Source: Egicoccus sp. AB-alg2
Lineage (GTDB): Bacteria > Actinomycetota > Nitriliruptoria > Nitriliruptorales > Nitriliruptoraceae
Direction of reading: 5' to 3'
DNA length: 64,000 bases
Assembly: GCF_041821065.1 (NCBI RefSeq)
Contig: NZ_JBGUAX010000003.1
Location: 310,001-374,000 of the forward strand
This document shows, in pieces, positions 1-64,000 of the stretch. The notes below the pieces were generated by a model. It saw only the letters and a program-made list of their open reading frames with translations, had not been told where the DNA came from and searched no databases. The position numbers and the translations under genes were made by a program. Numbering within the stretch: position 1 is the first letter of the stretch; each line of letters opens with the position of its first letter.

Positions 1-14
1 GCGAAAGGGCCCGT

Positions 15-956
15 GTGAGCGACGACCGGCTCGTCGAGGACTGGGGCGAGCGCAGCGGCCGCTGGGCCGGGGTGCGCAGCGAGATCGTGGACCTGGCCGG
101 CACCGCCGTCCACGTGCTGCGCGCCGACGGCCCCGACGACGGCATCCCGCAACTGCTCGTCCACGGCCTCGGCGGCTCGGCCACCAACTGGATCGAGGTG
201 GTCGCCGGGCTCGCCAAGCACGGACCGGTGGTGGCGCCCGACCTGCCCGGCTTCGGCAGGACCGAGCCACCGCACCCGCGCGCGAGCCGCGTCCCGGCCA
301 ACGTCGCGTTCCTGCACGCGCTGCTCCGCCGGCTCGGCTGGCGGCGCGCCGTCGTCCACGGCAACTCGATGGGGGGCATGCTGGCCGTGCTGCTGGCGGA
401 CCGGGCTCCCGAACGCGTCGAGCGGCTGGTCCTGGCCTCCCCGGCGCTGCCGACCGCCCGCAGCCGCATGCACGAGATCCATCCGCTCACGTTCCTGCGT
501 TTCGTGCCCTTCGCCGTGCCTGGTGCCGGCCATCTCGCGGTCCGGGCGATGCGTGCCCGGGTCAGCCCCGAGCGTGAGTGGGAGCAGACCGCCCGGCTCC
601 TGCACGGTGATCCCGAGCGGCTGTCGCCGGAACTGCAGGCGATCGGGCTGGAGAACCTCGTCGCCGGACGTGACGCGGGCTGGCGCCTGCCGGGCCTGGT
701 CGGCGCCGCGGAATCGCTGGTGTCCGCACTGGTCCGCGCCCGCGAGCTGGTCCAGGCGGTCGACGACATCCAGGCGCCGACCCTGGTCGTGTGGGGGGAC
801 GCGGACCGACTGGTGGGGCGCGCCGTGATCGATCACCTCGCCGAGCGTCGACCCGACTGGGAACTGACGTCGCTACCGGCCGTCGGGCACGTGCCGATGG
901 CGGAGGCGCCCGACGACTACCTGGCGGCCGTGGCCGCCTTCCTCGCCGAGGACTGA
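15..956 (+). CDS. alpha/beta-fold hydrolase
   Basis: Predicted 313-residue cytosolic serine hydrolase. The catalytic triad is visible: the nucleophile elbow GNSMGG near residue 117, an Asp in WGDADRLV and a His in VGHVPMAE near the C terminus, with the oxyanion motif HGLGG near residue 50. The GTG start at 15 follows a GAAAGG ribosome site at 3-8. There is no signal peptide or membrane segment. Substrate cannot be told; the fold covers esterases, C-C bond hydrolases and haloperoxidase-like enzymes. It converges on the next hydrolase, with only 5 bp between the stop codons. Confidence 0.85.
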   Translation: MSDDRLVEDWGERSGRWAGVRSEIVDLAGTAVHVLRADGPDDGIPQLLVHGLGGSATNWIEVVAGLAKHGPVVAPDLPGFGRTEPPHPRASRVPANVAFLHALLRRLGWRRAVVHGNSMGGMLAVLLADRAPERVERLVLASPALPTARSRMHEIHPLTFLRFVPFAVPGAGHLAVRAMRARVSPEREWEQTARLLHGDPERLSPELQAIGLENLVAGRDAGWRLPGLVGAAESLVSALVRARELVQAVDDIQAPTLVVWGDADRLVGRAVIDHLAERRPDWELTSLPAVGHVPMAEAPDDYLAAVAAFLAED

Positions 957-961
957 CCGGA

Positions 962-2266
962 TCACGCCGGGCGGGCGTGCTCGGGTGCGCCGAAGCCGGC
1001 GATCCAGTCCCGCACGGCCGTGATCGCGCGCTCGGGCACCTCGAACTGGGGCACGTGCCCGACGTCCTCCCACACGTCGACCGTGGCCGCGGGCAGCCGG
1101 TCGGCCACGCGCGCGGCGTAGCGCTGGCGGACGAGGCGGTCCTTGCTGCCGAACACCCAGTAGCTGGGCGTGCGCAGCGTGGCCAGCCGGGTCCAGTAGC
1201 TGCGCCGCCCGCCGGCCTTCTCCGCACCGAGGTGTCGGGCGCAGGCCAGCAGGGCGAGCCGGTAGCCGGGGTCGCCGAGGTAGCGCATCGTGTCGTCGGC
1301 GGCCGCCCGGAAGTTGGCCGCAGGGATGCGGGCCGGGTCGCAGAACAGCTCGCGGATACCAGCCTCGACCCACTGGCGCGGCACGGGCACGGGAGCTGCG
1401 CCGACCCAGTGGGGCCGTGTGAAGCGAAGCAACGGGCCGAACCGCTGGTACTCGTCGAACGCGACGGCGGCGCCCAGGCCGACCACGCTGCGCACCGCTT
1501 CCGGGTGGCGCAGGGCCAGTTCGATCGCGATGCGCCCACCCATGGAGTTGCCGACGACGTGGACGTCGCGGATGCGGTTGCGCACCAGGTAGCCGTGCAC
1601 CACGTCGGCCATCCAGGCCATCGTGTAGCGCCGGCCGGTCGGCAGCGGCTTGGCGGACTTGCCGAAGCCCGGCAGGTCGAGCGCGTGCACCTCGTGGTCG
1701 TGGGCCAGGCCGTCGAGCAGGGGCAGGAACGACACCTTGTTGGCACCCAGCCCGTGCAGCAGCAGCACCGGGTCGCCGTGGCCGGCGACCAGCGACTCCA
1801 GTCGCACGCCCTTGACCGAGGTCTCCACCGTCCGCAGCAACCGGGTCGCCTCGGGGCCGGGCGCGAACATGGTCTCGAAGCGGGCGGCGAGGTTGAGGTC
1901 CCCCGCGATCTCCAGCCGCCCGCCCAGGAAGGCCGCGACGCCGTCCTGGCGACCGGCGACGAGGTCCAGCCAGGTGGCGGCGTCCGTCCGCAGGCGCGCA
2001 ACCGGGGTGGCGGCCGCGCCGGGGGAGACGAGGATCCGGCCGGAGCGGACGTGGAACGTGGTCGCCGCGGCCGGGTGGTCGACGAGTTCGATGACCCACT
2101 TGGCGTCGAGGTTGCGAGCCTCCTCGGGCTGGAAGCGCTCCGCGAGGTGCAGGAAGGCGCCGCGGACGTCGTCGGTCGCCGGCGCCCGCAGACCCAGGGG
2201 AGATGCACCCGCGACGGGGTTGCTGGTGCCGCCGTCCGGGGCCGGGGGCCGCGGTGCGACCGTCAT
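962..2266 (-). CDS. SCP2 sterol-carrier domain / alpha-beta hydrolase fusion
   Basis: Protein of 434 residues with two parts. Roughly residues 25-135 look like an SCP2 sterol-transfer domain: a predicted beta sheet followed by the typical GGRLEIAGDLNLAARF ending. The rest is an alpha/beta hydrolase with HGLGA, nucleophile GNSMGG, acid FGSKD and histidine VGHVPQFE. SCP2 domains bind lipids or acyl-CoA, so a hydrophobic ester or thioester substrate is a reasonable inference. The ATG at 2266 is preferred over the longer frame from 2302 because GGGGAGG lies just upstream of it. Whether the two domains cooperate is unknown. Confidence 0.82.
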   Translation of the reverse strand: MTVAPRPPAPDGGTSNPVAGASPLGLRAPATDDVRGAFLHLAERFQPEEARNLDAKWVIELVDHPAAATTFHVRSGRILVSPGAAATPVARLRTDAATWLDLVAGRQDGVAAFLGGRLEIAGDLNLAARFETMFAPGPEATRLLRTVETSVKGVRLESLVAGHGDPVLLLHGLGANKVSFLPLLDGLAHDHEVHALDLPGFGKSAKPLPTGRRYTMAWMADVVHGYLVRNRIRDVHVVGNSMGGRIAIELALRHPEAVRSVVGLGAAVAFDEYQRFGPLLRFTRPHWVGAAPVPVPRQWVEAGIRELFCDPARIPAANFRAAADDTMRYLGDPGYRLALLACARHLGAEKAGGRRSYWTRLATLRTPSYWVFGSKDRLVRQRYAARVADRLPAATVDVWEDVGHVPQFEVPERAITAVRDWIAGFGAPEHARPA

Positions 2267-2460
2267 GTCCCTCCCCTTTCTCGAAAGGAGCGTACGCGTC
2301 AATCACCCCTGAACGTCGGGTTTCGCGACGCTTTCAGAGCGATCCGTCAGCCACGTCACCAGCCCCCGACCGGTTGCGACGCCGACCTCATGGACGTCTG
2401 GCCAGGCGATTTGCCACGAAGGTCGGCCGGGTCTGGCAGGTCGGACGTCCGTCTGACCGA

Positions 2461-3543
2461 TCAGTCACCGACCACACGGCGGTAGCGCAGCCCGCGCGCG
2501 CCCGGCACGCGACGAACCACGCCGGCGTCCAGGAGCACCTCGAGGTGGGCCGCGGCGGCCGGCAGATCCGCCAGCCCGAGCCGGTCGCGGAGGTCGGCGA
2601 TCGTGAACTCCGGCTCCAGACCGGTCGCCGTGGCCGCCGGCCCAGGCGCGTCGTCCAGCACCCCGAGGACGCGCGCCGAGCCGCGGAGCCCCTCGACGAC
2701 GGCCTCCGCCCACCGCTCGAGCCAGATGGTGGCGTCGCGCCGCCGCAGCGTGCGGGCCACTTCCTCGTGGTAGCCGAGCGCGTCGTCCGCCAGGGCCAGT
2801 TCGGGGACGGCCAGGCCAGCCGGATCCAGCCCGTGGCGCCGCAGCCACAGGCGTGAGGCGGCTCGGGCGAGGCGACCGTTGGCGGCCTCGAACGGGTGCA
2901 GTCGCAGGACCTCGAGGTGCAGGACGCCGGCGGCCACCAGGGGCGGCAGGTCCTGCGCCGGGCCGCGCAGCCAGGCGTCGAGTGCGTCCGCGGCGGTGGG
3001 CAGCAGCGCGGGTTCGACGGTGTAGTAGATGACGCGGCCGACGCTGGCGTCGTGGACCGCCTGGTCGCTGGTGCGCAGGTGGGCGGCGCGATCCGGCGCG
3101 AGCAGCCCGCGTGTCAGACGGCGGTGGAGCTCGCCCAGCGTGGCCAGCGGCGCGCGGGCGAGGTCGTCGAGCAGGTCGTCCGCAGCGGCGGCCGCGCGCA
3201 CCCCGCGGGCCTCGCGCGCCAGCAGCGTCGCGTCCGGCACCTCGTCGAACGCCCGCAGCGCGTCGAACCAGGACCCGCCCCGGCCGTCGCCGGCCGGCGC
3301 AGTGCCGAGTTCGTCGTCCGCGTCGTCGATCGGTGCGTCGGCGGCGGGCAGCGCTTCCAGCGGTGAGCCGTCCAGCCGCAACGACGCGACCAGTGCCGCC
3401 TCGCGGCGGGCGTCGGCCGCCGCGGCGGCGTCGCCCGTGTCGGCGGCCGAGCGCAGTCGGTCCGCCAACTCCTCGGCGCGGGTGAGCAGCGCGCCGAGAT
3501 GGGCGCTCACCTGGTGCCGGTCGACGACGCCGGTCAGCGCCAC
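2461..3543 (-). CDS. Fic-family protein with variant active-site motif
   Basis: Protein of 360 residues with a Fic core and a C-terminal winged-helix-like segment (about 305-357). Fic enzymes transfer AMP or other nucleotide moieties to target proteins. The core motif at 216-224 reads HPFEAANGR; the usual form is HPFx(D/E)GNGR, so the metal-binding acid is Ala and the next Gly is Ala. An upstream SLRLDG at 54-59 resembles the class II inhibitory helix motif (S/T)xxxE(G/N). The GTG start at 3543 overlaps the end of the HAD gene by 10 bp, implying translational coupling. A longer ATG reading from 3810 runs antiparallel through the HAD gene and is rejected. Activity is uncertain. Confidence 0.82.
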   Translation of the reverse strand: MALTGVVDRHQVSAHLGALLTRAEELADRLRSAADTGDAAAAADARREAALVASLRLDGSPLEALPAADAPIDDADDELGTAPAGDGRGGSWFDALRAFDEVPDATLLAREARGVRAAAAADDLLDDLARAPLATLGELHRRLTRGLLAPDRAAHLRTSDQAVHDASVGRVIYYTVEPALLPTAADALDAWLRGPAQDLPPLVAAGVLHLEVLRLHPFEAANGRLARAASRLWLRRHGLDPAGLAVPELALADDALGYHEEVARTLRRRDATIWLERWAEAVVEGLRGSARVLGVLDDAPGPAATATGLEPEFTIADLRDRLGLADLPAAAAHLEVLLDAGVVRRVPGARGLRYRRVVGD

Positions 3544-4340
3544 GGCCGCAGTCGCCGTCCGGCGGCGGCCTCGGTGGCGATGCGTCCGTGCCGGCGGCCG
3601 AGCAGGTAGGTGCCGGCCGCCAGTGCCGCCGACCCGGCGCTGGCGGTGGTGACCTTGACGACCTGCTTCGTGCGGCGCGAGAAGATCACGATCGGCCAAC
3701 CGCGCTGGTGGGCGACCGACTCCAACGGCCGGTCGGGGTTCACGGCGACCGGGTGACCGACCATCTCCATCATCGGCAGGTCCGAGGCGGAGTCGCTGTA
3801 GCTGTAACACAGCCGCAGGTCGTAGCCCTTCTCCGCGGCCAGCTTCTCGATCGCCTCGGCCTTGCCCTCGCCGTACAGGAACGGTCCGTCGAGCCGGCCG
3901 GTGTAGCGGCCGTCGGCGACCTCGGACACGGTGCCGAGACCGCCCTCCATGCCCAGCGCGCGTGCCAGCGGATCGACGAGCTCGACCGGGGAGGCGGACA
4001 GGATGTAGCAGTCGCGTCCGGCCTCGTGGTGCATGTCGATCAGGCCGCGCGACTCCGGCCGGACCTGCTCGAGGATGCGCGGGATGATCTGCTCGTTGAG
4101 CGCCACGAGTTCGGCCTGCTCCGAGCCCGTGACCGCATGGAGGATGCGGTCACGGACCGCCTCGGAGCGCTCGTCGGTGGCGCCGAACAGCTTGTAGGTG
4201 GCGGCGTTGAGCGCGTCGCTCACCAGTTCGCCGGTGGGGATCAGCTTGTTGCGCCACGCGGCGATGCCGAAGTGGAAGGCCGACGAGCCCCCGATGAGGG
4301 TCCGGTCGAGGTCGAAGAAGGCGGCAGCGGCTTCGGCCAC
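3534..4340 (-). CDS. HAD-IB family hydrolase (SerB-like phosphatase)
   Basis: Protein of 268 residues of HAD subfamily IB, related to phosphoserine phosphatases. Motif I is FFDLDRTL with nucleophile Asp10 and general acid Asp12. Motif II Ser lies in ILSASP, a Lys in GEGKAEAIEKL fits motif III, and motif IV is YSDSASDLPMM. A hydrophobic Ala-rich stretch near the C terminus followed by basic residues may be a membrane anchor. The GTG at 4340 is chosen because AGGAG lies 5 nt upstream; upstream in-frame codons carry no conserved sequence. It is cotranscribed with the Fic gene. Physiological substrate unknown. Confidence 0.87.
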   Translation of the reverse strand: MAEAAAAFFDLDRTLIGGSSAFHFGIAAWRNKLIPTGELVSDALNAATYKLFGATDERSEAVRDRILHAVTGSEQAELVALNEQIIPRILEQVRPESRGLIDMHHEAGRDCYILSASPVELVDPLARALGMEGGLGTVSEVADGRYTGRLDGPFLYGEGKAEAIEKLAAEKGYDLRLCYSYSDSASDLPMMEMVGHPVAVNPDRPLESVAHQRGWPIVIFSRRTKQVVKVTTASAGSAALAAGTYLLGRRHGRIATEAAAGRRLRPWR

Positions 4341-4533
4341 GATCGCTCCTGGTCCTGGCGGCGGCTGGCTCGGGCCCCGAGGGTAGTCCGCCGTGACGGT
4401 GGCCCGCCCAAACGGGAAGCCCCCAGCCCGGTGCCGTCGCGGCGCTCCCTTCCCCGTGGAGCGTCGTTCCGGTCCGGTGCTGGGGACCTCGTGGCGGGAC
4501 CGTACGGGGCCGGGCGGGCAACTGTCGAGCGTC

Positions 4534-4696
4534 TCGTCCACAGGGGCTGGGGACGAGTGGGGGCCGCGGTGTGGATGGGGTGTGGATGGCCGCGAGGTGG
4601 ACGGCGCCGCGTCGGCGAGGATCGCCGCGTCACCGCAGGTCGGGGCGGGCACGCCGCCGTCGGACCGTCCACACGGCATCCACACGCTGTGGACGG
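4534..4696. promoter_or_regulatory. Cluster of six TCCACA (DnaA-box-like) motifs
   Basis: The 468-bp gap between the divergent HAD and YgjP-type genes contains no credible ORF. It holds six 9-mers ending in TCCACA: on the plus strand at 4534-4542 (TCGTCCACA), 4665-4673 and 4676-4684; on the minus strand at 4570-4578, 4581-4589 and 4688-4696. The first differs from the actinobacterial DnaA box TTGTCCACA at one base, the others at two. Two same-strand pairs are spaced 11 bp start to start, about one helical turn. Binding by DnaA or another regulator is inference. Confidence 0.4.
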
Positions 4697-4808
4697 CGGG
4701 CCCGACGAGGGCCCGCTCGTGCCCGTGCGAGGCTCGCACGGGACACCGGGGCCGCGCCCCACCCGGCCGCGGCGTCTGCTACCTGCCCGCCCACCGAGGA
4801 GCCCGCCC

Positions 4809-5459
4809 ATGTCCGTCGAGCACCGCCCGGCCGCCGCCGGCCGGCCCGAGCTGCGCATCCACCGCAGCCCACGGCGGCGCCGGTCCGCATCGGCCGCGCC
4901 CGAGGGCGCCGGCATCGTCATCCGCCTGCCGGCGGGCCTGGAGCGTGTCGAGGAGGAGCGGCTGATCGACGACCTGGTCGCCAAGGTCACCCGGCGCCGC
5001 TCCCGGGAACGCAACGGCGGCGACGCGGCCCTGGAGGCCCGCGCCCGGCTCCTGGCCGACCGCTACCTCGACGGGGTCCGGTTCACGTCCGTGCGCTGGT
5101 CGCCGCGCATGGCCCGCCGGCACGGCTCGTGCACGCCGGCGACGGGCGAGATCCGCATCAGCGACCGGTTGGCGTCCGCGCCGGCATGGGTGCTCGACGC
5201 GGTGCTGGTCCACGAGCTGGCGCACCTGCTCGAGCGTGACCACGGGCCGGCGTTCCATGCCCTGGTGGCCCGCTACCCGCAGGCCGAACGGGCCCGCGGC
5301 TGGCTGGAGGGCTTCTCGGCCGGTCAGCTCGCCGCGGGCACCCCGCCCGATCAGGTGCCGGCCGCGCCGCTGCCGTCGCCGCCCTCGTCCTCGCCGTCCG
5401 CGTCCTCGCCGTCAGCACCCGCGCCGTCCGCGCCGTCCGCGTCGCCCGCGGACTGCTGA
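4809..5459 (+). CDS. YgjP/DUF45-family metallopeptidase
   Basis: Protein of 216 residues. The zinc motif HELAH at 135-139 is followed by RDHGPAFH (His145, His150), typical of YgjP/DUF45 SprT-like proteins that NCBI often labels M48. The N-terminal 60 residues are basic. After residue 180 the chain becomes a Pro/Ser/Ala low-complexity tail. The ATG at 4809 has GAGGAG just upstream. The last 109 bp overlap the tail of the convergent DUF2342 gene, so one stretch encodes both low-complexity tails. The family is thought to be cytosolic; its targets are not established. Confidence 0.86.
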   Translation: MSVEHRPAAAGRPELRIHRSPRRRRSASAAPEGAGIVIRLPAGLERVEEERLIDDLVAKVTRRRSRERNGGDAALEARARLLADRYLDGVRFTSVRWSPRMARRHGSCTPATGEIRISDRLASAPAWVLDAVLVHELAHLLERDHGPAFHALVARYPQAERARGWLEGFSAGQLAAGTPPDQVPAAPLPSPPSSSPSASSPSAPAPSAPSASPADC

Positions 5460-6874
5460 CGCAGGCGCTCGTCGGCGCTGCCCTCGACCGGGGCTTCGCC
5501 GAACTCGCCGCCGAGCAGCTCGCTGAGGTCGTCGGGGACGTCGTGGTCACCGGCGGTGCGTGCCAGCCAGGCGGACGGGTCGGCCAGCTCGGCGGCGTCG
5601 GGCAGGTTCTCCGGGTGCGCGAGCGCGCGGTGCAGGCCCGCGGGCCCGAGCGCGCCCTCGACCGCGACCACGAACGCCTCGCCGACGCCCTCGTCCTCGG
5701 GCTTGAGGTCCAGCCCGAGCAGCGCCGCGAGCAGCTCCTCGCCGTCGCCGCGCGTTGCCCGTCGGCGTCGCAGCACCTCCTCGACCCGCCCACGGGCGGG
5801 CAGCCGGTCGCCCGCGGCGCGGTCGGCCTCGTGGCGCGCCCAGGCGCCGACCAGGCACACGACCGCCTGCAGCCGCTCGAGCACGCGACGCTGGTCCGGC
5901 GTGGGTTCCATCCGCAGGCCCGCTGCACGCTCCATCGCCTCGCGCAGCGAGTCCGGGTCGTCGGGGTCGACGCCGGTCATCAGCTCCTCCGACAGCTCAC
6001 GCATCCGTTCGGCGTCGATGGAGGTACCGGCGGCGAAGCGGGCGACCAGCGACTGCACGTGCGCCTCCAGCCACGGCACGGCGTGGAACAGGCGCCGGTG
6101 TGCGGCCTCGGTCAGCGCGAGGACGACCGCGACCTCCATCGGGTCGAGGTCCCAGCCGTCGAACTCGGCCTGGACGTTGACCGCCAGCGAGTAGGCCTCG
6201 GCCCGCGGCGCCGTCGGGATGCCGAGGTCGTACTGGCCCAGCAGCTGACGGGAGAGTTGCCCGACCACCTGCCCGGCCTGCAGGCCCATCAGTGCCGCAC
6301 CCGCGGGCCGCAGCATCGCGCCGAGGTCCATGCCGCCGAGGTTGGCGAGCAGGTCGCCCAGGCCGGGCGGCAGACCCTCCAGGCCCGGCAGGCCCGCGGG
6401 CCCCTGCTCGCCGAGCTCGCCGAGCTGCTCCTGTGCCAGCGACACCATCGCGTCGGTGGAGGCACGCGCCACCGGTTCCACCAGCGGCCGCAGGGCCGCC
6501 AGCGCGGCGTTCACCCAGGTCTGGCGCGAGGCGACCACCAGCCGGCCGGCGTCGGGTGACGCCGGCAGCGGGCTGTCGTCCAGCCAGTGCTCGGCCAGCT
6601 CCATCGCCTGGCGCGCCCGTGTCTCCTCCTCGGGGGTGGGGCCGCGGTCGCCGTCCGCCGCCACCTGGAGGGCGACGCGGCTGGCGAGGTTCCAGTCGAC
6701 CGGGCCGGACTGGCCCAGCCCGCCGGCGAACAGCTGCGAGAGCTGGGCGCTCATGGCGGCCAGGCCCTCGCTGCCGCCGAGTTGCTGGAACATCGCCTGC
6801 AGTTCCGGCGGTAGCGCGCCGCCGAACGGGTCGTCGGGCTCGTCGTCGCCGGGAAGGCGGGGGTCGTCGCTCAC
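5351..6874 (-). CDS. DUF2342-type zinc-dependent metalloprotease
   Basis: Protein of 507 residues matching the actinobacterial DUF2342 family (Rv3195-like, sometimes labelled F420-biosynthesis associated). The N terminus is acidic with a Gly/Leu-rich linker (about 145-190). The conserved helix WDLDPMEVAVVLALTEAAH places Glu256 and His259 in an ExxH motif followed by RRLF and PWLEAH, as in the family. From about residue 473 the chain is an Asp/Gly/Ala repeat tail encoded antisense to the YgjP tail. No signal peptide is seen. Biochemical role is poorly defined; the family name rests on structural similarity to zincins. Confidence 0.87.
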   Translation of the reverse strand: MSDDPRLPGDDEPDDPFGGALPPELQAMFQQLGGSEGLAAMSAQLSQLFAGGLGQSGPVDWNLASRVALQVAADGDRGPTPEEETRARQAMELAEHWLDDSPLPASPDAGRLVVASRQTWVNAALAALRPLVEPVARASTDAMVSLAQEQLGELGEQGPAGLPGLEGLPPGLGDLLANLGGMDLGAMLRPAGAALMGLQAGQVVGQLSRQLLGQYDLGIPTAPRAEAYSLAVNVQAEFDGWDLDPMEVAVVLALTEAAHRRLFHAVPWLEAHVQSLVARFAAGTSIDAERMRELSEELMTGVDPDDPDSLREAMERAAGLRMEPTPDQRRVLERLQAVVCLVGAWARHEADRAAGDRLPARGRVEEVLRRRRATRGDGEELLAALLGLDLKPEDEGVGEAFVVAVEGALGPAGLHRALAHPENLPDAAELADPSAWLARTAGDHDVPDDLSELLGGEFGEAPVEGSADERLRQQSAGDADGADGAGADGEDADGEDEGGDGSGAAGT

Positions 6875-7037
6875 GGGAGGCCTCGTCGGCTCGTGGTGCG
6901 GGTGGTGCGGGTGGTCGAGGGCCGCGGTGTCGGCCGGGTGTTGCCGGCCGGCCGTGTCGCGGCCGGGGTGTCCGTGCGCCGGTCGTCGGGGCGGACCCCC
7001 TCGCTACGGTACGCGGCGAGCGGTCGAGGAGGGGACG

Positions 7038-8105
7038 GTGACCACCGTCGCGATCACGGGGGTGGGTGGGTTCATCGGCAGACGGCTGGTCGCCGCCCTG
7101 GACGACCAGCCGGAGGTGCAGCGCATCCACGGCCTCGACCTGGTGGCGCCCAAGGGGCTGACGTCCGACAAGCTGGTGTTCCGCCGCGCCGACGTACGCG
7201 ACCGCGACCTGGTCCAGGTGCTGGAGACGGTCGACACCCTGGTCCACCTCGCCTTCCGGCTCGATCCGATGCACGACGAGCCGACCATGCGCGAGATCAA
7301 CGTCGAGGGCACCAAGCGGGTCTTCGAGGCGGCGGCCGCAGCCGGCGTCCGACGCGTCGTGTACCTGTCGTCGGTCGCGGCCTACGGCGCCCATCCGGAC
7401 AACGAGGTGCCGCTCACCGAGGACCACCCGGTGCGCGGCACCCCCGACTTCAACTACTCGCAGCACAAGGCCGAGGTCGAGCAGTGGCTGTGGCCGTGGG
7501 CGCAGGCGCACCCGGAGGTCGCCGTCACGGTGCTGCGGCCCGCGATCGTGCTCGGTCCCGGCGCGCAGAACTTCGTGACGCGGGTCTTCGAGCAGCCGCG
7601 CATCACGCTCGTCAGGGGCCACAAGCCGCCGCTGCAGTTCGTGCACGTCGACGACGTCGTGTCGGCGCTCGTGCACGTCCTCGAGCACGACCTCACCGGC
7701 GCGTACAACGTCACGGCCGAGGGGTGGCTGTCGATGGACGAGGTCACGGCCATCGTCGGGCGGCGCACCGTGGCGGTGCCCGAGGAGGTGGCCTTCTCCG
7801 TGACGGAACGGCTGTGGCGGCTCGGCATCGGCGAGCAGCCCCCGGGCCTGGTGTGGCACTTCATGCATCCATGGGTCGCGTCGCCGGCGAAGCTCATCGA
7901 GACCGGCTGGCAGCCCAAGCACAGCAACCGCGACGCCCTGGACGAGACGGTGCGCGAGCACGGCCGGTTCGTGTCGCTCGTCGGACTGCGCGCCGAGCGG
8001 CGGACGGTGCGCTCGGCGTCACTGGCGGCAGCCGGGATGGTCGGCGTCCTGGCCAGCCGTGAGGTCCGTCGCCGCCAACTGCAGCGCCGCCGCCTGGAGC
8101 GCTGA
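7038..8105 (+). CDS. NAD-dependent epimerase/dehydratase (extended SDR)
   Basis: Protein of 355 residues with an N-terminal Rossmann motif TGVGGFIG and the catalytic pair in NYSQHK (YxxxK), with the active-site Ser in YLSSVAAYG. This is the extended short-chain dehydrogenase fold acting on nucleotide sugars, sterols or related substrates. The C terminus (from about 310) is basic with a short hydrophobic stretch and may touch the membrane. The GTG at 7038 has GAGGAGGGG upstream; the longer frame from 6330 reads antisense to the DUF2342 gene and is discarded. The gene is divergent from DUF2342 across about 160 bp. Substrate unknown. Confidence 0.85.
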   Translation: MTTVAITGVGGFIGRRLVAALDDQPEVQRIHGLDLVAPKGLTSDKLVFRRADVRDRDLVQVLETVDTLVHLAFRLDPMHDEPTMREINVEGTKRVFEAAAAAGVRRVVYLSSVAAYGAHPDNEVPLTEDHPVRGTPDFNYSQHKAEVEQWLWPWAQAHPEVAVTVLRPAIVLGPGAQNFVTRVFEQPRITLVRGHKPPLQFVHVDDVVSALVHVLEHDLTGAYNVTAEGWLSMDEVTAIVGRRTVAVPEEVAFSVTERLWRLGIGEQPPGLVWHFMHPWVASPAKLIETGWQPKHSNRDALDETVREHGRFVSLVGLRAERRTVRSASLAAAGMVGVLASREVRRRQLQRRRLER

Positions 8106-8215
8106 GCGCGCGGGCCCCGGTCGAGCCGGTGCCGCGGCCGGGTCGCGGTGTTGCCAGGACGCGCCTGGCTCGTTGCCCTCGTCGTACGCGTCGATGACGG
8201 CGGGAGGGCAGCAAG

Positions 8216-9628
8216 GTGCGGACACGGGCACGGGGCGCCGTGTCACGGTCGGCCGTGACGACCGTGGCGCTCGTGCTGGCGACCCTGGTCCTGGCGCCGG
8301 CGCTGTTGGTCCTGGCACCGCCGCCGCTGCCGTCCGCGCCGGCGTCCGCGCTCGCGCCGGGCGACCCGTACCGCGAGCAGCAGTGGGCGCTGGACCGCAT
8401 CGGCGCGGATGTCGCCTGGGCGGGCGGCGACCGCGGCGAGGGGACCGTGGTCGCGATCGTCGACACCGGTGTCGCACTCGACCACCCGGACCTGCGCGAC
8501 CGGTTCGTGCGTGACGCGGACGGTGAGGTCGTCGGGCTCGACCTCGTCGACGGCGGTGCCCCGGACGACGCGCACGGGCACGGCACGCTCGTCGCCGGGA
8601 TCGTCGCCGCCACCGCCGACGACGGCGTCGGCATCGCGGGCGTCGCCCCGCGCGCGAGCCTGCTGCCGATCCGGGTGCTCGACGAGGCCGGGAGCGGGGC
8701 CGGCGGGGACGTGGACCGTGCGATCCGGTGGGCCGTCGACCACGGCGCCGACGTCGTCAACCTGTCGCTGGAGAGCGTGCCCGGGGACGAGGCCGCTCCG
8801 GCCGGGCCCGGCGCACCGACGGCGGCGGTGCGCTACGCCTGGGAACGCGGCGTGGTGGTCGTGGTCGCGGCCGGCAATGCCGGCGCGCCGGACACGGCCT
8901 ACCCGGCGGACTCGCCCGTGGTGCTCGTCGGCGCGGTGGACCGCGACGACCGGCGTGCCGACTTCTCCTCGCAGGTGCGTGAGGACGCCCTGCTGGCCCC
9001 CGGGGTGGAGGTGATCAGCACCTGGTGCCGCCCGCCGGGTGCCGAACGCTGCGAACCCGGCACCCACACCTACGGCGTCGCCGAGGGAACCTCCTTCGCG
9101 GCGCCGCACGTCAGCGGCGCGATCGCGCTGCTCATCGCGGCCGGCTTCACCCCCGAGGACGCCGTGGCCCGGCTGCGCGCCACGGCGGTCGACCTCGGTG
9201 AGCCGGGGCCGGACGTCGCCCACGGCCACGGACGCATCGACGTGGGCGCCGCCTTCGCCGACGCGGTGCCCTCTGACGCGGTGTCCTCCGACGCGGTGGG
9301 CTCCGACGGGATGGCCGCCGACGGGATGGCCCCGACGGCGACCGGTGAGCGTGCCGTGCCCGACGGCGAGGCACCGGAGCGTCCCGCCGTGGCGACGGAG
9401 ACGGCGGCACCGGACGCCGCGGCTGCCGACCGGGCCGTACCGACGCGGCAGCCCGCGGCCGACGGCAACGGGGACGTCCGGGTCCCGCCCGTCGTGGCGT
9501 TGCCGGCCGACGACCCCGCCCGCGCGACGGGATCCCACGGTGACGGGTCAGGGGTCCACCTCGTCGCGGTCGCGTGCCTCGCCGTGACGTTGTGGATCTG
9601 GTCCGCGGTGGCCCGACGGCACGCATGA
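8216..9628 (+). CDS. Secreted, membrane-anchored subtilisin-like (S8) serine protease
   Basis: Protein of 470 residues: signal sequence (about 12-45), S8 catalytic domain, low-complexity stalk and a C-terminal membrane segment (about 447-466) ending in basic residues. The catalytic triad is Asp83 in VDTGV, His122 in HGHGT and Ser293 in GTSFAAPH, with oxyanion Asn221 in AAGN. The architecture resembles mycosins, but no type VII secretion genes are nearby. The stalk contains five DxxxS/A pentapeptides. The GTG start has GGAGGG 7 nt upstream. Likely acts on the outer face of the cytoplasmic membrane. Confidence 0.9.
   Translation: MRTRARGAVSRSAVTTVALVLATLVLAPALLVLAPPPLPSAPASALAPGDPYREQQWALDRIGADVAWAGGDRGEGTVVAIVDTGVALDHPDLRDRFVRDADGEVVGLDLVDGGAPDDAHGHGTLVAGIVAATADDGVGIAGVAPRASLLPIRVLDEAGSGAGGDVDRAIRWAVDHGADVVNLSLESVPGDEAAPAGPGAPTAAVRYAWERGVVVVVAAGNAGAPDTAYPADSPVVLVGAVDRDDRRADFSSQVREDALLAPGVEVISTWCRPPGAERCEPGTHTYGVAEGTSFAAPHVSGAIALLIAAGFTPEDAVARLRATAVDLGEPGPDVAHGHGRIDVGAAFADAVPSDAVSSDAVGSDGMAADGMAPTATGERAVPDGEAPERPAVATETAAPDAAAADRAVPTRQPAADGNGDVRVPPVVALPADDPARATGSHGDGSGVHLVAVACLAVTLWIWSAVARRHA
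9260..9334 (+). repeat. Five tandem 15-bp repeats in the protease stalk
   Basis: Five consecutive 15-bp units begin at 9260, 9275, 9290, 9305 and 9320, each starting GACG. They encode the pentapeptides DAVPS, DAVSS, DAVGS, DGMAA and DGMAP in the linker before the membrane anchor. Such in-frame tandem repeats can change copy number and so alter stalk length. Confidence 0.75.
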
Positions 9629-9671
9629 CCCGGGGCTACCCTCCGCGCGTTCGGGCTGCGTGGAGGGCACG

Positions 9672-10772
9672 TTGCGCCGGTTGGCAGTGTTCGTCGTCGT
9701 GGTCGGCGCCGTCGTCGCCCTGACGACGGGCGGCGCGATCGCGCGCGGACTGGTGCCCTGCGAGGTCCTCGCGGCCCAACCCGCCTGCTACGTGGCGTTG
9801 CGGCCAGGTCCGGCCGAGGACGTGCTGCAGCTGCTGGAGGTGCGTGGCGCCCGCGCCTACACCGCCACCGGCGAGCTACTGCTGACCACCGTCGCGGTCG
9901 ACGAGGAGCTCGGTCTGACCGAGTGGCTGCGCGCCAACGTCTCCGCCGGCATCGAACCGGTGCCGCGCGAGCAGCTGTTCCCCGCGGGCAGCGACCGCGA
10001 CGAGGTGGCGGAGTACAACGCCGCGCTGATGGCCGACAGCCAGCTGACGGCGACGCTGGCCGCCCTCGACGAGCTCGGCTACGACGTCACCGGTGAGGGA
10101 GCGCTGGTCACCGCGGTCGTGGAGGACGCGGTGACCGACGAGCTCGTGGTCGGCGACGTCATCACCGCGGTCGACGGTCGGCCCGTCACCGACAACGCGG
10201 CCGTGGTCGCGGCCGTGCAGGCACGCTCGCCGGGCGACCGGCTGACGCTGCAGGTCCGCGACGGGGCCGGCGAACGCGACGTCGAGGTGGTGCTGGGCGC
10301 CGCGGCCGACGACGCCGAACGCGCCTATGTCGGGGTGCTGCTGTCCACGGAGCTCGACCTGCCGGTCGACGTGTCGATCGACGCCGGCATCATCGGCGGC
10401 CCCTCGGCCGGCCTGATGTTCGCCCTGTCGATCGTCGAGGTGCTCGGTCCGGACGATCTCACCCACGGTGCGGTCGTCGCCGGTACCGGCACACTCGACC
10501 GGGACGGGGCGGTCGGGGCGATCGGCGGGATCCGGCAGAAGATGCTCGGTGCGACCCTCCGCGAGGACGGCGGCCGGCCCGCGAGCGTGTTCCTGGTGCC
10601 GCGAGGCAACCTCGACGAGGCGCTCGGCACGCCCGTCGAGCGCGAGATCCACCTGGTCCCGGTCGGCACGCTCGACGAGGCCATCGCGGCACTGGCCGCG
10701 GTCGGCGAAGGGCGTCTGCCCGAGGAGGCGACCACGCTGACGCCGTCGCCGAGGCGTGCCGCCGCCGAGTGA
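9672..10772 (+). CDS. PDZ domain / Lon-like (S16) membrane protease, YlbL type
   Basis: About 366-370 residues: an N-terminal membrane anchor, a PDZ domain (about 140-215) and a C-terminal Lon-type proteolytic domain. The Ser-Lys dyad is visible in GGPSAG and, 45 residues on, in GGIRQKMLGA, the expected spacing for S16 enzymes. This matches actinobacterial YlbL/Rv3194c proteins, which face outward. I prefer the TTG at 9672 because GGAGGG (9662-9667) lies just upstream; GTG at 9660 would add four residues but has no ribosome site. It follows the subtilisin gene directly, so both may process envelope proteins. Confidence 0.88.
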   Translation: MRRLAVFVVVVGAVVALTTGGAIARGLVPCEVLAAQPACYVALRPGPAEDVLQLLEVRGARAYTATGELLLTTVAVDEELGLTEWLRANVSAGIEPVPREQLFPAGSDRDEVAEYNAALMADSQLTATLAALDELGYDVTGEGALVTAVVEDAVTDELVVGDVITAVDGRPVTDNAAVVAAVQARSPGDRLTLQVRDGAGERDVEVVLGAAADDAERAYVGVLLSTELDLPVDVSIDAGIIGGPSAGLMFALSIVEVLGPDDLTHGAVVAGTGTLDRDGAVGAIGGIRQKMLGATLREDGGRPASVFLVPRGNLDEALGTPVEREIHLVPVGTLDEAIAALAAVGEGRLPEEATTLTPSPRRAAAE

Positions 10773-11076
10773 CGGCGCGCTCCGGCCGCGGCGGTGGTCG
10801 CCGCGGGCCGGATGGGGGAGTGTCGGGCGAGCGCACGGGTGAGCGCCGAACTGGCCCCGGGGGGTGTGGATGGCTAGCCTCGTCGTTCCCGCGGAGCGCG
10901 AATCCGCGGCCGTCGCCGTATCCAACGTGCGTTGGACGCGGCGCCGCTCGCGGACCGCCACACGGCGCGGGGAACGTCGCAGCCGGCTGTGCCTCGTCCC
11001 GGTCTGCCCGCCCAGGCGGCGACGTCATCGTATCCCGGGGCACGGGACATCCTGAGGCTTCACTGAAAGGCCGGAC
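10773..11076. other. Intergenic region upstream of UPF0182 gene
   Basis: About 300 bp without a convincing gene; the short plus-strand frame at 10864-11055 is Arg-rich shadow. It includes an inverted repeat with arms TCCAAC and GTTGGA around GTGC (10921-10936), about 140 bp before the next start, which could be an operator. A GAAAGG ribosome site (11065-11070) serves the GTG at 11077. Confidence 0.3.
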
Positions 11077-14076
11077 GTGGGTGAACTCGTACGGCGGCGG
11101 CTCGGCACCATCGTGGTGCTCGGCGTGCTGCTCGTGCTCTTCAGCGCCAACCGCATCGCCGTGCTGCTGACCGACCTGTGGTGGTACGACGAGCGCGGGT
11201 TCCGGCAGGTCTTCACGACGCTGCTCGGCACCCGCCTGGGCCTGGGCCTCGCATTCGGGTTGTTCCTGGCCGCGCTGATCGCCGTCAACCTGCTCGTGGC
11301 GCGACGGCTACGGCCGTTCTACATCCCCTCGACGCCCCAGCAGGCCCAGATCCAGCGCTACCGCGAGATGGCGGATCCCTACCTGCCGTGGCTGATCGCC
11401 GGCGTCGCCGCCGTGTTCGGCTTCACCTCGGGGGTCGCCGTCAGCGCCCAGTGGGAGTCGTTCCTGCTGTGGCTCAACGGTGTCGAGGTGGGCAGCACCG
11501 ACGCACTGTTCGACGTCGACCTCGGCTTCTACCTGTTCGACCTGCCGTTCCTGTCGTTCCTGCAGACCTGGCTGTTCACCTCGCTGATCCTCACCACGAT
11601 GCTGACGGCCGGTGCCCATTACCTGCTGGGCGGCATCCGGCCCGAGGCGCAGGGCGAGAAGGTGCTGCCGTCGGTCAAGGCGCACCTCGCCGTCCTGGTC
11701 GCGGCGATCCTCGCGGTGCGCGGGTGGGGCTACTGGCTCGACCGCTACCAGCTGCTGTACTCCGAGCGCGGGACGGTCACCGGTGCCGCCTACACCGACG
11801 TCAACGCGGAACTACCGGCGCTGTACCTGCTGCTGGGCGTCAGCGCCATCGCGATCGTGCTGGTGCTGCTGTCGATCCGCCAGCGTGGCTTCCTGCTGCC
11901 GGGCGCGGCGCTGGCGCTGCTGGTCGTCGCCTCGATCATCCTCCAGGGCGCCTATCCGGCGGCGATCCAGCGGCTGCGGGTCGACCCGCAGGAGCTGGCC
12001 CGCGAGGAGGAGTTCATCGACCGCAACCTCGCCGCAACCCGGGCGGCGTTCGGACTGGACGACGTGGCGTTGCAGCCGTTCGACATCGCCAACGATCTCG
12101 ACGAGGCCGACGTCATCGAGAACGACGTCACCCTGCGCAACGTGCGGCTGTGGGAGCCGGAGGTCCTTGAGACCACCTACCAGCAGATCCAGGCGCTGCG
12201 GCCGTACTACCAGTTCAACGAGGTCGCGATCGACCGCTACGAGATCAATGGCGAGTTGCGCCAGGTCATGCTGGCGACGCGCGACCTGTCCGAGCTGCCG
12301 CCGGAGAGCGACTCGTGGCAGAACCGCCACCTGACCTACACCCACGGGTTCGGGGTCGTCGCCTCGCAGGTCAACACCGCCAACGCCGAGGGCCAGCCGG
12401 TCTTCCTCGCGGCCAACATCCCGCCCGCCGGTGAGGACGAGGTCGTCCCCGGTGAGGAGGCGGGCATCTACTTCGGCACGTTCGCCAATCCCGCCTACAA
12501 CCTGGTGCGCACCGACGCGGTCGAGCTCGACTTCGAGTCGCCCGACGGCACCGAGCAGGTGCCCACCGTCTACGACGGGGCCGGTGGCGTGGACATCGGT
12601 GGGTTCTTCCGCCGGCTGGCGTTCGCGCTGCGCTTCGGCGACTACAACCTGGTGCTGACGAACTTCATCACCGACGAGTCGCGGATCATCTTCAACCGCG
12701 AGGTCACCGACCGGGTTCGCCAGGTGGCACCGTTCCTGGAACTGGACTCCGCGCCGTACCCGGTAGTCAGCAACGGGCGCGTGCAGTGGATCGTCGATGC
12801 GTACACGACCTCCAACTCCTACCCCTACGCGCAGCGCGGCACGTTGACGCTGGGGCAGCGGCAGGTGCAGGTCAACTACGTGCGCAACTCGGTCAAGGCC
12901 GTCGTCGACGCCTACGACGGAGACGTGACGCTGTACCGCGTGGAGGAGGACGATCCGATCCTCGACGCCTGGGAGCAGGTGTTCCCGGACATCGTCGTGC
13001 CGGCCGGCGAGGCGCCGGAGGAGATCGTCCAGCACTTCCGCTACCCGCAGGACCTGTTCCGTCTGCAGGCGGACCTGTACCGCACCTACCACATCCCCAC
13101 CGCGGCGCCGTTCTACAACCGCGCCGACGAGTGGTCGATCCCGCGTGACCCGGCCTTCGCCGCCAACCAGGGCACCGGCGCGACCACGGACCTCACCGGG
13201 GCGCAGAACCAGCGGCTCATGCAGCCCTACTACCTGCTGATGCGTCTGCCGGGCGAGGAGACCGAGGAGTTCGTCCTGATCCAGCCCTACCTCGCGTTGG
13301 GCCGGGAGAACATGGTGGCGTGGCTGGCGGGTCGCTCGGACGGCGCGAACCTCAACGAGCTGTTCGCGGTGCGCTTCCCGACGGACTCGCAGGTGCTCGG
13401 GCCGTTGCAGGCCCAGGCCCGCATCGAGCAGGACGACGACATCTCCGCCTACATCACCCTGCGCGACCGCGAGGGTGTGCAGGTCCGCCGCGGCAACCTG
13501 CAGGTGCTGCCGATCGCGGACTCGCTGCTGTACGTGCAGCCGCTGTTCCTGCTCAACCCGCAGGCCGAGATCCCCGAACTGGCCCGTGTGGCGCTCGTGA
13601 TGGGCACCCGCACGGCGTTCGACACCACGTTCGCCGGCGCGCTCGGGCAGCTGCTGGGCATCCCGGTACCGGAGTCGATCGCCGAGGAAGAGGCGCGCGA
13701 TCCCGGCGTCGACACCCAGGAGGGCACCGAGGACGAGCCCGGTGCGCCCGACGGTGCCGAGGAAGAGGAGGCCGAGGAGCCGACTGACGGCGTCCCGGTT
13801 CCGGAGGACCTGCTGCGCGATGCGCTGGCGGCGTTCGCCCGGGCCGAGGAGGCGCTGCGCGAGGGCAACCTCGCCGAGTACCAGCAGGCCGTCGAGGAGG
13901 CCCGCAACCTGCTGCAGCAGGCCGCCGACGCCCAGGGCATCACCGTCGAGGAGCTCGTCGAGCCGGACGACGAGCAGTCGGACGCCGAGCTGCTCGAGGA
14001 CCTCGAGCAGGGCGAGACCGGCGCCGGTGACGCCGAGGGCGGTGACGCCGGGGGTGAGGCCGGTGACGGCGCCTGA
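11077..14076 (+). CDS. UPF0182-family integral membrane protein
   Basis: Protein of 999 residues of the UPF0182 family (COG1615; Rv3193c-like). The N-terminal third holds about seven membrane segments beginning with LGTIVVLGVLLVLFSANRIAVLL. A large extracytoplasmic domain follows, with motifs such as LTYTHGFGVVASQVN and NSVKAVVDAYDGDV. The last 130 residues are acidic and partly coiled-coil-like. Length is normal for the family. Function is unestablished; its position downstream of envelope proteases is consistent with an envelope role. The GTG start has GAAAGG 6 nt upstream and a hairpin terminator follows. Confidence 0.93.
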   Translation: MGELVRRRLGTIVVLGVLLVLFSANRIAVLLTDLWWYDERGFRQVFTTLLGTRLGLGLAFGLFLAALIAVNLLVARRLRPFYIPSTPQQAQIQRYREMADPYLPWLIAGVAAVFGFTSGVAVSAQWESFLLWLNGVEVGSTDALFDVDLGFYLFDLPFLSFLQTWLFTSLILTTMLTAGAHYLLGGIRPEAQGEKVLPSVKAHLAVLVAAILAVRGWGYWLDRYQLLYSERGTVTGAAYTDVNAELPALYLLLGVSAIAIVLVLLSIRQRGFLLPGAALALLVVASIILQGAYPAAIQRLRVDPQELAREEEFIDRNLAATRAAFGLDDVALQPFDIANDLDEADVIENDVTLRNVRLWEPEVLETTYQQIQALRPYYQFNEVAIDRYEINGELRQVMLATRDLSELPPESDSWQNRHLTYTHGFGVVASQVNTANAEGQPVFLAANIPPAGEDEVVPGEEAGIYFGTFANPAYNLVRTDAVELDFESPDGTEQVPTVYDGAGGVDIGGFFRRLAFALRFGDYNLVLTNFITDESRIIFNREVTDRVRQVAPFLELDSAPYPVVSNGRVQWIVDAYTTSNSYPYAQRGTLTLGQRQVQVNYVRNSVKAVVDAYDGDVTLYRVEEDDPILDAWEQVFPDIVVPAGEAPEEIVQHFRYPQDLFRLQADLYRTYHIPTAAPFYNRADEWSIPRDPAFAANQGTGATTDLTGAQNQRLMQPYYLLMRLPGEETEEFVLIQPYLALGRENMVAWLAGRSDGANLNELFAVRFPTDSQVLGPLQAQARIEQDDDISAYITLRDREGVQVRRGNLQVLPIADSLLYVQPLFLLNPQAEIPELARVALVMGTRTAFDTTFAGALGQLLGIPVPESIAEEEARDPGVDTQEGTEDEPGAPDGAEEEEAEEPTDGVPVPEDLLRDALAAFARAEEALREGNLAEYQQAVEEARNLLQQAADAQGITVEELVEPDDEQSDAELLEDLEQGETGAGDAEGGDAGGEAGDGA

Positions 14077-14096
14077 TCGCCACCGCTGACACGACA

Positions 14097-14121
14097 CGAC
14101 CCGGGCTGCGCGCCCGGGTCG
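14097..14121 (+). terminator. GC-rich hairpin after UPF0182 gene
   Basis: Perfect 10-bp stem CGACCCGGGC / GCCCGGGTCG with a TGCGC loop, starting 20 bp after the stop codon. No U-run follows, as is usual in high-GC actinobacteria. Confidence 0.6.
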
Positions 14122-14162
14122 CGTCGTCTCGGTGCGGGGCGTGCACCGGCCTCGGACCTCGA

Positions 14163-14193
14163 TTGGCGCCGCCCGGGGGGTAGCGGGTACGTT
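14163..14193 (+). promoter_or_regulatory. Candidate promoter of the initiator tRNA
   Basis: TTGGCG at 14163-14168 and TACGTT at 14188-14193 could be -35 and -10 elements with a 19-bp spacer. The -10 ends 11 bp before the tRNA 5' end. The spacer is longer than ideal, so this is tentative. Confidence 0.3.
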
Positions 14194-14204
14194 GTGCCCA
14201 TCGC

Positions 14205-14282
14205 CGCGGGGTGGAGCAGTTCGGTCAGCTCGCCGGGCTCATAACCCGGAGGTCGCAGGTTCAAATCCTGCCCCCGCTACCA
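14205..14282 (+). tRNA. tRNA-fMet (initiator, anticodon CAT)
   Basis: A 78-nt cloverleaf can be drawn by hand: acceptor CGCGGGG with CCCCGCT, D stem GAGC/GCTC, anticodon stem CCGGG/CCCGG with loop CTCATAA, T stem GCAGG/CCTGC with TTCAAAT, then A-CCA encoded. Initiator hallmarks are present: the first acceptor position is an unpaired C opposite T, and three consecutive G-C pairs flank the anticodon loop. The anticodon is at 14240-14242. A perfect hairpin follows 3 nt later. Confidence 0.95.
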
Positions 14283-14284
14283 CA

Positions 14285-14314
14285 CGAAATCCCCCAGGAA
14301 ACTGGGGGATTTCG
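14285..14314 (+). terminator. 13-bp hairpin after tRNA-fMet
   Basis: Arms 14285-14297 (CGAAATCCCCCAG) and 14302-14314 are perfectly complementary around a GAAA tetraloop. Position suggests a transcription terminator for the tRNA and possibly, from the other strand, for the SRPBCC gene. A near-copy with a compensatory pair change lies at 15255-15284. Confidence 0.75.
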
Positions 14315-14494
14315 CTGTCTCCGGGGAAGTTGAGGTTTGGAGCAGGGGGTGGCTGCAGGGGCGGAATGGGGGCGGATTTCTTCACCGCCACTCGCTGCCC
14401 GTGCGGACGTCATTGCGGGCACGGCCGGCTGAACACCCGTCGCCTGTGGTGGCCCACGTGCCATGTCCAAGTACCGCCAACGACAGGACGCCCC

Positions 14495-14935
14495 CTACTC
14501 GTGGCGGCCCTGCTCCAAGATTCTCTTCAGGACCGCCAAGTTCTCGCCGACGGCCGCAGCGATCCGCTTCCCAGCGGCCCCGGCCAGCAGTCGCGAAGCG
14601 CCGGTCGCGGTGATCTGCACGGTATTGACCACCGAAGTGCCGCCGCCGCTGTCCCGGAACTCGTAGGTGAGGTGGACGGGGAGTGAGGCCAGCGTCCCAT
14701 CGAGCTCAAGCAGCTCGCCGACGCCGAACCGCCTGACCGTCAAGGTCTCCGCGGCACGGCGTGGCACGGAGCGACTCTGCTCGTAGACTGTCCCCACGCC
14801 GACAGGCCCGGGTGTCACCTTGCGCGTCTCGGTGATGGCCCAGTTCCACTCGGGCGTGTGCTCGAGGTCAGCCAGGTAGGCGAACACCTCGCCCCGCGGG
14901 CGTGCGATCTCGACCGTGTTGCTGAAACGGACCAT
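14495..14935 (-). CDS. SRPBCC-family (polyketide cyclase/START-like) protein
   Basis: Protein of 146 residues with the SRPBCC opening: hydrophobic strand, ARPRGEVFAYLADLEHTPEW, then a helix-grip fold ending in a long C-terminal helix. Such proteins bind small hydrophobic ligands; the ligand here is unknown. The ATG at 14935 has GGGAGGG close upstream. A longer in-frame reading from 15253 begins MVGAGFEPATS, which is only the antisense of the tRNA remnant and is rejected. The gene is the only one between the two tRNA-derived repeats. Confidence 0.8.
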   Translation of the reverse strand: MVRFSNTVEIARPRGEVFAYLADLEHTPEWNWAITETRKVTPGPVGVGTVYEQSRSVPRRAAETLTVRRFGVGELLELDGTLASLPVHLTYEFRDSGGGTSVVNTVQITATGASRLLAGAAGKRIAAAVGENLAVLKRILEQGRHE

Positions 14936-15221
14936 GAGAGCCCTCCCTGACCGGACAGGGCTGCTGGACGCACGCCACCGGACTACCACGCCTCGCATCA
15001 GGCCGCAAATCGGTCTTGGGCTTCGAATCCTTCGTAGGCGTAGCCACCGCATTGTCGCGGTCGCCGCATCAGCAGGGCGGAAGACTGTCGTCAGCGACTG
15101 CTGCCCTCCCCGCCACCGCCCGCACGTAACTGGACCTAGCAGGCGCTGTGCCGGATGCCCGGCCGGGGATCGGAGGGGGACGGGAAGCTGATCACCCACA
15201 GCGAGGGCCCGGCCATCCTCC
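14936..15221. other. Non-coding stretch before the tRNA remnant
   Basis: No gene, tRNA or clear terminator is recognisable in these 286 bp. The segment must contain the SRPBCC promoter on the minus strand; no confident -35/-10 pair was found. Confidence 0.3.
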
Positions 15222-15252
15222 GAGGTCGCAGGTTCAAATCCCGCCCCCACCA
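15222..15252 (+). pseudogene. Remnant of tRNA 3' half (anticodon-side to CCA)
   Basis: The first 20 nt are identical to 14249-14268 of tRNA-fMet (variable region, T arm, first half of the T stem closing). Next comes CCGCCCCCACCA with a mismatch in the T stem and three acceptor bases missing before ACCA. No D arm or anticodon arm can be folded upstream. It is therefore a partial copy and cannot make a tRNA. The copied terminator hairpin follows. Confidence 0.75.
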
Positions 15253-15254
15253 CA

Positions 15255-15284
15255 CGACATCCCCCAGGACACTGGGGGATGTCG
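15255..15284. terminator. Second copy of the tRNA terminator hairpin, with compensatory change
   Basis: Arms 15255-15267 (CGACATCCCCCAG) and 15272-15284 pair perfectly around GACA. Against 14285-14314, the fourth base pair has changed from A-T to C-G on both arms and one loop base differs. It may now terminate the convergent DUF305 gene, whose stop is at 15317. Confidence 0.65.
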
Positions 15285-15316
15285 CCGTTCCCGGGGAGCC
15301 GCTGGGCGACCTGTCG

Positions 15317-15901
15317 CTAGGCGTCGAGGTCGCGGAGCAGGGCGCGCATGCGGCCGATCTCCACCTGCTGATCGTCGAAGAGCTTCTTCGCGAATCGGAT
15401 GAGGTCCGAGTCCGGGGCGGCTTCGGTGAAGTACCGCTCGACCATGTCGAGGGCTCCCTCGTGGTGCTCGATCATCCCGGCGAGGAATCGCCGGTCGAAC
15501 TCGCGGCCCGCGGCGGAGGCCATCGCTTCCAATGTGGCGTCGTCGAGCATGCCGGGCATGTCGTGGTGGTGGTGCCCATGCGACGTCGCGACGCCGTCCG
15601 GAAGTCCGTCGAGCCAGCCGCGCATGAGGTCGATCTCGTTCGCCTGCACGCGGCCCATCTGCCGGGTCAGCCAGCGGACCTCGTCGCTGGCAGTGCGCTC
15701 CTCGACCCAACCGATCATCAGCACCGCCTGTTCGTGGTGCGGGATCATCATCTCGAGGAATTCTCGGTCGACCGAAGCCGCCGCGTCAGGGGTGCTCTCG
15801 GCAGTCGGGATCGCCTCGTCCGGTGCGCTGTCGCTCGACGTGGTGCAGCTGGCCAGTAGCGCGAGGCCTGCGGCCACAGCTGGCAGATGCCGCCGTACCA
15901 C
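15317..15901 (-). CDS. DUF305 lipoprotein
   Basis: Protein of 194 residues with a lipoprotein signal: VVRRHLPAVAAGLALLASC, lipobox LASC with Cys19, then a Ser/Asp/Ala-rich linker. The mature part is a DUF305 four-helix ferritin-like fold with two paired motifs, MMIPHHEQAV and GMIEHHEGAL, and a His cluster (HGHHHHD) between them. The His/Met pairs suggest metal, perhaps copper, binding, but this is family-level inference. The GTG at 15901 has GGGAGGA just upstream; the longer frame to 16222 is antisense of the next gene. Confidence 0.9.
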   Translation of the reverse strand: MVRRHLPAVAAGLALLASCTTSSDSAPDEAIPTAESTPDAAASVDREFLEMMIPHHEQAVLMIGWVEERTASDEVRWLTRQMGRVQANEIDLMRGWLDGLPDGVATSHGHHHHDMPGMLDDATLEAMASAAGREFDRRFLAGMIEHHEGALDMVERYFTEAAPDSDLIRFAKKLFDDQQVEIGRMRALLRDLDA

Positions 15902-16005
15902 CGTTCCTCCCCGTGCGCTCGGCCGGGTAGGAAACCAGACCGAGCCGCTGATCGGACGCGAGACCCGCAGGTGCGTTCTCGTGGTGGTCGTTTGACCGAC
16001 TGTGG

Positions 16006-16035
16006 TTGACCTCGGAACGTTCGTGCGCCTAGCGT
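16006..16035 (+). promoter_or_regulatory. Candidate promoter of the ceramidase-like gene
   Basis: TTGACC at 16006-16011 and TAGCGT at 16030-16035 fit -35 and -10 elements with an 18-bp spacer, 40 bp before the ATG at 16075. A GAACGTTC palindrome lies within the spacer. Confidence 0.4.
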
Positions 16036-16074
16036 TCCAGTTCCCTGGGAGAGGGCCTGGAGGGGAGTCGGGGC

Positions 16075-18072
16075 ATGCGTGTCGTCGTTGGGGTGCTGGC
16101 TGCGGTCGCGCTGGTGGTGGGGGCGACACCGGCAGCTTCGGAAGCGCGGAACGGGCCGGGCCAGCAACGCGGACCGGCCGACCAGGCGGCCGACGCTGCC
16201 ACCCGAGGCAGGCCGGTCGCATCGGTGGGTGCAGCGACGAGGTCGGTCCTGCCCCTGGTCGACGGTTCGTACGCCTACCTCGACGAGGCCGAACTGCCCG
16301 GGCCGGATGACGCCACGTCGGTCGGTGTGTTCGTCGAGGAGTGGGACGACGGGATCATCGGCGTCGGCAACGGCCACGACGATGCTCACTGGGTTCGCGA
16401 CGACCTGCTCGCCCGCGCCATGGCGATCGAGGACCTGCGGTCGCGGGAGATCACGGTCCTGCTGTCCGCCGACCTCTACATGATCTTCCACCCCGACGTG
16501 GAGGAGATTCGGGCCCGGACCCTCGACCTGCTGCCACCCGGGATCGCCAAGCGCACCACGGTCGCCGTCATGACGACGCACAACCACCACGGGCCCGACA
16601 CGGCCTGGACGGTCAACCCCGGCTGGTACGAGCACATGATGGATCAGGCGGCTGCGGCGGCCGCCGAGGCGGTGACCAGCCGGCGGCCGGCCACACTGCG
16701 CGTGGCCGAGGGGGAGCACTGGTTCGGCATGGGCGACACCCGTGACGCCCAGATCATCGACCCGACGATGAACGTGCTGCAGGCCACGGCCACCAACGGC
16801 GAGGTCATCGCCACCGCGATCCAGTGGAACAACCACCCGGAGGTCACGCTCGGGTGGACACCGCCGGAGGATCGCAGTGCCGACTGCGACCGGCTCGGTG
16901 AAGGTGCGGGCTGCACGCTCCGCAACCGCTACTTCACCGCCGACTACGTCGGCCATCTCGCCAACACGATCGAGCGTGAGGTCGGCGGCACCACCGTCTA
17001 CTTCGTCGGTGCTCTCGGCGCGCTGATCGCACCGCTGCGGGTGCCGATGTGGGAGGTCGACACCGTCGGGCTCGGCGATCACTACACCCCGCCCGCAGGT
17101 GCGGTCCCGGCTGGCGGCGAGCAGTTCGCGACCTTCACCGAGGGCAACTTCCGGCGCGCCGCCGTGCTGGGCGAGCAGGCAGCGCTGGCGGCTCTTCGTC
17201 TCCTCGACAACGGCGAGGACCTGACCGGAACCGTGCCGGTGGTCTACCAGAGCGTCCCGATGTACACGCGGTTGAGCAACATCGGGTTCCGTCACCTGCT
17301 CGTGGTCGACGACGAGGGGCGGACGAACCTCGGGTACACACCCGGCATGCTCTACACCTGCCCGGCCACGGGAGCGAAGACCGCCGACACCTGCCACCCC
17401 GACGACTTCGCCGCAGAGGTGGACCCGATGGTGGGTCCGATCCGGGTCGGTGATCACATGCGCACGGAAGTCGCCTACCTGCGCATCGGTCCGGTCGGGA
17501 TGATCTTCATGCCGGGCGAGGTCGCGAGCGAACTGGTGATCGGCCTGCCGGCAGGGTTCGACGCCGATCCCGCGCGCTGGTTCGAGGGGCCGCTGAACCT
17601 GCACGCCGCCGGTGACGAGTACGAGTTGCCCGGGTACGTCCGCGCGATGATGCCTGACCGATACAAGTGGACCATCGGCATGGGCAACGACGAGGTCGGC
17701 TACATCGTGCCGCTGTCCGACTACCGGATCGCCTGCGTCGCTGGTGCGGCCGCCTGCCGGCAACTCCACGCCGCCGGGTTCATCGACCATCCCGACGGCG
17801 TGTCCGGTGAGCAGTGCAAGGCCGTGACCGAGGACCCGCGACTGCTCGAGGGCTACCCGGCGTCGGCTGCGGAGGCGATCGCGGCCAGCTGTCGCTACGG
17901 GCAGGCCTTCGGACGGGCCGAGAGCCACTACGAGGAGACGATGTCGGCCGGGTGGGACCTCGCGGAGGACATGCTCGACGCGGTAGCTGCCTTGACCGGT
18001 GTCGCGCCGACCGGTCGCATCAACTCGGACTTCGCAGGGCACTGGCGCGGATTCCCGCCGCCAGCGGAATGA
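16075..18072 (+). CDS. Secreted neutral/alkaline ceramidase-like protein
   Basis: Protein of 665 residues with a Sec signal (hydrophobic core 3-20, AAS near 22). The mature region recalls the neutral/alkaline non-lysosomal ceramidase N-terminal domain: an early GNGHDDAH segment, the histidine motif TTHNHHGPDT (His169, His171, His172), IQWNNHPEV, and later PGEVASELVIGL. In ceramidases these His residues hold the catalytic zinc. It is shorter than a two-domain ceramidase and the C terminus is unlike the classic beta-sandwich, so the lipid substrate is uncertain. GGAGGGGAG precedes the ATG. Expected outside the cytoplasmic membrane. Confidence 0.75.
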   Translation: MRVVVGVLAAVALVVGATPAASEARNGPGQQRGPADQAADAATRGRPVASVGAATRSVLPLVDGSYAYLDEAELPGPDDATSVGVFVEEWDDGIIGVGNGHDDAHWVRDDLLARAMAIEDLRSREITVLLSADLYMIFHPDVEEIRARTLDLLPPGIAKRTTVAVMTTHNHHGPDTAWTVNPGWYEHMMDQAAAAAAEAVTSRRPATLRVAEGEHWFGMGDTRDAQIIDPTMNVLQATATNGEVIATAIQWNNHPEVTLGWTPPEDRSADCDRLGEGAGCTLRNRYFTADYVGHLANTIEREVGGTTVYFVGALGALIAPLRVPMWEVDTVGLGDHYTPPAGAVPAGGEQFATFTEGNFRRAAVLGEQAALAALRLLDNGEDLTGTVPVVYQSVPMYTRLSNIGFRHLLVVDDEGRTNLGYTPGMLYTCPATGAKTADTCHPDDFAAEVDPMVGPIRVGDHMRTEVAYLRIGPVGMIFMPGEVASELVIGLPAGFDADPARWFEGPLNLHAAGDEYELPGYVRAMMPDRYKWTIGMGNDEVGYIVPLSDYRIACVAGAAACRQLHAAGFIDHPDGVSGEQCKAVTEDPRLLEGYPASAAEAIAASCRYGQAFGRAESHYEETMSAGWDLAEDMLDAVAALTGVAPTGRINSDFAGHWRGFPPPAE

Positions 18073-18134
18073 CCGACGGCGGCGACGCCGTTGGCGCGTG
18101 CGCGGCGAGGGTCCGCGACGGTGAGGCATCTCGG

Positions 18135-18776
18135 ATGAGCGGGCTCGCGTTCGACCCACAGGTGGTGCTCACCGGTGGGACGGTGCGACTGCGCCCGATC
18201 CATGAGGGCGACCTCGATGCCGCCTGGGAGATGCTCTGCGACGACGAGGGTCGCCGCCTGACCGGCACGCACACCGAGTTCACCCGCGAGGCAGCCGACC
18301 GCTGGTACCGCAGCCGTGGACAGGACCGCGACCGCCTCGACCTGGCGATCGCCACCCTGGACGCGGATCGGTTCGTCGGCGAGGCGGTGCTGAACGACCT
18401 CGATCCGGACAACCGCAGCTGCTCGTTCCGGATCTCACTCCTCGGCCCGTCGGTCTTCGGCCGCGGCTACGGCACCGAGGCGACGCGGCTGATCCTCGAT
18501 CACGCCTTCGCGACGGTCGGCGTGCACCGCGTGGGGCTGGAGGTGTACGACTTCAACGTCCGTGCACGCCACGTCTACGAGAAGGTCGGCTTCCGCCACG
18601 AGGGCACGCTGCGGGAGGCGCTGTCCTGGGAGGGGCGCTTCCACGACGTGTTGGTCATGGGGCTCCTGGCCTCGGAATGGCGAGGGACAGGTCCCGGAGA
18701 CCCAGCCGGCCGTCCCGCACGCGCAGCCACAGCAGGGCCAGGAGACCGACCAGCAGGAAGCCGGCCAGTTCGATGA
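18135..18776 (+). CDS. GNAT-family acetyltransferase (RimJ/RimL-like)
   Basis: Protein of 213 residues. The RimJ/RimL pattern is clear: VRLRPIHEGDLDAAWEML at the start, the acetyl-CoA loop GRGYGTEA, and HRVGLEVYDFNVRARHVYEKVGF then EGTLREA. Such enzymes acetylate N-terminal or small-molecule amines; the target is unknown. The usual family end is near DVLVMGLLASEW; here about 30 Pro/Gly/Ala/Arg residues follow, read antisense through the end of the convergent CPBP gene (122-bp overlap). That tail looks like stop-codon loss rather than a domain. Confidence 0.85.
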   Translation: MSGLAFDPQVVLTGGTVRLRPIHEGDLDAAWEMLCDDEGRRLTGTHTEFTREAADRWYRSRGQDRDRLDLAIATLDADRFVGEAVLNDLDPDNRSCSFRISLLGPSVFGRGYGTEATRLILDHAFATVGVHRVGLEVYDFNVRARHVYEKVGFRHEGTLREALSWEGRFHDVLVMGLLASEWRGTGPGDPAGRPARAATAGPGDRPAGSRPVR

Positions 18777-19593
18777 TGCCGCCGGGCAGCAGCCACCAGT
18801 GGTCGTGGACCTGCTCGACGCGCACGAGCGCGGACAGTCGCTCGGTCCCTTCGACGCCGGCGCGGACGACCACGGCGTTGTGCGCGATGTTGAAGCCGGC
18901 GTGGGCGCCGATCACGAGGGCCAGCCGCCCGTCGAGCACGAACACGGCCCCGAAGACCAGGCCGGCCACGACCCAGGTGGTGAGCAGGACCGCGCGGTCG
19001 GGCTGACCCGCGTGGCCGAGCCCGAACAGCACCGCGCCGATGGTCACCGCGAGCACCGCAGCCCCGTGCAACGGGAGGCGACGACGCAGCGCGTGGACGA
19101 GTTCGTCGACGAGGACGCCACGCAGGAGCAGCTCCTCCCAGGTGGCCACCAGCACCATGGCGGCCACGAGCAGGCCGAGCCCGAACAACAGACCGAGGTC
19201 GCCGCCGTCGAACGTGGCGACCGGCGTGAATGCTCCGGCCGCGATTCCGACACCCAGCGGCAGCGTCGCTGCGACGAGGCCGATCGCCATGCCGGCCATG
19301 GCATCGAGGTGCCGGCCACGTTCCCACCGCAGCCCGCGACCGCGAAGCGGCCGCGCCGGTCGTAGGCGCCGCCCGGTCCAGGCCGTCAGCGGCACGGCCA
19401 CCGCGACGGTGCCGGCGGCGATGAGCAGCTGCAGCAGCGGGAGCGGCCACTCTGGCGGCAGCACGCCGCCGAGCACGACGTTCGTGGCGAAGGCCGCCAC
19501 CAACAGCAGGAACACGCTGCCGCCGACGACGGCTCCCCTGGACGTCCGGGTCGCCTGGTGGTCGTGGGCCGGGGTGTCGGTGTGAAGCGTCAC
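18655..19593 (-). CDS. CPBP-family intramembrane metalloprotease
   Basis: Polytopic protein of 312 residues with about seven to eight membrane segments. CPBP/Abi motifs are present: WEELLLRG (EExxxR, about 152-159), FGLGH and a later GAHAGFN, which supply the Glu and His residues of the Rce1-like active site. Members cleave membrane or prenylated peptides or confer bacteriocin self-immunity; no peptide gene is seen nearby. The GTG at 19593 lacks a clear ribosome site, so a leaderless start is possible. Confidence 0.85.
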   Translation of the reverse strand: MTLHTDTPAHDHQATRTSRGAVVGGSVFLLLVAAFATNVVLGGVLPPEWPLPLLQLLIAAGTVAVAVPLTAWTGRRLRPARPLRGRGLRWERGRHLDAMAGMAIGLVAATLPLGVGIAAGAFTPVATFDGGDLGLLFGLGLLVAAMVLVATWEELLLRGVLVDELVHALRRRLPLHGAAVLAVTIGAVLFGLGHAGQPDRAVLLTTWVVAGLVFGAVFVLDGRLALVIGAHAGFNIAHNAVVVRAGVEGTERLSALVRVEQVHDHWWLLPGGIIELAGFLLVGLLALLWLRVRDGRLGLRDLSLAIPRPGAP

Positions 19594-19996
19594 AGTCGTG
19601 CCGTTCGCTAGGGGGACCGTGGTGAGGCCGGCAGCACGGCCATCACCACGACGAGCGCGACCGCGTGCGTCGCGCGCAAGCTCACGGTGCTGTCACGCGC
19701 TGTCACAGCGCTGTGGTCGCGCTGATGGCTGGTTGCGGGCACGCGCGCATCGGCTCCCGTCTTGTCGCAGCGACCTGCAGCCGGTGCCCGGCGCGCCATC
19801 GGAGTGCGGCGGGCCACGTCCCGTCTTCGCGCTCCGCTGGAGCAGCAGGGCCCGGCGCACCGGTACACGCCCGCGGGCGCGCAGCCCATGGAGCTCGCGG
19901 GGCTGTTTCACCGCGTCTACGGCAAAGAGCGGTGACACCCATGGCGGGCGGCGCTGCGATCACGGGCGGGTGCCTGATCGCGTCGGCGGCAGGCCG
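19594..19996. other. Intergenic region between CPBP and PLP decarboxylase genes
   Basis: About 400 bp with only overlapping shadow frames. A perfect 12-bp palindrome CACAGCGCTGTG lies at 19704-19715, about 110 bp upstream of the CPBP start on the minus strand, and could be an operator. No terminator is obvious downstream of the decarboxylase stop at 19997. Confidence 0.3.
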
Positions 19997-21451
19997 TCAG
20001 TGCGTCATCGCTTCTGCGGTCGGTGCTCCCGGCACCGCCTCGCGCGCGTCGTCCATGGCCTCTACCAGCGCGTCGACGTCGGCCTCCGTGGTGCGGTGGC
20101 TGATGACGCAGGCACGGACGGCCGGCCGGCCGTCCACCGCCACGTAGGAGACCCATGCGCGTCCGGTGTCGACGACACGATGCGCCAGGGAGCGGTGGTG
20201 TGCCTCGTCGTCCGGGCGAGCGGGGTCGACGGCGCACACGACCGGAAGCGGTGTGGGGTTGGCGAGTTGCCAGCCGGCGGCCGTGAGTTGTCGGCGCAGC
20301 CGATCGCCGAGTCGGACGTGTTCCTCGAGCAGGCGGGCATAACCGGTGCGACCGTGGACGGCCAGGGTGAGGAAGAGCTTGAGGCCGGCGGCTCGACGCG
20401 ACCACTGCATCGAGCTCGTGTACGGGTCACGTGCGTCGTCGGCCTTCGACGGCATGTACGACGTCGAGACCGCGAAGACGCGATCCAGCAACCGATGGTG
20501 GGGAGTGAGGAACATGCCGGCGCCCATCGGCACGGAAAGCCACTTGTGCGGATCGACCGTCACGCTGTCGGCGCGCGCGACCCCGGCGAGCAGTGGGGCG
20601 AGCACCGGCGAGACCGCCACCGCTCCGGCCCAGGCCGCGTCGACGTGCAGCCACAGGTCCTCCTCGTCGGCGACGCGACCGAGATCGACCAGCGGGTCGA
20701 TGACACCGGCACCGGTGGTACCGGCCGTGCCGACCACGAGGAACGGCAGGCAGCCGTCGCGACGGTCGGCTTCGATCATCTGCTGGAGGCGGTCGACGTC
20801 GAGCTTCAGGTCCTCGGTCACCGGCACCAGCCGGACGGCGTCACGGCCGATGCCGGTCTGTTGCGCGATCTTCAGCCAGGCGAGGTGGCTCTCCGTGGAC
20901 GCGTACATCACCGGCTGCGAGCCGAGGGCTCGAAGTCCGCGCTCGGCGACCTCCGGCGCGGCCTGTTGCAATGCCAGCAGCACCGCGGTGGCGTTGGCTT
21001 CGGCGCCGCCGCTGGTGAACGAGCCGACCGCCTCGGGCATACCGAGCCAGCGGCCGAAGGTGCGGACGACGTGGGCCTCGATCTCCACGGCGCCGGGGGC
21101 GTGGTTCCAGACGGCCAACTGCGGATTGAACCCGGCGGTGAGGATGTCCGCCGCGATGCCGGCGGCGAGCGGTGTCGGGTTGAACAGACCGAAGTGTCGA
21201 GGGTGCGAGGTGAGGACACCGTGTTCCTCGAGCAGGTCGGCGGCTCGCGCCACGACGAGGTCGACGTCGCCGGTCCCGGACTCGAGGTCGAACGTCGACA
21301 GTCGCCGCCGCAGGTCGCTGGGCGGTACCTGTCGCTCGACCGGGAGGTCGCCGACCTGTTCCCGGTGGGCGAGGATCCGTGACACGGCCGAGGTGAGCAG
21401 TCGCTGCTGGCTGGTCGCGTCGAGTTCGATGATGGTGGCTCCGTTGGTCAT
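19997..21451 (-). CDS. PLP-dependent (group II) amino-acid decarboxylase
   Basis: Protein of 484 residues of the aromatic-L-amino-acid/glutamate decarboxylase superfamily. The PLP lysine is Lys303 in DPHKW; Asp271 in HVDAAWAG contacts the pyridine nitrogen and His189 in STESH would stack on the ring. TSGGAEAN near 147 is the phosphate-binding segment. The family removes CO2 from amino acids such as tyrosine, tryptophan, DOPA or 2,4-diaminobutyrate; substrate cannot be told. It lies 204 bp downstream of the dehydrogenase on the same strand, so it may belong to the adjacent regulon. Confidence 0.87.
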   Translation of the reverse strand: MTNGATIIELDATSQQRLLTSAVSRILAHREQVGDLPVERQVPPSDLRRRLSTFDLESGTGDVDLVVARAADLLEEHGVLTSHPRHFGLFNPTPLAAGIAADILTAGFNPQLAVWNHAPGAVEIEAHVVRTFGRWLGMPEAVGSFTSGGAEANATAVLLALQQAAPEVAERGLRALGSQPVMYASTESHLAWLKIAQQTGIGRDAVRLVPVTEDLKLDVDRLQQMIEADRRDGCLPFLVVGTAGTTGAGVIDPLVDLGRVADEEDLWLHVDAAWAGAVAVSPVLAPLLAGVARADSVTVDPHKWLSVPMGAGMFLTPHHRLLDRVFAVSTSYMPSKADDARDPYTSSMQWSRRAAGLKLFLTLAVHGRTGYARLLEEHVRLGDRLRRQLTAAGWQLANPTPLPVVCAVDPARPDDEAHHRSLAHRVVDTGRAWVSYVAVDGRPAVRACVISHRTTEADVDALVEAMDDAREAVPGAPTAEAMTH

Positions 21452-21655
21452 GCGCGGGACGCTATGACGCGGGCCGACCCATCACTGGCAGTTTCGCGAC
21501 GTCACGTTCGGTGCAGCAGGCGGCCACCGTCACCGTGGAACCGTGGCGAGTAGTTGCCGACACTGGCCCCACTGCGGCGGTGGCCGTGAGGATGTCTGTC
21601 GCGACCGGCAGCGCGGCCGCCTGCCGAGGGGAGCTCGACAGGCGGCGGGCACGTC

Positions 21656-23245
21656 TCAGCCTCGAAGTCGTCCGTCGACACGGCGCGGCACGTTCAGGGG
21701 ATTTGCTTCCTTGAGTTCGTCGGGCAGCAAGGGGTCGGGGACGTCCTGGAACGTGACCGGTCGCAGGAAGCGGTCGATGGCCTTGGTGCCGACCGACGTG
21801 AAACGTGGGTCACTGGCGGCGGGGAAGGGGCCCCCGTGATGCTGTGCGGCGGTCACCGAGACGCCGGTCGGGAAGCCGTTGAACAGCACGCGTCCGGCGA
21901 TCTCCATCAGATCCGCCCGAAGGTCGACGAGATCCGCGACGTCCTCGGGCTCGGCCTGCAGGGTCACGGTGAGTTGCCCCTCGAGCGTCGGTACGACCTC
22001 GGGCAGGCGACCTTCGTCGTACCGAACGACGATCGACGCGGGGCCGAAGTGCTCCTCACGCAGGTGGTCGCTGGCTCGGTAGGCGTCCAGATCCACGCTG
22101 AACAACGACGGGGCGCACGTAACTGGCCCGTCGGTCGGTTGCGCGCCTCCATCGAGCAAGGTGGTCACCCCGTCGACCGCCCGGGTCGTTGCGAGTCGTC
22201 TGGACAGCGCCCCGAGAATGCCCTGGTTGAGGAGTACGCCTTCTCCTGTCGAACGCAACTGATCCGCGAGCGCGTCGACGAACCGGTCCCCGTCCTCGCC
22301 TGAGGGGACGAACACCAGGCCTGGCGAGGTGCAGAACTGACCTACGCCCATCTTCAGCGAGCTGGCGAGTTGCTCGGCGATCTCCCGGCCACGGACCGCC
22401 AGTGCCCGCGGCGTGACGAGGACGGGATTCAGACTGCCCATCTCGGCGTGCACGGGGATCGGATGCGGACGGCCGGCGGCCAGCTTCGCCAGCGCCTGTC
22501 CACCCGCCGGGGAGCCGGTGAAGCCAACGGAGCGGATCTCCTCGGACGTGACGAGCGCTTCGCCAACCTCGTGTCCGAGACCGTGGACAAGGCTGACGCT
22601 GCCGGCCGGCGCACCCACCAGCTCCACGGCGCGGAGCAACGCCGTCGCGGCCATTTCCGACGTCGCCGGGTGGCTCGGGTGCGCCTTGATCACCACCGGG
22701 CACCCGGCCGCCAAGGCAGAAGCCGTATCGCCGCCGGGCACGCTGAAGGCCAGTGGGAAGTTCGATGCACCGAACACGGCGACGGGCCCGACACCGATCC
22801 GCATGCGCCGCAGATCGGGCCGCGGCGGTGACAGCGTCGCGTCGGCATGGTCGATGACGACGTCGCGGTGCTCACCGGAGGTGACCAGATCCGCGAACAT
22901 GTCGAACTGTGCGCACGTGCGTGCCAGCTCACCCCGCAGTCGTGGCTCGATCGGCAGGCCCGTCTCATCGTGCGCCGTCTGCAGCAGCTGGCCATCGACG
23001 TCGAGGAGCTGCGCGGACATCTGGCGGAGAAGCTCGGCCAGCCTCGGGCCGTTCCACGTCCGCAACTCGCGGTACGCCTCGCCGGCTGCTCCGGTCGCAC
23101 GTGCGACCTCCAAAGGAGTCGCTTCGGTGAAGATCGGATCGAGCAGATCCCCCGTGGTCGGGTTGCGGGCCTGGAAAAGTTGGCTCCCCTCGGTCGAGTG
23201 CGTCCCGGCGATGAGATTCGCCCCGGTGATCTTGATCTCGCTCAT
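21656..23245 (-). CDS. NADP-dependent aldehyde dehydrogenase, ketoglutarate-semialdehyde type
   Basis: Protein of 529 residues. Catalytic residues are visible: Asn162 in GASNFP, Glu268 in HAEMGS and Cys305 in GQFCTSPG. The opening (ITGANLIAG, NPTTGDLL, EATPLEV) and the C-terminal GFPTGVSV and AAQHHGGPFPA blocks are typical of 2,5-dioxovalerate (alpha-ketoglutarate semialdehyde) dehydrogenases, which oxidise the semialdehyde to 2-oxoglutarate. It is divergent from the XRE regulator. A DHDPS-family lyase in the plus-strand operon fits, since such lyases yield 2,5-dioxovalerate in sugar-acid and hydroxyproline pathways. GGGAG precedes the ATG. Confidence 0.88.
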   Translation of the reverse strand: MSEIKITGANLIAGTHSTEGSQLFQARNPTTGDLLDPIFTEATPLEVARATGAAGEAYRELRTWNGPRLAELLRQMSAQLLDVDGQLLQTAHDETGLPIEPRLRGELARTCAQFDMFADLVTSGEHRDVVIDHADATLSPPRPDLRRMRIGVGPVAVFGASNFPLAFSVPGGDTASALAAGCPVVIKAHPSHPATSEMAATALLRAVELVGAPAGSVSLVHGLGHEVGEALVTSEEIRSVGFTGSPAGGQALAKLAAGRPHPIPVHAEMGSLNPVLVTPRALAVRGREIAEQLASSLKMGVGQFCTSPGLVFVPSGEDGDRFVDALADQLRSTGEGVLLNQGILGALSRRLATTRAVDGVTTLLDGGAQPTDGPVTCAPSLFSVDLDAYRASDHLREEHFGPASIVVRYDEGRLPEVVPTLEGQLTVTLQAEPEDVADLVDLRADLMEIAGRVLFNGFPTGVSVTAAQHHGGPFPAASDPRFTSVGTKAIDRFLRPVTFQDVPDPLLPDELKEANPLNVPRRVDGRLRG

Positions 23246-23450
23246 TCCTGCTCCCTGCAGCGGCCATCGATGTCGCCGTCGACTCGACGCCCGGGCCGGT
23301 GGCTGTCTGTCCGGCGCCTGCAGGCATCAACGGCGGGTGTTCGCACCCGATGGCTTACCGGAACGACGGCGATGTACGCCAGAGAGAATCGGTGTCTGCG
23401 GCAGTCCGCGCACCCGTAAGCCCGGTCCCGCAGCAAATTGAAGAAAACCC

Positions 23451-23478
23451 TTGACAGATGAAGCTCCGTCATTATCGT
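23451..23478 (+). promoter_or_regulatory. Promoter of the XRE-cupin regulator gene
   Basis: A consensus -35 TTGACA (23451-23456) and a -10-like TATCGT (23473-23478) are separated by 16 bp. The region is locally AT-richer than its surroundings and sits between divergent genes. Confidence 0.6.
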
Positions 23479-23497
23479 GAAGATGAAGCGACTTCAT
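23458..23497. promoter_or_regulatory. Paired 15-bp inverted repeats, likely regulator operators
   Basis: ATGAAGCTCCGTCAT at 23458-23472 fills the -35/-10 spacer. ATGAAGCGACTTCAT at 23483-23497 lies just past the -10 and is a perfect ATGAAG-CGA-CTTCAT inverted repeat; the first copy has one mismatch. Starts are 25 bp apart. Three CGTGAAG repeats (23476, 23501, 23511) overlap the same zone. Location argues for steric repression, most simply by the adjacent XRE-cupin protein. Confidence 0.55.
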
Positions 23498-23570
23498 GGA
23501 CGTGAAGAATCGTGAAGTCAGCGAAGCCAGGTCGGTTGCGGGAGTCGATCGACGACCAGGGAGAAGCCAC

Positions 23571-24230
23571 ATGGCGCGAAGGTCGGAAGAGCAGCCGGCG
23601 ACCGAGATCGCCGCAGCGAGCGAAGCGCACGGCGGTGCCGCCGTCAGCGACGGTCCGGAGATCCAGGCGGTCATGTCGGGCGTCGGCCGGCAGATCCGGT
23701 CACTGCGAAAAGTGCATGGACTGACTCTCGAGGAGTTGGCCAACCGATCGGGCGTCTCCGTCGGGCTGCTCAGCCAGGTCGAGCGCGGCATCGGCAATCC
23801 GGCGTTCAACTCGCTCGCCCGCATCGCCCATGCGTTGAACACTCCGATCGCCGCGTTGTTACACACCGGCCCCGACCAGTCGCCGGTCGTTCGCCGCCAC
23901 GAACGGCGCCGCCTCGACGTCCATGCCGCGGGCACCACCGGCATCGAAGCGATCCACGAACTGCTCACCCCGAGCTTGAACCAGCAGTTGGAAGTGATCG
24001 AGATTCAAGCGCCTCCTGGCTACTCGACGGAGAACGAGCCGTTCAGCCACGCCGGTGAGGAGTTCGGGATGGTGATCGAGGGCCGGCACGAAGTGAACGT
24101 CGGCGGCCAGAGCTACGTATTGGAGGCCGGCGACTCGATCTCGTATCTCAGCTCGATTCCGCATTGGTACCGCAACCCGGGCCCCGAGCCCGTGCGTGCG
24201 ATCTGGGTGATCACACCGCCAACGTTCTGA
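23571..24230 (+). CDS. XRE-family regulator with C-terminal cupin
   Basis: Protein of 219 residues: a flexible N terminus (1-35), an HTH_3/XRE DNA-binding domain (about 38-93; LTLEELANRSGVSVGLLSQVE) and a cupin_2 barrel (about 145-215; FSHAGEEFGMVIEG, LEAGDSISYLSSIPHWYRN). Cupins in this class usually sense a small ligand; the HAGEE...H pattern could bind a metal or acid ligand. I choose the ATG at 23571 with AGGGAGAA upstream over the ATG at 23496, which lies inside the presumed operator. It probably controls its own gene, the plus-strand operon and the divergent dehydrogenase. Confidence 0.88.
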   Translation: MARRSEEQPATEIAAASEAHGGAAVSDGPEIQAVMSGVGRQIRSLRKVHGLTLEELANRSGVSVGLLSQVERGIGNPAFNSLARIAHALNTPIAALLHTGPDQSPVVRRHERRRLDVHAAGTTGIEAIHELLTPSLNQQLEVIEIQAPPGYSTENEPFSHAGEEFGMVIEGRHEVNVGGQSYVLEAGDSISYLSSIPHWYRNPGPEPVRAIWVITPPTF

Positions 24231-24245
24231 CCTGCGAGGCAGGTC
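24229..24245 (+). terminator. Short hairpin directly after the regulator stop
   Basis: GACCTGC (24229-24235) and GCAGGTC (24239-24245) form a 7-bp stem with a GAG loop overlapping the stop codon of the regulator. It could attenuate readthrough into the transporter genes or be an operator. No U-run follows. Confidence 0.35.
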
Positions 24246-24336
24246 GGCGATACCGGTGGCGAGGCGAACGGCCCGTCGCCTGGCTGACGACGTCTCCATC
24301 ACTGGGAGGTGGTGGAGCAACTGCAAAGGGAGAGAG

Positions 24337-25443
24337 ATGGCAAGGTTCACGTTGCGACCTGCTCGCCGAACGGCACTTGGCGCGCTGGTGCTGAGCATGA
24401 CGATGCTGCTGGCCGCTTGCGGTGGCAGCCAGTCGCCGGAGGCGCCTGCTGCTGCCGGGGGAGACGAAACCTCCGGTAGCGCGGAAGGCGACGGTGCGGC
24501 TGCAACCGACGCAGGCGAGACCCGTGAACTGACGATGCAACTCGGGTGGATCGCCTCGAACAACCAGCTTGGCGAGATCGTCGCGCAGGCCGAGGGCTTC
24601 TACGCCGAGGAGGGCATCGAGCTGACGATCGAGCCGGGAGGCCCGAACGTCGACGGTGTCGCCCTGGTGGCGTCGGGGCAGGCGGACATCGGTCAGCTGT
24701 CGTCGAGCCCGTCGCTGATGCTGGCGGTGTCCGAGGGGATCCCGGTCAAGGCATTCGCCACGGGAGCGCAGGAACATCCCTACACGTATTTCTCGATGCC
24801 GGAGACGCCGCTCGACTCTGCCGAGGACCTGGCCGGCCTCCATGTCGGCACGCAGGCAACCGGAGAGATCCTGCTGGATGCGCTGCTGGCCGCGAACGAC
24901 ATGTCGCGGGACGACCTTGCGGACTTCACGGCCATCGGCGCCGAGATCACGCCCCTCCTCGCCGAGCAGGTCGACGTCTGGACCGGCTGGCTGACCAACA
25001 CTCAGCAGCTGAACCAGCTGCCGGAGGGACACCACCAGCTGCGCCTGTGGGATGCCGGTGTTCAGTTGTATGCCCTCCCCTACTACGCCCGCACGGACCT
25101 GATCGAGAACGACCCCGAGGTGCTCGAGGCCTTTCTTCGAGCGACGGCGAAGGGCTGGCAGTTCGCCCAGGACAACTTCGACGTCGCCATCGACCACCTG
25201 CTGGCGGCCTACCCGAACCTCGAGCGCGAAGCCGAGGAAGAGGGCGCGCAGGTGATCCTCGAGTACGTGATGGCCGAAACCGCCCTCGCGGACGGCTGGG
25301 GCGCGATGGACCCCGACGTCTGGCAGGCGCAGCTCGACCTGTGGGACGAACTGGGTCAGTTCCAGGGAGAGAAGCCGGCGCTGGAGGACATCGTCACGCT
25401 CGAGCTGCTGGACACCACCGCGGACGCTCGCCAGGTCCGCTGA
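24337..25443 (+). CDS. ABC transporter substrate-binding lipoprotein, NMT1/THI5-like
   Basis: Protein of 368 residues with a lipoprotein signal ending LLAAC (Cys28) and an Asp/Glu/Ala/Gly linker. The mature domain has the NMT1/THI5-like (SsuA/TauA) pattern: LTMQLGWIASNNQLGEIVAQAEGFYAEEGI is typical (only part quoted is needed: QLGWI, EGFYAEEGI), then GQADIGQLSSSPSLMLA. These proteins bind sulfonates, nitrate, hydroxymethylpyrimidine or other organic N compounds. The ATG at 24337 follows AAGGGAGAG. It opens the uptake part of the operon. Confidence 0.9.
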   Translation: MARFTLRPARRTALGALVLSMTMLLAACGGSQSPEAPAAAGGDETSGSAEGDGAAATDAGETRELTMQLGWIASNNQLGEIVAQAEGFYAEEGIELTIEPGGPNVDGVALVASGQADIGQLSSSPSLMLAVSEGIPVKAFATGAQEHPYTYFSMPETPLDSAEDLAGLHVGTQATGEILLDALLAANDMSRDDLADFTAIGAEITPLLAEQVDVWTGWLTNTQQLNQLPEGHHQLRLWDAGVQLYALPYYARTDLIENDPEVLEAFLRATAKGWQFAQDNFDVAIDHLLAAYPNLEREAEEEGAQVILEYVMAETALADGWGAMDPDVWQAQLDLWDELGQFQGEKPALEDIVTLELLDTTADARQVR

Positions 25444-25466
25444 GGCGACCGAGAGGGAGGAAGCCG

Positions 25467-26276
25467 ATGGCCGCCCCGATGATGGAACAGCAAAGCAATC
25501 CGACGCACACGACGGCCCCGGCCGTCTCGGTCAAGGACCTCTCGGTCCGCTTCGGGACGGAGTCCGGCGTCGTCACCGCGATCGAAGGCCTCGACCTGAC
25601 CCTGGAGCAGGGCAGCTTCCTGTCGATCCTGGGACCGTCGGGATGCGGCAAGTCGACCTTTCTCCGCGTGGTCGCTGACCTCGTCCCTCCCGCGGAGGGA
25701 CACGTCGAGGTGCTCGGCCACAGCCCGCAACGGTCGCGCCGCGAGCGCAACCTGGGCTTCGTCTTCCAGGACGCCGGCCTGCTTGCGTGGCGCACGGCGC
25801 TGGAAAACGTTCGTATCCCGCTGGAGGTGGGCAAGGGTCCGGTCGGGGACCACGCCCGCGACCCGCACGAGCTGCTGGCGTTGGTCGGGCTCGGGGACCG
25901 GGCCAACGCCTATCCACACGAACTGTCGGGCGGGATGAGGCAGCGTGTCTCGATCGCCCGAGCGCTCGTCACTCAACCGCGCATCCTGCTGATGGACGAG
26001 CCGTTCGGCGCGCTCGACGAGATCACGCGCGACGCCCTCAACGACGAACTCCTTCGCATCTGGCAAGCCACCGGTACGACCGTGCTGTTCGTCACCCACA
26101 GCATCCCGGAATCCGTGTACCTGGCACAGAAGGTGCTGGTGTTGCGCGCCAACCCGGGACGTGTCGCCGAGCTCGTCGACATCGATCTGCCGTACCCACG
26201 TGAGCTGTCGATGCGCGAAACCCCGGAATTCGTCGACCACACCGCCAAGTTGCGGCAGATCCTGGAGACCTGCTGA
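25467..26276 (+). CDS. ABC transporter ATPase, SsuB/TauB/NrtD type
   Basis: Protein of 269 residues. Walker A GPSGCGKST (56-64), signature LSGGMRQRVS, Walker B RILLMDEPFGALDE and a switch His in VTHSIPE are all intact, as is the Q loop FVFQDAGLLAW. The sequence matches ATPases of nitrate/sulfonate/taurine-type importers. GGGAGG lies 6 nt before the ATG. Its stop overlaps the permease start by one base (TGATG), so the two are translationally coupled. Confidence 0.93.
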   Translation: MAAPMMEQQSNPTHTTAPAVSVKDLSVRFGTESGVVTAIEGLDLTLEQGSFLSILGPSGCGKSTFLRVVADLVPPAEGHVEVLGHSPQRSRRERNLGFVFQDAGLLAWRTALENVRIPLEVGKGPVGDHARDPHELLALVGLGDRANAYPHELSGGMRQRVSIARALVTQPRILLMDEPFGALDEITRDALNDELLRIWQATGTTVLFVTHSIPESVYLAQKVLVLRANPGRVAELVDIDLPYPRELSMRETPEFVDHTAKLRQILETC

Positions 26277-27112
26277 TGACCGCGAACCCGAAGCGACTGA
26301 CCGGGCTCGACACCAGCGGCAAGGAGGTCCCCCTGTCGCTGGGCATCAAGAAGACCAACCCCGTCGTCGCGGCGCTCACCAGCGTGGCCGGCGCGGTCGG
26401 GCTGGTCGTCCTGTGGCAACTCGTCGTCTGGGTCTTCGACATTCCCCTCTATGTCGTTCCGGGGCCAGCCGACGTGGCCGCCTCGCTGGTCAACGACTTC
26501 GACCTGCTGCTGAGAAATGTCTGGCCGACTGCGCTGGAGTCGGGTGCCGGGTTCCTGATCGGAAACGTGGTGGCCATCCTGCTGGCCATCGTCTTCGTCC
26601 ACAACGCGACCCTGGAGCGTTCGCTCTTCCCGGTCGCCGTGGTCATCCGGACCGTCCCGATCGTCGCCATCGCACCCGTGCTGGTGCTGATGCTCGGCAA
26701 CGGCTATGCCCCGAAGATCGCCATCGCCGCACTGATCTCGTTCTTCCCGACACTGGTCAACATGGTCCGGGGCTTTCACAGCGCCGACCCGCAGGCGATC
26801 GAACTCTTCCGCGTGCTTTCGGCCAGCCAGTGGGAGATCTTCTGGAAGGTCCGTGCCTACAGCTCACTGCCCTTCCTCTTCTCCTCGCTCAAGATCGCCG
26901 CGACCTCGTCGGTCATCGGCGCCATCGTGGCCGAGTGGATCGGTGCCAACCAGGGTCTCGGGGCACTGATCATCGACGCGACCTTCAACTTCCGCACACC
27001 ACTGCTGTACTCCACGATGGTGTTCGCCTCACTGCTGGCGCTCGGGTTCTTCTTCCTGATCGGCCTGATCGAGCGGCGCGTCGTGACCTGGGAGGTCGAG
27101 TCCTCCCCCTGA
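26276..27112 (+). CDS. ABC transporter permease, SsuC/TauC type
   Basis: Protein of 278 residues with about six membrane segments. The cytoplasmic coupling loop is recognisable in RVLSASQWEIFWKVRAYSSLP (EAA-like loop; central part SASQWEIFWKV). A start overlapping the ATPase stop by one base and the adjacent binding protein make a complete one-permease importer that would work as a homodimer. The transported molecule is presumably the pathway substrate; no specificity can be read from the permease. Confidence 0.92.
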   Translation: MTANPKRLTGLDTSGKEVPLSLGIKKTNPVVAALTSVAGAVGLVVLWQLVVWVFDIPLYVVPGPADVAASLVNDFDLLLRNVWPTALESGAGFLIGNVVAILLAIVFVHNATLERSLFPVAVVIRTVPIVAIAPVLVLMLGNGYAPKIAIAALISFFPTLVNMVRGFHSADPQAIELFRVLSASQWEIFWKVRAYSSLPFLFSSLKIAATSSVIGAIVAEWIGANQGLGALIIDATFNFRTPLLYSTMVFASLLALGFFFLIGLIERRVVTWEVESSP

Positions 27113-27155
27113 TCGGCTGCGACCGATTGAGAAACGTTTCGAAAAGGAGTGAACC

Positions 27156-28520
27156 ATGAGGATCAGTGACGGCACGGTGCGCCTTGCCGAGCGCAACGCA
27201 AAGGTGGTGTCCGAGACCGACGTCGTCGTCGTCGGCGGTGGCCCCGCCGGAACCACGGCCGCCGTCTCCGCGGCGCGCAACGGCGCCCGGGTCACACTCG
27301 TCGAGCGCTACGCAGCCCTGGGCGGGATGGCCGCCGGCGGATTCGTGCTCGTCCTCGACGACATGGTCAACGGGCAGGAGATCACGGTCCGCGGTCTCGT
27401 GGACGAGTTCGTGGAGAGGATGGCCGCGAAGGGGCTGGCCGCGTACCCGTCCGAGGCCGAACGTGGCCTGGACGAGGCCGCGATCCGCAAGTGGACGCGT
27501 TGGGGCGCGTTCGACATCCACAGCAATGGCCGCCCCAAGCCGATCGTGTACGCGGTCGCGTTCGATCCCGAAGGGTGGAAGGAGGTGTCGAACGAGTTGG
27601 TGCAGGAGAGCAACGTCGAGCTGCGCCTGCACAGCTGGTTCTCCGAGACGCTCGTCGAGGACGGCACGGTCCGTGGCGTGGTGGTGCAGACCAAGGAGGG
27701 CCCGCAGGCCATCCTCGCCGACGTGGTGATCGACGCTTCCGGTGATGCCGACGTCGCCTGGTCGGCGGGCGCACCGCTGATCGAGGACAGCTACATCGTC
27801 ACTCCGGTGTTCCGCCTCGGCAATGTCGACGTCGACGCCGCCGAACGGTTCGAGTGGGAGGAGCCGGAGAAGGCCCGTGAACTGAACCGCAAGGCCAAGC
27901 GCATCCTGGGCGGCTCGTGGGACCTGTGGTGGTTGCGCACGCCCCTGGAGGGGATCGTGTGGTGCAACTGTCCCCACATGCGGGGTTTCTCGGCGACCGA
28001 CCCGGTCGCGTTGACCAACGCGCAGTTCGAGGGGCGACGCCACATCAATGACCTCGTCGACTTCGCCCGCGAGAACCTGCCCGGCTTCGAGAACTGTCAT
28101 GTCGTCGACGTGGCCCCCCAGATCGGCGTGCGCCAGTCCCGGTTGATCCAAGGCGAGTACGTCGTGACCAAGGAGGACATCGTCCGACGCCACCACTTCG
28201 CCGACTCCGTGGCGCGCGGCCGCGACTACTACACGCCCTACCGGGCCATGGTCCCGCAGCACGTCGACCAACTGCTGCTCGCCGGGCGCCACTACTCGGC
28301 GACCCCCGACGCTCAGCGCATGTCGCGGGAGATTCCGCCATGCATGTCGATGGGCGAGGCCGCCGGTGTGGCGGCAGCGACGGCGCTGGATCGCGGTGTA
28401 CGCGTCCGCGACGTTGACGTCGCGGAGGTGCAGCGGCGATTGCGCGCCCAAGGCGCCGACCCCGGTGACGTTCCGTCGGCCAACGCGACCATCCTCGAGG
28501 CGGCGGAGGTGCCGGCATGA
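27156..28520 (+). CDS. FAD-dependent oxidoreductase (PF12831-like)
   Basis: Protein of 454 residues. The N-terminal dinucleotide fold is clear (VVVVGGGPAGTTAA, about 23-36, with ERYAALGGMAAGG following), and a C-terminal FAD segment reads LLLAGRHYSATPDAQ then PPCMSMGEAAGVAAA. This layout fits the FAD_oxidored (PF12831) group rather than the DadA-like D-amino-acid dehydrogenases. It likely oxidises or dehydrogenates the imported compound or an intermediate. AAAGGAG precedes the ATG, and the stop overlaps the next start by 4 bp (ATGA). Confidence 0.85.
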   Translation: MRISDGTVRLAERNAKVVSETDVVVVGGGPAGTTAAVSAARNGARVTLVERYAALGGMAAGGFVLVLDDMVNGQEITVRGLVDEFVERMAAKGLAAYPSEAERGLDEAAIRKWTRWGAFDIHSNGRPKPIVYAVAFDPEGWKEVSNELVQESNVELRLHSWFSETLVEDGTVRGVVVQTKEGPQAILADVVIDASGDADVAWSAGAPLIEDSYIVTPVFRLGNVDVDAAERFEWEEPEKARELNRKAKRILGGSWDLWWLRTPLEGIVWCNCPHMRGFSATDPVALTNAQFEGRRHINDLVDFARENLPGFENCHVVDVAPQIGVRQSRLIQGEYVVTKEDIVRRHHFADSVARGRDYYTPYRAMVPQHVDQLLLAGRHYSATPDAQRMSREIPPCMSMGEAAGVAAATALDRGVRVRDVDVAEVQRRLRAQGADPGDVPSANATILEAAEVPA

Positions 28521-29713
28521 ACGGGAACGCAGACGTGCAGCCGCTGTCCGGCATCCGGGTGCTCGACTTCACCCAGGTGATGCTCGGCCCCTCGGCCACG
28601 CAGTTGCTCTCGGACCACGGTGCCGAGGTCATCAAGGTTGAACGGCCTGGAGCCGGTGACCTCTCGCGCTCGGCGATGGGCGAGGCTGCGGGCTTGGACA
28701 ACCCCGTGTTCGCGAGTCTCAACCGCAACAAGCGCTCGATCACGGTCGACCTGCGGTCACCCGAGGGTGGGCGAATCATCCGTGACCTCGTCGCCAACTG
28801 CGACGTGCTGGTGCACAACTTCCGACCCGGCGCGATGGAGCGCCGCGGCCTCGGCTACGAGGAGTGCCGCGCCATCAACCCGCGTTTGATCTACGCCGTC
28901 GGTTCGGGGTTCGGGCCAACCGGCCCGTACCAGCACAAGGGTGGTCAGGATGCGCTCGCCCAGGCGCTGACCGGCGTCATGGAACGTCGAGCGGACCAGT
29001 CCATCCCGCTGTCCGTCTACGCCACCACCTTCGCCGACTACTCCGCCGGCATGCACCTCGTGCAGGGCGTACTGCTCGCGCTGCGTGCACGCGACCTGAC
29101 CGGCGAGGGGCAGCGGGTGGACGCCTCCCTGTTCAACGCGCTGCTGTCGATGCAGATGCAGGAGGCCACCGCCCACCTGATGACCGGACAGATCCTGAAC
29201 TGGGCCGCCTATCCGCTCTCGGGTGTCTTCCACGCCACGGACGGTGCCTTCGTCCTGATCGGCGCCTTCAAGCAGAACCCCCTGCGCGACATCTGCGTCG
29301 CCCTCGGCATCGAGGACCTGTCGCAGGAGGAGCGATACGCCACCTTCGATGGTCAGATGGCCCACCGCGAGGAGTTGCAGGCGGTCTTCACACGCGAGTT
29401 CGCGAAGAACCGCGTGGAGTACTGGCTCGAACGCCTGGAGGACCAGGACCTGTTGTGCGCGAAGGTCCAGTCGCTGGGCGAGGCACTGGAAGACCCGCAG
29501 ACCAAGCACAACGGCATGGTCGTCGACATCCCTCGAGGCGACGAAGCTCCCGTCCGGACCATCGCGTCCCCGATCACGCTGTCCTCCACCCCGATGCGTG
29601 AACCGTCGCCGCCACCCAAGCTCGGGCAGCACACCGCCGAGGTGCTCACCGACGTGCTCGGCATGGACCAGGCCGACATCGACCGACTGGCAGCAGAAGG
29701 GGTGCTGGGATGA
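28517..29713 (+). CDS. CaiB/BaiF-type (class III) CoA-transferase
   Basis: Protein of 398 residues. Hallmarks of class III CoA-transferases: GIRVLDFTQVMLGP, DHGAEVIKVERPG, SLNRNKRSITVDLR, NFRPGAMERRGLGY, and the nucleophilic Asp174 in FADYSAG followed by GEGQRVDASL. These enzymes move CoA between acids, here presumably activating a carboxylic acid for the hydratase encoded next. The start overlaps the previous stop by 4 bp, and the end overlaps the hydratase start by 4 bp. Confidence 0.92.
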   Translation: MNGNADVQPLSGIRVLDFTQVMLGPSATQLLSDHGAEVIKVERPGAGDLSRSAMGEAAGLDNPVFASLNRNKRSITVDLRSPEGGRIIRDLVANCDVLVHNFRPGAMERRGLGYEECRAINPRLIYAVGSGFGPTGPYQHKGGQDALAQALTGVMERRADQSIPLSVYATTFADYSAGMHLVQGVLLALRARDLTGEGQRVDASLFNALLSMQMQEATAHLMTGQILNWAAYPLSGVFHATDGAFVLIGAFKQNPLRDICVALGIEDLSQEERYATFDGQMAHREELQAVFTREFAKNRVEYWLERLEDQDLLCAKVQSLGEALEDPQTKHNGMVVDIPRGDEAPVRTIASPITLSSTPMREPSPPPKLGQHTAEVLTDVLGMDQADIDRLAAEGVLG

Positions 29714-30516
29714 ACGACGACACTGGGCCGACCGACGAAGTCCGCCTGGAGCGTGAGGGCCACCTTGCTCGGGTCACGATCGATCGGCCGAAGGTCCTGA
29801 ATGCGGTCGACCAGAAGACGCTTCGGCGCCTGCAGGACATCTGGGACGAACTCGAGACCGACGACGACGTGCGGCTGGTGATCCTCACCGGCGCAGGCGA
29901 GCGGTCGTTCTGCGTCGGAGCGGACATGTCCGCTGAGGACGGCGACGGACCCGACGGCTTGCGTTATTGGGCCGAGGAACGTGCCGGCGGGTTCGGTGGT
30001 CTGTCGCTGCGCGACACCCTCGACGTCCCGGTGATCGCCCGTGTCAACGGCTACGCATTGGGCGGCGGGTTCGAGATGATGTTGGGCGCCGACCTGGTCG
30101 TTGCGGCCGACCATGCGCAGTTCGCGCTGCCAGAACCCCGAGTCGGCCGTCTCCCGGCGGATGGTGGCATGCCGCTGCTACCGCGGCGGATCCCACGCGT
30201 CTTTGCCATGGAGATGCTGCTCACGGGTCGACGCATCAGCGCGGAGGAAGCGCTGCGGTTCGGCCTGGTCAACCGGGTGGTGCCGATGTCCGACCTGGAC
30301 GATGCCGTCGACGAGTTGGCCCAGCAGGTGCTGGCCTGTGCCCCGCTGTCCGTGAAGGCCATCAAGCAGCTCGTCCAGCGGACGGGACACCTCACACCCC
30401 AGGAAGCGCAAGGCATCCGCCTGCCGACCGTGCTCGCGGCCTTCGACTCCGAGGATGGGCAGGAAGGCCCCCGCGCGTTCCGCGAAAAGCGGGTTCCGGT
30501 CTGGAAGGGTCGTTGA
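29710..30516 (+). CDS. Enoyl-CoA hydratase/isomerase family, CaiD-like
   Basis: Protein of 268 residues of the crotonase fold. Both catalytic Glu positions are kept: Glu122 in GGGFEMMLGAD and Glu142 in ALPEPRVG. The segment ALPEPRVG...PLLPRRIPRVFAMEMLLTGRR and the C-terminal AFREKRVPVWKGR closely resemble carnitinyl-CoA dehydratase CaiD as I remember it. Together with the CaiB-like transferase this suggests hydration or dehydration of a CoA thioester bearing a polar or charged group. A carnitine role is not claimed, since no CaiA, CaiC, CaiE or CaiT homologues are present. Confidence 0.88.
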   Translation: MNDDTGPTDEVRLEREGHLARVTIDRPKVLNAVDQKTLRRLQDIWDELETDDDVRLVILTGAGERSFCVGADMSAEDGDGPDGLRYWAEERAGGFGGLSLRDTLDVPVIARVNGYALGGGFEMMLGADLVVAADHAQFALPEPRVGRLPADGGMPLLPRRIPRVFAMEMLLTGRRISAEEALRFGLVNRVVPMSDLDDAVDELAQQVLACAPLSVKAIKQLVQRTGHLTPQEAQGIRLPTVLAAFDSEDGQEGPRAFREKRVPVWKGR

Positions 30517-31409
30517 TGGCGGCACAGTTCGAACCACTCCAGCGGGGGGTGTGGGGCATCCTCCCCACCCCGTTCCGCGAGGATCTCGAGGTCGACCTCG
30601 ACTCGGTCGGTACGGGCGTCGACTTCCTGCGCGAGCGCGGTGCCACGGGCGTGGTCGCCCTGGGCGTGTTCGGTGAGGCCGCGCGTCTGTCCACCGCGGA
30701 GAAGGAGCAGGTCCTGGCCGCGGTCGTCGAGGCGGCGGGGGAGCTTCCGGTCGTCGCCGGCATCGACGCCCTCGCAACTGCCCCGGCAACGGAGTTGGCA
30801 GCCCGTCTCGTGACCCAGGCACCCGGTCTGCGGGCTGTCATGACCAAGGCGCCATCGGCCGACGCCGAGGTGACGACCGAACACCTTCGGCGCGTCTCGG
30901 CGGCGGCCGGCGTCGGGGTCATCGCGCAGGACTACCCCGCCCAGTCCGGCGTCCACATCTCCGCGTCGGCGCTGCGTCAGGCCGTGGACGATTCGGAGGT
31001 GGCCGTCGCGGTGAAGGCGGAGGCGGTACCGAGTGCTGTCGCCGTTGCCCACCTCGCACCCCATACCAACGTGCCGGTGTTCGGGGGCCTCGGGGGAGTG
31101 GGCCTGTTGGACGAACTCGACGCTGGCGCGGCCGGCGCGATGACGGGCTTCTCGTTCCCCGAGGCGCTCAAGGCCTGCGTCGACGCGTTCGACCGTGACG
31201 GCTTCCCGGCTGCGCGCGAGGTCTATGCCCCTTGGCTGCCGATCGCAAACTTCGAGGCCCAACTCGGTATCGCGCTGGCGATCCGGAAGGAGATCCTGCG
31301 CCGGCGTGGGGCGATGCGGTGCGCGGTCGTGCGGCCGCCGGCGGCACCGCTGCCAGCTGTGGTGGCGGCCCGCATCGAGCAGCACCTGGACACGGTCCCG
31401 GCGATCTGA
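30516..31409 (+). CDS. DHDPS/NAL-family class I aldolase or dehydratase
   Basis: Protein of 297 residues of the DapA/NanA superfamily. The phosphate/carboxylate loop reads GVFGEAARLS, the relay Tyr is Tyr140 in QDYPAQ, and the Schiff-base Lys is Lys167 in AVKAEAVPS. The motif differs from true DHDPS (GxKEATG), so lysine biosynthesis is unlikely. Family members include hydroxypyrroline-carboxylate deaminase and deoxyglucarate dehydratase, both yielding 2-oxoglutarate semialdehyde, which the divergent dehydrogenase would oxidise. The start overlaps the hydratase stop by one base. Confidence 0.87.
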   Translation: MAAQFEPLQRGVWGILPTPFREDLEVDLDSVGTGVDFLRERGATGVVALGVFGEAARLSTAEKEQVLAAVVEAAGELPVVAGIDALATAPATELAARLVTQAPGLRAVMTKAPSADAEVTTEHLRRVSAAAGVGVIAQDYPAQSGVHISASALRQAVDDSEVAVAVKAEAVPSAVAVAHLAPHTNVPVFGGLGGVGLLDELDAGAAGAMTGFSFPEALKACVDAFDRDGFPAAREVYAPWLPIANFEAQLGIALAIRKEILRRRGAMRCAVVRPPAAPLPAVVAARIEQHLDTVPAI

Positions 31410-31426
31410 CTCCTCGGAGGTCTGGT

Positions 31427-31855
31427 GTGAGCAGCTGCGACGACCCGGTGCCTTCAGTGGACAGCGAGCTTCTGGCCGCAGCAAGTGCGGCCGTCGAGGC
31501 CGTGTACCGGCCCGGTTGGCACTTCGTCGGCGCCGCCGTCCGCGGGGCGTCCGGTGCGGTCTACACGGGCGTGAATTTGCAGGCCTACGTGTCGCGTATC
31601 GCGGTCTGCGCAGAACCCATCGCGCTCGGTCAGAGCGTCATGGCCGCCGATGGCCCCATCATGCGCGCCGTGGCGGTCTACAAGCCGGACGCACAGCTGC
31701 CGCCCGTCGTCTGCTCGCCGTGCGGCATGTGCCGCGAGATGCTGCATGACTACGGGGGTGAGGCGGTCGAGGTCGTCGTGCCCGGCGATGCCGGGCCCGA
31801 GGTCATGACGGGACGAGACCTGCTCCCGGTGAAGTACGTGCGAGACAGCCGGTGA
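31427..31855 (+). CDS. Cytidine/blasticidin-S deaminase-like protein
   Basis: Protein of 142 residues with the CDA fold. Zinc ligands and catalytic Glu are intact: CAE (Cys61, Glu63) and PCGMC (Cys99, Cys102). The substrate loop GVNLQAYVSRIAVCAEPIALG corresponds to the NASYG...CAERxA region of cytidine deaminases but differs enough that the base recognised may not be cytosine. GGAGG lies 6 nt before the GTG. It overlaps the ADA-like gene by 4 bp, so two different deaminases are made from one mRNA. Confidence 0.88.
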   Translation: MSSCDDPVPSVDSELLAAASAAVEAVYRPGWHFVGAAVRGASGAVYTGVNLQAYVSRIAVCAEPIALGQSVMAADGPIMRAVAVYKPDAQLPPVVCSPCGMCREMLHDYGGEAVEVVVPGDAGPEVMTGRDLLPVKYVRDSR

Positions 31856-32832
31856 GTGCCAACGGTGACGGGGGCTCCGAGCGGCTGCCCAAGGCGCATC
31901 TGCACCTGCATCTCGAGGGTGCAGCTCGCCCGGCGACGTTGGTCGAGTACGCGCGCAGGCGCGACGTTCCGGCCGCGAGTTTGGAGGGTTTCACCGACCT
32001 GGCCGCGTTCGTGGTCGCCTACGAGACGGCGCGCGATCTGATCGGCTCCCTCGACGAACTACAGCGGGTGGCGCGTGAGGTCGCCGAGGACGCCCTCGAA
32101 CAGGGCTGCGTCTGGATCGAGGTGCACTTCGCGCCGTTCAGTTACGGCGGTCGACTCGGCCGGGAGGAAGCACTCCTGGAGGCAGTGTTGGCCGGCCTGG
32201 CCGAACCACAGGGGGACGCCACCGGGGCTGCCGTGGTGCTGGCCGTCAACCGTGCGCACGGCACAGACCTGGGACGGCGCACCCTCGTACTCGCCGAACG
32301 CTATGCCGGTCGTGGTGTGGTCGGACTCGGCTTGGTCGGGGACGAGCGCCACCCCGCTCGTCCGTACGCGCCGCTGTTCGCCCGGGCACGGGAAGCTGGG
32401 CTCCTCGCCGTCCCTCACGCCGGTGAGACGCAGGGGCCGCACGCGGTACTCGAGGCGCTGCAGTTGCTACGCGCGGATCGCATCGGCCACGGCATCACCG
32501 CGACTCGTGACCCGGGGCTGCTCGAGCAGCTCGCTGACACCCAGCGATGCCTCGATGTCTGCCCGACCAGCAACCTGCGGCTCGGTGTGGCCGAGGACTG
32601 GAGCGCACACCCGATCCATCGGCTGGTGGCGGCCGGAGTCGCCGTCAGCCTCAACAGCGACGACCCGACTTTCTTCGGCAGCGACGTCGCCCAGGAGTAC
32701 GCGACCGCCGCAGCACACGGACTCCCGGTGGCGGCGATCGCTGCGCACTCCCTGAGGCACAGCGCGGCGCCTGATCATGTGCGCGGCCCGGCACTTCGCG
32801 CTCTCGCGTCGCAGACGACGCCAGCCACATGA
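31852..32832 (+). CDS. Adenosine-deaminase-family amidohydrolase
   Basis: Protein of 326 residues. Metal and catalytic motifs of the ADA family are present: KAHLHLHLEG (His18, His20), PHAGE (zinc His and catalytic Glu), HGITA, CPTSNLRLG and SLNSDDP (zinc Asp). The 'structural' loop between strands 1 and 2 is shorter than in adenosine deaminases, so the substrate may be another amino-heterocycle such as an adenine or pterin-like ring. The GTG start overlaps the CDA stop (GTGA). The following MFS start overlaps its own stop by 4 bp. Confidence 0.88.
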   Translation: MSANGDGGSERLPKAHLHLHLEGAARPATLVEYARRRDVPAASLEGFTDLAAFVVAYETARDLIGSLDELQRVAREVAEDALEQGCVWIEVHFAPFSYGGRLGREEALLEAVLAGLAEPQGDATGAAVVLAVNRAHGTDLGRRTLVLAERYAGRGVVGLGLVGDERHPARPYAPLFARAREAGLLAVPHAGETQGPHAVLEALQLLRADRIGHGITATRDPGLLEQLADTQRCLDVCPTSNLRLGVAEDWSAHPIHRLVAAGVAVSLNSDDPTFFGSDVAQEYATAAAHGLPVAAIAAHSLRHSAAPDHVRGPALRALASQTTPAT

Positions 32833-34229
32833 GCGGTGACGGCTCACCCGGGCGCCGCACGGTCGGCGCCTACGCCCTGGTGACGGCGCTGAGCGTGCTC
32901 GCGTCCTCGGCCGTCTCCGTGGTGATCCCACAGTTGGCTCGCGACCTCGAGCTCGACACGTCCGCCGCCGGTTGGGTGCTGGCGTCGTTTTCGGTCACGT
33001 TTCCCATCGGCACGGTGCTGTTCGGGCAGCTCGGCGACCGTCTCGGTCCGCGTCGCGCCTGGGTGTGGGGGGCCGTGCTCTTCGTGGGGGGCGGGACCAT
33101 GGCGGCCGTCTCACCGTCGTTCGCCCCGATCGTGGTCGGCCGCCTCGTGCAGGGCGTCGGTGCGGGGGCCATCCCGGTGCTCTCCCTGGCAAGACTTGCA
33201 CGTGGTGGTGCTCGTCAGCGCGCGAGTCGGGTCGGCTTCCTCACGGCCGTCGTGTCGATCCACTCCGGGGCTGGCCCGCTGCTCGGCGGGGGCCTCGCCG
33301 GCGCCGTGCACTGGCGAGCCACCTTGGCTCTGCCGCTGCTCACCGTTCTCGTCGCCGTACCGATCTGGCGCGACCTGCCAGACACGCCGCAACCGGGCAG
33401 CGACGTGGACTGGCCCGGTGCGGCGTTCACCTTCGCTGCGGTTGCAGCCCCGCTCCTGCTTCTTCGCCAGCTCGCGATCGGCTCGTCTGTCGGCGTGTGG
33501 CCGCTGGTCGTCGTCTCCATGGCCGCCATCGCGGGCCTGGTCGCCCGCGTCCGTCGGCGCCCGAGCGGATTCCTACGCCGCGACCTGATCACGGACCCGT
33601 CGCTCGTCGGTGCCGGCGTTGCCGCGATGTGCTTGCTGGCGATCTACCTCGGTGGCATGTTCGCCGTGCCGCTCCTGCTCACCGATGCGCTCGGCTGGGG
33701 GCCGTTCCAGTTGGGGCTGGCCGTCCTGCCCGCGGCCGCTGTCGGCACGGTCGCCGCACGTCTCACCGGCCGGCACGTGCGGCCAGCCCGTTGGTCACTG
33801 GTCGCCCACGCCGCAGTGCTCGCCGGTCTCGGCGGCCTCGTGGTGATCACGTTCGGCGGGACGCCGCTGGCCTGGGTTGCTGGCTTGTGCCTGTTGGCGA
33901 CCGCCAGCATGAGCGCACAAGTGGTCCACACCACCTCGGTCCTACGCGCTCCCGGCGAGCCTCAGGCCAACACGGCCATCGGCACCTTCCAACTGTTTCT
34001 GTTCTCCGGCGGCGCCCTCGGGCCGATCGTCGTTGGCGCCGTCGCCGAACGGACGACGGTTCCCACAGGAGTGGCGAGTTCCTCGGTGCTCCTCGCCGGT
34101 GGAATCGTGCTGCCGTTGGTCCTCCGCCGTCGCGGGCGTCGGCATCATCGCCCGCGTTCACCGCTGAAGGTCGACCTCTCGATGCCACCCGACGAAGACC
34201 TACGGGCCAGCCCAGGTGGGCAGGCATAG
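32829..34229 (+). CDS. MFS transporter (DHA2-like)
   Basis: Protein of 466 residues with about 13-14 membrane segments. Motif A is recognisable as GQLGDRLGPRRAW after the second segment, and GAIPVLSLARL follows in the fourth-helix region. The polar C-terminal tail (about 430-466) is cytosolic. DHA2 members are mostly drug/proton antiporters, so it may export a product or a toxic intermediate, but uptake cannot be excluded. It is translationally coupled to the ADA-like gene. Confidence 0.88.
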   Translation: MSGDGSPGRRTVGAYALVTALSVLASSAVSVVIPQLARDLELDTSAAGWVLASFSVTFPIGTVLFGQLGDRLGPRRAWVWGAVLFVGGGTMAAVSPSFAPIVVGRLVQGVGAGAIPVLSLARLARGGARQRASRVGFLTAVVSIHSGAGPLLGGGLAGAVHWRATLALPLLTVLVAVPIWRDLPDTPQPGSDVDWPGAAFTFAAVAAPLLLLRQLAIGSSVGVWPLVVVSMAAIAGLVARVRRRPSGFLRRDLITDPSLVGAGVAAMCLLAIYLGGMFAVPLLLTDALGWGPFQLGLAVLPAAAVGTVAARLTGRHVRPARWSLVAHAAVLAGLGGLVVITFGGTPLAWVAGLCLLATASMSAQVVHTTSVLRAPGEPQANTAIGTFQLFLFSGGALGPIVVGAVAERTTVPTGVASSSVLLAGGIVLPLVLRRRGRRHHRPRSPLKVDLSMPPDEDLRASPGGQA

Positions 34230-34243
34230 ACACAGGAGAATCC

Positions 34244-35029
34244 ATGGATCTCGGCATCGCAGGACGAACCAGTCTCGTATTGGGCGCCGGCGGCGGACTC
34301 GGCAGTGCCATCGCCGAATCGCTCGCGGGGGAGGGCGTTGCCGTCGCCGCCGCGGACATCGACGGAGGCGCGGCAAGAAGCACCGCCGATCGGTGCGCGT
34401 CGCGAGGGGTCTCGACGACGGCGTTGGCATGGGATCTCGCCGACATCGACGCCATCGACGGCCACGTTGCCGCCGTCGAAGCCGACCTCGGGCCCGTGGA
34501 CATCCTCGTGAACATGACCGGTGGGCCCCCACCGACGCCGGTGTCGGGACAGGACGCCGCCAGTTGGCGCCGCCACTTCGAGCAGATGGTGCTGTCGGTC
34601 ATCTCCGTGACGGACCGCGTGCTTCCGTCCATGCGAGCGCGTAGCTGGGGGCGTGTCATCACGTCGACGTCGTCTGGGGTCGTCGCCCCCATCCCGAATC
34701 TCGGTCTGTCCAACGCCTTACGTTCGTCGCTGGTCGGTTGGAACAAGACCCTCGCCGCCGAGGTGGCAGCTGACGGGGTCACCTGCAACATCGTCCTGCC
34801 GGGCCGGATCGCCACGAAGCGCATAACGTTCCTCGACGAGAAGAAGGCCGAACGCGAAGGCCGACCGGTTGCCGATGTGGTCGCCGAGTCGACCGCGTCG
34901 ATCCCGGTCGGCCGCTACGGCGACCCGGCCGAGTACGGCGCCGTGGCGGCCTTCCTCGCCTCGAAGCAGGCATCCTTCGTCAATGGTTCGATCATCCGAG
35001 TCGACGGCGGGATGATTCCGAGCGTGTGA
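34244..35029 (+). CDS. Short-chain dehydrogenase-like protein lacking the YxxxK pair
   Basis: Protein of 261 residues. The cofactor motif LGAGGGLG (13-20) is TGxxxGxG-like but lacks the Thr. The NMTGGPP segment and the Ser of TSTSSG (about 143-144) are present. Where YxxSK is expected the sequence reads LGLSN, so Tyr is Leu153 and Lys is Asn157. A subgroup of 'BKR-like' SDRs is known with this imperfection. It may bind rather than reduce, or use other residues. AGGAGAA precedes the ATG. It is the last gene of the plus-strand run. Confidence 0.82.
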   Translation: MDLGIAGRTSLVLGAGGGLGSAIAESLAGEGVAVAAADIDGGAARSTADRCASRGVSTTALAWDLADIDAIDGHVAAVEADLGPVDILVNMTGGPPPTPVSGQDAASWRRHFEQMVLSVISVTDRVLPSMRARSWGRVITSTSSGVVAPIPNLGLSNALRSSLVGWNKTLAAEVAADGVTCNIVLPGRIATKRITFLDEKKAEREGRPVADVVAESTASIPVGRYGDPAEYGAVAAFLASKQASFVNGSIIRVDGGMIPSV

Positions 35030-35150
35030 TCGAGGCGCGATCGATCGGCCGCTGCACACCCGGCAAGCGGACACGCCGACGAACAGCGATCCGATGCCTA
35101 TTGCTGACGCAGTGCCGCGATGCGAGCGCGATCTCGGGAACGGGAGTGCG

Positions 35151-36065
35151 TCAGGACGTTCCTGCCCGGGGCGTGGCCGGGCGGGAAGGGTCGATGACGG
35201 CGCGCAGTTCGCGCAGGAACGCCGCCGGCTGGTCGCGCGGCGGGTCGTCGGCGGCCTCCTCGATGACGCGCAACGGCCAGCCGTGGCGCCGACTGGCGTG
35301 CTCGGCGACGGCGAGCGGGTTCGCACGGTCGTGGCGACCCCAGATGAGCGCGGTGCCGACCTCGATACGGGCCAGGTCCATGTCGGGGATCCGGGGGACA
35401 CCGAGCCGACGGAACAACCGCCCGGCGGCCCTGGACCGCGGCGACCGGGCGAGACCGAGGTTGTAGGCGACGAAGACGGGCCACTCGTCGCCCATGTCGG
35501 CACGAAGCGCGTCCAGGTCGTAGGCGCACTGGCCCATGAAGCGTTCGTAGGACCGCTCGGTCGGCCGGACGGCGAAGCGCACGAACGACGTGGCGAACCG
35601 GGCCGTCGGTCGGAACGGTGCCAGCCCGAGCGAGTCGACGAGGACGAGCTGCTCGAGGCGGTCGCCGTGACGGATCGCGTAGCGGGCCCCGATCGCGCCG
35701 CCGAGCACATGACCGACGACGACGGGTGCTGTCGAACAACGCTGCGCGATCAGGTCATCGAGCCAGTCGACCACCCGGTCCTCGTCGAGGTCCTCGTCAC
35801 CGCCGCCGCTCGAACCGTGTGCCGGCAGGTCAGGAGCGATGACGTGGTGCGTCTCGGCGAGGTCCGGCATCACCCACCGCCAGTTCACCGCTGACTCGCC
35901 GGGGCCGTGCAGCAGCACGATGGGCGGCCCGTTGCCTCCCTCCAGCAGCGCGGTATCGATCCCGGCTGCCCGCAGCTGCCGCTCGGTCATCGGGACGTCC
36001 TCGAGGAGCGCTTTGCGCGCCATGGCTGCCGCTTCGTGGGTGGCGACGCTTCTGGTCGTCTGCAT
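35151..36065 (-). CDS. Alpha/beta-hydrolase-fold protein with lost catalytic residues
   Basis: Protein of 304 residues with a full alpha/beta-hydrolase scaffold: LLHGPGESAVNW, APDLPAHGSS, IWGRHDRANP (Asp246). The nucleophile elbow reads GHVLGG, so the expected Ser is Val120 (codon GTG). The region where DxGHxP is expected reads AADDPP, so His is Asp273. Two of three triad residues are therefore absent. It may be a binding or signalling pseudoenzyme, or use another chemistry. GGAG lies upstream of the ATG at 36065. It is downstream of, and on the same strand as, a LuxR regulator. Confidence 0.8.
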   Translation of the reverse strand: MQTTRSVATHEAAAMARKALLEDVPMTERQLRAAGIDTALLEGGNGPPIVLLHGPGESAVNWRWVMPDLAETHHVIAPDLPAHGSSGGGDEDLDEDRVVDWLDDLIAQRCSTAPVVVGHVLGGAIGARYAIRHGDRLEQLVLVDSLGLAPFRPTARFATSFVRFAVRPTERSYERFMGQCAYDLDALRADMGDEWPVFVAYNLGLARSPRSRAAGRLFRRLGVPRIPDMDLARIEVGTALIWGRHDRANPLAVAEHASRRHGWPLRVIEEAADDPPRDQPAAFLRELRAVIDPSRPATPRAGTS

Positions 36066-36178
36066 GGCTGCTCCGTTCGCTCGTCGCCGACGACGCTACG
36101 GATCCGGTGAGCACACGCCTTCGCCCGTCCATGCCATTCGTGTGGCGAGGGGCTTCTGGTACGTCCGTACCAGGCGGG

Positions 36179-37816
36179 TCACAGCAGCCCGTGTTCCACC
36201 GCGTAGACGGCGGCCGCCGCACGTGACGTCACGCCGAGCCGGGCGAAGATGTCCTGAAGGTGACGGCGGACGGTGTGCTCGCTCACGACGAGCGCCGCCG
36301 CGATCTCGGGATTCGTGTGCCCGGCGGCGACGAGGGCCAGCACCTCCCGCTGGCGGCTCGTCAGCCGGTGGCCGATGCCTGCGCTCGCGCCCAGCAGCCT
36401 CGTGGCCCGCTCGGCATCCGGGCCCGCGCCGAGCTCATCGAGGGCGTCGCGTCCCACGTGAAGCTCGAGCGCGGCGGTCTCCTCGTCGCCGAGCGCCCGG
36501 CATGCGAGCCCGAGGCCGACCCGGGTACGGGCATGCTCGTACGGTGCCTCGAGCCGCTGCCACCGGCGACACGCGTCACGGAAGGCCTCGACGGCCTCCT
36601 CGGCCCGCCCCGAGGCGAGGGCCACCGCGCCCCTGGCCTGTGCCGCCATCGCCTGCAGCAGCGGGGCGCCGAGCGCGGCGGCGCTCTCGTCCAGTTCGTC
36701 GACACCCTCCCGGGCACGGTCCAGGTCCCCCGCGGCGAGCATGATCTCGACCTGGGCTGCCAGCATCTTCGCCCTCGCGAGGCGGTCGGTCGCCGCATGA
36801 AGCGCATGCCCAACCGCACCGGCGGCTTCCTCGACGCGTCCCTGTGCCAGCCGCAGGAGCGCCAGGCCGGGGTACGGGTCGTGACCGGCCTCACGCGCAC
36901 GACGGTAGGCCCGCTCCGCCTCCGAGAACCGCCCCCGGAGGCGGAGCAGCTCCGCGAGTTGGTAGTGCGCCATGCCGACTGCCGGCTGACCGAATGGTGT
37001 GGTGAGGCGGTCACGCGCACGGCGCGCTTCCTCCCAGGCCTCGGTCCAGAGGCCGTGGAACTGCAGGATCTCCGAACGGTGCACGAGGCACTGCCCGCGG
37101 AAGGCGACGAGTCCTGGCTGCGACCGGCACCAGTCGTCGAGCGCCTCCGTCCATTCGTGCGCGCGTCGGAGGTCGAACAGGTCCCGGCAGGCCAGGATCA
37201 CCGCGCAGTAGACGGTGCCGGCGACGATCGGCGAGAGCTCCTCGGCGGTGACGGCGACCATGACCTCGTCCAACAGGCCGACGCCCTCGACGATCTGTCC
37301 GCCGCGGATCATGGCCTGGCCCTGCCCGAGCCGACCCATCGCCACGAGGTCGGCATCGCCGAAGCGCTCGCCGTAGGCGGTCGCCTCCCGGAACGCGCCA
37401 CCTGCCCTCGCGACGTCACCCTCGGCTTCGAGGGCATGGAGGCCGTCGGGCACGCGCAGGTAGCCGCGAGTGACCACGTCGAGGTCATGGTCGTCGAGGA
37501 GCCGCCGTGCCCGCGCGAGCCAGCCGGCGCCGCGGGCCGTCTCGCCACGGTTGAGCAGTCCGAAGGACAGCCAGAAGGCGCACCGGGCCGCGGCCGCGAC
37601 GTCTCCAGCCGCCAGGTGGTCGTGGTGGGCGCGCTCCCACGAGTCGGCGCACACGCGATCCTCACCGATCAGGTGGGCCGCACTGGCCAGCAGTTCGCGA
37701 TCCTCAGCGGCCAGCGATTTCTCGTGATCGGCGGCCAGGAACTCGGCGTAGGCGACGCTCCATCGTCGCCGTGCCATGCTGGCCCGCGCCGCTACGAGGA
37801 CGTCGGTCGAGGTCAT
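36179..37816 (-). CDS. LuxR-family regulator with TPR-like helical N-terminus
   Basis: Protein of 545 residues. Most of the chain is alpha-helical repeat of TPR character (for example AAARCAFWLSFGLLNRGE and LAELLRLRGRFSEAERAY). The last 65 residues are a LuxR/GerE helix-turn-helix: LTSRQREVLALVAAGHTNPE, then VSEHTVRRHLQDIF. No P-loop or receiver domain is present, unlike full LAL/MalT regulators. The ATG at 37816 has GGGAG 8 nt upstream and is preferred to GTG at 37822. Likely controls the neighbouring hydrolase-like gene; the signal is unknown. Confidence 0.87.
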   Translation of the reverse strand: MTSTDVLVAARASMARRRWSVAYAEFLAADHEKSLAAEDRELLASAAHLIGEDRVCADSWERAHHDHLAAGDVAAAARCAFWLSFGLLNRGETARGAGWLARARRLLDDHDLDVVTRGYLRVPDGLHALEAEGDVARAGGAFREATAYGERFGDADLVAMGRLGQGQAMIRGGQIVEGVGLLDEVMVAVTAEELSPIVAGTVYCAVILACRDLFDLRRAHEWTEALDDWCRSQPGLVAFRGQCLVHRSEILQFHGLWTEAWEEARRARDRLTTPFGQPAVGMAHYQLAELLRLRGRFSEAERAYRRAREAGHDPYPGLALLRLAQGRVEEAAGAVGHALHAATDRLARAKMLAAQVEIMLAAGDLDRAREGVDELDESAAALGAPLLQAMAAQARGAVALASGRAEEAVEAFRDACRRWQRLEAPYEHARTRVGLGLACRALGDEETAALELHVGRDALDELGAGPDAERATRLLGASAGIGHRLTSRQREVLALVAAGHTNPEIAAALVVSEHTVRRHLQDIFARLGVTSRAAAAVYAVEHGLL

Positions 37817-37881
37817 GCACACCGCTCCCGGACACCGCCGGCACCTGCATCCTAAGCGGGCCGCCGTCGAGATCGCAGGGG

Positions 37882-39261
37882 TCAGGGGGCGATGTTCTGG
37901 TTGCGGTGGAACACGTTGTCGGGGTCGTAGGCGCGTTTGACGGCCTGCAGACGCCGATAGCGCTCACGGCCGTAGGCGTCCTCGACCCGGTCGGCGCCCT
38001 CCTCCATCAGGAAGTTGACGTAGACGCCGGTCGCATGAGGTTGGAGCGCCTTGCCGAACTCGCGCACCCAGGCGCGCTCCTGTTCGAACCCCTCGGCGTC
38101 CGCGGTGATACCGGAGACGTTGAACACGTGGCCGCTGGCACGGCCCCCGAAGGCGGTCGCGGCGGCATCCACCTCGGCGACCGCGCCGCCCAACTGCCAC
38201 ACGACGACGCTGGAGCGGGGGGACAGCATCCGCGCCGCGTGCTCGAGCGTGACGTCGAGGACCTCGTCGTCCAGCACACCGACGTCACACGCTCGGAGGT
38301 GGACCCAGATGCCGTGCGGGTAGCTGGCGTCCAGCATCGACTGGTGCTCGACGAAGGGGCGCACGTCGGTCAGGTCGATGACCGGATCGCCCAGACGACG
38401 CATAGGCGCGAGGACCAGCTCCCCACGCGCGAGCGGACCCGACCAGCAGCACATCACGCCGACGACCAGCCGACCGTGCAGGTCTTCCGGGATCAGGTCG
38501 ACGGCCGGCGCACGACGCAGCAGCAGTGCCGTCGTGAGCTCGCGTGGTGCGTCGCGGCACCAGTCGCGGTAGACGCGGGTGACCTCGTCCGCCTGCTCGA
38601 AGGGCCACAGCACGAGCCCGGACAGGACGCCGGGCCCGACCGGGTGGAGGTCGAACGTGAACTTGGTGACGACGCCGAAGTTGCCGCCGCCGCCGCGCAC
38701 GCCCCAGAAGAGTTCGGGGTGGTGACGGTCGTCGGCCACGACCCGTCGACCGTCCGCGGTGACCAGGGACACCCGCCAGAGCTGGTCGACCGACAGCCCG
38801 TGGCGGCGCATCAGCCACCTGATCCCGCCACCGAGGGTGAGCCCCGCGACGCCGGTGTGGGTGACGGCACCCGTGGGGACCGCCGAGTCGTACGCCTGCG
38901 TCGCGCGGTCGAGTTCGCCGAGCAGCACCCCGGCCTGCACCCGGACCCGACCCGCGCGGGGATCCACCTCGATGGCCTTCATCGGACCGAGGTCGACCAC
39001 CAGGCCGTCGTCGACCACCGACAGTCCGGGGAAGCTGTGCCCGCCACTGCGAACCGCGACCTCCAGCGCGTGCTCGCGGGCGAAGCCCAGCGCCGCGACC
39101 ACGTCGTCGCCGTCGGCGCATCACGCGATCACCGCCGGCCGACGGTCGATCGAGCCGTTCCACACTCGCCGGTGTTGCTCGTAGTCAGGTGCGCCGGGTA
39201 CGACGACACGGCCGGCGAACCGCCCCGCCAGACGGCCCACGGGCAGGCGCGTCGACACCAT
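37882..39261 (-). pseudogene. FAD-binding (BBE-type) oxidase gene with one in-frame TGA
   Basis: From the ATG at 39261 (GGGAG upstream) the frame reads [15 protein letters not shown]...RRPAVIA and meets TGA at 39121-39123 (codon 47), then continues intact to 37882. The family normally reads Arg-Cys here (RPAVIARC...), so a CGA to TGA change explains it. Downstream are the FAD_binding_4 motifs VRSGGHSFPG and TLGGGIRWL, GVRGGGGNFGVVT, and a C-terminal BBE segment YDPDNVFHRNQNIAP. A GTG at 39102 could restart translation (406 residues) but would omit the first FAD strand region. Recent inactivation, sequencing error or readthrough are all possible. Confidence 0.75.
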
Positions 39262-39330
39262 GACCTTCTCCCGGCCGCGCAGGTCGCTGCCCGGCCCGGC
39301 CGGTCATCGTCGCCGCGTGCGGCGCCGGGG

Positions 39331-40077
39331 TCAGGAACCTGGGTTCCACTCGCCCGAGGTGGTGGCCGGGCGGGTACCGGGATAGGCCTCCGCCGCCAGC
39401 CCCTCCGGGTCGAGGATCACGATGCCGTCGCGTCCGGTACGCACCAGCCCGGCGTCCCGCAACCGTCGAAGGGCCTTCACGACGACTTCGCGAACCGTGC
39501 CGATCGCGTCGGCCAGGTCCCGTTGGCTCACCGAAGCGACCATGTCGTTCCCCGTCGCCGGGTCGACCGCGAGGTCGAGCAGGTGGCGGGCCAGCCGTTG
39601 GGGCACCGTCGCGAATGCGCCGCTGGGGATCTCGGGGATGAACGACAGGACCCGTTCGGTGAGTTCGTCGATCAGCACCCGGGCGACGCGCACGTCGGTC
39701 TCGGCCGCATGACGGACGACACGGGCGTCGAGGCAGAGCAGCCGCACCTCCGTGACGGCCTGCAGCGTGGCGGGCAGCGCGAAGGGCGAGGCGAACAGCG
39801 ACACGCCACCGAGCAGACCCCCGGGACACACGTAGCGCACCGTCATGGTGCGCCCGTCCGGTGCCGTGACGAACACCCGGACCAAGCCGCTCACGACCAC
39901 CTCGAGGTGCGCCGTGGCGTCGCCCTCCCGCCGTAGGACCTCGCCGGCCGGCAGCGACGTCAGCCGTGCCCCGTTCCACAGTTGCTCGCGGCTCGCCTTC
40001 GGCAGGTCGCCCAGATACGACCCGGCGAGTGCGCGCGCCACCGCCGGATCCGTCCACGGGCCGTGTCGGTCATCCAT
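39331..40077 (-). CDS. Crp/Fnr-family transcriptional regulator
   Basis: Protein of 248 residues: a cyclic-nucleotide-binding-like barrel (about 25-140; GEVLRREGDATAHLEVVVSGLVRVF) and a Crp-type winged helix (about 155-235; VSQRDLADAIGTVREVVVKALRRLRDAGLV). There is no Fnr-type Cys cluster. The effector is unknown. Its start overlaps the ASCH gene stop by 8 bp, so the two form one unit. It may control the flavin oxidase downstream. Confidence 0.88.
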   Translation of the reverse strand: MDDRHGPWTDPAVARALAGSYLGDLPKASREQLWNGARLTSLPAGEVLRREGDATAHLEVVVSGLVRVFVTAPDGRTMTVRYVCPGGLLGGVSLFASPFALPATLQAVTEVRLLCLDARVVRHAAETDVRVARVLIDELTERVLSFIPEIPSGAFATVPQRLARHLLDLAVDPATGNDMVASVSQRDLADAIGTVREVVVKALRRLRDAGLVRTGRDGIVILDPEGLAAEAYPGTRPATTSGEWNPGS

Positions 40078-40570
40078 CGCCGCTGCGCGCCGTCGATTCG
40101 TCCGGCCGTTCGGCGTACCGGGACTTCGCCGGGGCCCACGCGACCGTGAAACGCTCGCACACGACCTCCAGGTCACCGGTGAAGTCCAGACCCAGCGCCT
40201 CGCAGCGCTCGCGGAAGAACCGTTCGTGTTCGGTTCGCCAGCCGTCCAGGCTGCGGTCGCCTTCCCCCTCGGCGTACGCGAACGCAGCATCGACCTCGTC
40301 GAACGGCCGGAGTTCGACGTCGGTCGTCTCGATGACGCAGACCGGCTCGTCGTGGCCGTCCAGTACGACGGATCGCTCTCCGGTGACGGGCAGCGGGTCC
40401 TGCTGCGGGTCGTAGTCGGCCAGCAGGCTCGCCGTGGCCTGCTTGCGGCCCTGAGCGACCAGCGCGGCGAGCTCGTCGGCCTTCGCCGGGGTGTCCGCGA
40501 AGGCGAAGCGATCCGTCGGGAGGCGCATCCCGGTGGCGCGCCGGTAGGCGGCAGCGAAGTCCTCGGGCAC
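40070..40570 (-). CDS. ASCH-domain protein
   Basis: Protein of 166 residues with the ASCH (PUA-like) fold: FADTPAKADELAALVAQGRKQATASL carries the usual GxKxxT motif, followed by LDGHDEPVCVIETTDVE and FDEVDAAFAYAEGEG. ASCH domains bind RNA or modified nucleosides; some, such as YqfB, are amidohydrolases acting on N4-acetylcytidine. The GTG at 40570 has GAGAGG upstream. The partner is the overlapping Crp/Fnr gene. Confidence 0.85.
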   Translation of the reverse strand: MPEDFAAAYRRATGMRLPTDRFAFADTPAKADELAALVAQGRKQATASLLADYDPQQDPLPVTGERSVVLDGHDEPVCVIETTDVELRPFDEVDAAFAYAEGEGDRSLDGWRTEHERFFRERCEALGLDFTGDLEVVCERFTVAWAPAKSRYAERPDESTARSGDG

Positions 40571-40715
40571 GGCACACCTCTCGCGTGGCTCGCCAGCGGG
40601 CCGGCCAGCGACGGCGGCGACGGCAGCGACACGACAGCGCCACCGCAGCGTCCCCGGTCACGGTCACCGCGATCGAGCCGCCGCCGCGCGGCCGCCACCG
40701 TCGCAGGAGGCCCTC

Positions 40716-41777
40716 ATGGACACCATACTTCCCGGTCAGCACCGCTCCGAGCGCACGCCGGACCGGCGCGACCGCTCGCCCCGCCTGGGCCGGCTCGCAC
40801 GCTGGTCGTTCCGCGGGCTCCTGTCGCTGCTGGTCCTGGCCGTGATCGGCACGGCCCTGCAGGCGATCGCGGAGGCCCGCGACGGACGCGAACACCCGGC
40901 GCCGGGCGAACTGGTCGCGCTTCCCGACGGCCGCTCGCTCCACCTCGTCGTCGACGGCGAGGAACACGAGGGCCCGGTCGTGGTGCTCGAGACCGGCATG
41001 GGCGGCATGACCTCCGCCTGGGGCTGGATCCAGCCGGCGCTGGCGGAACAGGTGACGGTGGTGTCCTACGACCGGCCGGGTCTCGGCTGGTCCGACCCGT
41101 CACCCGACGGCCCGGACGCCGAGCACGTGGTCGCCGACCTACGGGCCGGCCTCGACGCGCTCGGGCTGAGCGGTCGCGGCTTCGTCCTGGCGGGTCACAG
41201 CCTCGGCGGCCACTACGTGCGTGCGTTCGCGCAGGCCCATCCCGACGAGGTCGTCGGGATGGTGCTCGTCGACCCGTCTCACGAACGGCAGGCGGAGGCG
41301 ATCGATGGCTACGAGGTCGAGCAGCGGCGGAGCCGGCTGCTGATGCGGCTGCTGCAGGTGACCTCCCGGATCGGCCTGCATCGGGTGTTCGACCCGTTCG
41401 CCGCCGCCATCGCCGACCTGCCCGAACCGACCCGGACGCAGGCGCTCGTGCAGCAGGTCCGGCCCGCCTACTTCGACGCCTATCTGGCCGAGTTCGCCGC
41501 GCTCGACCGCATCGGTGCCGACCTCGCCGCAGACGACGTCGACCTCGGGGACCTGCCGCTGCGCGTCCTCGTGGCCGGCCACAGCCCCACGCCGGCGGGT
41601 CGGCAGGCCGTCGAGGCCGCGGCAGCCCTGCGGGAGCAGCTCGCCGGACTCTCGACCCGCGGGCGGACCGTCGTCTTCGACGACGCGGCACACGTCACGA
41701 TCGTGACCCAGCGGCAGCACGCCGCCAGGGTCACCGCGGCGATCCTCGACGTCGCGGCCGAGAGCCGACCAGGCTGA
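40716..41777 (+). CDS. Membrane-anchored alpha/beta hydrolase
   Basis: Protein of 353 residues. An N-terminal basic segment and a single membrane helix (about 33-50, FRGLLSLLVLAVIGTALQAI) precede an alpha/beta-hydrolase domain with ETGMGG (oxyanion), SYDRPGLGWS, nucleophile elbow GHSLGGH and a C-terminal AAHVTIV histidine. The acid residue is less clear. It is probably exported or anchored with the domain outside the membrane. AGGAGG precedes the ATG. Substrate unknown. Confidence 0.84.
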   Translation: MDTILPGQHRSERTPDRRDRSPRLGRLARWSFRGLLSLLVLAVIGTALQAIAEARDGREHPAPGELVALPDGRSLHLVVDGEEHEGPVVVLETGMGGMTSAWGWIQPALAEQVTVVSYDRPGLGWSDPSPDGPDAEHVVADLRAGLDALGLSGRGFVLAGHSLGGHYVRAFAQAHPDEVVGMVLVDPSHERQAEAIDGYEVEQRRSRLLMRLLQVTSRIGLHRVFDPFAAAIADLPEPTRTQALVQQVRPAYFDAYLAEFAALDRIGADLAADDVDLGDLPLRVLVAGHSPTPAGRQAVEAAAALREQLAGLSTRGRTVVFDDAAHVTIVTQRQHAARVTAAILDVAAESRPG

Positions 41778-41790
41778 TGCGACCTGCCTC

Positions 41791-43014
41791 TCAGTTCGCC
41801 GCTGTGGCGGCGAGGTCATTGCTGATGTCCCGGTCCCACGCGATGTGGTGGCGGTACATCCAGGCGTGTTGCTCCGGCTTGGCGAGCCACCGCAGCGCGA
41901 GGGGCATGACCGCATCGCGCAGGACGCGGCCGACCGGCCCGGCCGTCTTGCTGCCGGAGATGCGGGCCGAGTAGCGCACGATCCGCTCGACGCGTGGACG
42001 GCGCACGTGCTCGTAGCCGCGAAGCGCCTGGCGGTGGTCGTCGAGGTCCCGGAGGGCCCGCGCGAGCACCAGCGCCCCTTCGATCGCCATCGAGGCGCCC
42101 TGTCCGGCGCTCGGGGAGGTGGCGTGGGCGGCGTCGCCGACCAGCACCATCCGGTCACGATGCCACGTGGCGACGTGCGGGAGGTCGTGCAGGGCGTAGG
42201 CGCCGATGTGGCCGGTGGTGCGCTGCAGGATGTCGCGCGCGGGCGCCCGGTCCGCGGCGAACGTGGTCAGCAACCGCTGCTGCCAGGTCGCCGAGGGTGT
42301 GGCGGCCAGTTCACCGCGCGCGGGCTCGCGGGCCTGCGGGAGGTTGGCGAACCACCAGACCTCGCCGTTCGGCTGAACGGTGTAGGAGAAGAACCCGTGG
42401 CGGCCGAAGATCATGTGGAAGGTGCCCGGCTCGGCCGGCAGGTCGAGGTCCCGGGCGTGGCCGCCGAGACTCAGCAGCCCGCAGTACCTCGGCGGCGGAG
42501 CCGAGGGGTCGATGATCGTGCGCAGCCGCGAGTGCACGCCGTCGGCACCGATCAGCAGGTCGGCCTCCACCGACGTGCCGTCCTCGAAGCTCGCCCGTGC
42601 GACGCCGTCACCGGTGGTGGCGTCCGTGAGCCGCCGGCCGTGGACGACGGGCAGGTCGCGTCGCCGCAACTCGTCGAGCAGGAGCTGGTGGAGGCGGCCG
42701 CGCTGGATCGTGGTGCTGGTGATCCCGGTGGACAGGCGGACGCCGTTGGCGACCTCTCCGAGGCGCTTGCCGGTCCCGCTCCACATCACCATCCGAGGCG
42801 TCGCGAGTCCGGCGCGCGCGACCTGGTCGGCCAGGCCGACGGTCGCCAGCGCGTCCATGCCGTTGGAGGCCACGTTGAGGAACGAGCCGACGTGCGCGGC
42901 CGGCTCCGTGTACGCCTCGTAGACGGTGGCGTGGATGCCCACGCGCTGCAACGCCATGGCGAGGACCGGGCCGGCGATGCCGCCGCCGATGATGGCGGCT
43001 GTCTGCGGCTTCAT
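41791..43014 (-). CDS. FAD-dependent monooxygenase (UbiH/PHBH-like)
   Basis: Protein of 407 residues of the aromatic hydroxylase group. Motifs in order: IIGGGIAGPVLA (FAD), the DG motif LLIGADGVHSRLR, and GDAAHATSPSAGQGA (FAD ribityl/pyrophosphate). These enzymes hydroxylate or epoxidise aromatic and polyketide-type substrates with NAD(P)H and O2. AGGAG lies upstream of the ATG at 43014. Divergent from the small membrane protein across about 340 bp that holds an inverted repeat near its start. Confidence 0.9.
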   Translation of the reverse strand: MKPQTAAIIGGGIAGPVLAMALQRVGIHATVYEAYTEPAAHVGSFLNVASNGMDALATVGLADQVARAGLATPRMVMWSGTGKRLGEVANGVRLSTGITSTTIQRGRLHQLLLDELRRRDLPVVHGRRLTDATTGDGVARASFEDGTSVEADLLIGADGVHSRLRTIIDPSAPPPRYCGLLSLGGHARDLDLPAEPGTFHMIFGRHGFFSYTVQPNGEVWWFANLPQAREPARGELAATPSATWQQRLLTTFAADRAPARDILQRTTGHIGAYALHDLPHVATWHRDRMVLVGDAAHATSPSAGQGASMAIEGALVLARALRDLDDHRQALRGYEHVRRPRVERIVRYSARISGSKTAGPVGRVLRDAVMPLALRWLAKPEQHAWMYRHHIAWDRDISNDLAATAAN

Positions 43015-43027
43015 GAGTGCTCCTGAG

Positions 43028-43047
43028 CGTCACGCGGCGTTGTGACG
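43028..43047. promoter_or_regulatory. Inverted repeat upstream of the monooxygenase
   Basis: CGTCAC (43028-43033) and GTGACG (43042-43047) flank 8 nt, 14 bp before the monooxygenase start codon. It could be an operator for an unidentified repressor. The rest of the 43015-43355 gap shows nothing recognisable. Confidence 0.3.
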
Positions 43048-43355
43048 GGCGTAAAAGGGGTCTGCGGGCCGCTGGGTGGCGGCCTGCGCGTCGAAAGAGC
43101 TGCTGCGTCCCGTCGGAGATCGACCGCGTCGACGACGCTACGGAGGCAGTGCTTCGTTGCCGTCCGCCGGCTGGCGCGACTCGCCTACGCCGATCGCGGT
43201 AGACGCAGGCACACCGAGGTCGTCATCCCGGAGGTCGGTCCGGCGCACCGAGGGCATCAGATGTCACGACAGCGCGACGGCGGTCGCACGACAGCGCGTC
43301 GGTGCAGGCTGACCGCATGCCAGTCCGTCGGATCGTCAATCGCCAGGAGATCGTC

Positions 43356-43763
43356 GTGCCACGCCACCGCACCGCTGCCGTCGGGACCACCCGCGTCTCA
43401 CGCCTCGTCGACGTCGCACGGAACGTGGCCGCCGTCACCGGCGGCGTCCTGCTCGTCGCCGTGCTCGTGGGGGCGGGCATCGACATCGCCCGCATCGACG
43501 GCACCCGCGGCGGCTACGAAGCTCCGTACCGTGACTACCGGGGGACCCCCATCGACTGGGACGCCGAGACCTTCACGACGTCGACCGGCATGGTCGCGAC
43601 GGGACACGTCATCGACGTCCACACCGACTGCACGACCGGCATGATCGGCTTCGAGATCCTCGGTGTCGTCCACCTCGACTACCGCCGCCTGTCGCCGCGG
43701 GCCCTGGCGGTGCACGACCCCGCCACGGCGTGCCGAGAGCGGGGGCTCGAGCCGCGGTTCTGA
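43356..43763 (+). CDS. Hypothetical single-pass membrane protein
   Basis: Protein of 135 residues, not recognised. One hydrophobic helix (about 20-45, VAAVTGGVLLVAVLVGAGI) is followed by a polar, Tyr/Asp/Thr-rich domain with two Cys residues (TDCTTG and ATACRE) that could pair outside the membrane. I choose the GTG at 43356 because AGGAGA lies 5 nt upstream; ATG at 43320 or 43302 would only add a basic leader. No neighbour suggests a role. Confidence 0.6.
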   Translation: MPRHRTAAVGTTRVSRLVDVARNVAAVTGGVLLVAVLVGAGIDIARIDGTRGGYEAPYRDYRGTPIDWDAETFTTSTGMVATGHVIDVHTDCTTGMIGFEILGVVHLDYRRLSPRALAVHDPATACRERGLEPRF

Positions 43764-44031
43764 CGGTGGACGCTCCTCGAGGAAGCCTCATCCGGGGGCG
43801 GGGATCAGCGGCTACGGGCGGTGGGCGTGCTCGGCCCTGAAGCCACTCCTGCTCGGGTGAGGCCAAGACATCCGCCCCATCTCGACCTGACGCCATCTGC
43901 GGCCCACGCCGAGCTGCCTGAGCAGGCAGCGGTCGATTGGACGATCGCCGCGTCGGTTTCCGGGGGTTCACTCCGGCGGTTGCCACGCGGCGGTCGCGCC
44001 GAACGTCCGTCATGGTCCAGCGTGGTCACTG

Positions 44032-45783
44032 GTGATCGGTGCAGCGCTCGACGGGATCGAGGCCACGGTGAGCGTCGTACGAGCCGTTCTGCAGTGGGTC
44101 CTACCGACGGTGTTCGCTGGTCTCTCGCTGGCCACGCTGGCTCGTTGGGCTCGCCAGCGGCAACGGCCGGCAGGGTTCCTGGCCGCCGCGTTCGCCAGCA
44201 TCGCGGCGGGGCTACTGGTCGAGCGGATCGCTGCGGCGGTACCGGCGATCCCGACGGCACTGCCACGGGACGTGGCCACGATCGGGGTGGCCGCCTTCGC
44301 CTGGCTGCTGCTGGCGTTCGCCTGGTCGTTCGAGCCTCGGCTGCCGCTCTGGGTGAGAGCCGCGGCAGCGTCGGTGTTCGGCTTGGCGCTGTGGGTGCTG
44401 CTCCTGCCACCCCTGCCCTTGCTCGGGGAACCCCAGGCGGTCGAGGAGCTGCTGTTCGTCAACCTCTTCATCGGCACGTGGGCGGTGCTCGCGGGTGCCG
44501 CCGCCGTGCGACTGTGGCGTGCGGGTGGCAGCCATCGGCTGGTCCGCACGCGGATGCGGCTGATGGCCTCCGGTGCGCTCGTGCTCGCGTCCGCCCTGCT
44601 GGTCTCGGGCGGGGCACCGTCGCGGTCTCTGTGGCAGCTGCTCCCGAACCTCCTGGCGCTGGGGGCGGCGGCGTTGTTCGCTGTCGGCTTCGCCCCGCCG
44701 CGGCCACTGCGGATGTGGTGGCGACGGCGCGCGACGACCGACTGGCAGCGCCGCCAGCTGGACCTGATCGCGGCCGTGACCCCGACGCAGGTCGCCGAAG
44801 CGGTAGCTCCGCAGGTGGCCGAGGTCCTGGGTACCGGCGCCGTCGTGGTCGACCGCGACGGCAGGATGCTCGCGCACGCACAGCTCCCCGTCGAAGAAGC
44901 GACCGCTATCGCCGATCGCCTCAAGACCGGTGATCCGCCCGCAGCCGGCGAGCAGCGTGTCGCAGCCGACGGCGCCACGCTCGTCGTTCTGACGACCCCC
45001 TACACGCCCATCTTCGGGCAGGACGAACAGGACCTGCTCGTCGGCCTCGCGCTGCAACTGCGGCTCGCGCTGGAGCGTGCCCGGCTGCACGAAGCCAATA
45101 CACGATCTCGTCGGCAGCTCGAGCAGAGCGCCCACGACCTGCAGGCCATGATGTCCGGCCTGGCCCACGACCTGCGCTCCCCGATCACCGCCGTCGAGCT
45201 GTACCTCGACCTGCTGCCGGACGTCGACGACCGCGACCGCCGCATCGAGCTGCTCGGACGGATGCGCGCCGGCACGGCCTACCTCAACCGGCTGATCGAC
45301 TCGCTGCTGGAACTCTCGCGGCTCGGCACGACGCAGACCGACCTGGAACCAGTCGACCTCGACCTGATCGTCGAAGCCGCCATCGACCGGCTCGCGGCCG
45401 CGCATCCGAGCGTGACCGTCCACGCCGACCCACTGCCGAGCGTCGTCGGCAACCGGCTCGCGCTCGAGCAGGTGTTCGACAACCTGCTCACCAACGCCGC
45501 CAAGCACGGCGGGCGACCCGACGTCACGATCCGCATCTCGGGACGCACGACCTCCGACACGGTCGTGATCGACGTGGCCGACGACGGACGCGGCATCGAC
45601 CCCGGGGACCGCGAGCTGATCTTCGCCCCCTTCCAGCGCGGCCGCAACGCCGGGGCCAGCGGCCACGGCGTCGGCCTCGGGTTCGTGCGGCGCGTCCTCG
45701 AGAGCCACGGTGGCAGCATCGAGCTACTGGCTCGTGGTTCCGGCGCCCACTTCCAGTTGCGGCTCCCGAGGACCGTCGACTGA
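44032..45783 (+). CDS. Orphan membrane sensor histidine kinase
   Basis: Protein of up to 583 residues. Six to seven membrane segments fill the first 230 residues. A GAF-like region (about 250-345) and a coiled coil follow, then HisKA with the phosphoacceptor in LAHDLRSPITAVE and a HATPase domain (N box NLLTNAAKHG, G1 DDGRGID, G2 GLGFVRR). No receiver gene adjoins it, so its partner lies elsewhere. The start is uncertain: GTG at 44032 is longest, but GTG at 44068 has a GAGG ribosome site 5 nt upstream. Confidence 0.85.
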   Translation: MIGAALDGIEATVSVVRAVLQWVLPTVFAGLSLATLARWARQRQRPAGFLAAAFASIAAGLLVERIAAAVPAIPTALPRDVATIGVAAFAWLLLAFAWSFEPRLPLWVRAAAASVFGLALWVLLLPPLPLLGEPQAVEELLFVNLFIGTWAVLAGAAAVRLWRAGGSHRLVRTRMRLMASGALVLASALLVSGGAPSRSLWQLLPNLLALGAAALFAVGFAPPRPLRMWWRRRATTDWQRRQLDLIAAVTPTQVAEAVAPQVAEVLGTGAVVVDRDGRMLAHAQLPVEEATAIADRLKTGDPPAAGEQRVAADGATLVVLTTPYTPIFGQDEQDLLVGLALQLRLALERARLHEANTRSRRQLEQSAHDLQAMMSGLAHDLRSPITAVELYLDLLPDVDDRDRRIELLGRMRAGTAYLNRLIDSLLELSRLGTTQTDLEPVDLDLIVEAAIDRLAAAHPSVTVHADPLPSVVGNRLALEQVFDNLLTNAAKHGGRPDVTIRISGRTTSDTVVIDVADDGRGIDPGDRELIFAPFQRGRNAGASGHGVGLGFVRRVLESHGGSIELLARGSGAHFQLRLPRTVD

Positions 45784-45820
45784 GCTCTTCGTGCCGGGCG
45801 GTGTCGACGCGCTGGTGGCC

Positions 45821-46234
45821 TCAGTCCCCGATCGGCCCGTCCGGCGCGCTCGGTTTCGTGGACAGGGCGTAGGAGATGGTCTGCATGCAGATGCGACCGT
45901 CACGGACCACGAAGGAGTCGGCGCCGTTCGACACGTGCATGTCCTGCGCGACGGCGCGCCACTGCAGGAACGCATAGGGGCCGTCGACCAACACCATGTC
46001 GTAGAAGAACTCGGCGTCCTTCAGCTGCTCCGCGAGCAGGGCAGCCAGCTTGGCCATCGCGTCACGACCCTGGAAGTGACCCAGGTGACTGAGGACGACG
46101 ACGTCCTCGGTGTAGTTGTCCCCGAGGTCCTCGCCCAGCCTGCCGTCACGCCGGTGGACGAGATGGCTGTCGATGACCTCGGCGGTGGATCGAGAGATGT
46201 CTCGTCCGTTGCCCGGGCCAGAATCGTCGTCCAC
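45821..46234 (-). CDS. SnoaL/NTF2-like protein
   Basis: Protein of 137 residues with the NTF2-like cone fold pattern: a helix (STAEVIDSHLVHRRDGRLGEDL), NYTEDVVVLSHLGHFQGRDAM, then strands ending in FVVRDGRICMQTISYAL. Members are small-molecule isomerases/cyclases or uncharacterised. Asp and His residues in the pocket are present but function cannot be assigned. The GTG at 46234 has GGAG 5 nt upstream. It overlaps nothing and may be cotranscribed with the acyl-CoA ligase upstream on the same strand. Confidence 0.75.
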   Translation of the reverse strand: MDDDSGPGNGRDISRSTAEVIDSHLVHRRDGRLGEDLGDNYTEDVVVLSHLGHFQGRDAMAKLAALLAEQLKDAEFFYDMVLVDGPYAFLQWRAVAQDMHVSNGADSFVVRDGRICMQTISYALSTKPSAPDGPIGD

Positions 46235-46371
46235 GCGTGCTCCGTCCTCGTCTGCGTGCGTAGACCGTGCATGCGGGACGCGGCGCCGACACCGGCCGCC
46301 TACCGACGGAGGGACGGCGTCGTTCGACGACACACCGCCCGTGCCCGAGCTGGCCGACCACCTGGCGCGGG

Positions 46372-48000
<1,629 letters not shown>

Positions 48001-48051
48001 CGGCGCCCGGCTCCCCATCGTCGCGACCCGGGCGCGGACCCTACTGGGCGC

Positions 48052-48819
48052 TCAACGCGGCAGCACCAGCTGTTCGCGCACCCGGCCGCGCACGAGCACC
48101 CCCACGTCGGCGGGGCGCTCGGGCAGGGTGAGCTCCGCCGGCGCGGGCGCCAGCAGGCGCACGCCGCCCGCCACGTCGGCGTCCCGCGACGTCGTCAGCT
48201 CGTGGAGGAAGAACCGCCCCTGCGCATCGAACGTCTCCCGGAACCGGACGTTGCCCCGGTGGATGTCGCCGGTGCCCGTCCACTGCAGCGAGACGCGAGC
48301 GGGCACTGCGGGCAGCTGGGTGCAGTCGTCCTCCTCCTCGTCGAAGTCGCTGGCCGGGTGCCGCCCGTCCGGTGGGTCGGAGCCGGGGTAGGTGCAGATC
48401 GTGCCGCCCCGCAGCGTCACCTCGACGTCGACGGACGCACGGCGCATGGCCGGGTCGAAGGCGAAGGCTGCCGGTTCGACCGGCTCGATGGTGCGGTAGG
48501 TCAGGTGCGTGGTCACGCCCGCGTCGCTGGTCTCCCAGCGGTCGTAGACGACGTCGATGGCGGGTTCGTAGCGGGTCATCCCCGGACGCTCGCCGGAGGT
48601 CTCCGCGCCGTCGACGACCACGATCGTGAGGTCCTCGAAGAGGCCGTCGTCGAGCGTGGTCCAGTTGGCGCCGGCGAGCTGGACGGATTGGGCGAAGCGG
48701 TAGCCGTTCGGGAATGGCGTGGCGCCCGCGGGTGCGGCGTACAGGCCGGCGAGCAGCGCGAGCGCGAGACCGATGGCGGTGAGTGGACGTCGGAACGGTC
48801 GGGTGGCGGAGCGGTTCAT
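48052..48819 (-). CDS. Secreted protein of unknown function
   Basis: Protein of 255 residues. The N-terminal signal peptide is clear (basic RPFRRP, hydrophobic core AIGLALALLAGLYAAP, AGA-T cleavage near residue 33). The mature part has no recognised domain; it is strand-rich with two Cys (GTICTYPG and DDCTQL) that may form a disulfide. GGGAG lies 8 nt before the ATG at 48819. Likely periplasmic/extracellular. No function assigned. Confidence 0.7.
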   Translation of the reverse strand: MNRSATRPFRRPLTAIGLALALLAGLYAAPAGATPFPNGYRFAQSVQLAGANWTTLDDGLFEDLTIVVVDGAETSGERPGMTRYEPAIDVVYDRWETSDAGVTTHLTYRTIEPVEPAAFAFDPAMRRASVDVEVTLRGGTICTYPGSDPPDGRHPASDFDEEEDDCTQLPAVPARVSLQWTGTGDIHRGNVRFRETFDAQGRFFLHELTTSRDADVAGGVRLLAPAPAELTLPERPADVGVLVRGRVREQLVLPR

Positions 48820-48997
48820 GTCGGGGTCTCCCGAGGTCGGGGTGGGCTGTCCCCGGGAGGCTCCGCCGGCGGCGTTGGCGACGCCTTGCCGCCGCGTTGC
48901 GGCATGCTTGGCGCCGCGATCCGGACGTGTGGTGTCGGCGCTCGACCGCAGACCGGCCGTGACCGCCTGCATGCGCAGGTCGGCTACCGGGGCGGCG

Positions 48998-49579
48998 TCA
49001 GGTCGTCGCCAGCCCGGCCAGGTGGCGCACGAGGCGGTCGAACGAGGTCGTGCGCTTGTCCAGTACGAGGGCGTCCGGCCGAAGCCGGATGGCTTCCTCG
49101 CGCATCGGCTCGGACGCCGACACGACCACGACGTCGAGGTCGGCCGGCAGCTCTGTCAGCAGCTGGTCCCCGGTCGCACGCGGCATGAGCATGTCGAGCA
49201 CGATGGTGTCCGGCGCGGTGCGGGCGATCTGGCCGTGCGCGTCCTTGCCGTCGGACGCGAAACCGATCACCTCGGCGACGCCGGTCATCTCGATCCAGCG
49301 GCGGGTGACGTCGCGGTAGATGGGGTCGTCGTCGACGATCAGCACTCGGCGAGGGGCGACGCCGTCGCGTCGGAGTTCCGCCACACGGGCGCAGACGGGA
49401 CAGACGATCTGATCGTCGACCGTGTCCCCGTTGCGGACGGTGACGCGGAATCGCTGCAGCTCGAGCAGCTTCTCGCCGCAGCGCTGACAGCGCTTCGAGG
49501 AGGCGGCCGCCCGGCGCCCCGGCTCGTCCGCAACGGCGACGACGTCGACGGCCTGCCAACGGTCCTGCTGCCGACGCAT
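48998..49579 (-). CDS. Zinc-ribbon / receiver-domain protein
   Basis: Protein of 193 residues. An N-terminal CxxC...CxxC module (Cys31, Cys34, Cys60, Cys63; CQRCGEK and CPVCARV) should bind zinc. A CheY-like receiver follows (about 77-190) with the acidic pocket VDDDP (83-85), phosphoacceptor Asp129 in LDMLMP, Ser154 and Lys175. There is no output domain, so it would act like CheY/Spo0F or through the zinc ribbon. GGAG precedes the ATG. No histidine kinase adjoins it. Confidence 0.83.
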   Translation of the reverse strand: MRRQQDRWQAVDVVAVADEPGRRAAASSKRCQRCGEKLLELQRFRVTVRNGDTVDDQIVCPVCARVAELRRDGVAPRRVLIVDDDPIYRDVTRRWIEMTGVAEVIGFASDGKDAHGQIARTAPDTIVLDMLMPRATGDQLLTELPADLDVVVVSASEPMREEAIRLRPDALVLDKRTTSFDRLVRHLAGLATT

Positions 49580-49874
49580 GGGCTGCTCCGTCGCGTGCCT
49601 TCGGCGGGAGCGTAGTGGTCGCGCGTCCTAGGGACGGGTGTCCATGTGACCACCACATCACCCGGCCGGCGTGGTGGCCGACGCGCGCGCCCACCGACGG
49701 ACGGGACGAGCGTTCAACGCACCGGCCTCGTCGACGAGTCTCGGGGTGCCCCGATGCTCGGCATCCTGCGGAGCGGCGGCGCGGTGCGGTCCGGCGCGCA
49801 GCCTTCGCGGGTGGCCGGGCCGGGCGTCGCCGGCCGCGTGACGAGCGCGGCCGCCGATCTCGCGAGGGCCGCTC

Positions 49875-50510
49875 ATGGCTCGGCAGACGCTGCGCCGACA
49901 ACCGCCGCGACGGCGCTGGACGATCGCGACCGGCCTGGCGGTCGCGCTCGCTGCCAGCTGCGGCGGCTCCGGCTTCCGCTACGTGGCCGATCGCGACGCC
50001 GGGGTCTACTTCAAGCTGCCCGACGGGTGGACGACGCTGCCGGACGAGGGCGTCACGGAGCAGTTCGCGAGCCCGACGGCCGACGCGGACACCCAGCGCC
50101 TGATCGGCTTCGACGCCGCTCCGGACCCGGCCGTCGAGCATCTGCTCCATCCAGACGCCGCGCACCCGGCCGGACTCAGCCGCGTGCGGTTGCTGAGCAT
50201 CCGGGAACGCGACCAGCTCTCGCTGGCGGCGCTGCGCAACGAGTTCCTGCCGGTGGACTCCCTGCCGCCCGGTCGTGTCCGCCTGCTCGCGAGCGAGGAC
50301 ATCGAGACCGACACCGGCCTGCACGGCACCGAGAGCACGTTCGAGATCGGCCTCGACGAGGGCACCTACACGCTCACGCAGGTCGTGCTCGTCGACGCTG
50401 GCACGCAGGTCGTGTACGGGCTGGTCGTCGGGTGCACGCAGAGCTGTTACGCCGAGCAGCGCTCGGACATCGAGGCCGTCGTGGAGTCCTGGAGCATCGA
50501 GGAGCCCTGA
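49875..50510 (+). CDS. Putative lipoprotein upstream of the FtsH-like protease
   Basis: Protein of 211 residues with a basic N terminus, a hydrophobic core and a lipobox-like AASC (Cys29), then GGSGFRY. The mature part has a strand pattern recalling PsbP/LpqN-type lipoproteins (GVYFKLPDGWTTLP, VESWSIEEP), but this is only resemblance. GAGGG lies upstream of the ATG. The stop is one base from the ATG of the AAA+ protease, so the two are very likely one operon and may act together at the membrane. Confidence 0.72.
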   Translation: MARQTLRRQPPRRRWTIATGLAVALAASCGGSGFRYVADRDAGVYFKLPDGWTTLPDEGVTEQFASPTADADTQRLIGFDAAPDPAVEHLLHPDAAHPAGLSRVRLLSIRERDQLSLAALRNEFLPVDSLPPGRVRLLASEDIETDTGLHGTESTFEIGLDEGTYTLTQVVLVDAGTQVVYGLVVGCTQSCYAEQRSDIEAVVESWSIEEP

Positions 50511-50511
50511 C

Positions 50512-52950
50512 ATGTCGACGAGCCCACCTGCGCCGCGGCCGGGGCTGCCACCGGCCACCGACGGTCCGACCGCGCAGCACCGCTCGCGCCCCCGTGACGA
50601 GGACCGACCGACCCGACGCCCGCTGGAGTGGTGGGACCGGGTGAAGTTCCTGCTCCTGCTCGGGATCGCCTACCTCGTGGTGGTGTGGAACGCCATCGCG
50701 TCCATGCCGCCGCTGGCGGTGACCTTCCGCGAGAGCGCCTGGCTGGGTCTCCAGGACGCGATCCTGCTGACGGCCGGCAGCGGCCGCGTGCTGGCCGTCC
50801 TGGCCGGCATCGAGCTGCTCCGCCAGCTCCACTACCTGGTCAGCGAGCGCTCGGCGGCCTACCACCGGTTCTGGACCCAGCGCGTGTTCGGCCGGTTCGA
50901 GCGGCGGCTGCAGCGGATGAGCGACTGGACGCGCTTCCGCATCACCCGGGTCCTGAAGCTCCTGGTCGTCGTGGTGGTGCTCAGCGTGGTGCTGGGCGCC
51001 CTGCTGCACGTGCCGCCGACGACGGCGCTGTTCGAGGCACCGGCCCGCTTCGTCGCGGCCCTGCCGTTCATTCTGCAGCTCGCCTTCGGGTTCTTCTTCA
51101 TCATCTTCCAGTTCATCGGGCTGTTCTGGTTCCTGTCGCGCGGCGGCACCGACGTCTACTTCCCCGACGACATCAAGACCCGCTTCGAGGACGTGTGGGG
51201 CCAGGACAGCGTCCTGGAGAAGATCCGGGAGAACCTCGTCTTCCTCGAGGACCCGGAGGCGATCGAGGACCGCGGGGGCTACGTACCCGGCGGCATCCTG
51301 CTGTGGGGCCCGCCGGGGACCGGCAAGACCCTCATGGCCGAGGCGGTGGCGGGCGAGACCGGCAAGCCCTTCGTCTTCGTCGACCCCGGCGCGTTCCAGA
51401 ACATGTTCCTCGGCGTCGGGATCCTCAAGGTCAAGGCGCTGTTCCGCAAGGCGCGCAAGCTCGCGCTGCGCTATGGCGGGGTCATCCTGTTCTTCGACGA
51501 GGCCGACTCGCTGGGCTCGCGCGGCGCCCTCGCGCAACCCGGGCCCGGTGGGTCCGGAGCCACGCCGGCCCCGTGGCACGCCGGCGACTGCCACGGCTTC
51601 GACCTGCTCGATCCGGTGACCAAGGCGGTGCTGGCCCGCGACACCCTGTCGACCGGAGCGCCGCGCCGCACCACCCGCGACCGGATCATCATGGGCGGCA
51701 TGGGCGGTGGCGGCATGGGAACGCTCAACGCGCTGCTGACCGAGCTCAGCGGCCTGAAGAAGCCACGCGGGTTCTTCAACCGGATCGTGCGGCGGGCCCT
51801 GGGGCTGCGCCCGAAGCCGCCGCCGAAGTACCGGATCATGGTGATGATGGCCACCAACCTCCCGCAGGCGCTCGACGAGGCGCTGCTGCGGCCCGGACGC
51901 CTCGACCGCATCTACAAGGTCGGCTACCCCTCGAAGGCCGGCCGCCTGCGCACCTACGGCGGCTACCTGGCGAAGGTCCGGCACGAACTGACCGACGAAC
52001 AGGTCGACCGGCTCGCGACGATCACCCCGTACGCCACGGGCGCGACCATCAAGGACCTGGTCAACGAGGCGCTGATCAACGCCATCCGCGACGGGCGTGA
52101 GGTCATCAACTGGCGCGACGTCGTCAAGGCCAAGCAGTTGAAGGACCTCGGCCCGCCGGAGGACGTCGAGTACATCGAACGCGAACGGCACGCCGTGGCG
52201 ATCCACGAGGCCTGCCACGCCGTGACCGCCTACCGGGTGCGACACCACCTGACGATCGACATCGCGACCATCGAGAAGGGCGGCACCTACCTCGGCATGG
52301 TCGCCTCCATCCCGCCCGAGGACCAGTTCACCCGCTGGCGCAGCGAGTACGAGGCCGACATCATGGTCAGCCTCGCGTCACTCGCCGGCGAACGGCGATT
52401 CTTCGACGGCGACAACTCCTCGGGCGTGTCGGGTGACCTGGAGACGGCCACGCGTCTGGCCACCATGATGGAGGGGTACTGGGGCATGGGCGCCAGCCTG
52501 TCGTCGCACGGCGTGACCCGCCAGGCCGGCATCCCGGGCGGCGCCCGGCCGGGTGAGGGTGAGGACGGCGGTTCGGGCCTGCTCGATTCGTCGCTCGGGG
52601 AACGCATCGAGGAGAAGCTGGCGGCGCTGCTGGCGCGCTGCGAGGCGCTGCTCGCGGAGAACCGCCTCGAGGTGCTGGCCGTCGCGCACGCGCTGGAGAG
52701 CAACAAGACCGTCACGGGCGAGGACGTGGCGGCCATCATCGACGGCCGTCCGGGACCGCTGCTCGACGGCAGCCTCTACCGCACGGAGACGTTCCGGGTC
52801 GCCGCGGAGGACTACCACCGCTCGGCCCTGGCCGCGCACAAGCGGCACGCGCGGATCCCGGTGCCGCTGCCTCAGCTCGCTCCCGTGGGCGTCGGTGGCA
52901 TCACCTCCGGCGACGGTCACGGGACGGAGCTCGGCGGCACCGCGCCCTGA
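50512..52950 (+). CDS. FtsH-like membrane AAA+ zinc metalloprotease with unusual architecture
   Basis: Protein of 812 residues. Hydrophobic segments at about 45-63, 79-102, 147-166 and 180-208 suggest four membrane passes, against two in FtsH. The AAA+ core has Walker A GPPGTGKT (266-273), a pore-loop-like FQNMFLGVG, Walker B ILFFDEAD (325-332) and MMATNLPQALDEALLRPGRLDR. Between Walker B and the latter lies about 100 residues of insertion, including a Gly/Met-rich GGMGGGGMG. The peptidase motif is HEACH (565-569), with a zinc Asp642 in GDLETAT. It should degrade membrane proteins with ATP. Confidence 0.87.
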   Translation: MSTSPPAPRPGLPPATDGPTAQHRSRPRDEDRPTRRPLEWWDRVKFLLLLGIAYLVVVWNAIASMPPLAVTFRESAWLGLQDAILLTAGSGRVLAVLAGIELLRQLHYLVSERSAAYHRFWTQRVFGRFERRLQRMSDWTRFRITRVLKLLVVVVVLSVVLGALLHVPPTTALFEAPARFVAALPFILQLAFGFFFIIFQFIGLFWFLSRGGTDVYFPDDIKTRFEDVWGQDSVLEKIRENLVFLEDPEAIEDRGGYVPGGILLWGPPGTGKTLMAEAVAGETGKPFVFVDPGAFQNMFLGVGILKVKALFRKARKLALRYGGVILFFDEADSLGSRGALAQPGPGGSGATPAPWHAGDCHGFDLLDPVTKAVLARDTLSTGAPRRTTRDRIIMGGMGGGGMGTLNALLTELSGLKKPRGFFNRIVRRALGLRPKPPPKYRIMVMMATNLPQALDEALLRPGRLDRIYKVGYPSKAGRLRTYGGYLAKVRHELTDEQVDRLATITPYATGATIKDLVNEALINAIRDGREVINWRDVVKAKQLKDLGPPEDVEYIERERHAVAIHEACHAVTAYRVRHHLTIDIATIEKGGTYLGMVASIPPEDQFTRWRSEYEADIMVSLASLAGERRFFDGDNSSGVSGDLETATRLATMMEGYWGMGASLSSHGVTRQAGIPGGARPGEGEDGGSGLLDSSLGERIEEKLAALLARCEALLAENRLEVLAVAHALESNKTVTGEDVAAIIDGRPGPLLDGSLYRTETFRVAAEDYHRSALAAHKRHARIPVPLPQLAPVGVGGITSGDGHGTELGGTAP

Positions 52951-52972
52951 CGTCCGCGCGGGCGCTGCCCGG

Positions 52973-54034
52973 TCACCCGGGCGGCAGCGAGGTGGGCAGG
53001 CACGTCGGCGCGTCGTCGGTCAGGCGGGGCACGCCGTCGTCGTCGATCTCCGCGGGCACGAGACAGGCCGAGGTCGTGCCGTCGGGCTCCACCGTCCACC
53101 GCGCGAGCGCGGTGCGGGCACCGTCGTCCGAAAAGCGGGGCCAGACGAAGTTGCCGAGGTTCCAGAACACGGCCGCACCGTCGACCTGCTCGACCGGCTG
53201 CAGGCGATGGGCGTGATGGCCGAACACGACGTCCGCCCCGGCGGCGGCCATGGCCTGCGCCTTCTGCCGGTCCTCGGGCCGCGGCTCGAGCGCGCCCTCC
53301 TCACCCCAGTGGACGCTCACCACGACGAGGTCCGCATCTGCCTTGGCCCGTGCGACGGAGCGGGCCATTCGCTCGGCGTCGTAGCCGGTGGCCTGGCCCG
53401 GCGCGTCCCCGTACGCGATCCAGTCCGGCTCCGGTACCACGCCGCCGAAGCCGAGCACGGCGACCCGCCAGCCCGCGACGTCGAGGAACTGCGGCTCGTG
53501 GGCTCGCGCCTCGTCCGGGCCGACCCCGACGGTACGCAGGCCCGTGCGCTCCACCCGCTCGACCGACGCCAGCATGAGGTCGAGCCCGTGGTCCCCGGCG
53601 TGGTTGTTCGCGAGCGTGACGAGGTCGACGCCGGCGTCACGCATCGCCGGCAACGCGGCGGGATCGCACCGGAAGACGAACTGCTTGTCCTGCGCCACGC
53701 CACCCTCGCCGACCGGGCACTCGAGGTTGACCGCCACGACGTCAGCGCCGTGGAACGCCTCGCGGACGCCGTCCCAGACGGCGTCGGGACCGTGACGCCG
53801 CAGGGCAGGCACGTAGTCGGGGTCCAGGCTCACGTCGCCGGTGTGGACGATCACGAGCCGTCCGCGCGCGGGTGGATCTGTCGGCTCCGGACCTTCCGTC
53901 GGTTCCGGACCCGCCGTGTGGCCGTCGTCCGTCGTCGGCTCGTCCGTGGTCGACGGCGGGGGAACGTAGGCCTGCTGGTCCGTCGGCGGCGCCGCGGGCG
54001 GACGGAGGGGGAGGGCGACGACCAGCAGCAGCAC
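52973..54034 (-). CDS. CapA-family metallophosphatase-like protein
   Basis: About 353 residues. The PGA_cap (CapA) domain spans roughly 57-320: VHTGDVSLD, VNLECPVG, LANNHAGDHG, VSVHWGEE and FGHHAH give the metallophosphoesterase-like ligands. An acidic Thr/Pro/Glu linker (20-55) follows a short hydrophobic N terminus. Family members work in poly-gamma-glutamate synthesis or are uncharacterised; no CapB/C is nearby. The first canonical start is GTG at 54034, yet the open frame continues about 28 codons upstream and encodes a fuller membrane anchor without ATG, GTG or TTG, so the start is uncertain. Confidence 0.8.
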   Translation of the reverse strand: MLLLVVALPLRPPAAPPTDQQAYVPPPSTTDEPTTDDGHTAGPEPTEGPEPTDPPARGRLVIVHTGDVSLDPDYVPALRRHGPDAVWDGVREAFHGADVVAVNLECPVGEGGVAQDKQFVFRCDPAALPAMRDAGVDLVTLANNHAGDHGLDLMLASVERVERTGLRTVGVGPDEARAHEPQFLDVAGWRVAVLGFGGVVPEPDWIAYGDAPGQATGYDAERMARSVARAKADADLVVVSVHWGEEGALEPRPEDRQKAQAMAAAGADVVFGHHAHRLQPVEQVDGAAVFWNLGNFVWPRFSDDGARTALARWTVEPDGTTSACLVPAEIDDDGVPRLTDDAPTCLPTSLPPG

Positions 54035-54175
54035 GGCGAGCCCGGCCAGGGTGGCCGCGGCGAGCCAGGGCGAGGGAAGTCGGAACGCGCGGATGTCGGG
54101 GACCCGGGTCGGAGACGGCGCGGGAGCCTAGTTGGCCGTGCGACCACGGCCCGGCAACCACGCCGCCCCCGGCGC

Positions 54176-55426
54176 TCAGGTCGCGGTCGCGCGTGCCACC
54201 GCCGCGGCAGGCGCGGGTCGACCCACCCCCGCCGCGGCGACCAGGACGAGTCCCGCCGCGGCGACGGCAGCGCCGGCCAGGAACACGGACGGGCGGCCGA
54301 ACAGCGCCGCCACGATCCCCATCGCCGCCGGTCCGAGCCCGAAGGCGAGGTCGATGAACGCCGAGGTGGTGGCCATCACCTGCCCGCGCTCGCGGGCCGG
54401 GACGCCGGCGACCGCCAGCGCGAAGACCGACGGGGTGAGCAGCGCGATGCCGACGCCGAAGACGGCCGTGCCCAGGAGCAGGCCGCCGGGCTGGCGCCAC
54501 GAGCCGATCGTCGCGAGCCCGACGAGCGACAGCGTCAGGGCCAGCCGGATGGCGCGGCCGTGCCCCAGCACGTCGGGCAGGCGGGCCCCGAGGCTGCGGA
54601 CCAGGACGACCGTGCCGGAGAACAGCAGCAGCACGAGCCCCGCCCCGCGCATGCCCAGGTCGCCGACGTGCAGGGGCACGAACGCCACGAACCCCGCCAT
54701 CCCGACGATGCTGGCCAGGAGCACCACCCCCGGCAGGAGACCGGCGGGGTGGACCAGACGTCGCGGCGACCTCGTGGCCGGCGGGCTGTCGATCGCGTCG
54801 GCGGGGCGGGTCTCCGGGGTGCGCAGGACGAGTCCGACGGCGATCAGCGCCGCGGCCGCCGACCCCAGCCACACGGCGGTGAAGCCGGTCCGGGCCAGCA
54901 GCGCCTCGGCCAGCAGCGGGCCGACTCCGATGCCGAGGTAGAGGGCGAGGGACGCCAGGCTCATCGCCTCGCCGCGGCGTTCGGGTGGTGCGAGGTCGGT
55001 GAAGGCGGTCGCCATGCCGACGAAGAACAGGGCCTCGCCCGCGCCGCTGACCAGTCGGATCCCCGCCAGCACGCCGGGTGTGTCCGCCAGGCCGTAGGCG
55101 GCGACGGATGCGGCGACGATCGTGGCGCCCGCCAGCATCAGTGGCCGTCGCCCACGGCGGTCGCCGAGGATGCCGGCGACGGGCCGCAGCAGCACGGCGG
55201 AGACGCTGAAGACGCCGAACGTGAACCCGACGGCCACGTCGCCGCCGCCGAGGGGACCCTCGACGTAGCGCGGCAGCGCCGGGATCAGCATGCCCACCCC
55301 GGTGAAGTAGGCGAGCGACGCCGCGGCGACGGCCGCGAACGTCGAGGTGAACAGGCGCGGGCGTGGCGCCGCCGCCGCCGCGCCGTCCGTCGTGGGCGAG
55401 AGATCGGGCCGGTTGCCGGGTCGCAC
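54176..55426 (-). CDS. MFS transporter (12-TM, drug-exporter-like)
   Basis: Protein of 416 residues with about twelve membrane segments. Motif A after the second segment reads GILGDRRGRRPLM, and GAGEALFFVGMATAF fits the fourth/fifth-helix region. This resembles the YfcJ/NarK-unlike, arabinose-exporter-like class of MFS efflux proteins; the substrate is unknown. The GTG at 55426 has GGAGG 7 nt upstream; 18 upstream in-frame residues are Arg/Gly-rich and rejected. It is divergent from the HD-GYP regulator. Confidence 0.88.
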   Translation of the reverse strand: MRPGNRPDLSPTTDGAAAAAPRPRLFTSTFAAVAAASLAYFTGVGMLIPALPRYVEGPLGGGDVAVGFTFGVFSVSAVLLRPVAGILGDRRGRRPLMLAGATIVAASVAAYGLADTPGVLAGIRLVSGAGEALFFVGMATAFTDLAPPERRGEAMSLASLALYLGIGVGPLLAEALLARTGFTAVWLGSAAAALIAVGLVLRTPETRPADAIDSPPATRSPRRLVHPAGLLPGVVLLASIVGMAGFVAFVPLHVGDLGMRGAGLVLLLFSGTVVLVRSLGARLPDVLGHGRAIRLALTLSLVGLATIGSWRQPGGLLLGTAVFGVGIALLTPSVFALAVAGVPARERGQVMATTSAFIDLAFGLGPAAMGIVAALFGRPSVFLAGAAVAAAGLVLVAAAGVGRPAPAAAVARATAT

Positions 55427-55517
55427 CGTCGGTCCTCCGAGTTGGTGTCCCGCGAGCCTGCGCCCGTGACGCCGTCGCACGCATCGGTAGGGCTACCCAT
55501 GTACGGCGCGGCGTGCG

Positions 55518-57158
55518 ATGGTGGAGCGGTCGCGGACCGGCCGGCTCGACGGGGGCGTACCTGGACCGGGCGAAGCCGCGAGGCGGACGGCGGGAATGGG
55601 CGGCGCGGTGGGCATGACGGCGACGGACGACCTGCGCCTGGCGGACCTGCTGGCCGCCCTGTCGGTGGCGACCGACCTCGGCATGGGACACGAGTCGGAG
55701 AAGGCGGTGCGCTCGTGCCTGCTCGCGACCAGCCTCGCCCGGGCCTGCGGGCTGCGCGAGGTCGAGGTTCGCGACGTGTACTACTCCTCGATGCTGCTGC
55801 ACCTCGGCTGCACGGCACCGGCGCACGAGCTGGCGCACATGACCGGCGACGAGCGACGGTTCCTCGCCCGTGCCGAGGGCACCGACGACGCGTCCCTGCG
55901 CGCGTCGCTGCAGCTGCTGGGCGTCGTCGGCGAGGGCACCGGCCTGCACCGCCCCCAGTACCTGGCGCGCCTGCTGGGGGCGGGCACCGCCGGCGCGACG
56001 ACGATCATGCGCGCCACCTGCGAGGTCGGCTCGCGCATGGCCGACCGCCTGCACCTCGGCGACGGGGTCAGCGCGGCGTTGCGGGCGAGCACCGAGGTGT
56101 GGGACGGCAGCAGCGGCGCCTTCCGGACCGGCGGTGAGGACATCCCGGTCCCGGCCCGGTTCGCCCTGTTGGCCGCCCAGGTGGTGCTCTGGGACCGCGT
56201 CGGCGGTCCGGGCGCCGCCGCGACCGTGGTCCGTGAGCGCGCCGGCCACTGGTTCGCGCCCGACGTCGCCGCGACGTTCCTCGCCGGCAGCGAGTCGCAC
56301 CTGCGCGAGCTCGCCGGGGTCGACGTCTGGGCGGCGGTCCTGGCCGCGGAGCCGGAACCGCACCGCCACGTCCCGGCGGGCCAGGTGGACGCGGTGGCGG
56401 CCGTCTTCGCGGACATGGTGGACCTCAAGACGCCGTTCACCCACGGTCATTCCCGCGCGGTCGCCGAGCTCGCCGTCGGGGCCGCGGCCCGCCTCGGTCT
56501 GGACGAGGCGGCGCGTGCGCGTGTGCGCCGTGCCGGGCTGCTGCACGACCTCGGTCGGGTCGCCGTCTCCTCGGCGGTGTGGGAACGCCCGGGCGCACTC
56601 ACGACCAGTCACTGGGAACAGGTGCGCCTGCATCCGTACCACACCCAGCGGATCCTCGATCGCTCGCAGGTGCTGGCACCCCTGGCACGGATCGCCGGGA
56701 TGCACCACGAACGGCACGACGGCTCCGGCTACCACCACGGGCTCGCCGGCAGCGCCATCCCGGTCGAGGCGCGCCTGCTGGCCGCGGCGGACGCGTTCCA
56801 GGCCATGACGCAGGCCCGTGCGCACCGTCCGGCCCACCCGCCGGGCGCGGCGGCCGACCACCTCGTCTCCGAGGCCGCCCGTGGCCGCTTCGACGTGGAC
56901 TGCGCCCGCGCCGTCACCGAGGCGGCCGGCGAGCGGACCGTCCGGCGCCCGCGGACGTGGCCGGCCGGGCTGACCGATCGCGAGGTCGAGGTGCTCCGGC
57001 TGCTCGCGGCCGGCGACCGCAACCGGGAGATCGCGAGCCGGCTGCGCATCTCCCCGCGGACGGCCGAGCACCACGTGCAGGCCATCTACGCCAAGATCGG
57101 TGGGTCGACCCGTGCCGCCGCGGCGGTGTTCGCGATGGAGAACGCCCTGCTGCACTGA
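55518..57158 (+). CDS. HD-GYP-like domain fused to a LuxR DNA-binding domain
   Basis: Up to 546 residues. An N-terminal HD-like region (LGMGHESEKAVRSCL, YYSSMLLHLGC) precedes an HD-GYP-type domain with HGHSRAVAELA, LLHDLGRVAV, RLHPYHTQRIL and HHERHDGSGYHHG; the GYP is GYH. The metal His/Asp ligands seem kept. A LuxR helix-turn-helix ends the protein (LTDREVEVLRLLAAGDRNRE, SPRTAEHHVQAIYAKIG). It could couple cyclic-dinucleotide breakdown or sensing to transcription. The start is uncertain: ATG 55518, 55596 and 55614 are all possible, and conserved-looking sequence begins after 55614. Confidence 0.85.
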   Translation: MVERSRTGRLDGGVPGPGEAARRTAGMGGAVGMTATDDLRLADLLAALSVATDLGMGHESEKAVRSCLLATSLARACGLREVEVRDVYYSSMLLHLGCTAPAHELAHMTGDERRFLARAEGTDDASLRASLQLLGVVGEGTGLHRPQYLARLLGAGTAGATTIMRATCEVGSRMADRLHLGDGVSAALRASTEVWDGSSGAFRTGGEDIPVPARFALLAAQVVLWDRVGGPGAAATVVRERAGHWFAPDVAATFLAGSESHLRELAGVDVWAAVLAAEPEPHRHVPAGQVDAVAAVFADMVDLKTPFTHGHSRAVAELAVGAAARLGLDEAARARVRRAGLLHDLGRVAVSSAVWERPGALTTSHWEQVRLHPYHTQRILDRSQVLAPLARIAGMHHERHDGSGYHHGLAGSAIPVEARLLAAADAFQAMTQARAHRPAHPPGAAADHLVSEAARGRFDVDCARAVTEAAGERTVRRPRTWPAGLTDREVEVLRLLAAGDRNREIASRLRISPRTAEHHVQAIYAKIGGSTRAAAAVFAMENALLH

Positions 57159-57206
57159 GGCGCAGCGGGTGGCACCAGAGACGCGGTGGGCGGGCGGCCC
57201 CTGGAC

Positions 57207-58892
57207 TCACCACTCGACGGCGTCGGTGGCCCCGTCGCTGATGGTCTCGTAGGTCCGATGGCTGCGCAGCAACAGGAACGGGTCACGCTCGAGCGCCCGC
57301 TCCCACAGGGCCTCCATCGCCATCGTCGCCGCCACGTCGCCGCGTTCCCACAGCTGTGCCGTCAGTTCGCTGTAGACCCACGGCCGCCCGGGGATGCTCA
57401 GCAGGTCGTCGAGGAGCTCCTCGAAGGCGATCGCGTCGGGGACGGTGTCGGTGGTCAGGAGGCGGTCGAGGACGGTGCGCGCCTCCACCTCGACGAGCCG
57501 TCCGGCGCGCAGCTCGGCCAGGACGTCCACGCCGCGTTCGAGCAGGCACTCGGTCACGGCATGGAGGCGTGTCGCGTCGGCGATGGCGACCACGGGATGG
57601 CCGGCGGCCAGCCCGGCGGCGAACGCGTCGGCGACCCACTCGGCCAGCACCCGCTCGTCGCGGTAGTAGAGGACGCGCTGCTGCTGCGCGGACGTGGTGG
57701 CGTGGACGGGATCCGCGGGCGTCGGGGCGGGCGGCTCGGCCGGCACGTCCGGGACCACGGCGAGTAGTGCCCGGAACTCGGGAGCCGTCAGCGGCCCGTG
57801 TGCCCCGTCGCCCTGCAACAGGTCGAAGCCGAGGTCGTCGAGGAGCAGCCGCTGGTCCGGCGTGGCGACCCCGGCGGCGACGACCTCCATGTCGTAGGCG
57901 TGCACGACCGTGCGGACCGCCTTGACGACGAACATGCCGGCGGGATCGAGCAGCGCGTCCACGAGCGACGGATCGAGCTTGCAGGCATCGACCGGCAGCT
58001 CACGCAGCTGGATCAGCGAGGCGTTGCAGGCCCCGAACCGGTCCAGCACGATCCGCGCGCCCGTGGCGGCGACGGCCTGGAGCGAGGCGCCCGCCAGTGG
58101 CACGTCGGCCACGACACGTTCGTCGAACTCCAGCCACACGTCCTCGGGTCGCACCCCGAACCGTCGGCAGGCACCGGTGACCGCGCGGACGAGCGGTGTC
58201 GGGTCCGCGACGAGGCCGCCCGGCACGTCGACCGCGACGAACATGCCCGTCGGCCAGCGGGACCGCTCGGCGATGGCCTGCTCGACCATCCAGACGCCCA
58301 GTTCGGTGCTGGAGTCGGCGTGCGCCGCCGCTTCCAGCACGGCCTCGTGCTCGAGCGTGGCCCCTGCCGGCGCGTCCCAGCGCAGGCGCACCTCGGCGCC
58401 CGCGACGGTGTCGGTCGACGGGATGACCAGTGGCTCGAACACCAGCCGGACCTGCGCGTCGTCCAGACCCTGACGGAGCGCCTCCGTCGCCTGTCTCGGG
58501 TCGGTCACGAGGCCGCGGCCGAGGCGGCCGCCCCCGGTCGGCACGACGGCGGCCAGCGTCCGCGCCCGCACCTGCGGGCGTGCCGGCAGGTGCGGTCGAC
58601 CGTCCGGGCCGGGGGCGACTTCGGCCAGCGGGGTCGACGCGGCCCGGGCCGCCGCGACGGTCACCAGCGCCGGGACGACGGTCAGCAGGCCGGCCACGAC
58701 GGCGACGACCTCGTGCGTCCAGAGGTCACGCAGTCCGTACGCGACCATGGCGGCGTCGTGGGAGCCGACCCACAGGGCGACGAGGTGGCCGAGCACCGCC
58801 GTGCCGGCCAGGAGCCACACCACGTCCGGTGCCAGGGGGTCGTCGAGTCGTCGCGTGTGCTCGGGGGAGCGGAGGCGCTGACGGACGTCCAC
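57207..58892 (-). CDS. Degenerate EAL domain / MEDS sensor protein
   Basis: Protein of 561 residues. Two membrane segments (about 24-44 and 60-82) precede an EAL-like domain (about 131-370) and a MEDS (DcmR-type) domain (about 395-550; VLYYRDERVLAEWVADAF). EAL signature positions are changed: EALLR is EVRLR, DDFGTG is DRFGAC (283-288), and the E of GVET is Ala343. c-di-GMP hydrolysis is therefore unlikely; ligand binding remains possible. The GTG at 58892 has GGAGAG 7 nt upstream. It is divergent from the two-component pair. Confidence 0.8.
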   Translation of the reverse strand: MDVRQRLRSPEHTRRLDDPLAPDVVWLLAGTAVLGHLVALWVGSHDAAMVAYGLRDLWTHEVVAVVAGLLTVVPALVTVAAARAASTPLAEVAPGPDGRPHLPARPQVRARTLAAVVPTGGGRLGRGLVTDPRQATEALRQGLDDAQVRLVFEPLVIPSTDTVAGAEVRLRWDAPAGATLEHEAVLEAAAHADSSTELGVWMVEQAIAERSRWPTGMFVAVDVPGGLVADPTPLVRAVTGACRRFGVRPEDVWLEFDERVVADVPLAGASLQAVAATGARIVLDRFGACNASLIQLRELPVDACKLDPSLVDALLDPAGMFVVKAVRTVVHAYDMEVVAAGVATPDQRLLLDDLGFDLLQGDGAHGPLTAPEFRALLAVVPDVPAEPPAPTPADPVHATTSAQQQRVLYYRDERVLAEWVADAFAAGLAAGHPVVAIADATRLHAVTECLLERGVDVLAELRAGRLVEVEARTVLDRLLTTDTVPDAIAFEELLDDLLSIPGRPWVYSELTAQLWERGDVAATMAMEALWERALERDPFLLLRSHRTYETISDGATDAVEW

Positions 58893-58966
58893 GGGGGTTC
58901 TCTCCTGCGGGAGCGGGCAGCCACGGCGAACGACCACCGAGGACGTCCGACGTCCGAGGTCGAACC

Positions 58967-58989
58967 GCGACCACGTCCGACATGGTCGC
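58967..58989. promoter_or_regulatory. Inverted repeat between the EAL-MEDS gene and the response regulator
   Basis: GCGACCA (58967-58973) and TGGTCGC (58983-58989) are perfect 7-bp arms around 9 nt. Nearby CGTCCGA is repeated three times, including within a GGACGTCC palindrome (58941-58948). The 295-bp divergent region 58893-59187 holds no gene; this is the best operator candidate in it. Confidence 0.35.
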
Positions 58990-59187
58990 TGCGAGCGCGC
59001 TCCCCCCCGAGAGCTCACCTCGATGCACGTGGTGCAGCGTCGGCCCGGTGGTGAGCCGTGGGTCGCCGGGGAGTGTCGCGGCAGGGGCGCGCATGCGCGC
59101 GATCCGCTTGCGCCATCTTGGTGGTGGCACGAACATGTCAGTCGCGCGACGGGGTCGCCGGAGGCACCTGGCCGCCGAGAGGGCGAT

Positions 59188-59895
59188 GTGAACGCACGCG
59201 CAGGGACGGCGAGGACGACGGTGGTCCTGGTCGACGACCACCAGGTCTTCGCCCAGGCCCTGCGCGACACGCTCGTGCACCAGGGCATCGACGTCGTGGG
59301 TGTGGCGAACCGCCTGCGGCCGGTCCGCGGGCTCGTCGATCGCCTGCGCCCGCAGGTCGTCGTCATGGACGTCCGCCTGCCGGACGGCGACGGCACCCGC
59401 GCGACGGCCGAACTGACGCGTCGGTCGCCAGATACCCGGGTCCTGTTGCTGTCGGCCTCGAGCGGTCCGGAGCTGCTTGCGCAGGCCGTGGAATCCGGTG
59501 CGGCCGGGTTCCTGCCGAAGACGGCCAGCCTGCCCGAGGTGGTCGACGGCATCCGGCAGATCGCCGCCGGCCACGTGCTGTTCACCCCGATCGAACTGCG
59601 TTCGGCCACGACGGCGCTGCGGGATCGCGACGTGCGCTCGGCCGAGTTGACCGCCCGCGAGCGCGAGGTCCTGCAGTTGCTCGCGGAACCCTGCTCGACC
59701 GAGGAGATCGCCCGGCGGCTCGTGATCTCTCGGCACACGGTGCGCAACCACGTGCGCAACCTCATGGCGAAGCTGGGCGTACACACGAAGCTGGAGGCCG
59801 TCACGCTGGCGATCCGCAACGGATGGGTGGCGCCGGTCGACGGGGTGGACGGCCGGTCGGCCACAGCACCGCAACGGCTCGGGAACGGCCGGTAG
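59188..59895 (+). CDS. NarL/FixJ-family response regulator
   Basis: Protein of 235 residues: receiver domain (about 10-130; VLVDDHQVFAQAL with Asp16/17, phosphoacceptor Asp61 in VMDVRLPDGDG, Lys in LPKTAS) and LuxR-type helix-turn-helix (about 155-220; LTAREREVLQLLAEP, SRHTVRNHVRNLMAKLGV). GAGAGGG lies just before the GTG at 59188; the longer frame to 59023 has no support. The sensor kinase starts on the base after its stop, so the pair is certainly coexpressed. Confidence 0.92.
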   Translation: MNARAGTARTTVVLVDDHQVFAQALRDTLVHQGIDVVGVANRLRPVRGLVDRLRPQVVVMDVRLPDGDGTRATAELTRRSPDTRVLLLSASSGPELLAQAVESGAAGFLPKTASLPEVVDGIRQIAAGHVLFTPIELRSATTALRDRDVRSAELTAREREVLQLLAEPCSTEEIARRLVISRHTVRNHVRNLMAKLGVHTKLEAVTLAIRNGWVAPVDGVDGRSATAPQRLGNGR

Positions 59896-61341
59896 GTGGC
59901 CGCCCGGGCCGGGTTCGACGACGGGGACGACATGGAGGCCGCAGCCGATCCGAGTCGCGGCGCCGTCCACGACGCGCGCAACGCCGCCCTGATCGGCCCA
60001 CTCGTCGAGGCGGCGCCGATCGGCCTGGGCGTGGTCGACGACACCCTGCGGTTCCGTTACGTGAACGCGCACCTCGGGAAGCTGCACGACCGCCCCGCCG
60101 AGGTCCACGTGGGGCACCCCGTCGTCGACGTGTTGCCGGACCTGTGGCCGTCGATCGAGCCGCTGCTGCGACGCGCCCTCGACGGTGAGGTCCTGGTCGA
60201 CGAACTCGTCACCGGTCCGTCACCGGCGGATGCCGCCGACGTCCGACACTGGCTGGCCAGCCTCTTCCCCCTGCGCCGGGGGACCGGCCGGCGGGCGGTC
60301 GGAGTCGTCGTGCGCGACGTCACGGCCCCGCACCGCGCCCAGGAGCGCCTCGGGCACAGCGAACGCCTCCTCGCGGAGGCCGAGCGTGTCGCCCGACTGG
60401 GCAGCTGGGAGTGGCTGGTCGAGCAGGACGTCGTGACCATGTCCGACGAGATGCGGCGCATCCTCGGCCACGACCCCGACGAACGGTTCGGCTACGGGAC
60501 CCTGCTCGCCGGCATCCATCCCGACGACGTGGAGGGCTTCGCGGCGCTGGTCGACCATGCTCTGCGGGCCGGTGGTTCGTACGAGAGCCGTTACCGCTAC
60601 CAGCGGCCCGACGGGCGCGTCCGCGTGCTCCACGAACGCGGTGAGTGCGTGGCGGACGACGGACGGGCCGTACGGATGCTCGGCACCGTGCAGGACGTCA
60701 CCGAGGAGGTCGAGCGGCAGCGGGAGCGGGCCGAGTTGCTGCACCGCAGCGTCACCGCCGCCGACGACGAACGCCAGCGGCTGGCGGAACGGCTGCACGA
60801 CGACGTCGTCCAGGTGCTGGCCGCCACGGACCTGCGTCTGCAGCTGCTGGGCCAGCAGGCGGACGTCGGCGTCGAGCACGTCCGGCGCCTGGTCGCGGAG
60901 GCGGTCGACGCCCTCCGCCGCACGATCCTGGAGCTGGCGAGTGCGGACGTCGTTGACGGCGGGCTGGCATCCGCCGTGTCGGCGTACGCACACCGGCTGC
61001 TGGAGGTCGACGGGATCGCGGTCGACGTCGCGGTCGACGGCGTCGACGACCTCCCGGACGACGTCGCGCTCACGGCCTACCGGATCACCCAGGAGGCGCT
61101 CGCGAACGTCCGTCGGCACGCGCACGCCCGGCACGTGCGCGTCGAGGTGCGCCGGGAGGGCGACGCCCTGCGCGGCGAGGTCGTCGACGACGGCCGCGGA
61201 CTGCCGGACGGCTCGCTCGAGTCGCCGGGGCACCTCGGCCTGCGACTCATGCGCGAGCGCGCCGAGGTCCTGGGCGGCCACGCGAGCGTGACCCGGGCCC
61301 AGCCGCGGGGTACCCGGGTCAGCTGGGACCTGCCGGCCTGA
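59896..61341 (+). CDS. NarX/DegS-type histidine kinase with two PAS domains
   Basis: Protein of 481 residues without membrane segments. Two PAS domains (about 31-145 and 165-270; the second has GSWEWLVEQD and HPDDVEGF with a PAC end TVQDVTEE) precede a HisKA_3 dimerisation domain with phosphoacceptor His301 in AERLHDDVVQ and a HATPase domain (QEALANVRRHAHA, DDGRGLPDGS, HLGLRLMRERAEVLGG). This is the cognate sensor of the adjacent NarL-type regulator. The soluble PAS layout suggests a cytosolic signal such as redox, oxygen or a small ligand. Confidence 0.9.
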   Translation: MAARAGFDDGDDMEAAADPSRGAVHDARNAALIGPLVEAAPIGLGVVDDTLRFRYVNAHLGKLHDRPAEVHVGHPVVDVLPDLWPSIEPLLRRALDGEVLVDELVTGPSPADAADVRHWLASLFPLRRGTGRRAVGVVVRDVTAPHRAQERLGHSERLLAEAERVARLGSWEWLVEQDVVTMSDEMRRILGHDPDERFGYGTLLAGIHPDDVEGFAALVDHALRAGGSYESRYRYQRPDGRVRVLHERGECVADDGRAVRMLGTVQDVTEEVERQRERAELLHRSVTAADDERQRLAERLHDDVVQVLAATDLRLQLLGQQADVGVEHVRRLVAEAVDALRRTILELASADVVDGGLASAVSAYAHRLLEVDGIAVDVAVDGVDDLPDDVALTAYRITQEALANVRRHAHARHVRVEVRREGDALRGEVVDDGRGLPDGSLESPGHLGLRLMRERAEVLGGHASVTRAQPRGTRVSWDLPA

Positions 61342-61467
61342 CACGCGGCGGCACAGGCCCGTCACAGGTCGGTGACAGGCCCTCCGCGCACGGTGGTGGT
61401 GATGACGGCGCGAGCGACGCGCCGCACCGCCGGTCCGGCGGCCCACCACCTCGACGGAGAACCTTCC

Positions 61468-62304
61468 ATGGGCACGACACGACACCCGGTCGACACCACG
61501 TCCGCTCGCGCCAGCGGCGACCCCACGGACGCTGCCGGCACGCCACCCGAGCACCGGCCGCCGAGCCCGCAGCAGCACGCCCTGCCGCTGTCGATCCTGC
61601 TGCATCTGCTGCCGGGCGCGGCCCTGACCGTCTTCATCGTCCTCGCCGCGCCCGTGGTGCGGGCGGCGGGCTTCCCGTCCGTGTTCGCGCTGTTCGTCGG
61701 CATCCCGCTGGTCATCGTCCCGATCGAGCTCGGCATCCTGCTGCTCCACGCCAGGCGGGCGACGGGCTCCTTCTCGTTGCGCGCCACCGTCGTCTACCGC
61801 GAGCGAATGGCCACCCGCCGCCTGGTGCCGATGGTGCTCGGACTGTTCGCCTGGTTCACCGTGCTGCTGGCGCTGGCGACCGCCGTGCTGGACGAATGGA
61901 TCGCCGCCCGGTTCTTCACCTGGGTGCCCGACGCCATCCTGCAGTTCTCGGCCGTGCAGGAGGCCGGCGAGTCGGCCCCTGCCGCGGCCACGCTCGTCAT
62001 GATCGTCGTCGCGTTCGTGTTCAACGGCGTCGTCGGTCCGGTGACCGAGGAGCTGTACTTCCGTGGCTACCTGCTGCCGCGCATCGACCGGTACGGGCGG
62101 TGGGCGCCGGTGCTCAACACGGTGCTGTTCTCGCTCTACCACTTCTGGACGCCGTGGCAGAACCTGACCCGGATCGTGGGTTTCCTCCCGCTGACGTGGG
62201 TGGCGTGGCGCCGCCGTAGCACGCAGGTCGCCATGGCCGCGCACGTGACCATCAACCTCGTCTTCCTGCTGGGCCTGCTCGCCCTCGTGGCCGGCGGTTC
62301 CTGA
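61468..62304 (+). CDS. CPBP-family intramembrane metalloprotease
   Basis: Protein of 278 residues. A polar Thr/Pro/Ala N terminus (1-40) precedes about seven membrane segments. The Rce1/CPBP motifs are TEELYFRGYLLP (EExxxR), LYHFWTPWQN and HVTINL. The ATG at 61468 has GGAG 8 nt upstream and is preferred over 61372. It is the second CPBP protein in the window and is not closely similar to the one at 18.6-19.6 kb. No bacteriocin-like peptide gene is seen nearby. Confidence 0.85.
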   Translation: MGTTRHPVDTTSARASGDPTDAAGTPPEHRPPSPQQHALPLSILLHLLPGAALTVFIVLAAPVVRAAGFPSVFALFVGIPLVIVPIELGILLLHARRATGSFSLRATVVYRERMATRRLVPMVLGLFAWFTVLLALATAVLDEWIAARFFTWVPDAILQFSAVQEAGESAPAAATLVMIVVAFVFNGVVGPVTEELYFRGYLLPRIDRYGRWAPVLNTVLFSLYHFWTPWQNLTRIVGFLPLTWVAWRRRSTQVAMAAHVTINLVFLLGLLALVAGGS

Positions 62305-62323
62305 CCGTGCTGCCACGGGGTGG

Positions 62324-62341
62324 CGACGCGCCGGGGCGTCG
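62324..62341 (+). terminator. Hairpin after the CPBP gene
   Basis: CGACGC (62324-62329) and GCGTCG (62336-62341) form a 6-bp GC-rich stem; a smaller stem CCGTG/CACGG (62305-62318) directly follows the stop. No U-run. Tentative. Confidence 0.3.
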
Positions 62342-62417
62342 TCGGTAGCATCCGGTCGGCGGGGCAGCAGGCGGCCGGACCGGGGCAGGCGTTCCGGCCC
62401 TCGACGGGAACAGCGCC

Positions 62418-64000
62418 ATGGTGCAGATCCGCCTCCTCGGTCGCCCCGGTGCGGAGGTCGACGGGGTGACGGTGGCCGTCGCCGGGCGGCAACCGGCCCT
62501 GCTGGCGGCCCTCGCCATCGACGCCCGGCGGGTGGTCTCCGCGTCGCGGCTGGTGGAGGTCGTCTGGGGCACGCGCCTGCCGGGCGACCCTGCCAACGCC
62601 CTGCAGCAGCGCGTCTCCAGCCTGCGCAAGCTGCTGGACCCGCACCGGACCGGCCGGGTCCTGCGGGCGGCAGACGGCGGGTACGTCCTACAGGTCGAGG
62701 ACGAGCAGGTCGACGCCCGCCGCTTCGAGGCACGACTGGCCGAGGCCTCCCGGGCGCTGGCCGCCGGAGACGCCGCGGCGGCGGAGGTCGCCTACGCCGA
62801 GGCGCTGGCGCTGTGGCAGGGGCCGGCGCTGGACGGCTGCGCCGAGGAACCGTGGGCCGTCGCCGAGACCGCGCGCCTCACCGAGCTGTACCTGAGCGCC
62901 GAGGAGGAGCGCACGGACGCCGCCTTCGCCACGGGTCGCGGCGCCGAGCTCGTCGCCGGACTCCGCGACCAGGTCGCGGCACAGCCCCTGCGCGAGCGTC
63001 GCCGCGGCCAGTTGATGCTCGCGCTGTACCGGGCCGGCCGGCAGGCCGACGCGCTGGCCGTGCACGAGGCGACGCGCCAGCTGCTGGCCGAGGAGCTCGG
63101 CGTCGACCCCGGCCCGCACCTGCAGGCGCTGCACCAGCAGATCCTCCGGCAGGACGCCGTCCTGCTGGCGCGTGGGCCCGACGTGGCCGGCGGGCAACCG
63201 GCGGCACCCGCCCGGCCGAGCCGTGACGGCAACCTGCCCGCGGCCACCAGCGACGTCGTCGGGCGCGACGACGCGGTGGAAGGGGTCGGACGGCTGCTCG
63301 AACACGCGCGACTGGTCACGCTGACCGGCCCGGGCGGGGCCGGCAAGACCACGCTGGCCCTGGCGGCCGCGCGTCGTCACACCCGCCCGTCCCACGGCAC
63401 GTGGCTGGTGGAGCTCGCGCCCGTCACCGAGGGCGCGGCGCTGCCGTCCATCGTCGCGACGGCGCTCGACCTCGGCGGCGGTGGGCTGGCCGGCAACCTC
63501 GACGTCGAGGCCCTGACGGCGGCCGTGGCCGGCCAGCGGCGGCTGGTGGTGCTGGACAACTGCGAACACCTGCTCGACGAGGTCGCCGACGTCGTGGCAC
63601 GGCTCCTGGCCGCCGCCCCCGACGTCCGCGTGCTGGCCACCAGCCGCGCGCCGCTGGGCGTGCCCGGGGAGGTGGTGTGGTCCGTCCCGCCGCTCGCGCT
63701 GCCTGCAGCGGATGCCGACCCGACGACCGTGGCCGCCACCGCGGCCGTCGAACTGTTCGTGCAGCGGGTCCGGGCACACACGCCCACGTACGCACTCCGG
63801 GACGCCGACACGCCGGCGGTCGCGGACCTGGTCCGTCGGCTCGACGGGTTGCCGCTGGCGATCGAGCTCGCGGCGGCACGGCTGCGCGTGTTGTCGCTGC
63901 CCGAAGTTCTCGACGGCCTCCAGGACCGTTTCCGCCTGCTGGCCGCCCGCGGCGACCGGCTGCCGTCGCGGCAGCGCAGCCTGCGCGGCGCCCTCGACTG
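62418..64000 (+). CDS. SARP/AfsR-like regulator with NB-ARC domain (partial)
   Basis: The frame opens at ATG 62418 and runs off the right edge without a stop, giving at least 527 residues. Domains in order: OmpR-type winged helix (about 1-90; SASRLVEVVWG, ALQQRVSSLRKLL, GYVLQV), bacterial transcriptional activation domain BTAD (about 97-245), and a P-loop NB-ARC ATPase (Walker A TGPGGAGKTTL, Walker B RLVVLDNCEHLLDE, then VLATSRAPL and GLPLAIELAAARL). This is the AfsR-like class that switches on secondary metabolism or stress genes. A target cluster may lie beyond the edge. Confidence 0.9.
   Translation, partial: MVQIRLLGRPGAEVDGVTVAVAGRQPALLAALAIDARRVVSASRLVEVVWGTRLPGDPANALQQRVSSLRKLLDPHRTGRVLRAADGGYVLQVEDEQVDARRFEARLAEASRALAAGDAAAAEVAYAEALALWQGPALDGCAEEPWAVAETARLTELYLSAEEERTDAAFATGRGAELVAGLRDQVAAQPLRERRRGQLMLALYRAGRQADALAVHEATRQLLAEELGVDPGPHLQALHQQILRQDAVLLARGPDVAGGQPAAPARPSRDGNLPAATSDVVGRDDAVEGVGRLLEHARLVTLTGPGGAGKTTLALAAARRHTRPSHGTWLVELAPVTEGAALPSIVATALDLGGGGLAGNLDVEALTAAVAGQRRLVVLDNCEHLLDEVADVVARLLAAAPDVRVLATSRAPLGVPGEVVWSVPPLALPAADADPTTVAATAAVELFVQRVRAHTPTYALRDADTPAVADLVRRLDGLPLAIELAAARLRVLSLPEVLDGLQDRFRLLAARGDRLPSRQRSLRGALD

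Follow-up and report, generated by a model that had tools for sequence, protein, structure and literature searches.

A probable decayed attachment site downstream of tRNA-fMet in an Egicoccus genome, at an apparent integration hotspot of its class

Introduction

Genetic elements that use the 3' ends of RNA genes as attachment sites provide the closest described systems for the locus reported here. In Islander, small deletions near the discriminator have been recorded in the tRNA fragments that islands displace (PMC4383910). In phage CrimD, a Cluster K1 mycobacteriophage, attP consists of a core corresponding to the 3' end of tmRNA, with exchange near the T-stem, together with a stem-loop terminator and paired 11-bp arm-type sites (PMC3203893). 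The locus to be compared with these systems lies in a stretch of 64,000 nucleotides from Egicoccus sp. AB-alg2, referred to throughout as the window, and consists of a tRNA-fMet gene and a partial copy of that gene a short distance downstream.

Results

A repeat of the 3' part of tRNA-fMet and its hairpin

A single tRNA, tRNA-Met(CAT) at 14205-14282, was identified in the window by ARAGORN and Rfam, and is preceded by a UPF0182 gene at 11077-14076 (Pfam). This tRNA-fMet had one full match in its own genome, while the remaining weaker tRNA matches belonged to an ordinary tRNA-Asp and to a further complete tRNA-Met gene. An earlier note on this DNA had claimed that the 3' part of the tRNA and the hairpin behind it recur about 1 kb further on, and this was confirmed. 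The segment 14249-14327, which comprises the 3' part of tRNA-fMet, the hairpin and 13 nt, recurs at 15222-15297 with 69 of 79 columns identical (87%), and in a search of the whole 4.84-Mb genome BLAST joined both repeat segments into one 79-column match (E 4e-21). The component direct repeats were 14249-14280 and 15222-15253 (91%, spacing 973) and 14271-14327 and 15241-15297 (84%, spacing 970). The 3-nt shift in spacing is due to the deletion from copy 2 of GCT (14276-14278), directly 5' of the discriminator A. Homology outlasts the hairpin by 13 nt, ending at 14327 and 15297, which is beyond the account given in the earlier note, and the whole-genome search detected no further copy of the repeat. 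The features of the locus are as follows.

14205-14282, plus strand: tRNA-fMet (CAT), sole full copy found in the genome; putative attB or reconstituted attL gene (ARAGORN, Rfam, own-genome search)
14249-14282, plus strand: tRNA 3' part that recurs in copy 2, from nt 45 to CCA (direct repeats, BLAST)
14285-14314, plus strand: hairpin 1, terminator-like, with a 13-bp stem, a GAAA loop and no T-run; probable terminator of tRNA-fMet (fold z -4.65, perfect pairing)
14315-14327, plus strand: 13-nt tail common to both copies (direct repeats, BLAST)
14356-14377, plus strand: imperfect 11-bp-phased repeat, GCAGGGGCGGA followed by ATGGGGGCGGA; weak candidate for decayed integrase arm-type sites (exact 8-mer, spacing 11)
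14495-14935, minus strand: SRPBCC (Polyketide_cyc2) gene, presumed cargo (Pfam)
15222-15252, plus strand: tRNA-fMet 3' fragment of copy 2, with a 3-nt deletion and one T-stem pair disrupted; presumed decayed att site (direct repeats, BLAST)
15255-15284, plus strand: hairpin 2, with 13 perfect pairs; possible 3'-end terminator of the minus-strand DUF305 gene (fold z, pairing)
15285-15297, plus strand: tail of copy 2, at which homology ends (direct repeats, BLAST)
15317-15904, minus strand: DUF305 gene, the first past the presumed scar, with its stop codon 33 nt from hairpin 2 (Pfam)

Copy 2 is a displaced 3' fragment downstream of the full tRNA gene and in the same orientation. In its T-stem T14269 is replaced by C15242, opposite an A, and the change is uncompensated, which indicates that the tRNA part has not been maintained as a tRNA. 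Together with the loss of GCT, this means that copy 2 cannot be a tRNA, as had been proposed from its missing acceptor bases. Identity begins at tRNA nt 45, immediately before the T-stem. Further upstream, before 14249 and 15222, similarity was not significant (p 0.33), so that no significant anticodon-arm remnant was found ahead of copy 2, and no trace of the tRNA 5' half was detected near it. Three crossover subsites, the anticodon loop, the T loop and the T/acceptor junction, served as the yardstick for the fragment start; a start at nt 45 with no significant upstream similarity is compatible with crossover in the T-stem, with decay or with duplication independent of an integrase.

Hairpins 1 and 2 each contain 13 perfect Watson-Crick pairs, with fold z values against shuffled sequence of -4.65 and -5.23, respectively. 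Both are stable stem-loops directly 3' of a gene, as expected of an intrinsic terminator. No canonical T-run was found after either stem and the hairpins are therefore called terminator-like only. Hairpin 2 sits where a terminator of the DUF305 gene would be expected and could end that transcript. The hairpin sequence was found at just two sites in the 4.84-Mb genome, both at this locus (two or fewer mismatches), and was absent from 65 other genomes of the class (one or fewer mismatches) and from the viral contigs searched.

The two hairpins differ by one compensated pair (A14288-T14311 in hairpin 1, C15258-G15281 in hairpin 2) and one loop base. The coordinated A-T to C-G change with perfect pairing, described in the earlier note, is thus present, but the conclusion drawn there, that it implies selection on the hairpin, could not be upheld. 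Only one pair is involved, a random pair of stem substitutions left the stem perfect in 1.4% of trials, and one template-switch event in replication can rewrite both arms of a hairpin (PMC8794818). The pattern is suggestive; a single pair cannot tell selection from a template switch, and selection is therefore unproven.

The interval and its neighbours

One recognisable gene was identified by Pfam between the two copies, the SRPBCC gene (Polyketide_cyc2, E 4.9e-16), in agreement with the earlier description of an interval holding this gene alone. Among 35 related genomes there was no SRPBCC homologue at E<=1e-10, and the nearest relative, at 49% identity, was found in an unplaced actinobacterial MAG. 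No tRNA-fMet fragment was seen in the loci of SRPBCC relatives examined, save for one full-length match in L184. The reading frame of the SRPBCC gene is open upstream through copy 2 (14495-15253, minus strand). The resulting ORF of 252 aa opens with MVGAGFEPATS..., which is antisense tRNA sequence, and automatic annotation may set the start too early; the ATG at 14935 is where the Pfam match starts.

No integrase was detected by tblastn in the interval or in the whole window, which points to a scar rather than an island. The imperfect repeat at 14356-14377 could be a remnant of integrase arm sites. It contains an exact 8-mer at spacing 11, as do 0.9% of random 150-nt segments, a figure for that spacing and place alone, and the repeat is displaced relative to the repeats of related genomes.

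tRNA-fMet as an integration hotspot in related genomes

The locus was compared with its counterparts in relatives, as had been suggested in the earlier note. Many of these are drafts, and tRNA-fMet is the end point of several contigs; ORF positions in relatives were derived with a simple script and were relied on only where profile searches confirmed them. In the congeners G002 and G003, genes upstream of tRNA-fMet were approximately 59-89% identical to those of the window, up to the tRNA itself. Downstream, G002 had no match to the window over 100 kb, and G003 had just one matching gene over about 500 kb, an AMP-ligase gene 64 kb past the tRNA. Congeners keep the upstream genes and carry other DNA 3' of tRNA-fMet, the interval being absent or replaced in relatives. 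The window AMP-ligase gene (46372-48018, minus strand), the only shared downstream gene found, is 85% identical to that of G003 and lies 32 kb past the tRNA; it may mark the resumption of the common backbone. In G005 a DUF305 gene, 34% identical to that of the window, lies directly behind tRNA-fMet and its hairpin (L037:10955-11585), and the gene upstream is not UPF0182. This arrangement was considered as evidence of an empty site and was dropped, given the absence of UPF0182 upstream of the G005 tRNA and the lower similarity of its DUF305 to that of the window than is seen for copies elsewhere in congeners.

A single full tRNA-fMet match was found in nearly all relatives searched, the exception being G043 with two, both at contig ends. 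Fragments of tRNA-fMet reaching from the anticodon loop to the 3' end were present in several genomes (G007, G022, G004, G011, G044, G045 and G046). Gene and fragment are 9.7 kb apart on one contig in G007; G022 has two fragments 3.6 kb apart, plus a third, and G004 has two that are 5.6 kb apart. In G045, G044, G057 and the congener G001, tyrosine-integrase genes follow tRNA-fMet closely, in convergent orientation to it, and G022 has such a gene beyond a fragment. The two full-length integrases examined contain Arm-DNA-bind_4, SAM-like and Phage_integrase domains (PHROG 1), and the nearest phage relatives of the G045 integrase were integrases of actinobacterial phages (33-37%). These observations show tRNA-fMet to be an integrase hotspot in the family and class. 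The fragments, islands and integrases lend strong support to the earlier proposal of an att-type repeat and scar of a lost element at this gene, and the comparison showed upstream synteny, differing downstream DNA and islands lying between gene and fragment.

Possible defence genes were also observed near tRNA-fMet or a fragment. These were a SNF2-type helicase with a NOV_C domain, resembling HmaA/DrmD/BrxH (G002, L036:12829-16056), an AbiEii match (G022, L040:6916-7812) and an E1-E2/JAB fusion with similarity to accessory proteins of CBASS (G035, L046:11264-13003).

Attachment blocks with their own terminators

In relatives the sequence past the tRNA had a regular order, with the tRNA 3' part followed by a private terminator hairpin and then by 11-bp-phased repeats, for example ATGGGTGCCGTATGGGTGCC and ATGGCCGCCGAATGGCCGCC. 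At 11 of 26 tRNA sites the hairpin was followed by a word of 7 nt or more that recurs at a spacing of 11-12 nt, compared with 4% of background segments. At six loci (L010, L016, L018, L019, L020 and L027) words of the form ATGGNNNCC..ATGGNNNCC, spaced by 11 bp, occur right after the terminator, about 34-36 nt past the tRNA, and at L040 words with 11-bp spacing occur past a fragment. Spacing is constant while the words differ between elements, a pattern that would be expected if these were arm-type sites serving integrases that differ in specificity.

Blocks were found to cross genera. The block of G026 (g4) is identical to the fragment block of G022 (g9) at 76 of 76 nt, and one block is common to G002, G003, G007, G009 and G018, which belong to four genera. 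Conversely, the hairpins of G000, G001 and G002, all of the window's own genus, are unrelated to one another. This suggests that each element carries its terminator and arm sites in attP, which is the simplest reading of the comparison. In the gene and fragment pair on one contig of G007 the hairpins are unrelated, whereas those of the window are homologous. A search for the attachment block in viral contigs returned three matches to the tRNA part. Two were complete tRNA genes and the third was the end of a tRNA lying at the edge of a contig, so that none represented this element.

Discussion

The sequence at 15222-15297 is probably the decayed att site of a tyrosine-integrase element, either a prophage or a genomic island, that inserted into tRNA-fMet. 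The attP of such an element would bear the tRNA 3' part, a replacement terminator and integrase arm sites. Insertion would restore a functional tRNA ending in the terminator of the element and shift the former 3' part, with its terminator, downstream. Later loss of the integrase and of most of the element would have left about 0.94 kb with one SRPBCC gene. Since the two terminators of the window are kin, either the element acquired its attP from this lineage, or the site received two insertions, one after the other, by members of a single element family. We infer both the origin of this copy by integration and the order of events from the arrangement of the locus. The copy is of the right part of the right tRNA, lies in the expected orientation and on the expected side, is separated from the gene by DNA whose one gene has no homologue in 35 relatives at E<=1e-10, and has a deletion beside the discriminator, close to where small deletions are reported in island-displaced fragments. 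Against integration stand the lack of an integrase, the start at nt 45 rather than in the anticodon loop, the weak and displaced arm repeat and the homology of the two hairpins.

Several of these points would also be accounted for by a segmental duplication independent of any integrase. In that case replication error or illegitimate recombination would have placed a copy of the region between the tRNA variable loop and a point beyond the terminator 1 kb further on, and hairpin 2 would have been retained to terminate DUF305. The span of homology over the hairpin and 13 nt beyond it, the start at nt 45 where relatives have an anticodon-loop boundary, and the absence of a remaining integrase all suit such an event. 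However, it would need the coincidence of duplicating the 3' part of just that tRNA which serves as the integrase hotspot of the family, in the expected orientation and on the expected side, with foreign-looking DNA between the copies. We regard it as unlikely.

The order of copy 2, a tRNA 3' part followed by a terminator, is also what would be left of a further tRNA-fMet gene, in tandem with the first and equipped with a terminator, after decay of its 5' half. Nearly all relatives have one full tRNA-fMet match, and neither a 5' half nor a significant anticodon-arm remnant was found, which makes a tandem gene highly improbable. The earlier note had named a further alternative, for which it proposed a search for more copies of the hairpin, namely that the hairpin is in common use as a terminator in the genome and its likeness to the tRNA a chance T-arm match. 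T-arm sequences are indeed conserved among tRNAs. The restriction of the hairpin to two sites in the genome, its absence from 65 other genomes of the class and from viral contigs, and a match that is continuous over 79 columns rule this alternative out for practical purposes.

A more novel reading is that the unit of approximately 1 kb (gene, tRNA-fMet 3' part and hairpin) is no remnant of a decayed element and instead forms a minimal non-autonomous element with cargo, att site and replacement terminator, mobilised in trans by the integrases of other tRNA-fMet elements. This is very improbable. If it were true, the terminator of an apparently single-copy initiator tRNA would be a horizontally swapped part.

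The probable scar is itself ordinary, another case of a known type. Of more interest is the wider pattern, in which an initiator tRNA that is apparently single-copy appears to have its terminator replaced by elements. The tRNA-fMet gene, apparently the sole initiator tRNA gene in most of these genomes, is a recurrent insertion point in the family and class. Elements at this site appear to bring their own terminator and arm repeats, and their cargo in relatives includes likely defence genes. This suggests that a terminator can be the property of a mobile element in transit and not of the host lineage, and that the DNA 3' of tRNA-fMet is a good place to seek mobile and defence genes in the class.

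Among known systems, the tDNA islands of Islander (PMC4383910) resemble the locus in pairing a complete tRNA gene with a 3' fragment that is displaced downstream without change of orientation, and in damage near the discriminator. They differ in that the window has no integrase and an interval of only about 1 kb; Islander filters require an integrase and a length of at least 2 kb, and the locus would therefore be rejected. Integrases with Arm-DNA-bind_4, SAM-like and PF00589 domains (PHROG 1), for which the nearest phage match was Rhodococcus phage REQ2 (37%), lie directly downstream of tRNA-fMet in G045, G001, G044 and G057, while the window has none, and one of them is presumed to have acted here. 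The attP of CrimD (PMC3203893) differs in its target, tmRNA, and its arm sites have a doubtful counterpart in the window and clear ones in relatives. Its order is the same as that seen at tRNA-fMet, with a core from the 3' end of an RNA gene, next a stem-loop terminator and then paired 11-bp arm repeats.

Follow-up and report, generated by a model that had tools for sequence, protein, structure and literature searches.

A conserved FAD oxidoreductase, CoA transferase and crotonase core in Egicoccus sp. AB-alg2 and its possible link to amino-heterocycle breakdown

Introduction

What might a bacterium degrade with genes for an NMT1/THI5-like importer, an FAD oxidoreductase, CoA-thioester enzymes, a DapA-family lyase and two deaminases? 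The question is raised by a locus of Egicoccus sp. AB-alg2 that lies within a 64,000-nucleotide stretch of DNA, the whole of which was analysed and is referred to here as the window. The initial annotation had found no described pathway to match the locus, and a search of open-licence PMC text likewise showed none for this gene combination. In this article, the conservation of the locus, the likely roles of its enzymes and the pathways that could account for it are considered.

Organisation of the locus

The genes and families named in the initial annotation are present: all named genes have intact reading frames, and Pfam upholds their families. From the binding protein to the short-chain dehydrogenase (SDR), 11 genes follow one another on the plus strand (24337-35029). 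Six of their ten junctions are overlaps of 1-4 bp, in line with the earlier remark that most junctions overlap, and the other four are gaps of 14-43 bp, the DapA start being taken as the ATG at 30516. Overlaps join the cytidine-deaminase-like (CDA-like), adenosine-deaminase-family (ADA) and MFS genes to one another, and also the crotonase gene to the DapA gene. The proposal of a single catabolic unit is supported; it comprises about 14 genes, and the regulator and the three-gene ABC importer also belong to it.

The PLP-dependent decarboxylase (Pyridoxal_deC by Pfam; 19997..21451, minus strand) had been counted as part of the regulon. This assignment was not supported: the protein, used as a tblastn query, showed no match in any of the 18 related loci described below, and its membership of the unit is unproven. 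Its best NCBIfam model is DABA decarboxylase, at 160.5 of 900 bits.

A conserved core of three enzymes

The centre of the unit is formed by an FAD-dependent oxidoreductase (FAD_oxidored, PF12831; 27156..28520, plus strand), a class III CoA transferase (CoA_transf_3, CaiB-type; 28517..29713, plus strand) and a crotonase (ECH_1; 29710..30516, plus strand), all assigned by Pfam. When the FAD protein was compared by tblastn with 72,556 PLSDB plasmid records, 61 records matched and 60 were listed; among those listed, identity was 57.7-63.3% in 59 and 32.5% in the remaining one, with nothing between. The CaiB protein matched 73 records, and among the 60 listed, 59 share accessions with the FAD matches (at least 50.8% identity), while one stands at 43.5%. 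In 59/59 records compared, the CaiB match lies directly downstream of the FAD match on the same strand. These records are mostly Rhizobiaceae, and the counts are therefore not independent.

Eighteen of the 59 loci (L005, L006, L008, L009, L049-L055 and L057-L063) were examined by tblastn with window and reference proteins. L007 and L056 were left out as near-duplicates of L005 and L049, L010 and L011 as stretches that showed no FAD match, and L004 as a fragment. The crotonase gene comes next after CaiB in all 18, and identity to the window is 58-63% for FAD, 51-60% for CaiB and 54-64% for the crotonase. Moreover, the distance matrices of the three proteins correlate at 0.93-0.96 (18 loci including the window, L006 excluded); none of 2000 permutations was as high for any pair, and shared host descent inflates these values. 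A ferredoxin gene adjoins the cluster in 16/18 loci, the exceptions being L006 and L009. The window holds no ferredoxin gene, and the genome has two cluster-type ferredoxin matches, both about 74-75 kb to the left of the window start.

The core enzymes retain the residues expected of their families. The CoA transferase scores 373 bits against PF02515 (gathering score 23.3), and the Asp of its KGGQD motif, which we take to be the catalytic residue of class III CoA transferases, is kept in five of five aligned sequences. In alignment, the window crotonase carries both Glu positions of hydratases, presumably those with catalytic roles. The co-occurrence beyond the Egicoccus genome that the initial annotation had proposed to look for exists for the core, both for the FAD-CaiB pair (59/59) and for the crotonase (18/18). 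In effect, a conserved catabolic core recurs in soil, plant-associated and sea bacteria.

Some copies may be interrupted. The CaiB of Arthrobacter ERGS1:01 (L006 10983-12154) matches in two pieces with no gene listed there, and the same is seen for the crotonases of R. qingshengii VT6 (L005 12122-12896) and A. salinitolerans (L058 13402-14177); these are possible frameshifts or sequence errors.

Importer and regulator

Upstream of the core lie genes for an NMT1/THI5-like substrate-binding protein (24337..25443), an ABC transporter ATPase (25467..26276) and a permease (26276..27112), all on the plus strand and assigned by Pfam. The same three-gene importer precedes the FAD gene in 14/14 proteobacterial loci among the 18 examined, with identities to the window of 45-49% for the binding protein, 58-66% for the ATPase and 50-59% for the permease. 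The four actinobacterial loci (Rhodococcus, two Arthrobacter and Streptomyces mirabilis) have before FAD an MFS gene, 55-76% alike, and L006 also carries a less similar ABC ATPase (44%) and permease (30%) farther upstream. The MFS transporter of the window (32829..34229, plus strand; Pfam) is weakly similar to those of the two Arthrobacter loci, at 27-30% over partial length. The HTH_3 and Cupin_2 regulator (23571..24230, plus strand; the ATG at 23571 is preferred over that at 23496), which the initial annotation had left unmentioned, is 43-52% identical to the regulator of actinobacterial loci.

The nearest ligand-named PDB relative of the binding protein is the thiamine-pyrimidine binding protein 3ix1 (E 8.6e-15). 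It is also weakly similar to THI5 and matches SsuA_fam at 47 bits against a cut-off of 163.5. This relationship to a thiamine-pyrimidine binder would suit a pathway that degrades HMP, the thiamine pyrimidine, or another 4-aminopyrimidine like it, and a 4-aminopyrimidine substructure is indeed common to the substrates on which CDA- and ADA-type enzymes act. Such a pathway is nevertheless unlikely, as the carbon skeleton of HMP gives no C5 semialdehyde. At the gathering threshold, Rfam showed no TPP riboswitch: it returned tRNA alone for the window and nothing for five related loci. This is a weak point against such a pathway because breakdown genes need no riboswitch.

A related importer adjoins a VOC-family gene on plasmid pRL9 of R. 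johnstonii 3841 (L064 8875-11485). Its binding protein, about 46-48% identical to the cluster one of pRltTA1B, occurs in many Rhizobium plasmids. FAD, CaiB and crotonase genes are absent within 9 kb of the pRL9 copy, and a DapA-family gene lies about 7 kb from it.

The exit route: DapA, SDR and aldehyde dehydrogenase

The DHDPS/NAL-family lyase of the window (DapA; 30516..31409, plus strand; Pfam and alignment) carries the motif QDYP and appears to be of a dehydratase type. A DapA-family gene of any type occurs in 14/18 loci, with none seen in the stretches read of the other four. The window or ACO-34A type is found in nine loci. In eight of these, a nearby SDR matches that of the window or of ACO-34A at 43% or more; in the ninth, L053, the stretch read stops at the DapA gene. 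The SDR of the window (34244..35029, plus strand; Pfam) is 63% identical to those of Rhizobium ACO-34A and two Ensifer loci. The other DapA type occurs in six loci (L049, L052, L055, L057, L059 and L062), of which L062 has both types and is the sole one with a window-like SDR.

The two types differ at characteristic motifs. Seven window-type proteins were aligned, from the window, five cluster loci and one Labrenzia locus without an FAD gene beside it. All seven have QDYP or QDFP, whereas four of four of the other type have YNFP with GTTGE/GSTGE and KDSSG. The Schiff-base Lys is present in all seven window-type proteins (VAVK/IAVK/MLK/CLK), where the MAFFT alignment places it one column away from the Lys of the aldolase type. 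The DapA proteins of Rhizobium leguminosarum, Ensifer canadensis, Paracoccus and Roseibium are of this aldolase type by alignment. According to the review PMC9795676, L-2-keto-3-deoxyarabonate dehydratase performs no aldol cleavage, and its Gln143 occupies the position of the aldolase Tyr. By this rule, the window type is probably a dehydratase or another beta-eliminating lyase, and the other type probably an ordinary aldolase. The window DapA matches that dehydratase (7c0c/3fkk) at E 1e-22; its top structural match, 3dz1 (3e-35), is named merely dihydrodipicolinate synthase, and its score for the best NCBIfam model is 73 of 206 bits.

The aldehyde dehydrogenase (ALDH; 21656..23245, minus strand), a relative of 1eyy and 3v4c, its closest solved structures, is a proposed alpha-ketoglutarate semialdehyde (alpha-KGSA) dehydrogenase. 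An ALDH is present in 10/18 loci, with none seen in the stretches read of eight. That of the window scores 79.5 bits for NF042993 (cut-off 770) and 100.4 for NF052305 (cut-off 750), and reaches about 100 bits for both the 2,5-dioxovalerate (cut-off 750) and succinylglutamate-semialdehyde (cut-off 514) models. The earlier naming of a 2,5-dioxovalerate-type dehydrogenase is therefore upheld for the family but not, by these scores, for the type. It is 40-42% identical to the ALDHs of S. mirabilis and Rhizobium ACO-34A, with which it shares another branch to which the models give no clear name; the ACO-34A protein scores best for HpaE, at 109 bits. Four further ALDHs, scored from the Ensifer, Paracoccus, Roseibium and Rhodococcus loci, do best with the two alpha-KGSA/2,5-dioxovalerate models, at 437-549 bits (next best 327-431), still below the cut-offs of 770 and 750. 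In Rhizobium sp. ACO-34A (L050 3058-8832), rut uracil-degradation genes lie divergently beside the cluster, and a window-type ALDH stands at the far end of these rut genes.

That one core is accompanied by differing DapA and ALDH branches suggests a single chemical step carried out in more than one way. From this we infer that the shared step is the passage of a C5 2-oxo acid to central metabolism. An end at alpha-KGSA, on the way to the 2-oxoglutarate proposed earlier, would fit both the dehydratase-type DapA and the ALDHs of several relatives.

A DHDPS-family enzyme together with an alpha-KGSA dehydrogenase is common to hydroxyproline and pentose-type pathways, as described in PMC4113996, which raises the possibility of a pathway for hydroxyproline, hydroxyproline-betaine or L-arabinose. 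In Ensifer PDNC004, a gene annotated as L-arabinonate dehydratase and another member of the DapA family also lie within 10 kb of the cluster. Such an assignment is highly improbable, however: neither a CoA transferase nor a crotonase nor a hydrolytic deaminase is required in these pathways, and Pfam found no proline racemase/epimerase, D-amino-acid oxidase or sugar-acid dehydratase over cut-off among the 14 window genes, although the DAO model on the FAD protein (27.3) fell just under its cut-off of 27.9.

Deaminases

A deaminase-family gene occurs in 11/18 loci, drawn from three families: a TRZ/ATZ amidohydrolase in eight loci, a dCMP/CDA-superfamily protein in two and an ADA in one (S. mirabilis). 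None was seen within the stretches read of the other seven. ADA and TRZ/ATZ enzymes are remotely related within a single superfamily, and the CDA fold is separate. In the four rhizobial TRZ/ATZ amidohydrolases aligned, the HxH, HxxE, H and D residues of deaminases, which we take to be functional, are conserved. The dCMP/CDA-superfamily proteins of Chelatococcus and Roseibium are 47% identical to each other and have no significant match to the window CDA.

The initial annotation had proposed to look for co-occurrence of the two deaminases with CaiB, the crotonase and the DapA-family protein. CaiB and the crotonase do recur together, and the deaminase pair is not conserved: the CDA-like gene (31427..31855, plus strand; CAE and PCxxC; Pfam, alignment) has no match in 17 other loci, and the ADA (A_deaminase; 31852..32832, plus strand; Pfam) is matched in one of the 17, by an S. 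mirabilis copy (48%) that stands beside DapA and SDR. Among plasmid records, the CDA-like protein has three matches at E<=1e-10 and the ADA six at E<=1e-30, with S. mirabilis best. The S. mirabilis ADA differs from that of the window at two motifs, having HGGE for HAGE and SSDCP for NSDDP.

The ADA of the window passes TIGR01430 (240.6 against a cut-off of 216.55), and has LEG and NSDDP like 3ou8, unlike the LDG and NTDDP of 6n91. The CDA-like protein falls below the NCBIfam cut-offs (PRK06848, 120.7 of 131; TIGR01354, 57.9 of 113.65) and has GVNLQAY where 1mq0, presumably human CDA, has GCNIENA, so that Gln replaces the Glu of NIEN. The NIEN position of CDA and the LDG/NTDDP positions of ADA are assumed to bear on ribose binding. 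Judged from these departures, the two proteins may act on a free amino-heterocycle and not on a nucleoside.

The same motifs bear on a nucleoside-type substrate. In such a route, the FAD enzyme would make a 5' carboxylate and CaiB a 5'-oyl-CoA; the crotonase would then eliminate the 3' hydroxyl, the ring would open, the base would be freed, and the C5 remainder would pass to 2-oxoglutarate. On chemical reasoning, this yields a C5 2-oxo acid without a nucleosidase. It would also accommodate the two deaminase types of the window and the dehydratase-type DapA, which otherwise, according to PMC9795676, acts on a 2-keto-3-deoxy-pentonate. The rut genes for uracil degradation next to the Rhizobium ACO-34A cluster speak for it as well, but were seen in that one locus alone, and neither the Gln for the NIEN Glu nor the LEG/NSDDP of the ADA is like a classical nucleoside deaminase. 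Moreover, we know of no NMT1-type nucleoside importer. A nucleoside substrate is accordingly improbable. Very unlikely, too, is its most far-reaching form, a CoA-dependent nucleoside-like breakdown, spread by plasmids between actinobacteria and proteobacteria, in which the sugar carbon is held as a thioester, elimination occurs across the ring and the base is lost without nucleosidase or phosphorylase. A molybdenum enzyme beside the Rhizobium 11515TR copy was considered as a sign of purine oxidation; it scores best as a PaoC-type aldehyde oxidoreductase (552 of 1180 bits) and was therefore dropped as nucleoside support.

Origin and distribution

At E<=1e-100, the FAD gene was found in 1/396 genomes of a draw from the phylum (four candidates scored per genome, among the rows listed), and that one is Egicoccus itself; horizontal acquisition of the cluster is therefore likely. 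G+C content is 0.659-0.678 in the four 2-kb steps of 22001-30000 vs 0.689-0.770 in the other steps of the window. A search of viral contigs with the FAD alignment gave no relative. A tRNA-Met gene lies at 14205-14282 of the window, and 20 bp of its 3' half recur about 1 kb downstream (15221-15240), resembling a small integration remnant.

The locus also looks like a mosaic. Its CaiB is nearer to proteobacterial copies (55-60% vs 51-54% actinobacterial) and its SDR to three rhizobial ones (63% vs 43-46%), its DapA is nearer to actinobacterial copies (47-53% vs 30-34%), the regulator and ADA match in actinobacterial loci alone, and the binding protein in proteobacterial loci alone. This mosaic, with a close ABC importer in proteobacterial loci alone, speaks for an alternative explanation, in which an ordinary organic or aromatic acid is degraded by the importer, FAD enzyme, CaiB and crotonase, and the genes for the deaminases, DapA, SDR and ALDH lie next to them but belong to other pathways. 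The absence of deaminase, DapA and ALDH genes, each from some loci, speaks for it as well. On the other hand, overlaps tie the CDA-like, ADA and MFS genes together and the crotonase to DapA, an ADA gene next to those for DapA and SDR is seen again in S. mirabilis (48%), and deaminase-family genes recur in 11/18 loci, which leaves the explanation possible but doubtful.

DapA relatives also exist apart from the core. A search of a collection of genome contigs with the window DapA gave one fragment at 39%, and homologues of 51-54% occur in four other genomes of the family (Nitriliruptoraceae). Within 4-20 kb around these four, generic ABC/SDR matches (about 32% or less) alone were found, and the neighbours of three gave no clue. 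On a plasmid of Labrenzia sp. THAF187b (L011 6443-11673), genes for a DapA and an SDR, 35% and 51% identical to those of the window, stand next to genes for two TRZ/ATZ amidohydrolases, a dipeptide-type ABC importer and a member of the Asp/Glu racemase family. Here the DapA-SDR module is put to use in a second setting linked to deaminases.

A proposed pathway

The gene content, the conservation of the core, the parallel divergence of its three enzymes and their expected catalytic residues are observed features of this locus. We infer from them every reaction, the reaction order and the substrate class. The reading that we favour, plausible though short of probable, is a horizontally spread unit for import of an amino-heterocycle, its deamination, CoA-thioester chemistry and passage of a C5 unit via alpha-KGSA to 2-oxoglutarate. 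The ABC importer would bring in a small amino-heterocyclic compound, from which a hydrolytic deaminase would strip the exocyclic amine; since deaminase families differ between bacteria, the exact amino compound may differ as well. Oxidation or reduction of the compound would fall to the FAD oxidoreductase together with a ferredoxin, whose gene adjoins the cluster in most relatives and lies elsewhere in the Egicoccus genome; the CoA transferase would activate the compound as a CoA thioester, and the crotonase would hydrate or dehydrate this thioester. The core reactions would release a five-carbon 2-oxo acid. In Egicoccus, this acid could be converted to alpha-KGSA by the SDR and by DapA acting as a dehydratase, and ALDH would oxidise the alpha-KGSA to 2-oxoglutarate.

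Several observations weigh against this amino-heterocycle pathway. No deaminase was seen in the stretches read of 7/18 loci, no DapA in 4/18 and no ALDH in 8/18; window-type ALDHs do not single out alpha-KGSA; and the aldolase-type DapA proteins of relatives need not lead to it. The low NCBIfam score of the window DapA, the SsuA_fam match of the binding protein and the two altered motifs of the S. mirabilis ADA also count against it. As for the route first outlined, the unit, its co-occurrence and the alpha-KGSA end were upheld, and the deaminase pair and the PLP decarboxylase were not.

Alphaproteobacteria, betaproteobacteria and actinobacteria all carry the core at about 60% identity, which suggests that its substrate is a common environmental compound. 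Naming this compound would reveal a further nutrient in soil, rhizosphere and sea, and would give a function to a distinct FAD oxidoreductase group, separated by the step from 57.7% to 32.5% in the 60 plasmid rows listed.

Comparison with known systems

Real and conserved, the unit reads as a variant of pathways ending at alpha-KGSA, for which no description was found in open PMC text. It shares features with three known systems. Like the carnitine CaiB/CaiD system, it has a class III CoA transferase adjoining a crotonase. However, both enzymes score below the cut-offs, at 109 of 413 bits (L-carnitine CoA-transferase) and 228 of 500 (crotonobetainyl-CoA hydratase), and the window genes include neither an acyl-CoA dehydrogenase nor a ligase. 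The "CaiD-like" hydratase of the initial annotation is therefore to be read as crotonase-like and no more. Thiamine-pyrimidine ABC importers, presumably of the ThiXYZ type, combine an NMT1/THI5 binding protein with an ATPase and a permease as the window does, but the window binding protein is 45-49% identical to a group that stands before FAD in 14/14 proteobacterial loci.

The closest parallels to the exit route are the non-phosphorylative pentose (Weimberg/Dahms-type) and hydroxyproline pathways, which share with the window a DHDPS-family lyase and a semialdehyde dehydrogenase. The Tyr-to-Gln change of L-2-keto-3-deoxyarabonate dehydratase is also present in the window DapA. Compared with these pathways, the window has no identified sugar dehydrogenase or proline epimerase, and it adds deaminases, a CoA transferase, a crotonase, an FAD enzyme and an NMT1-type importer.
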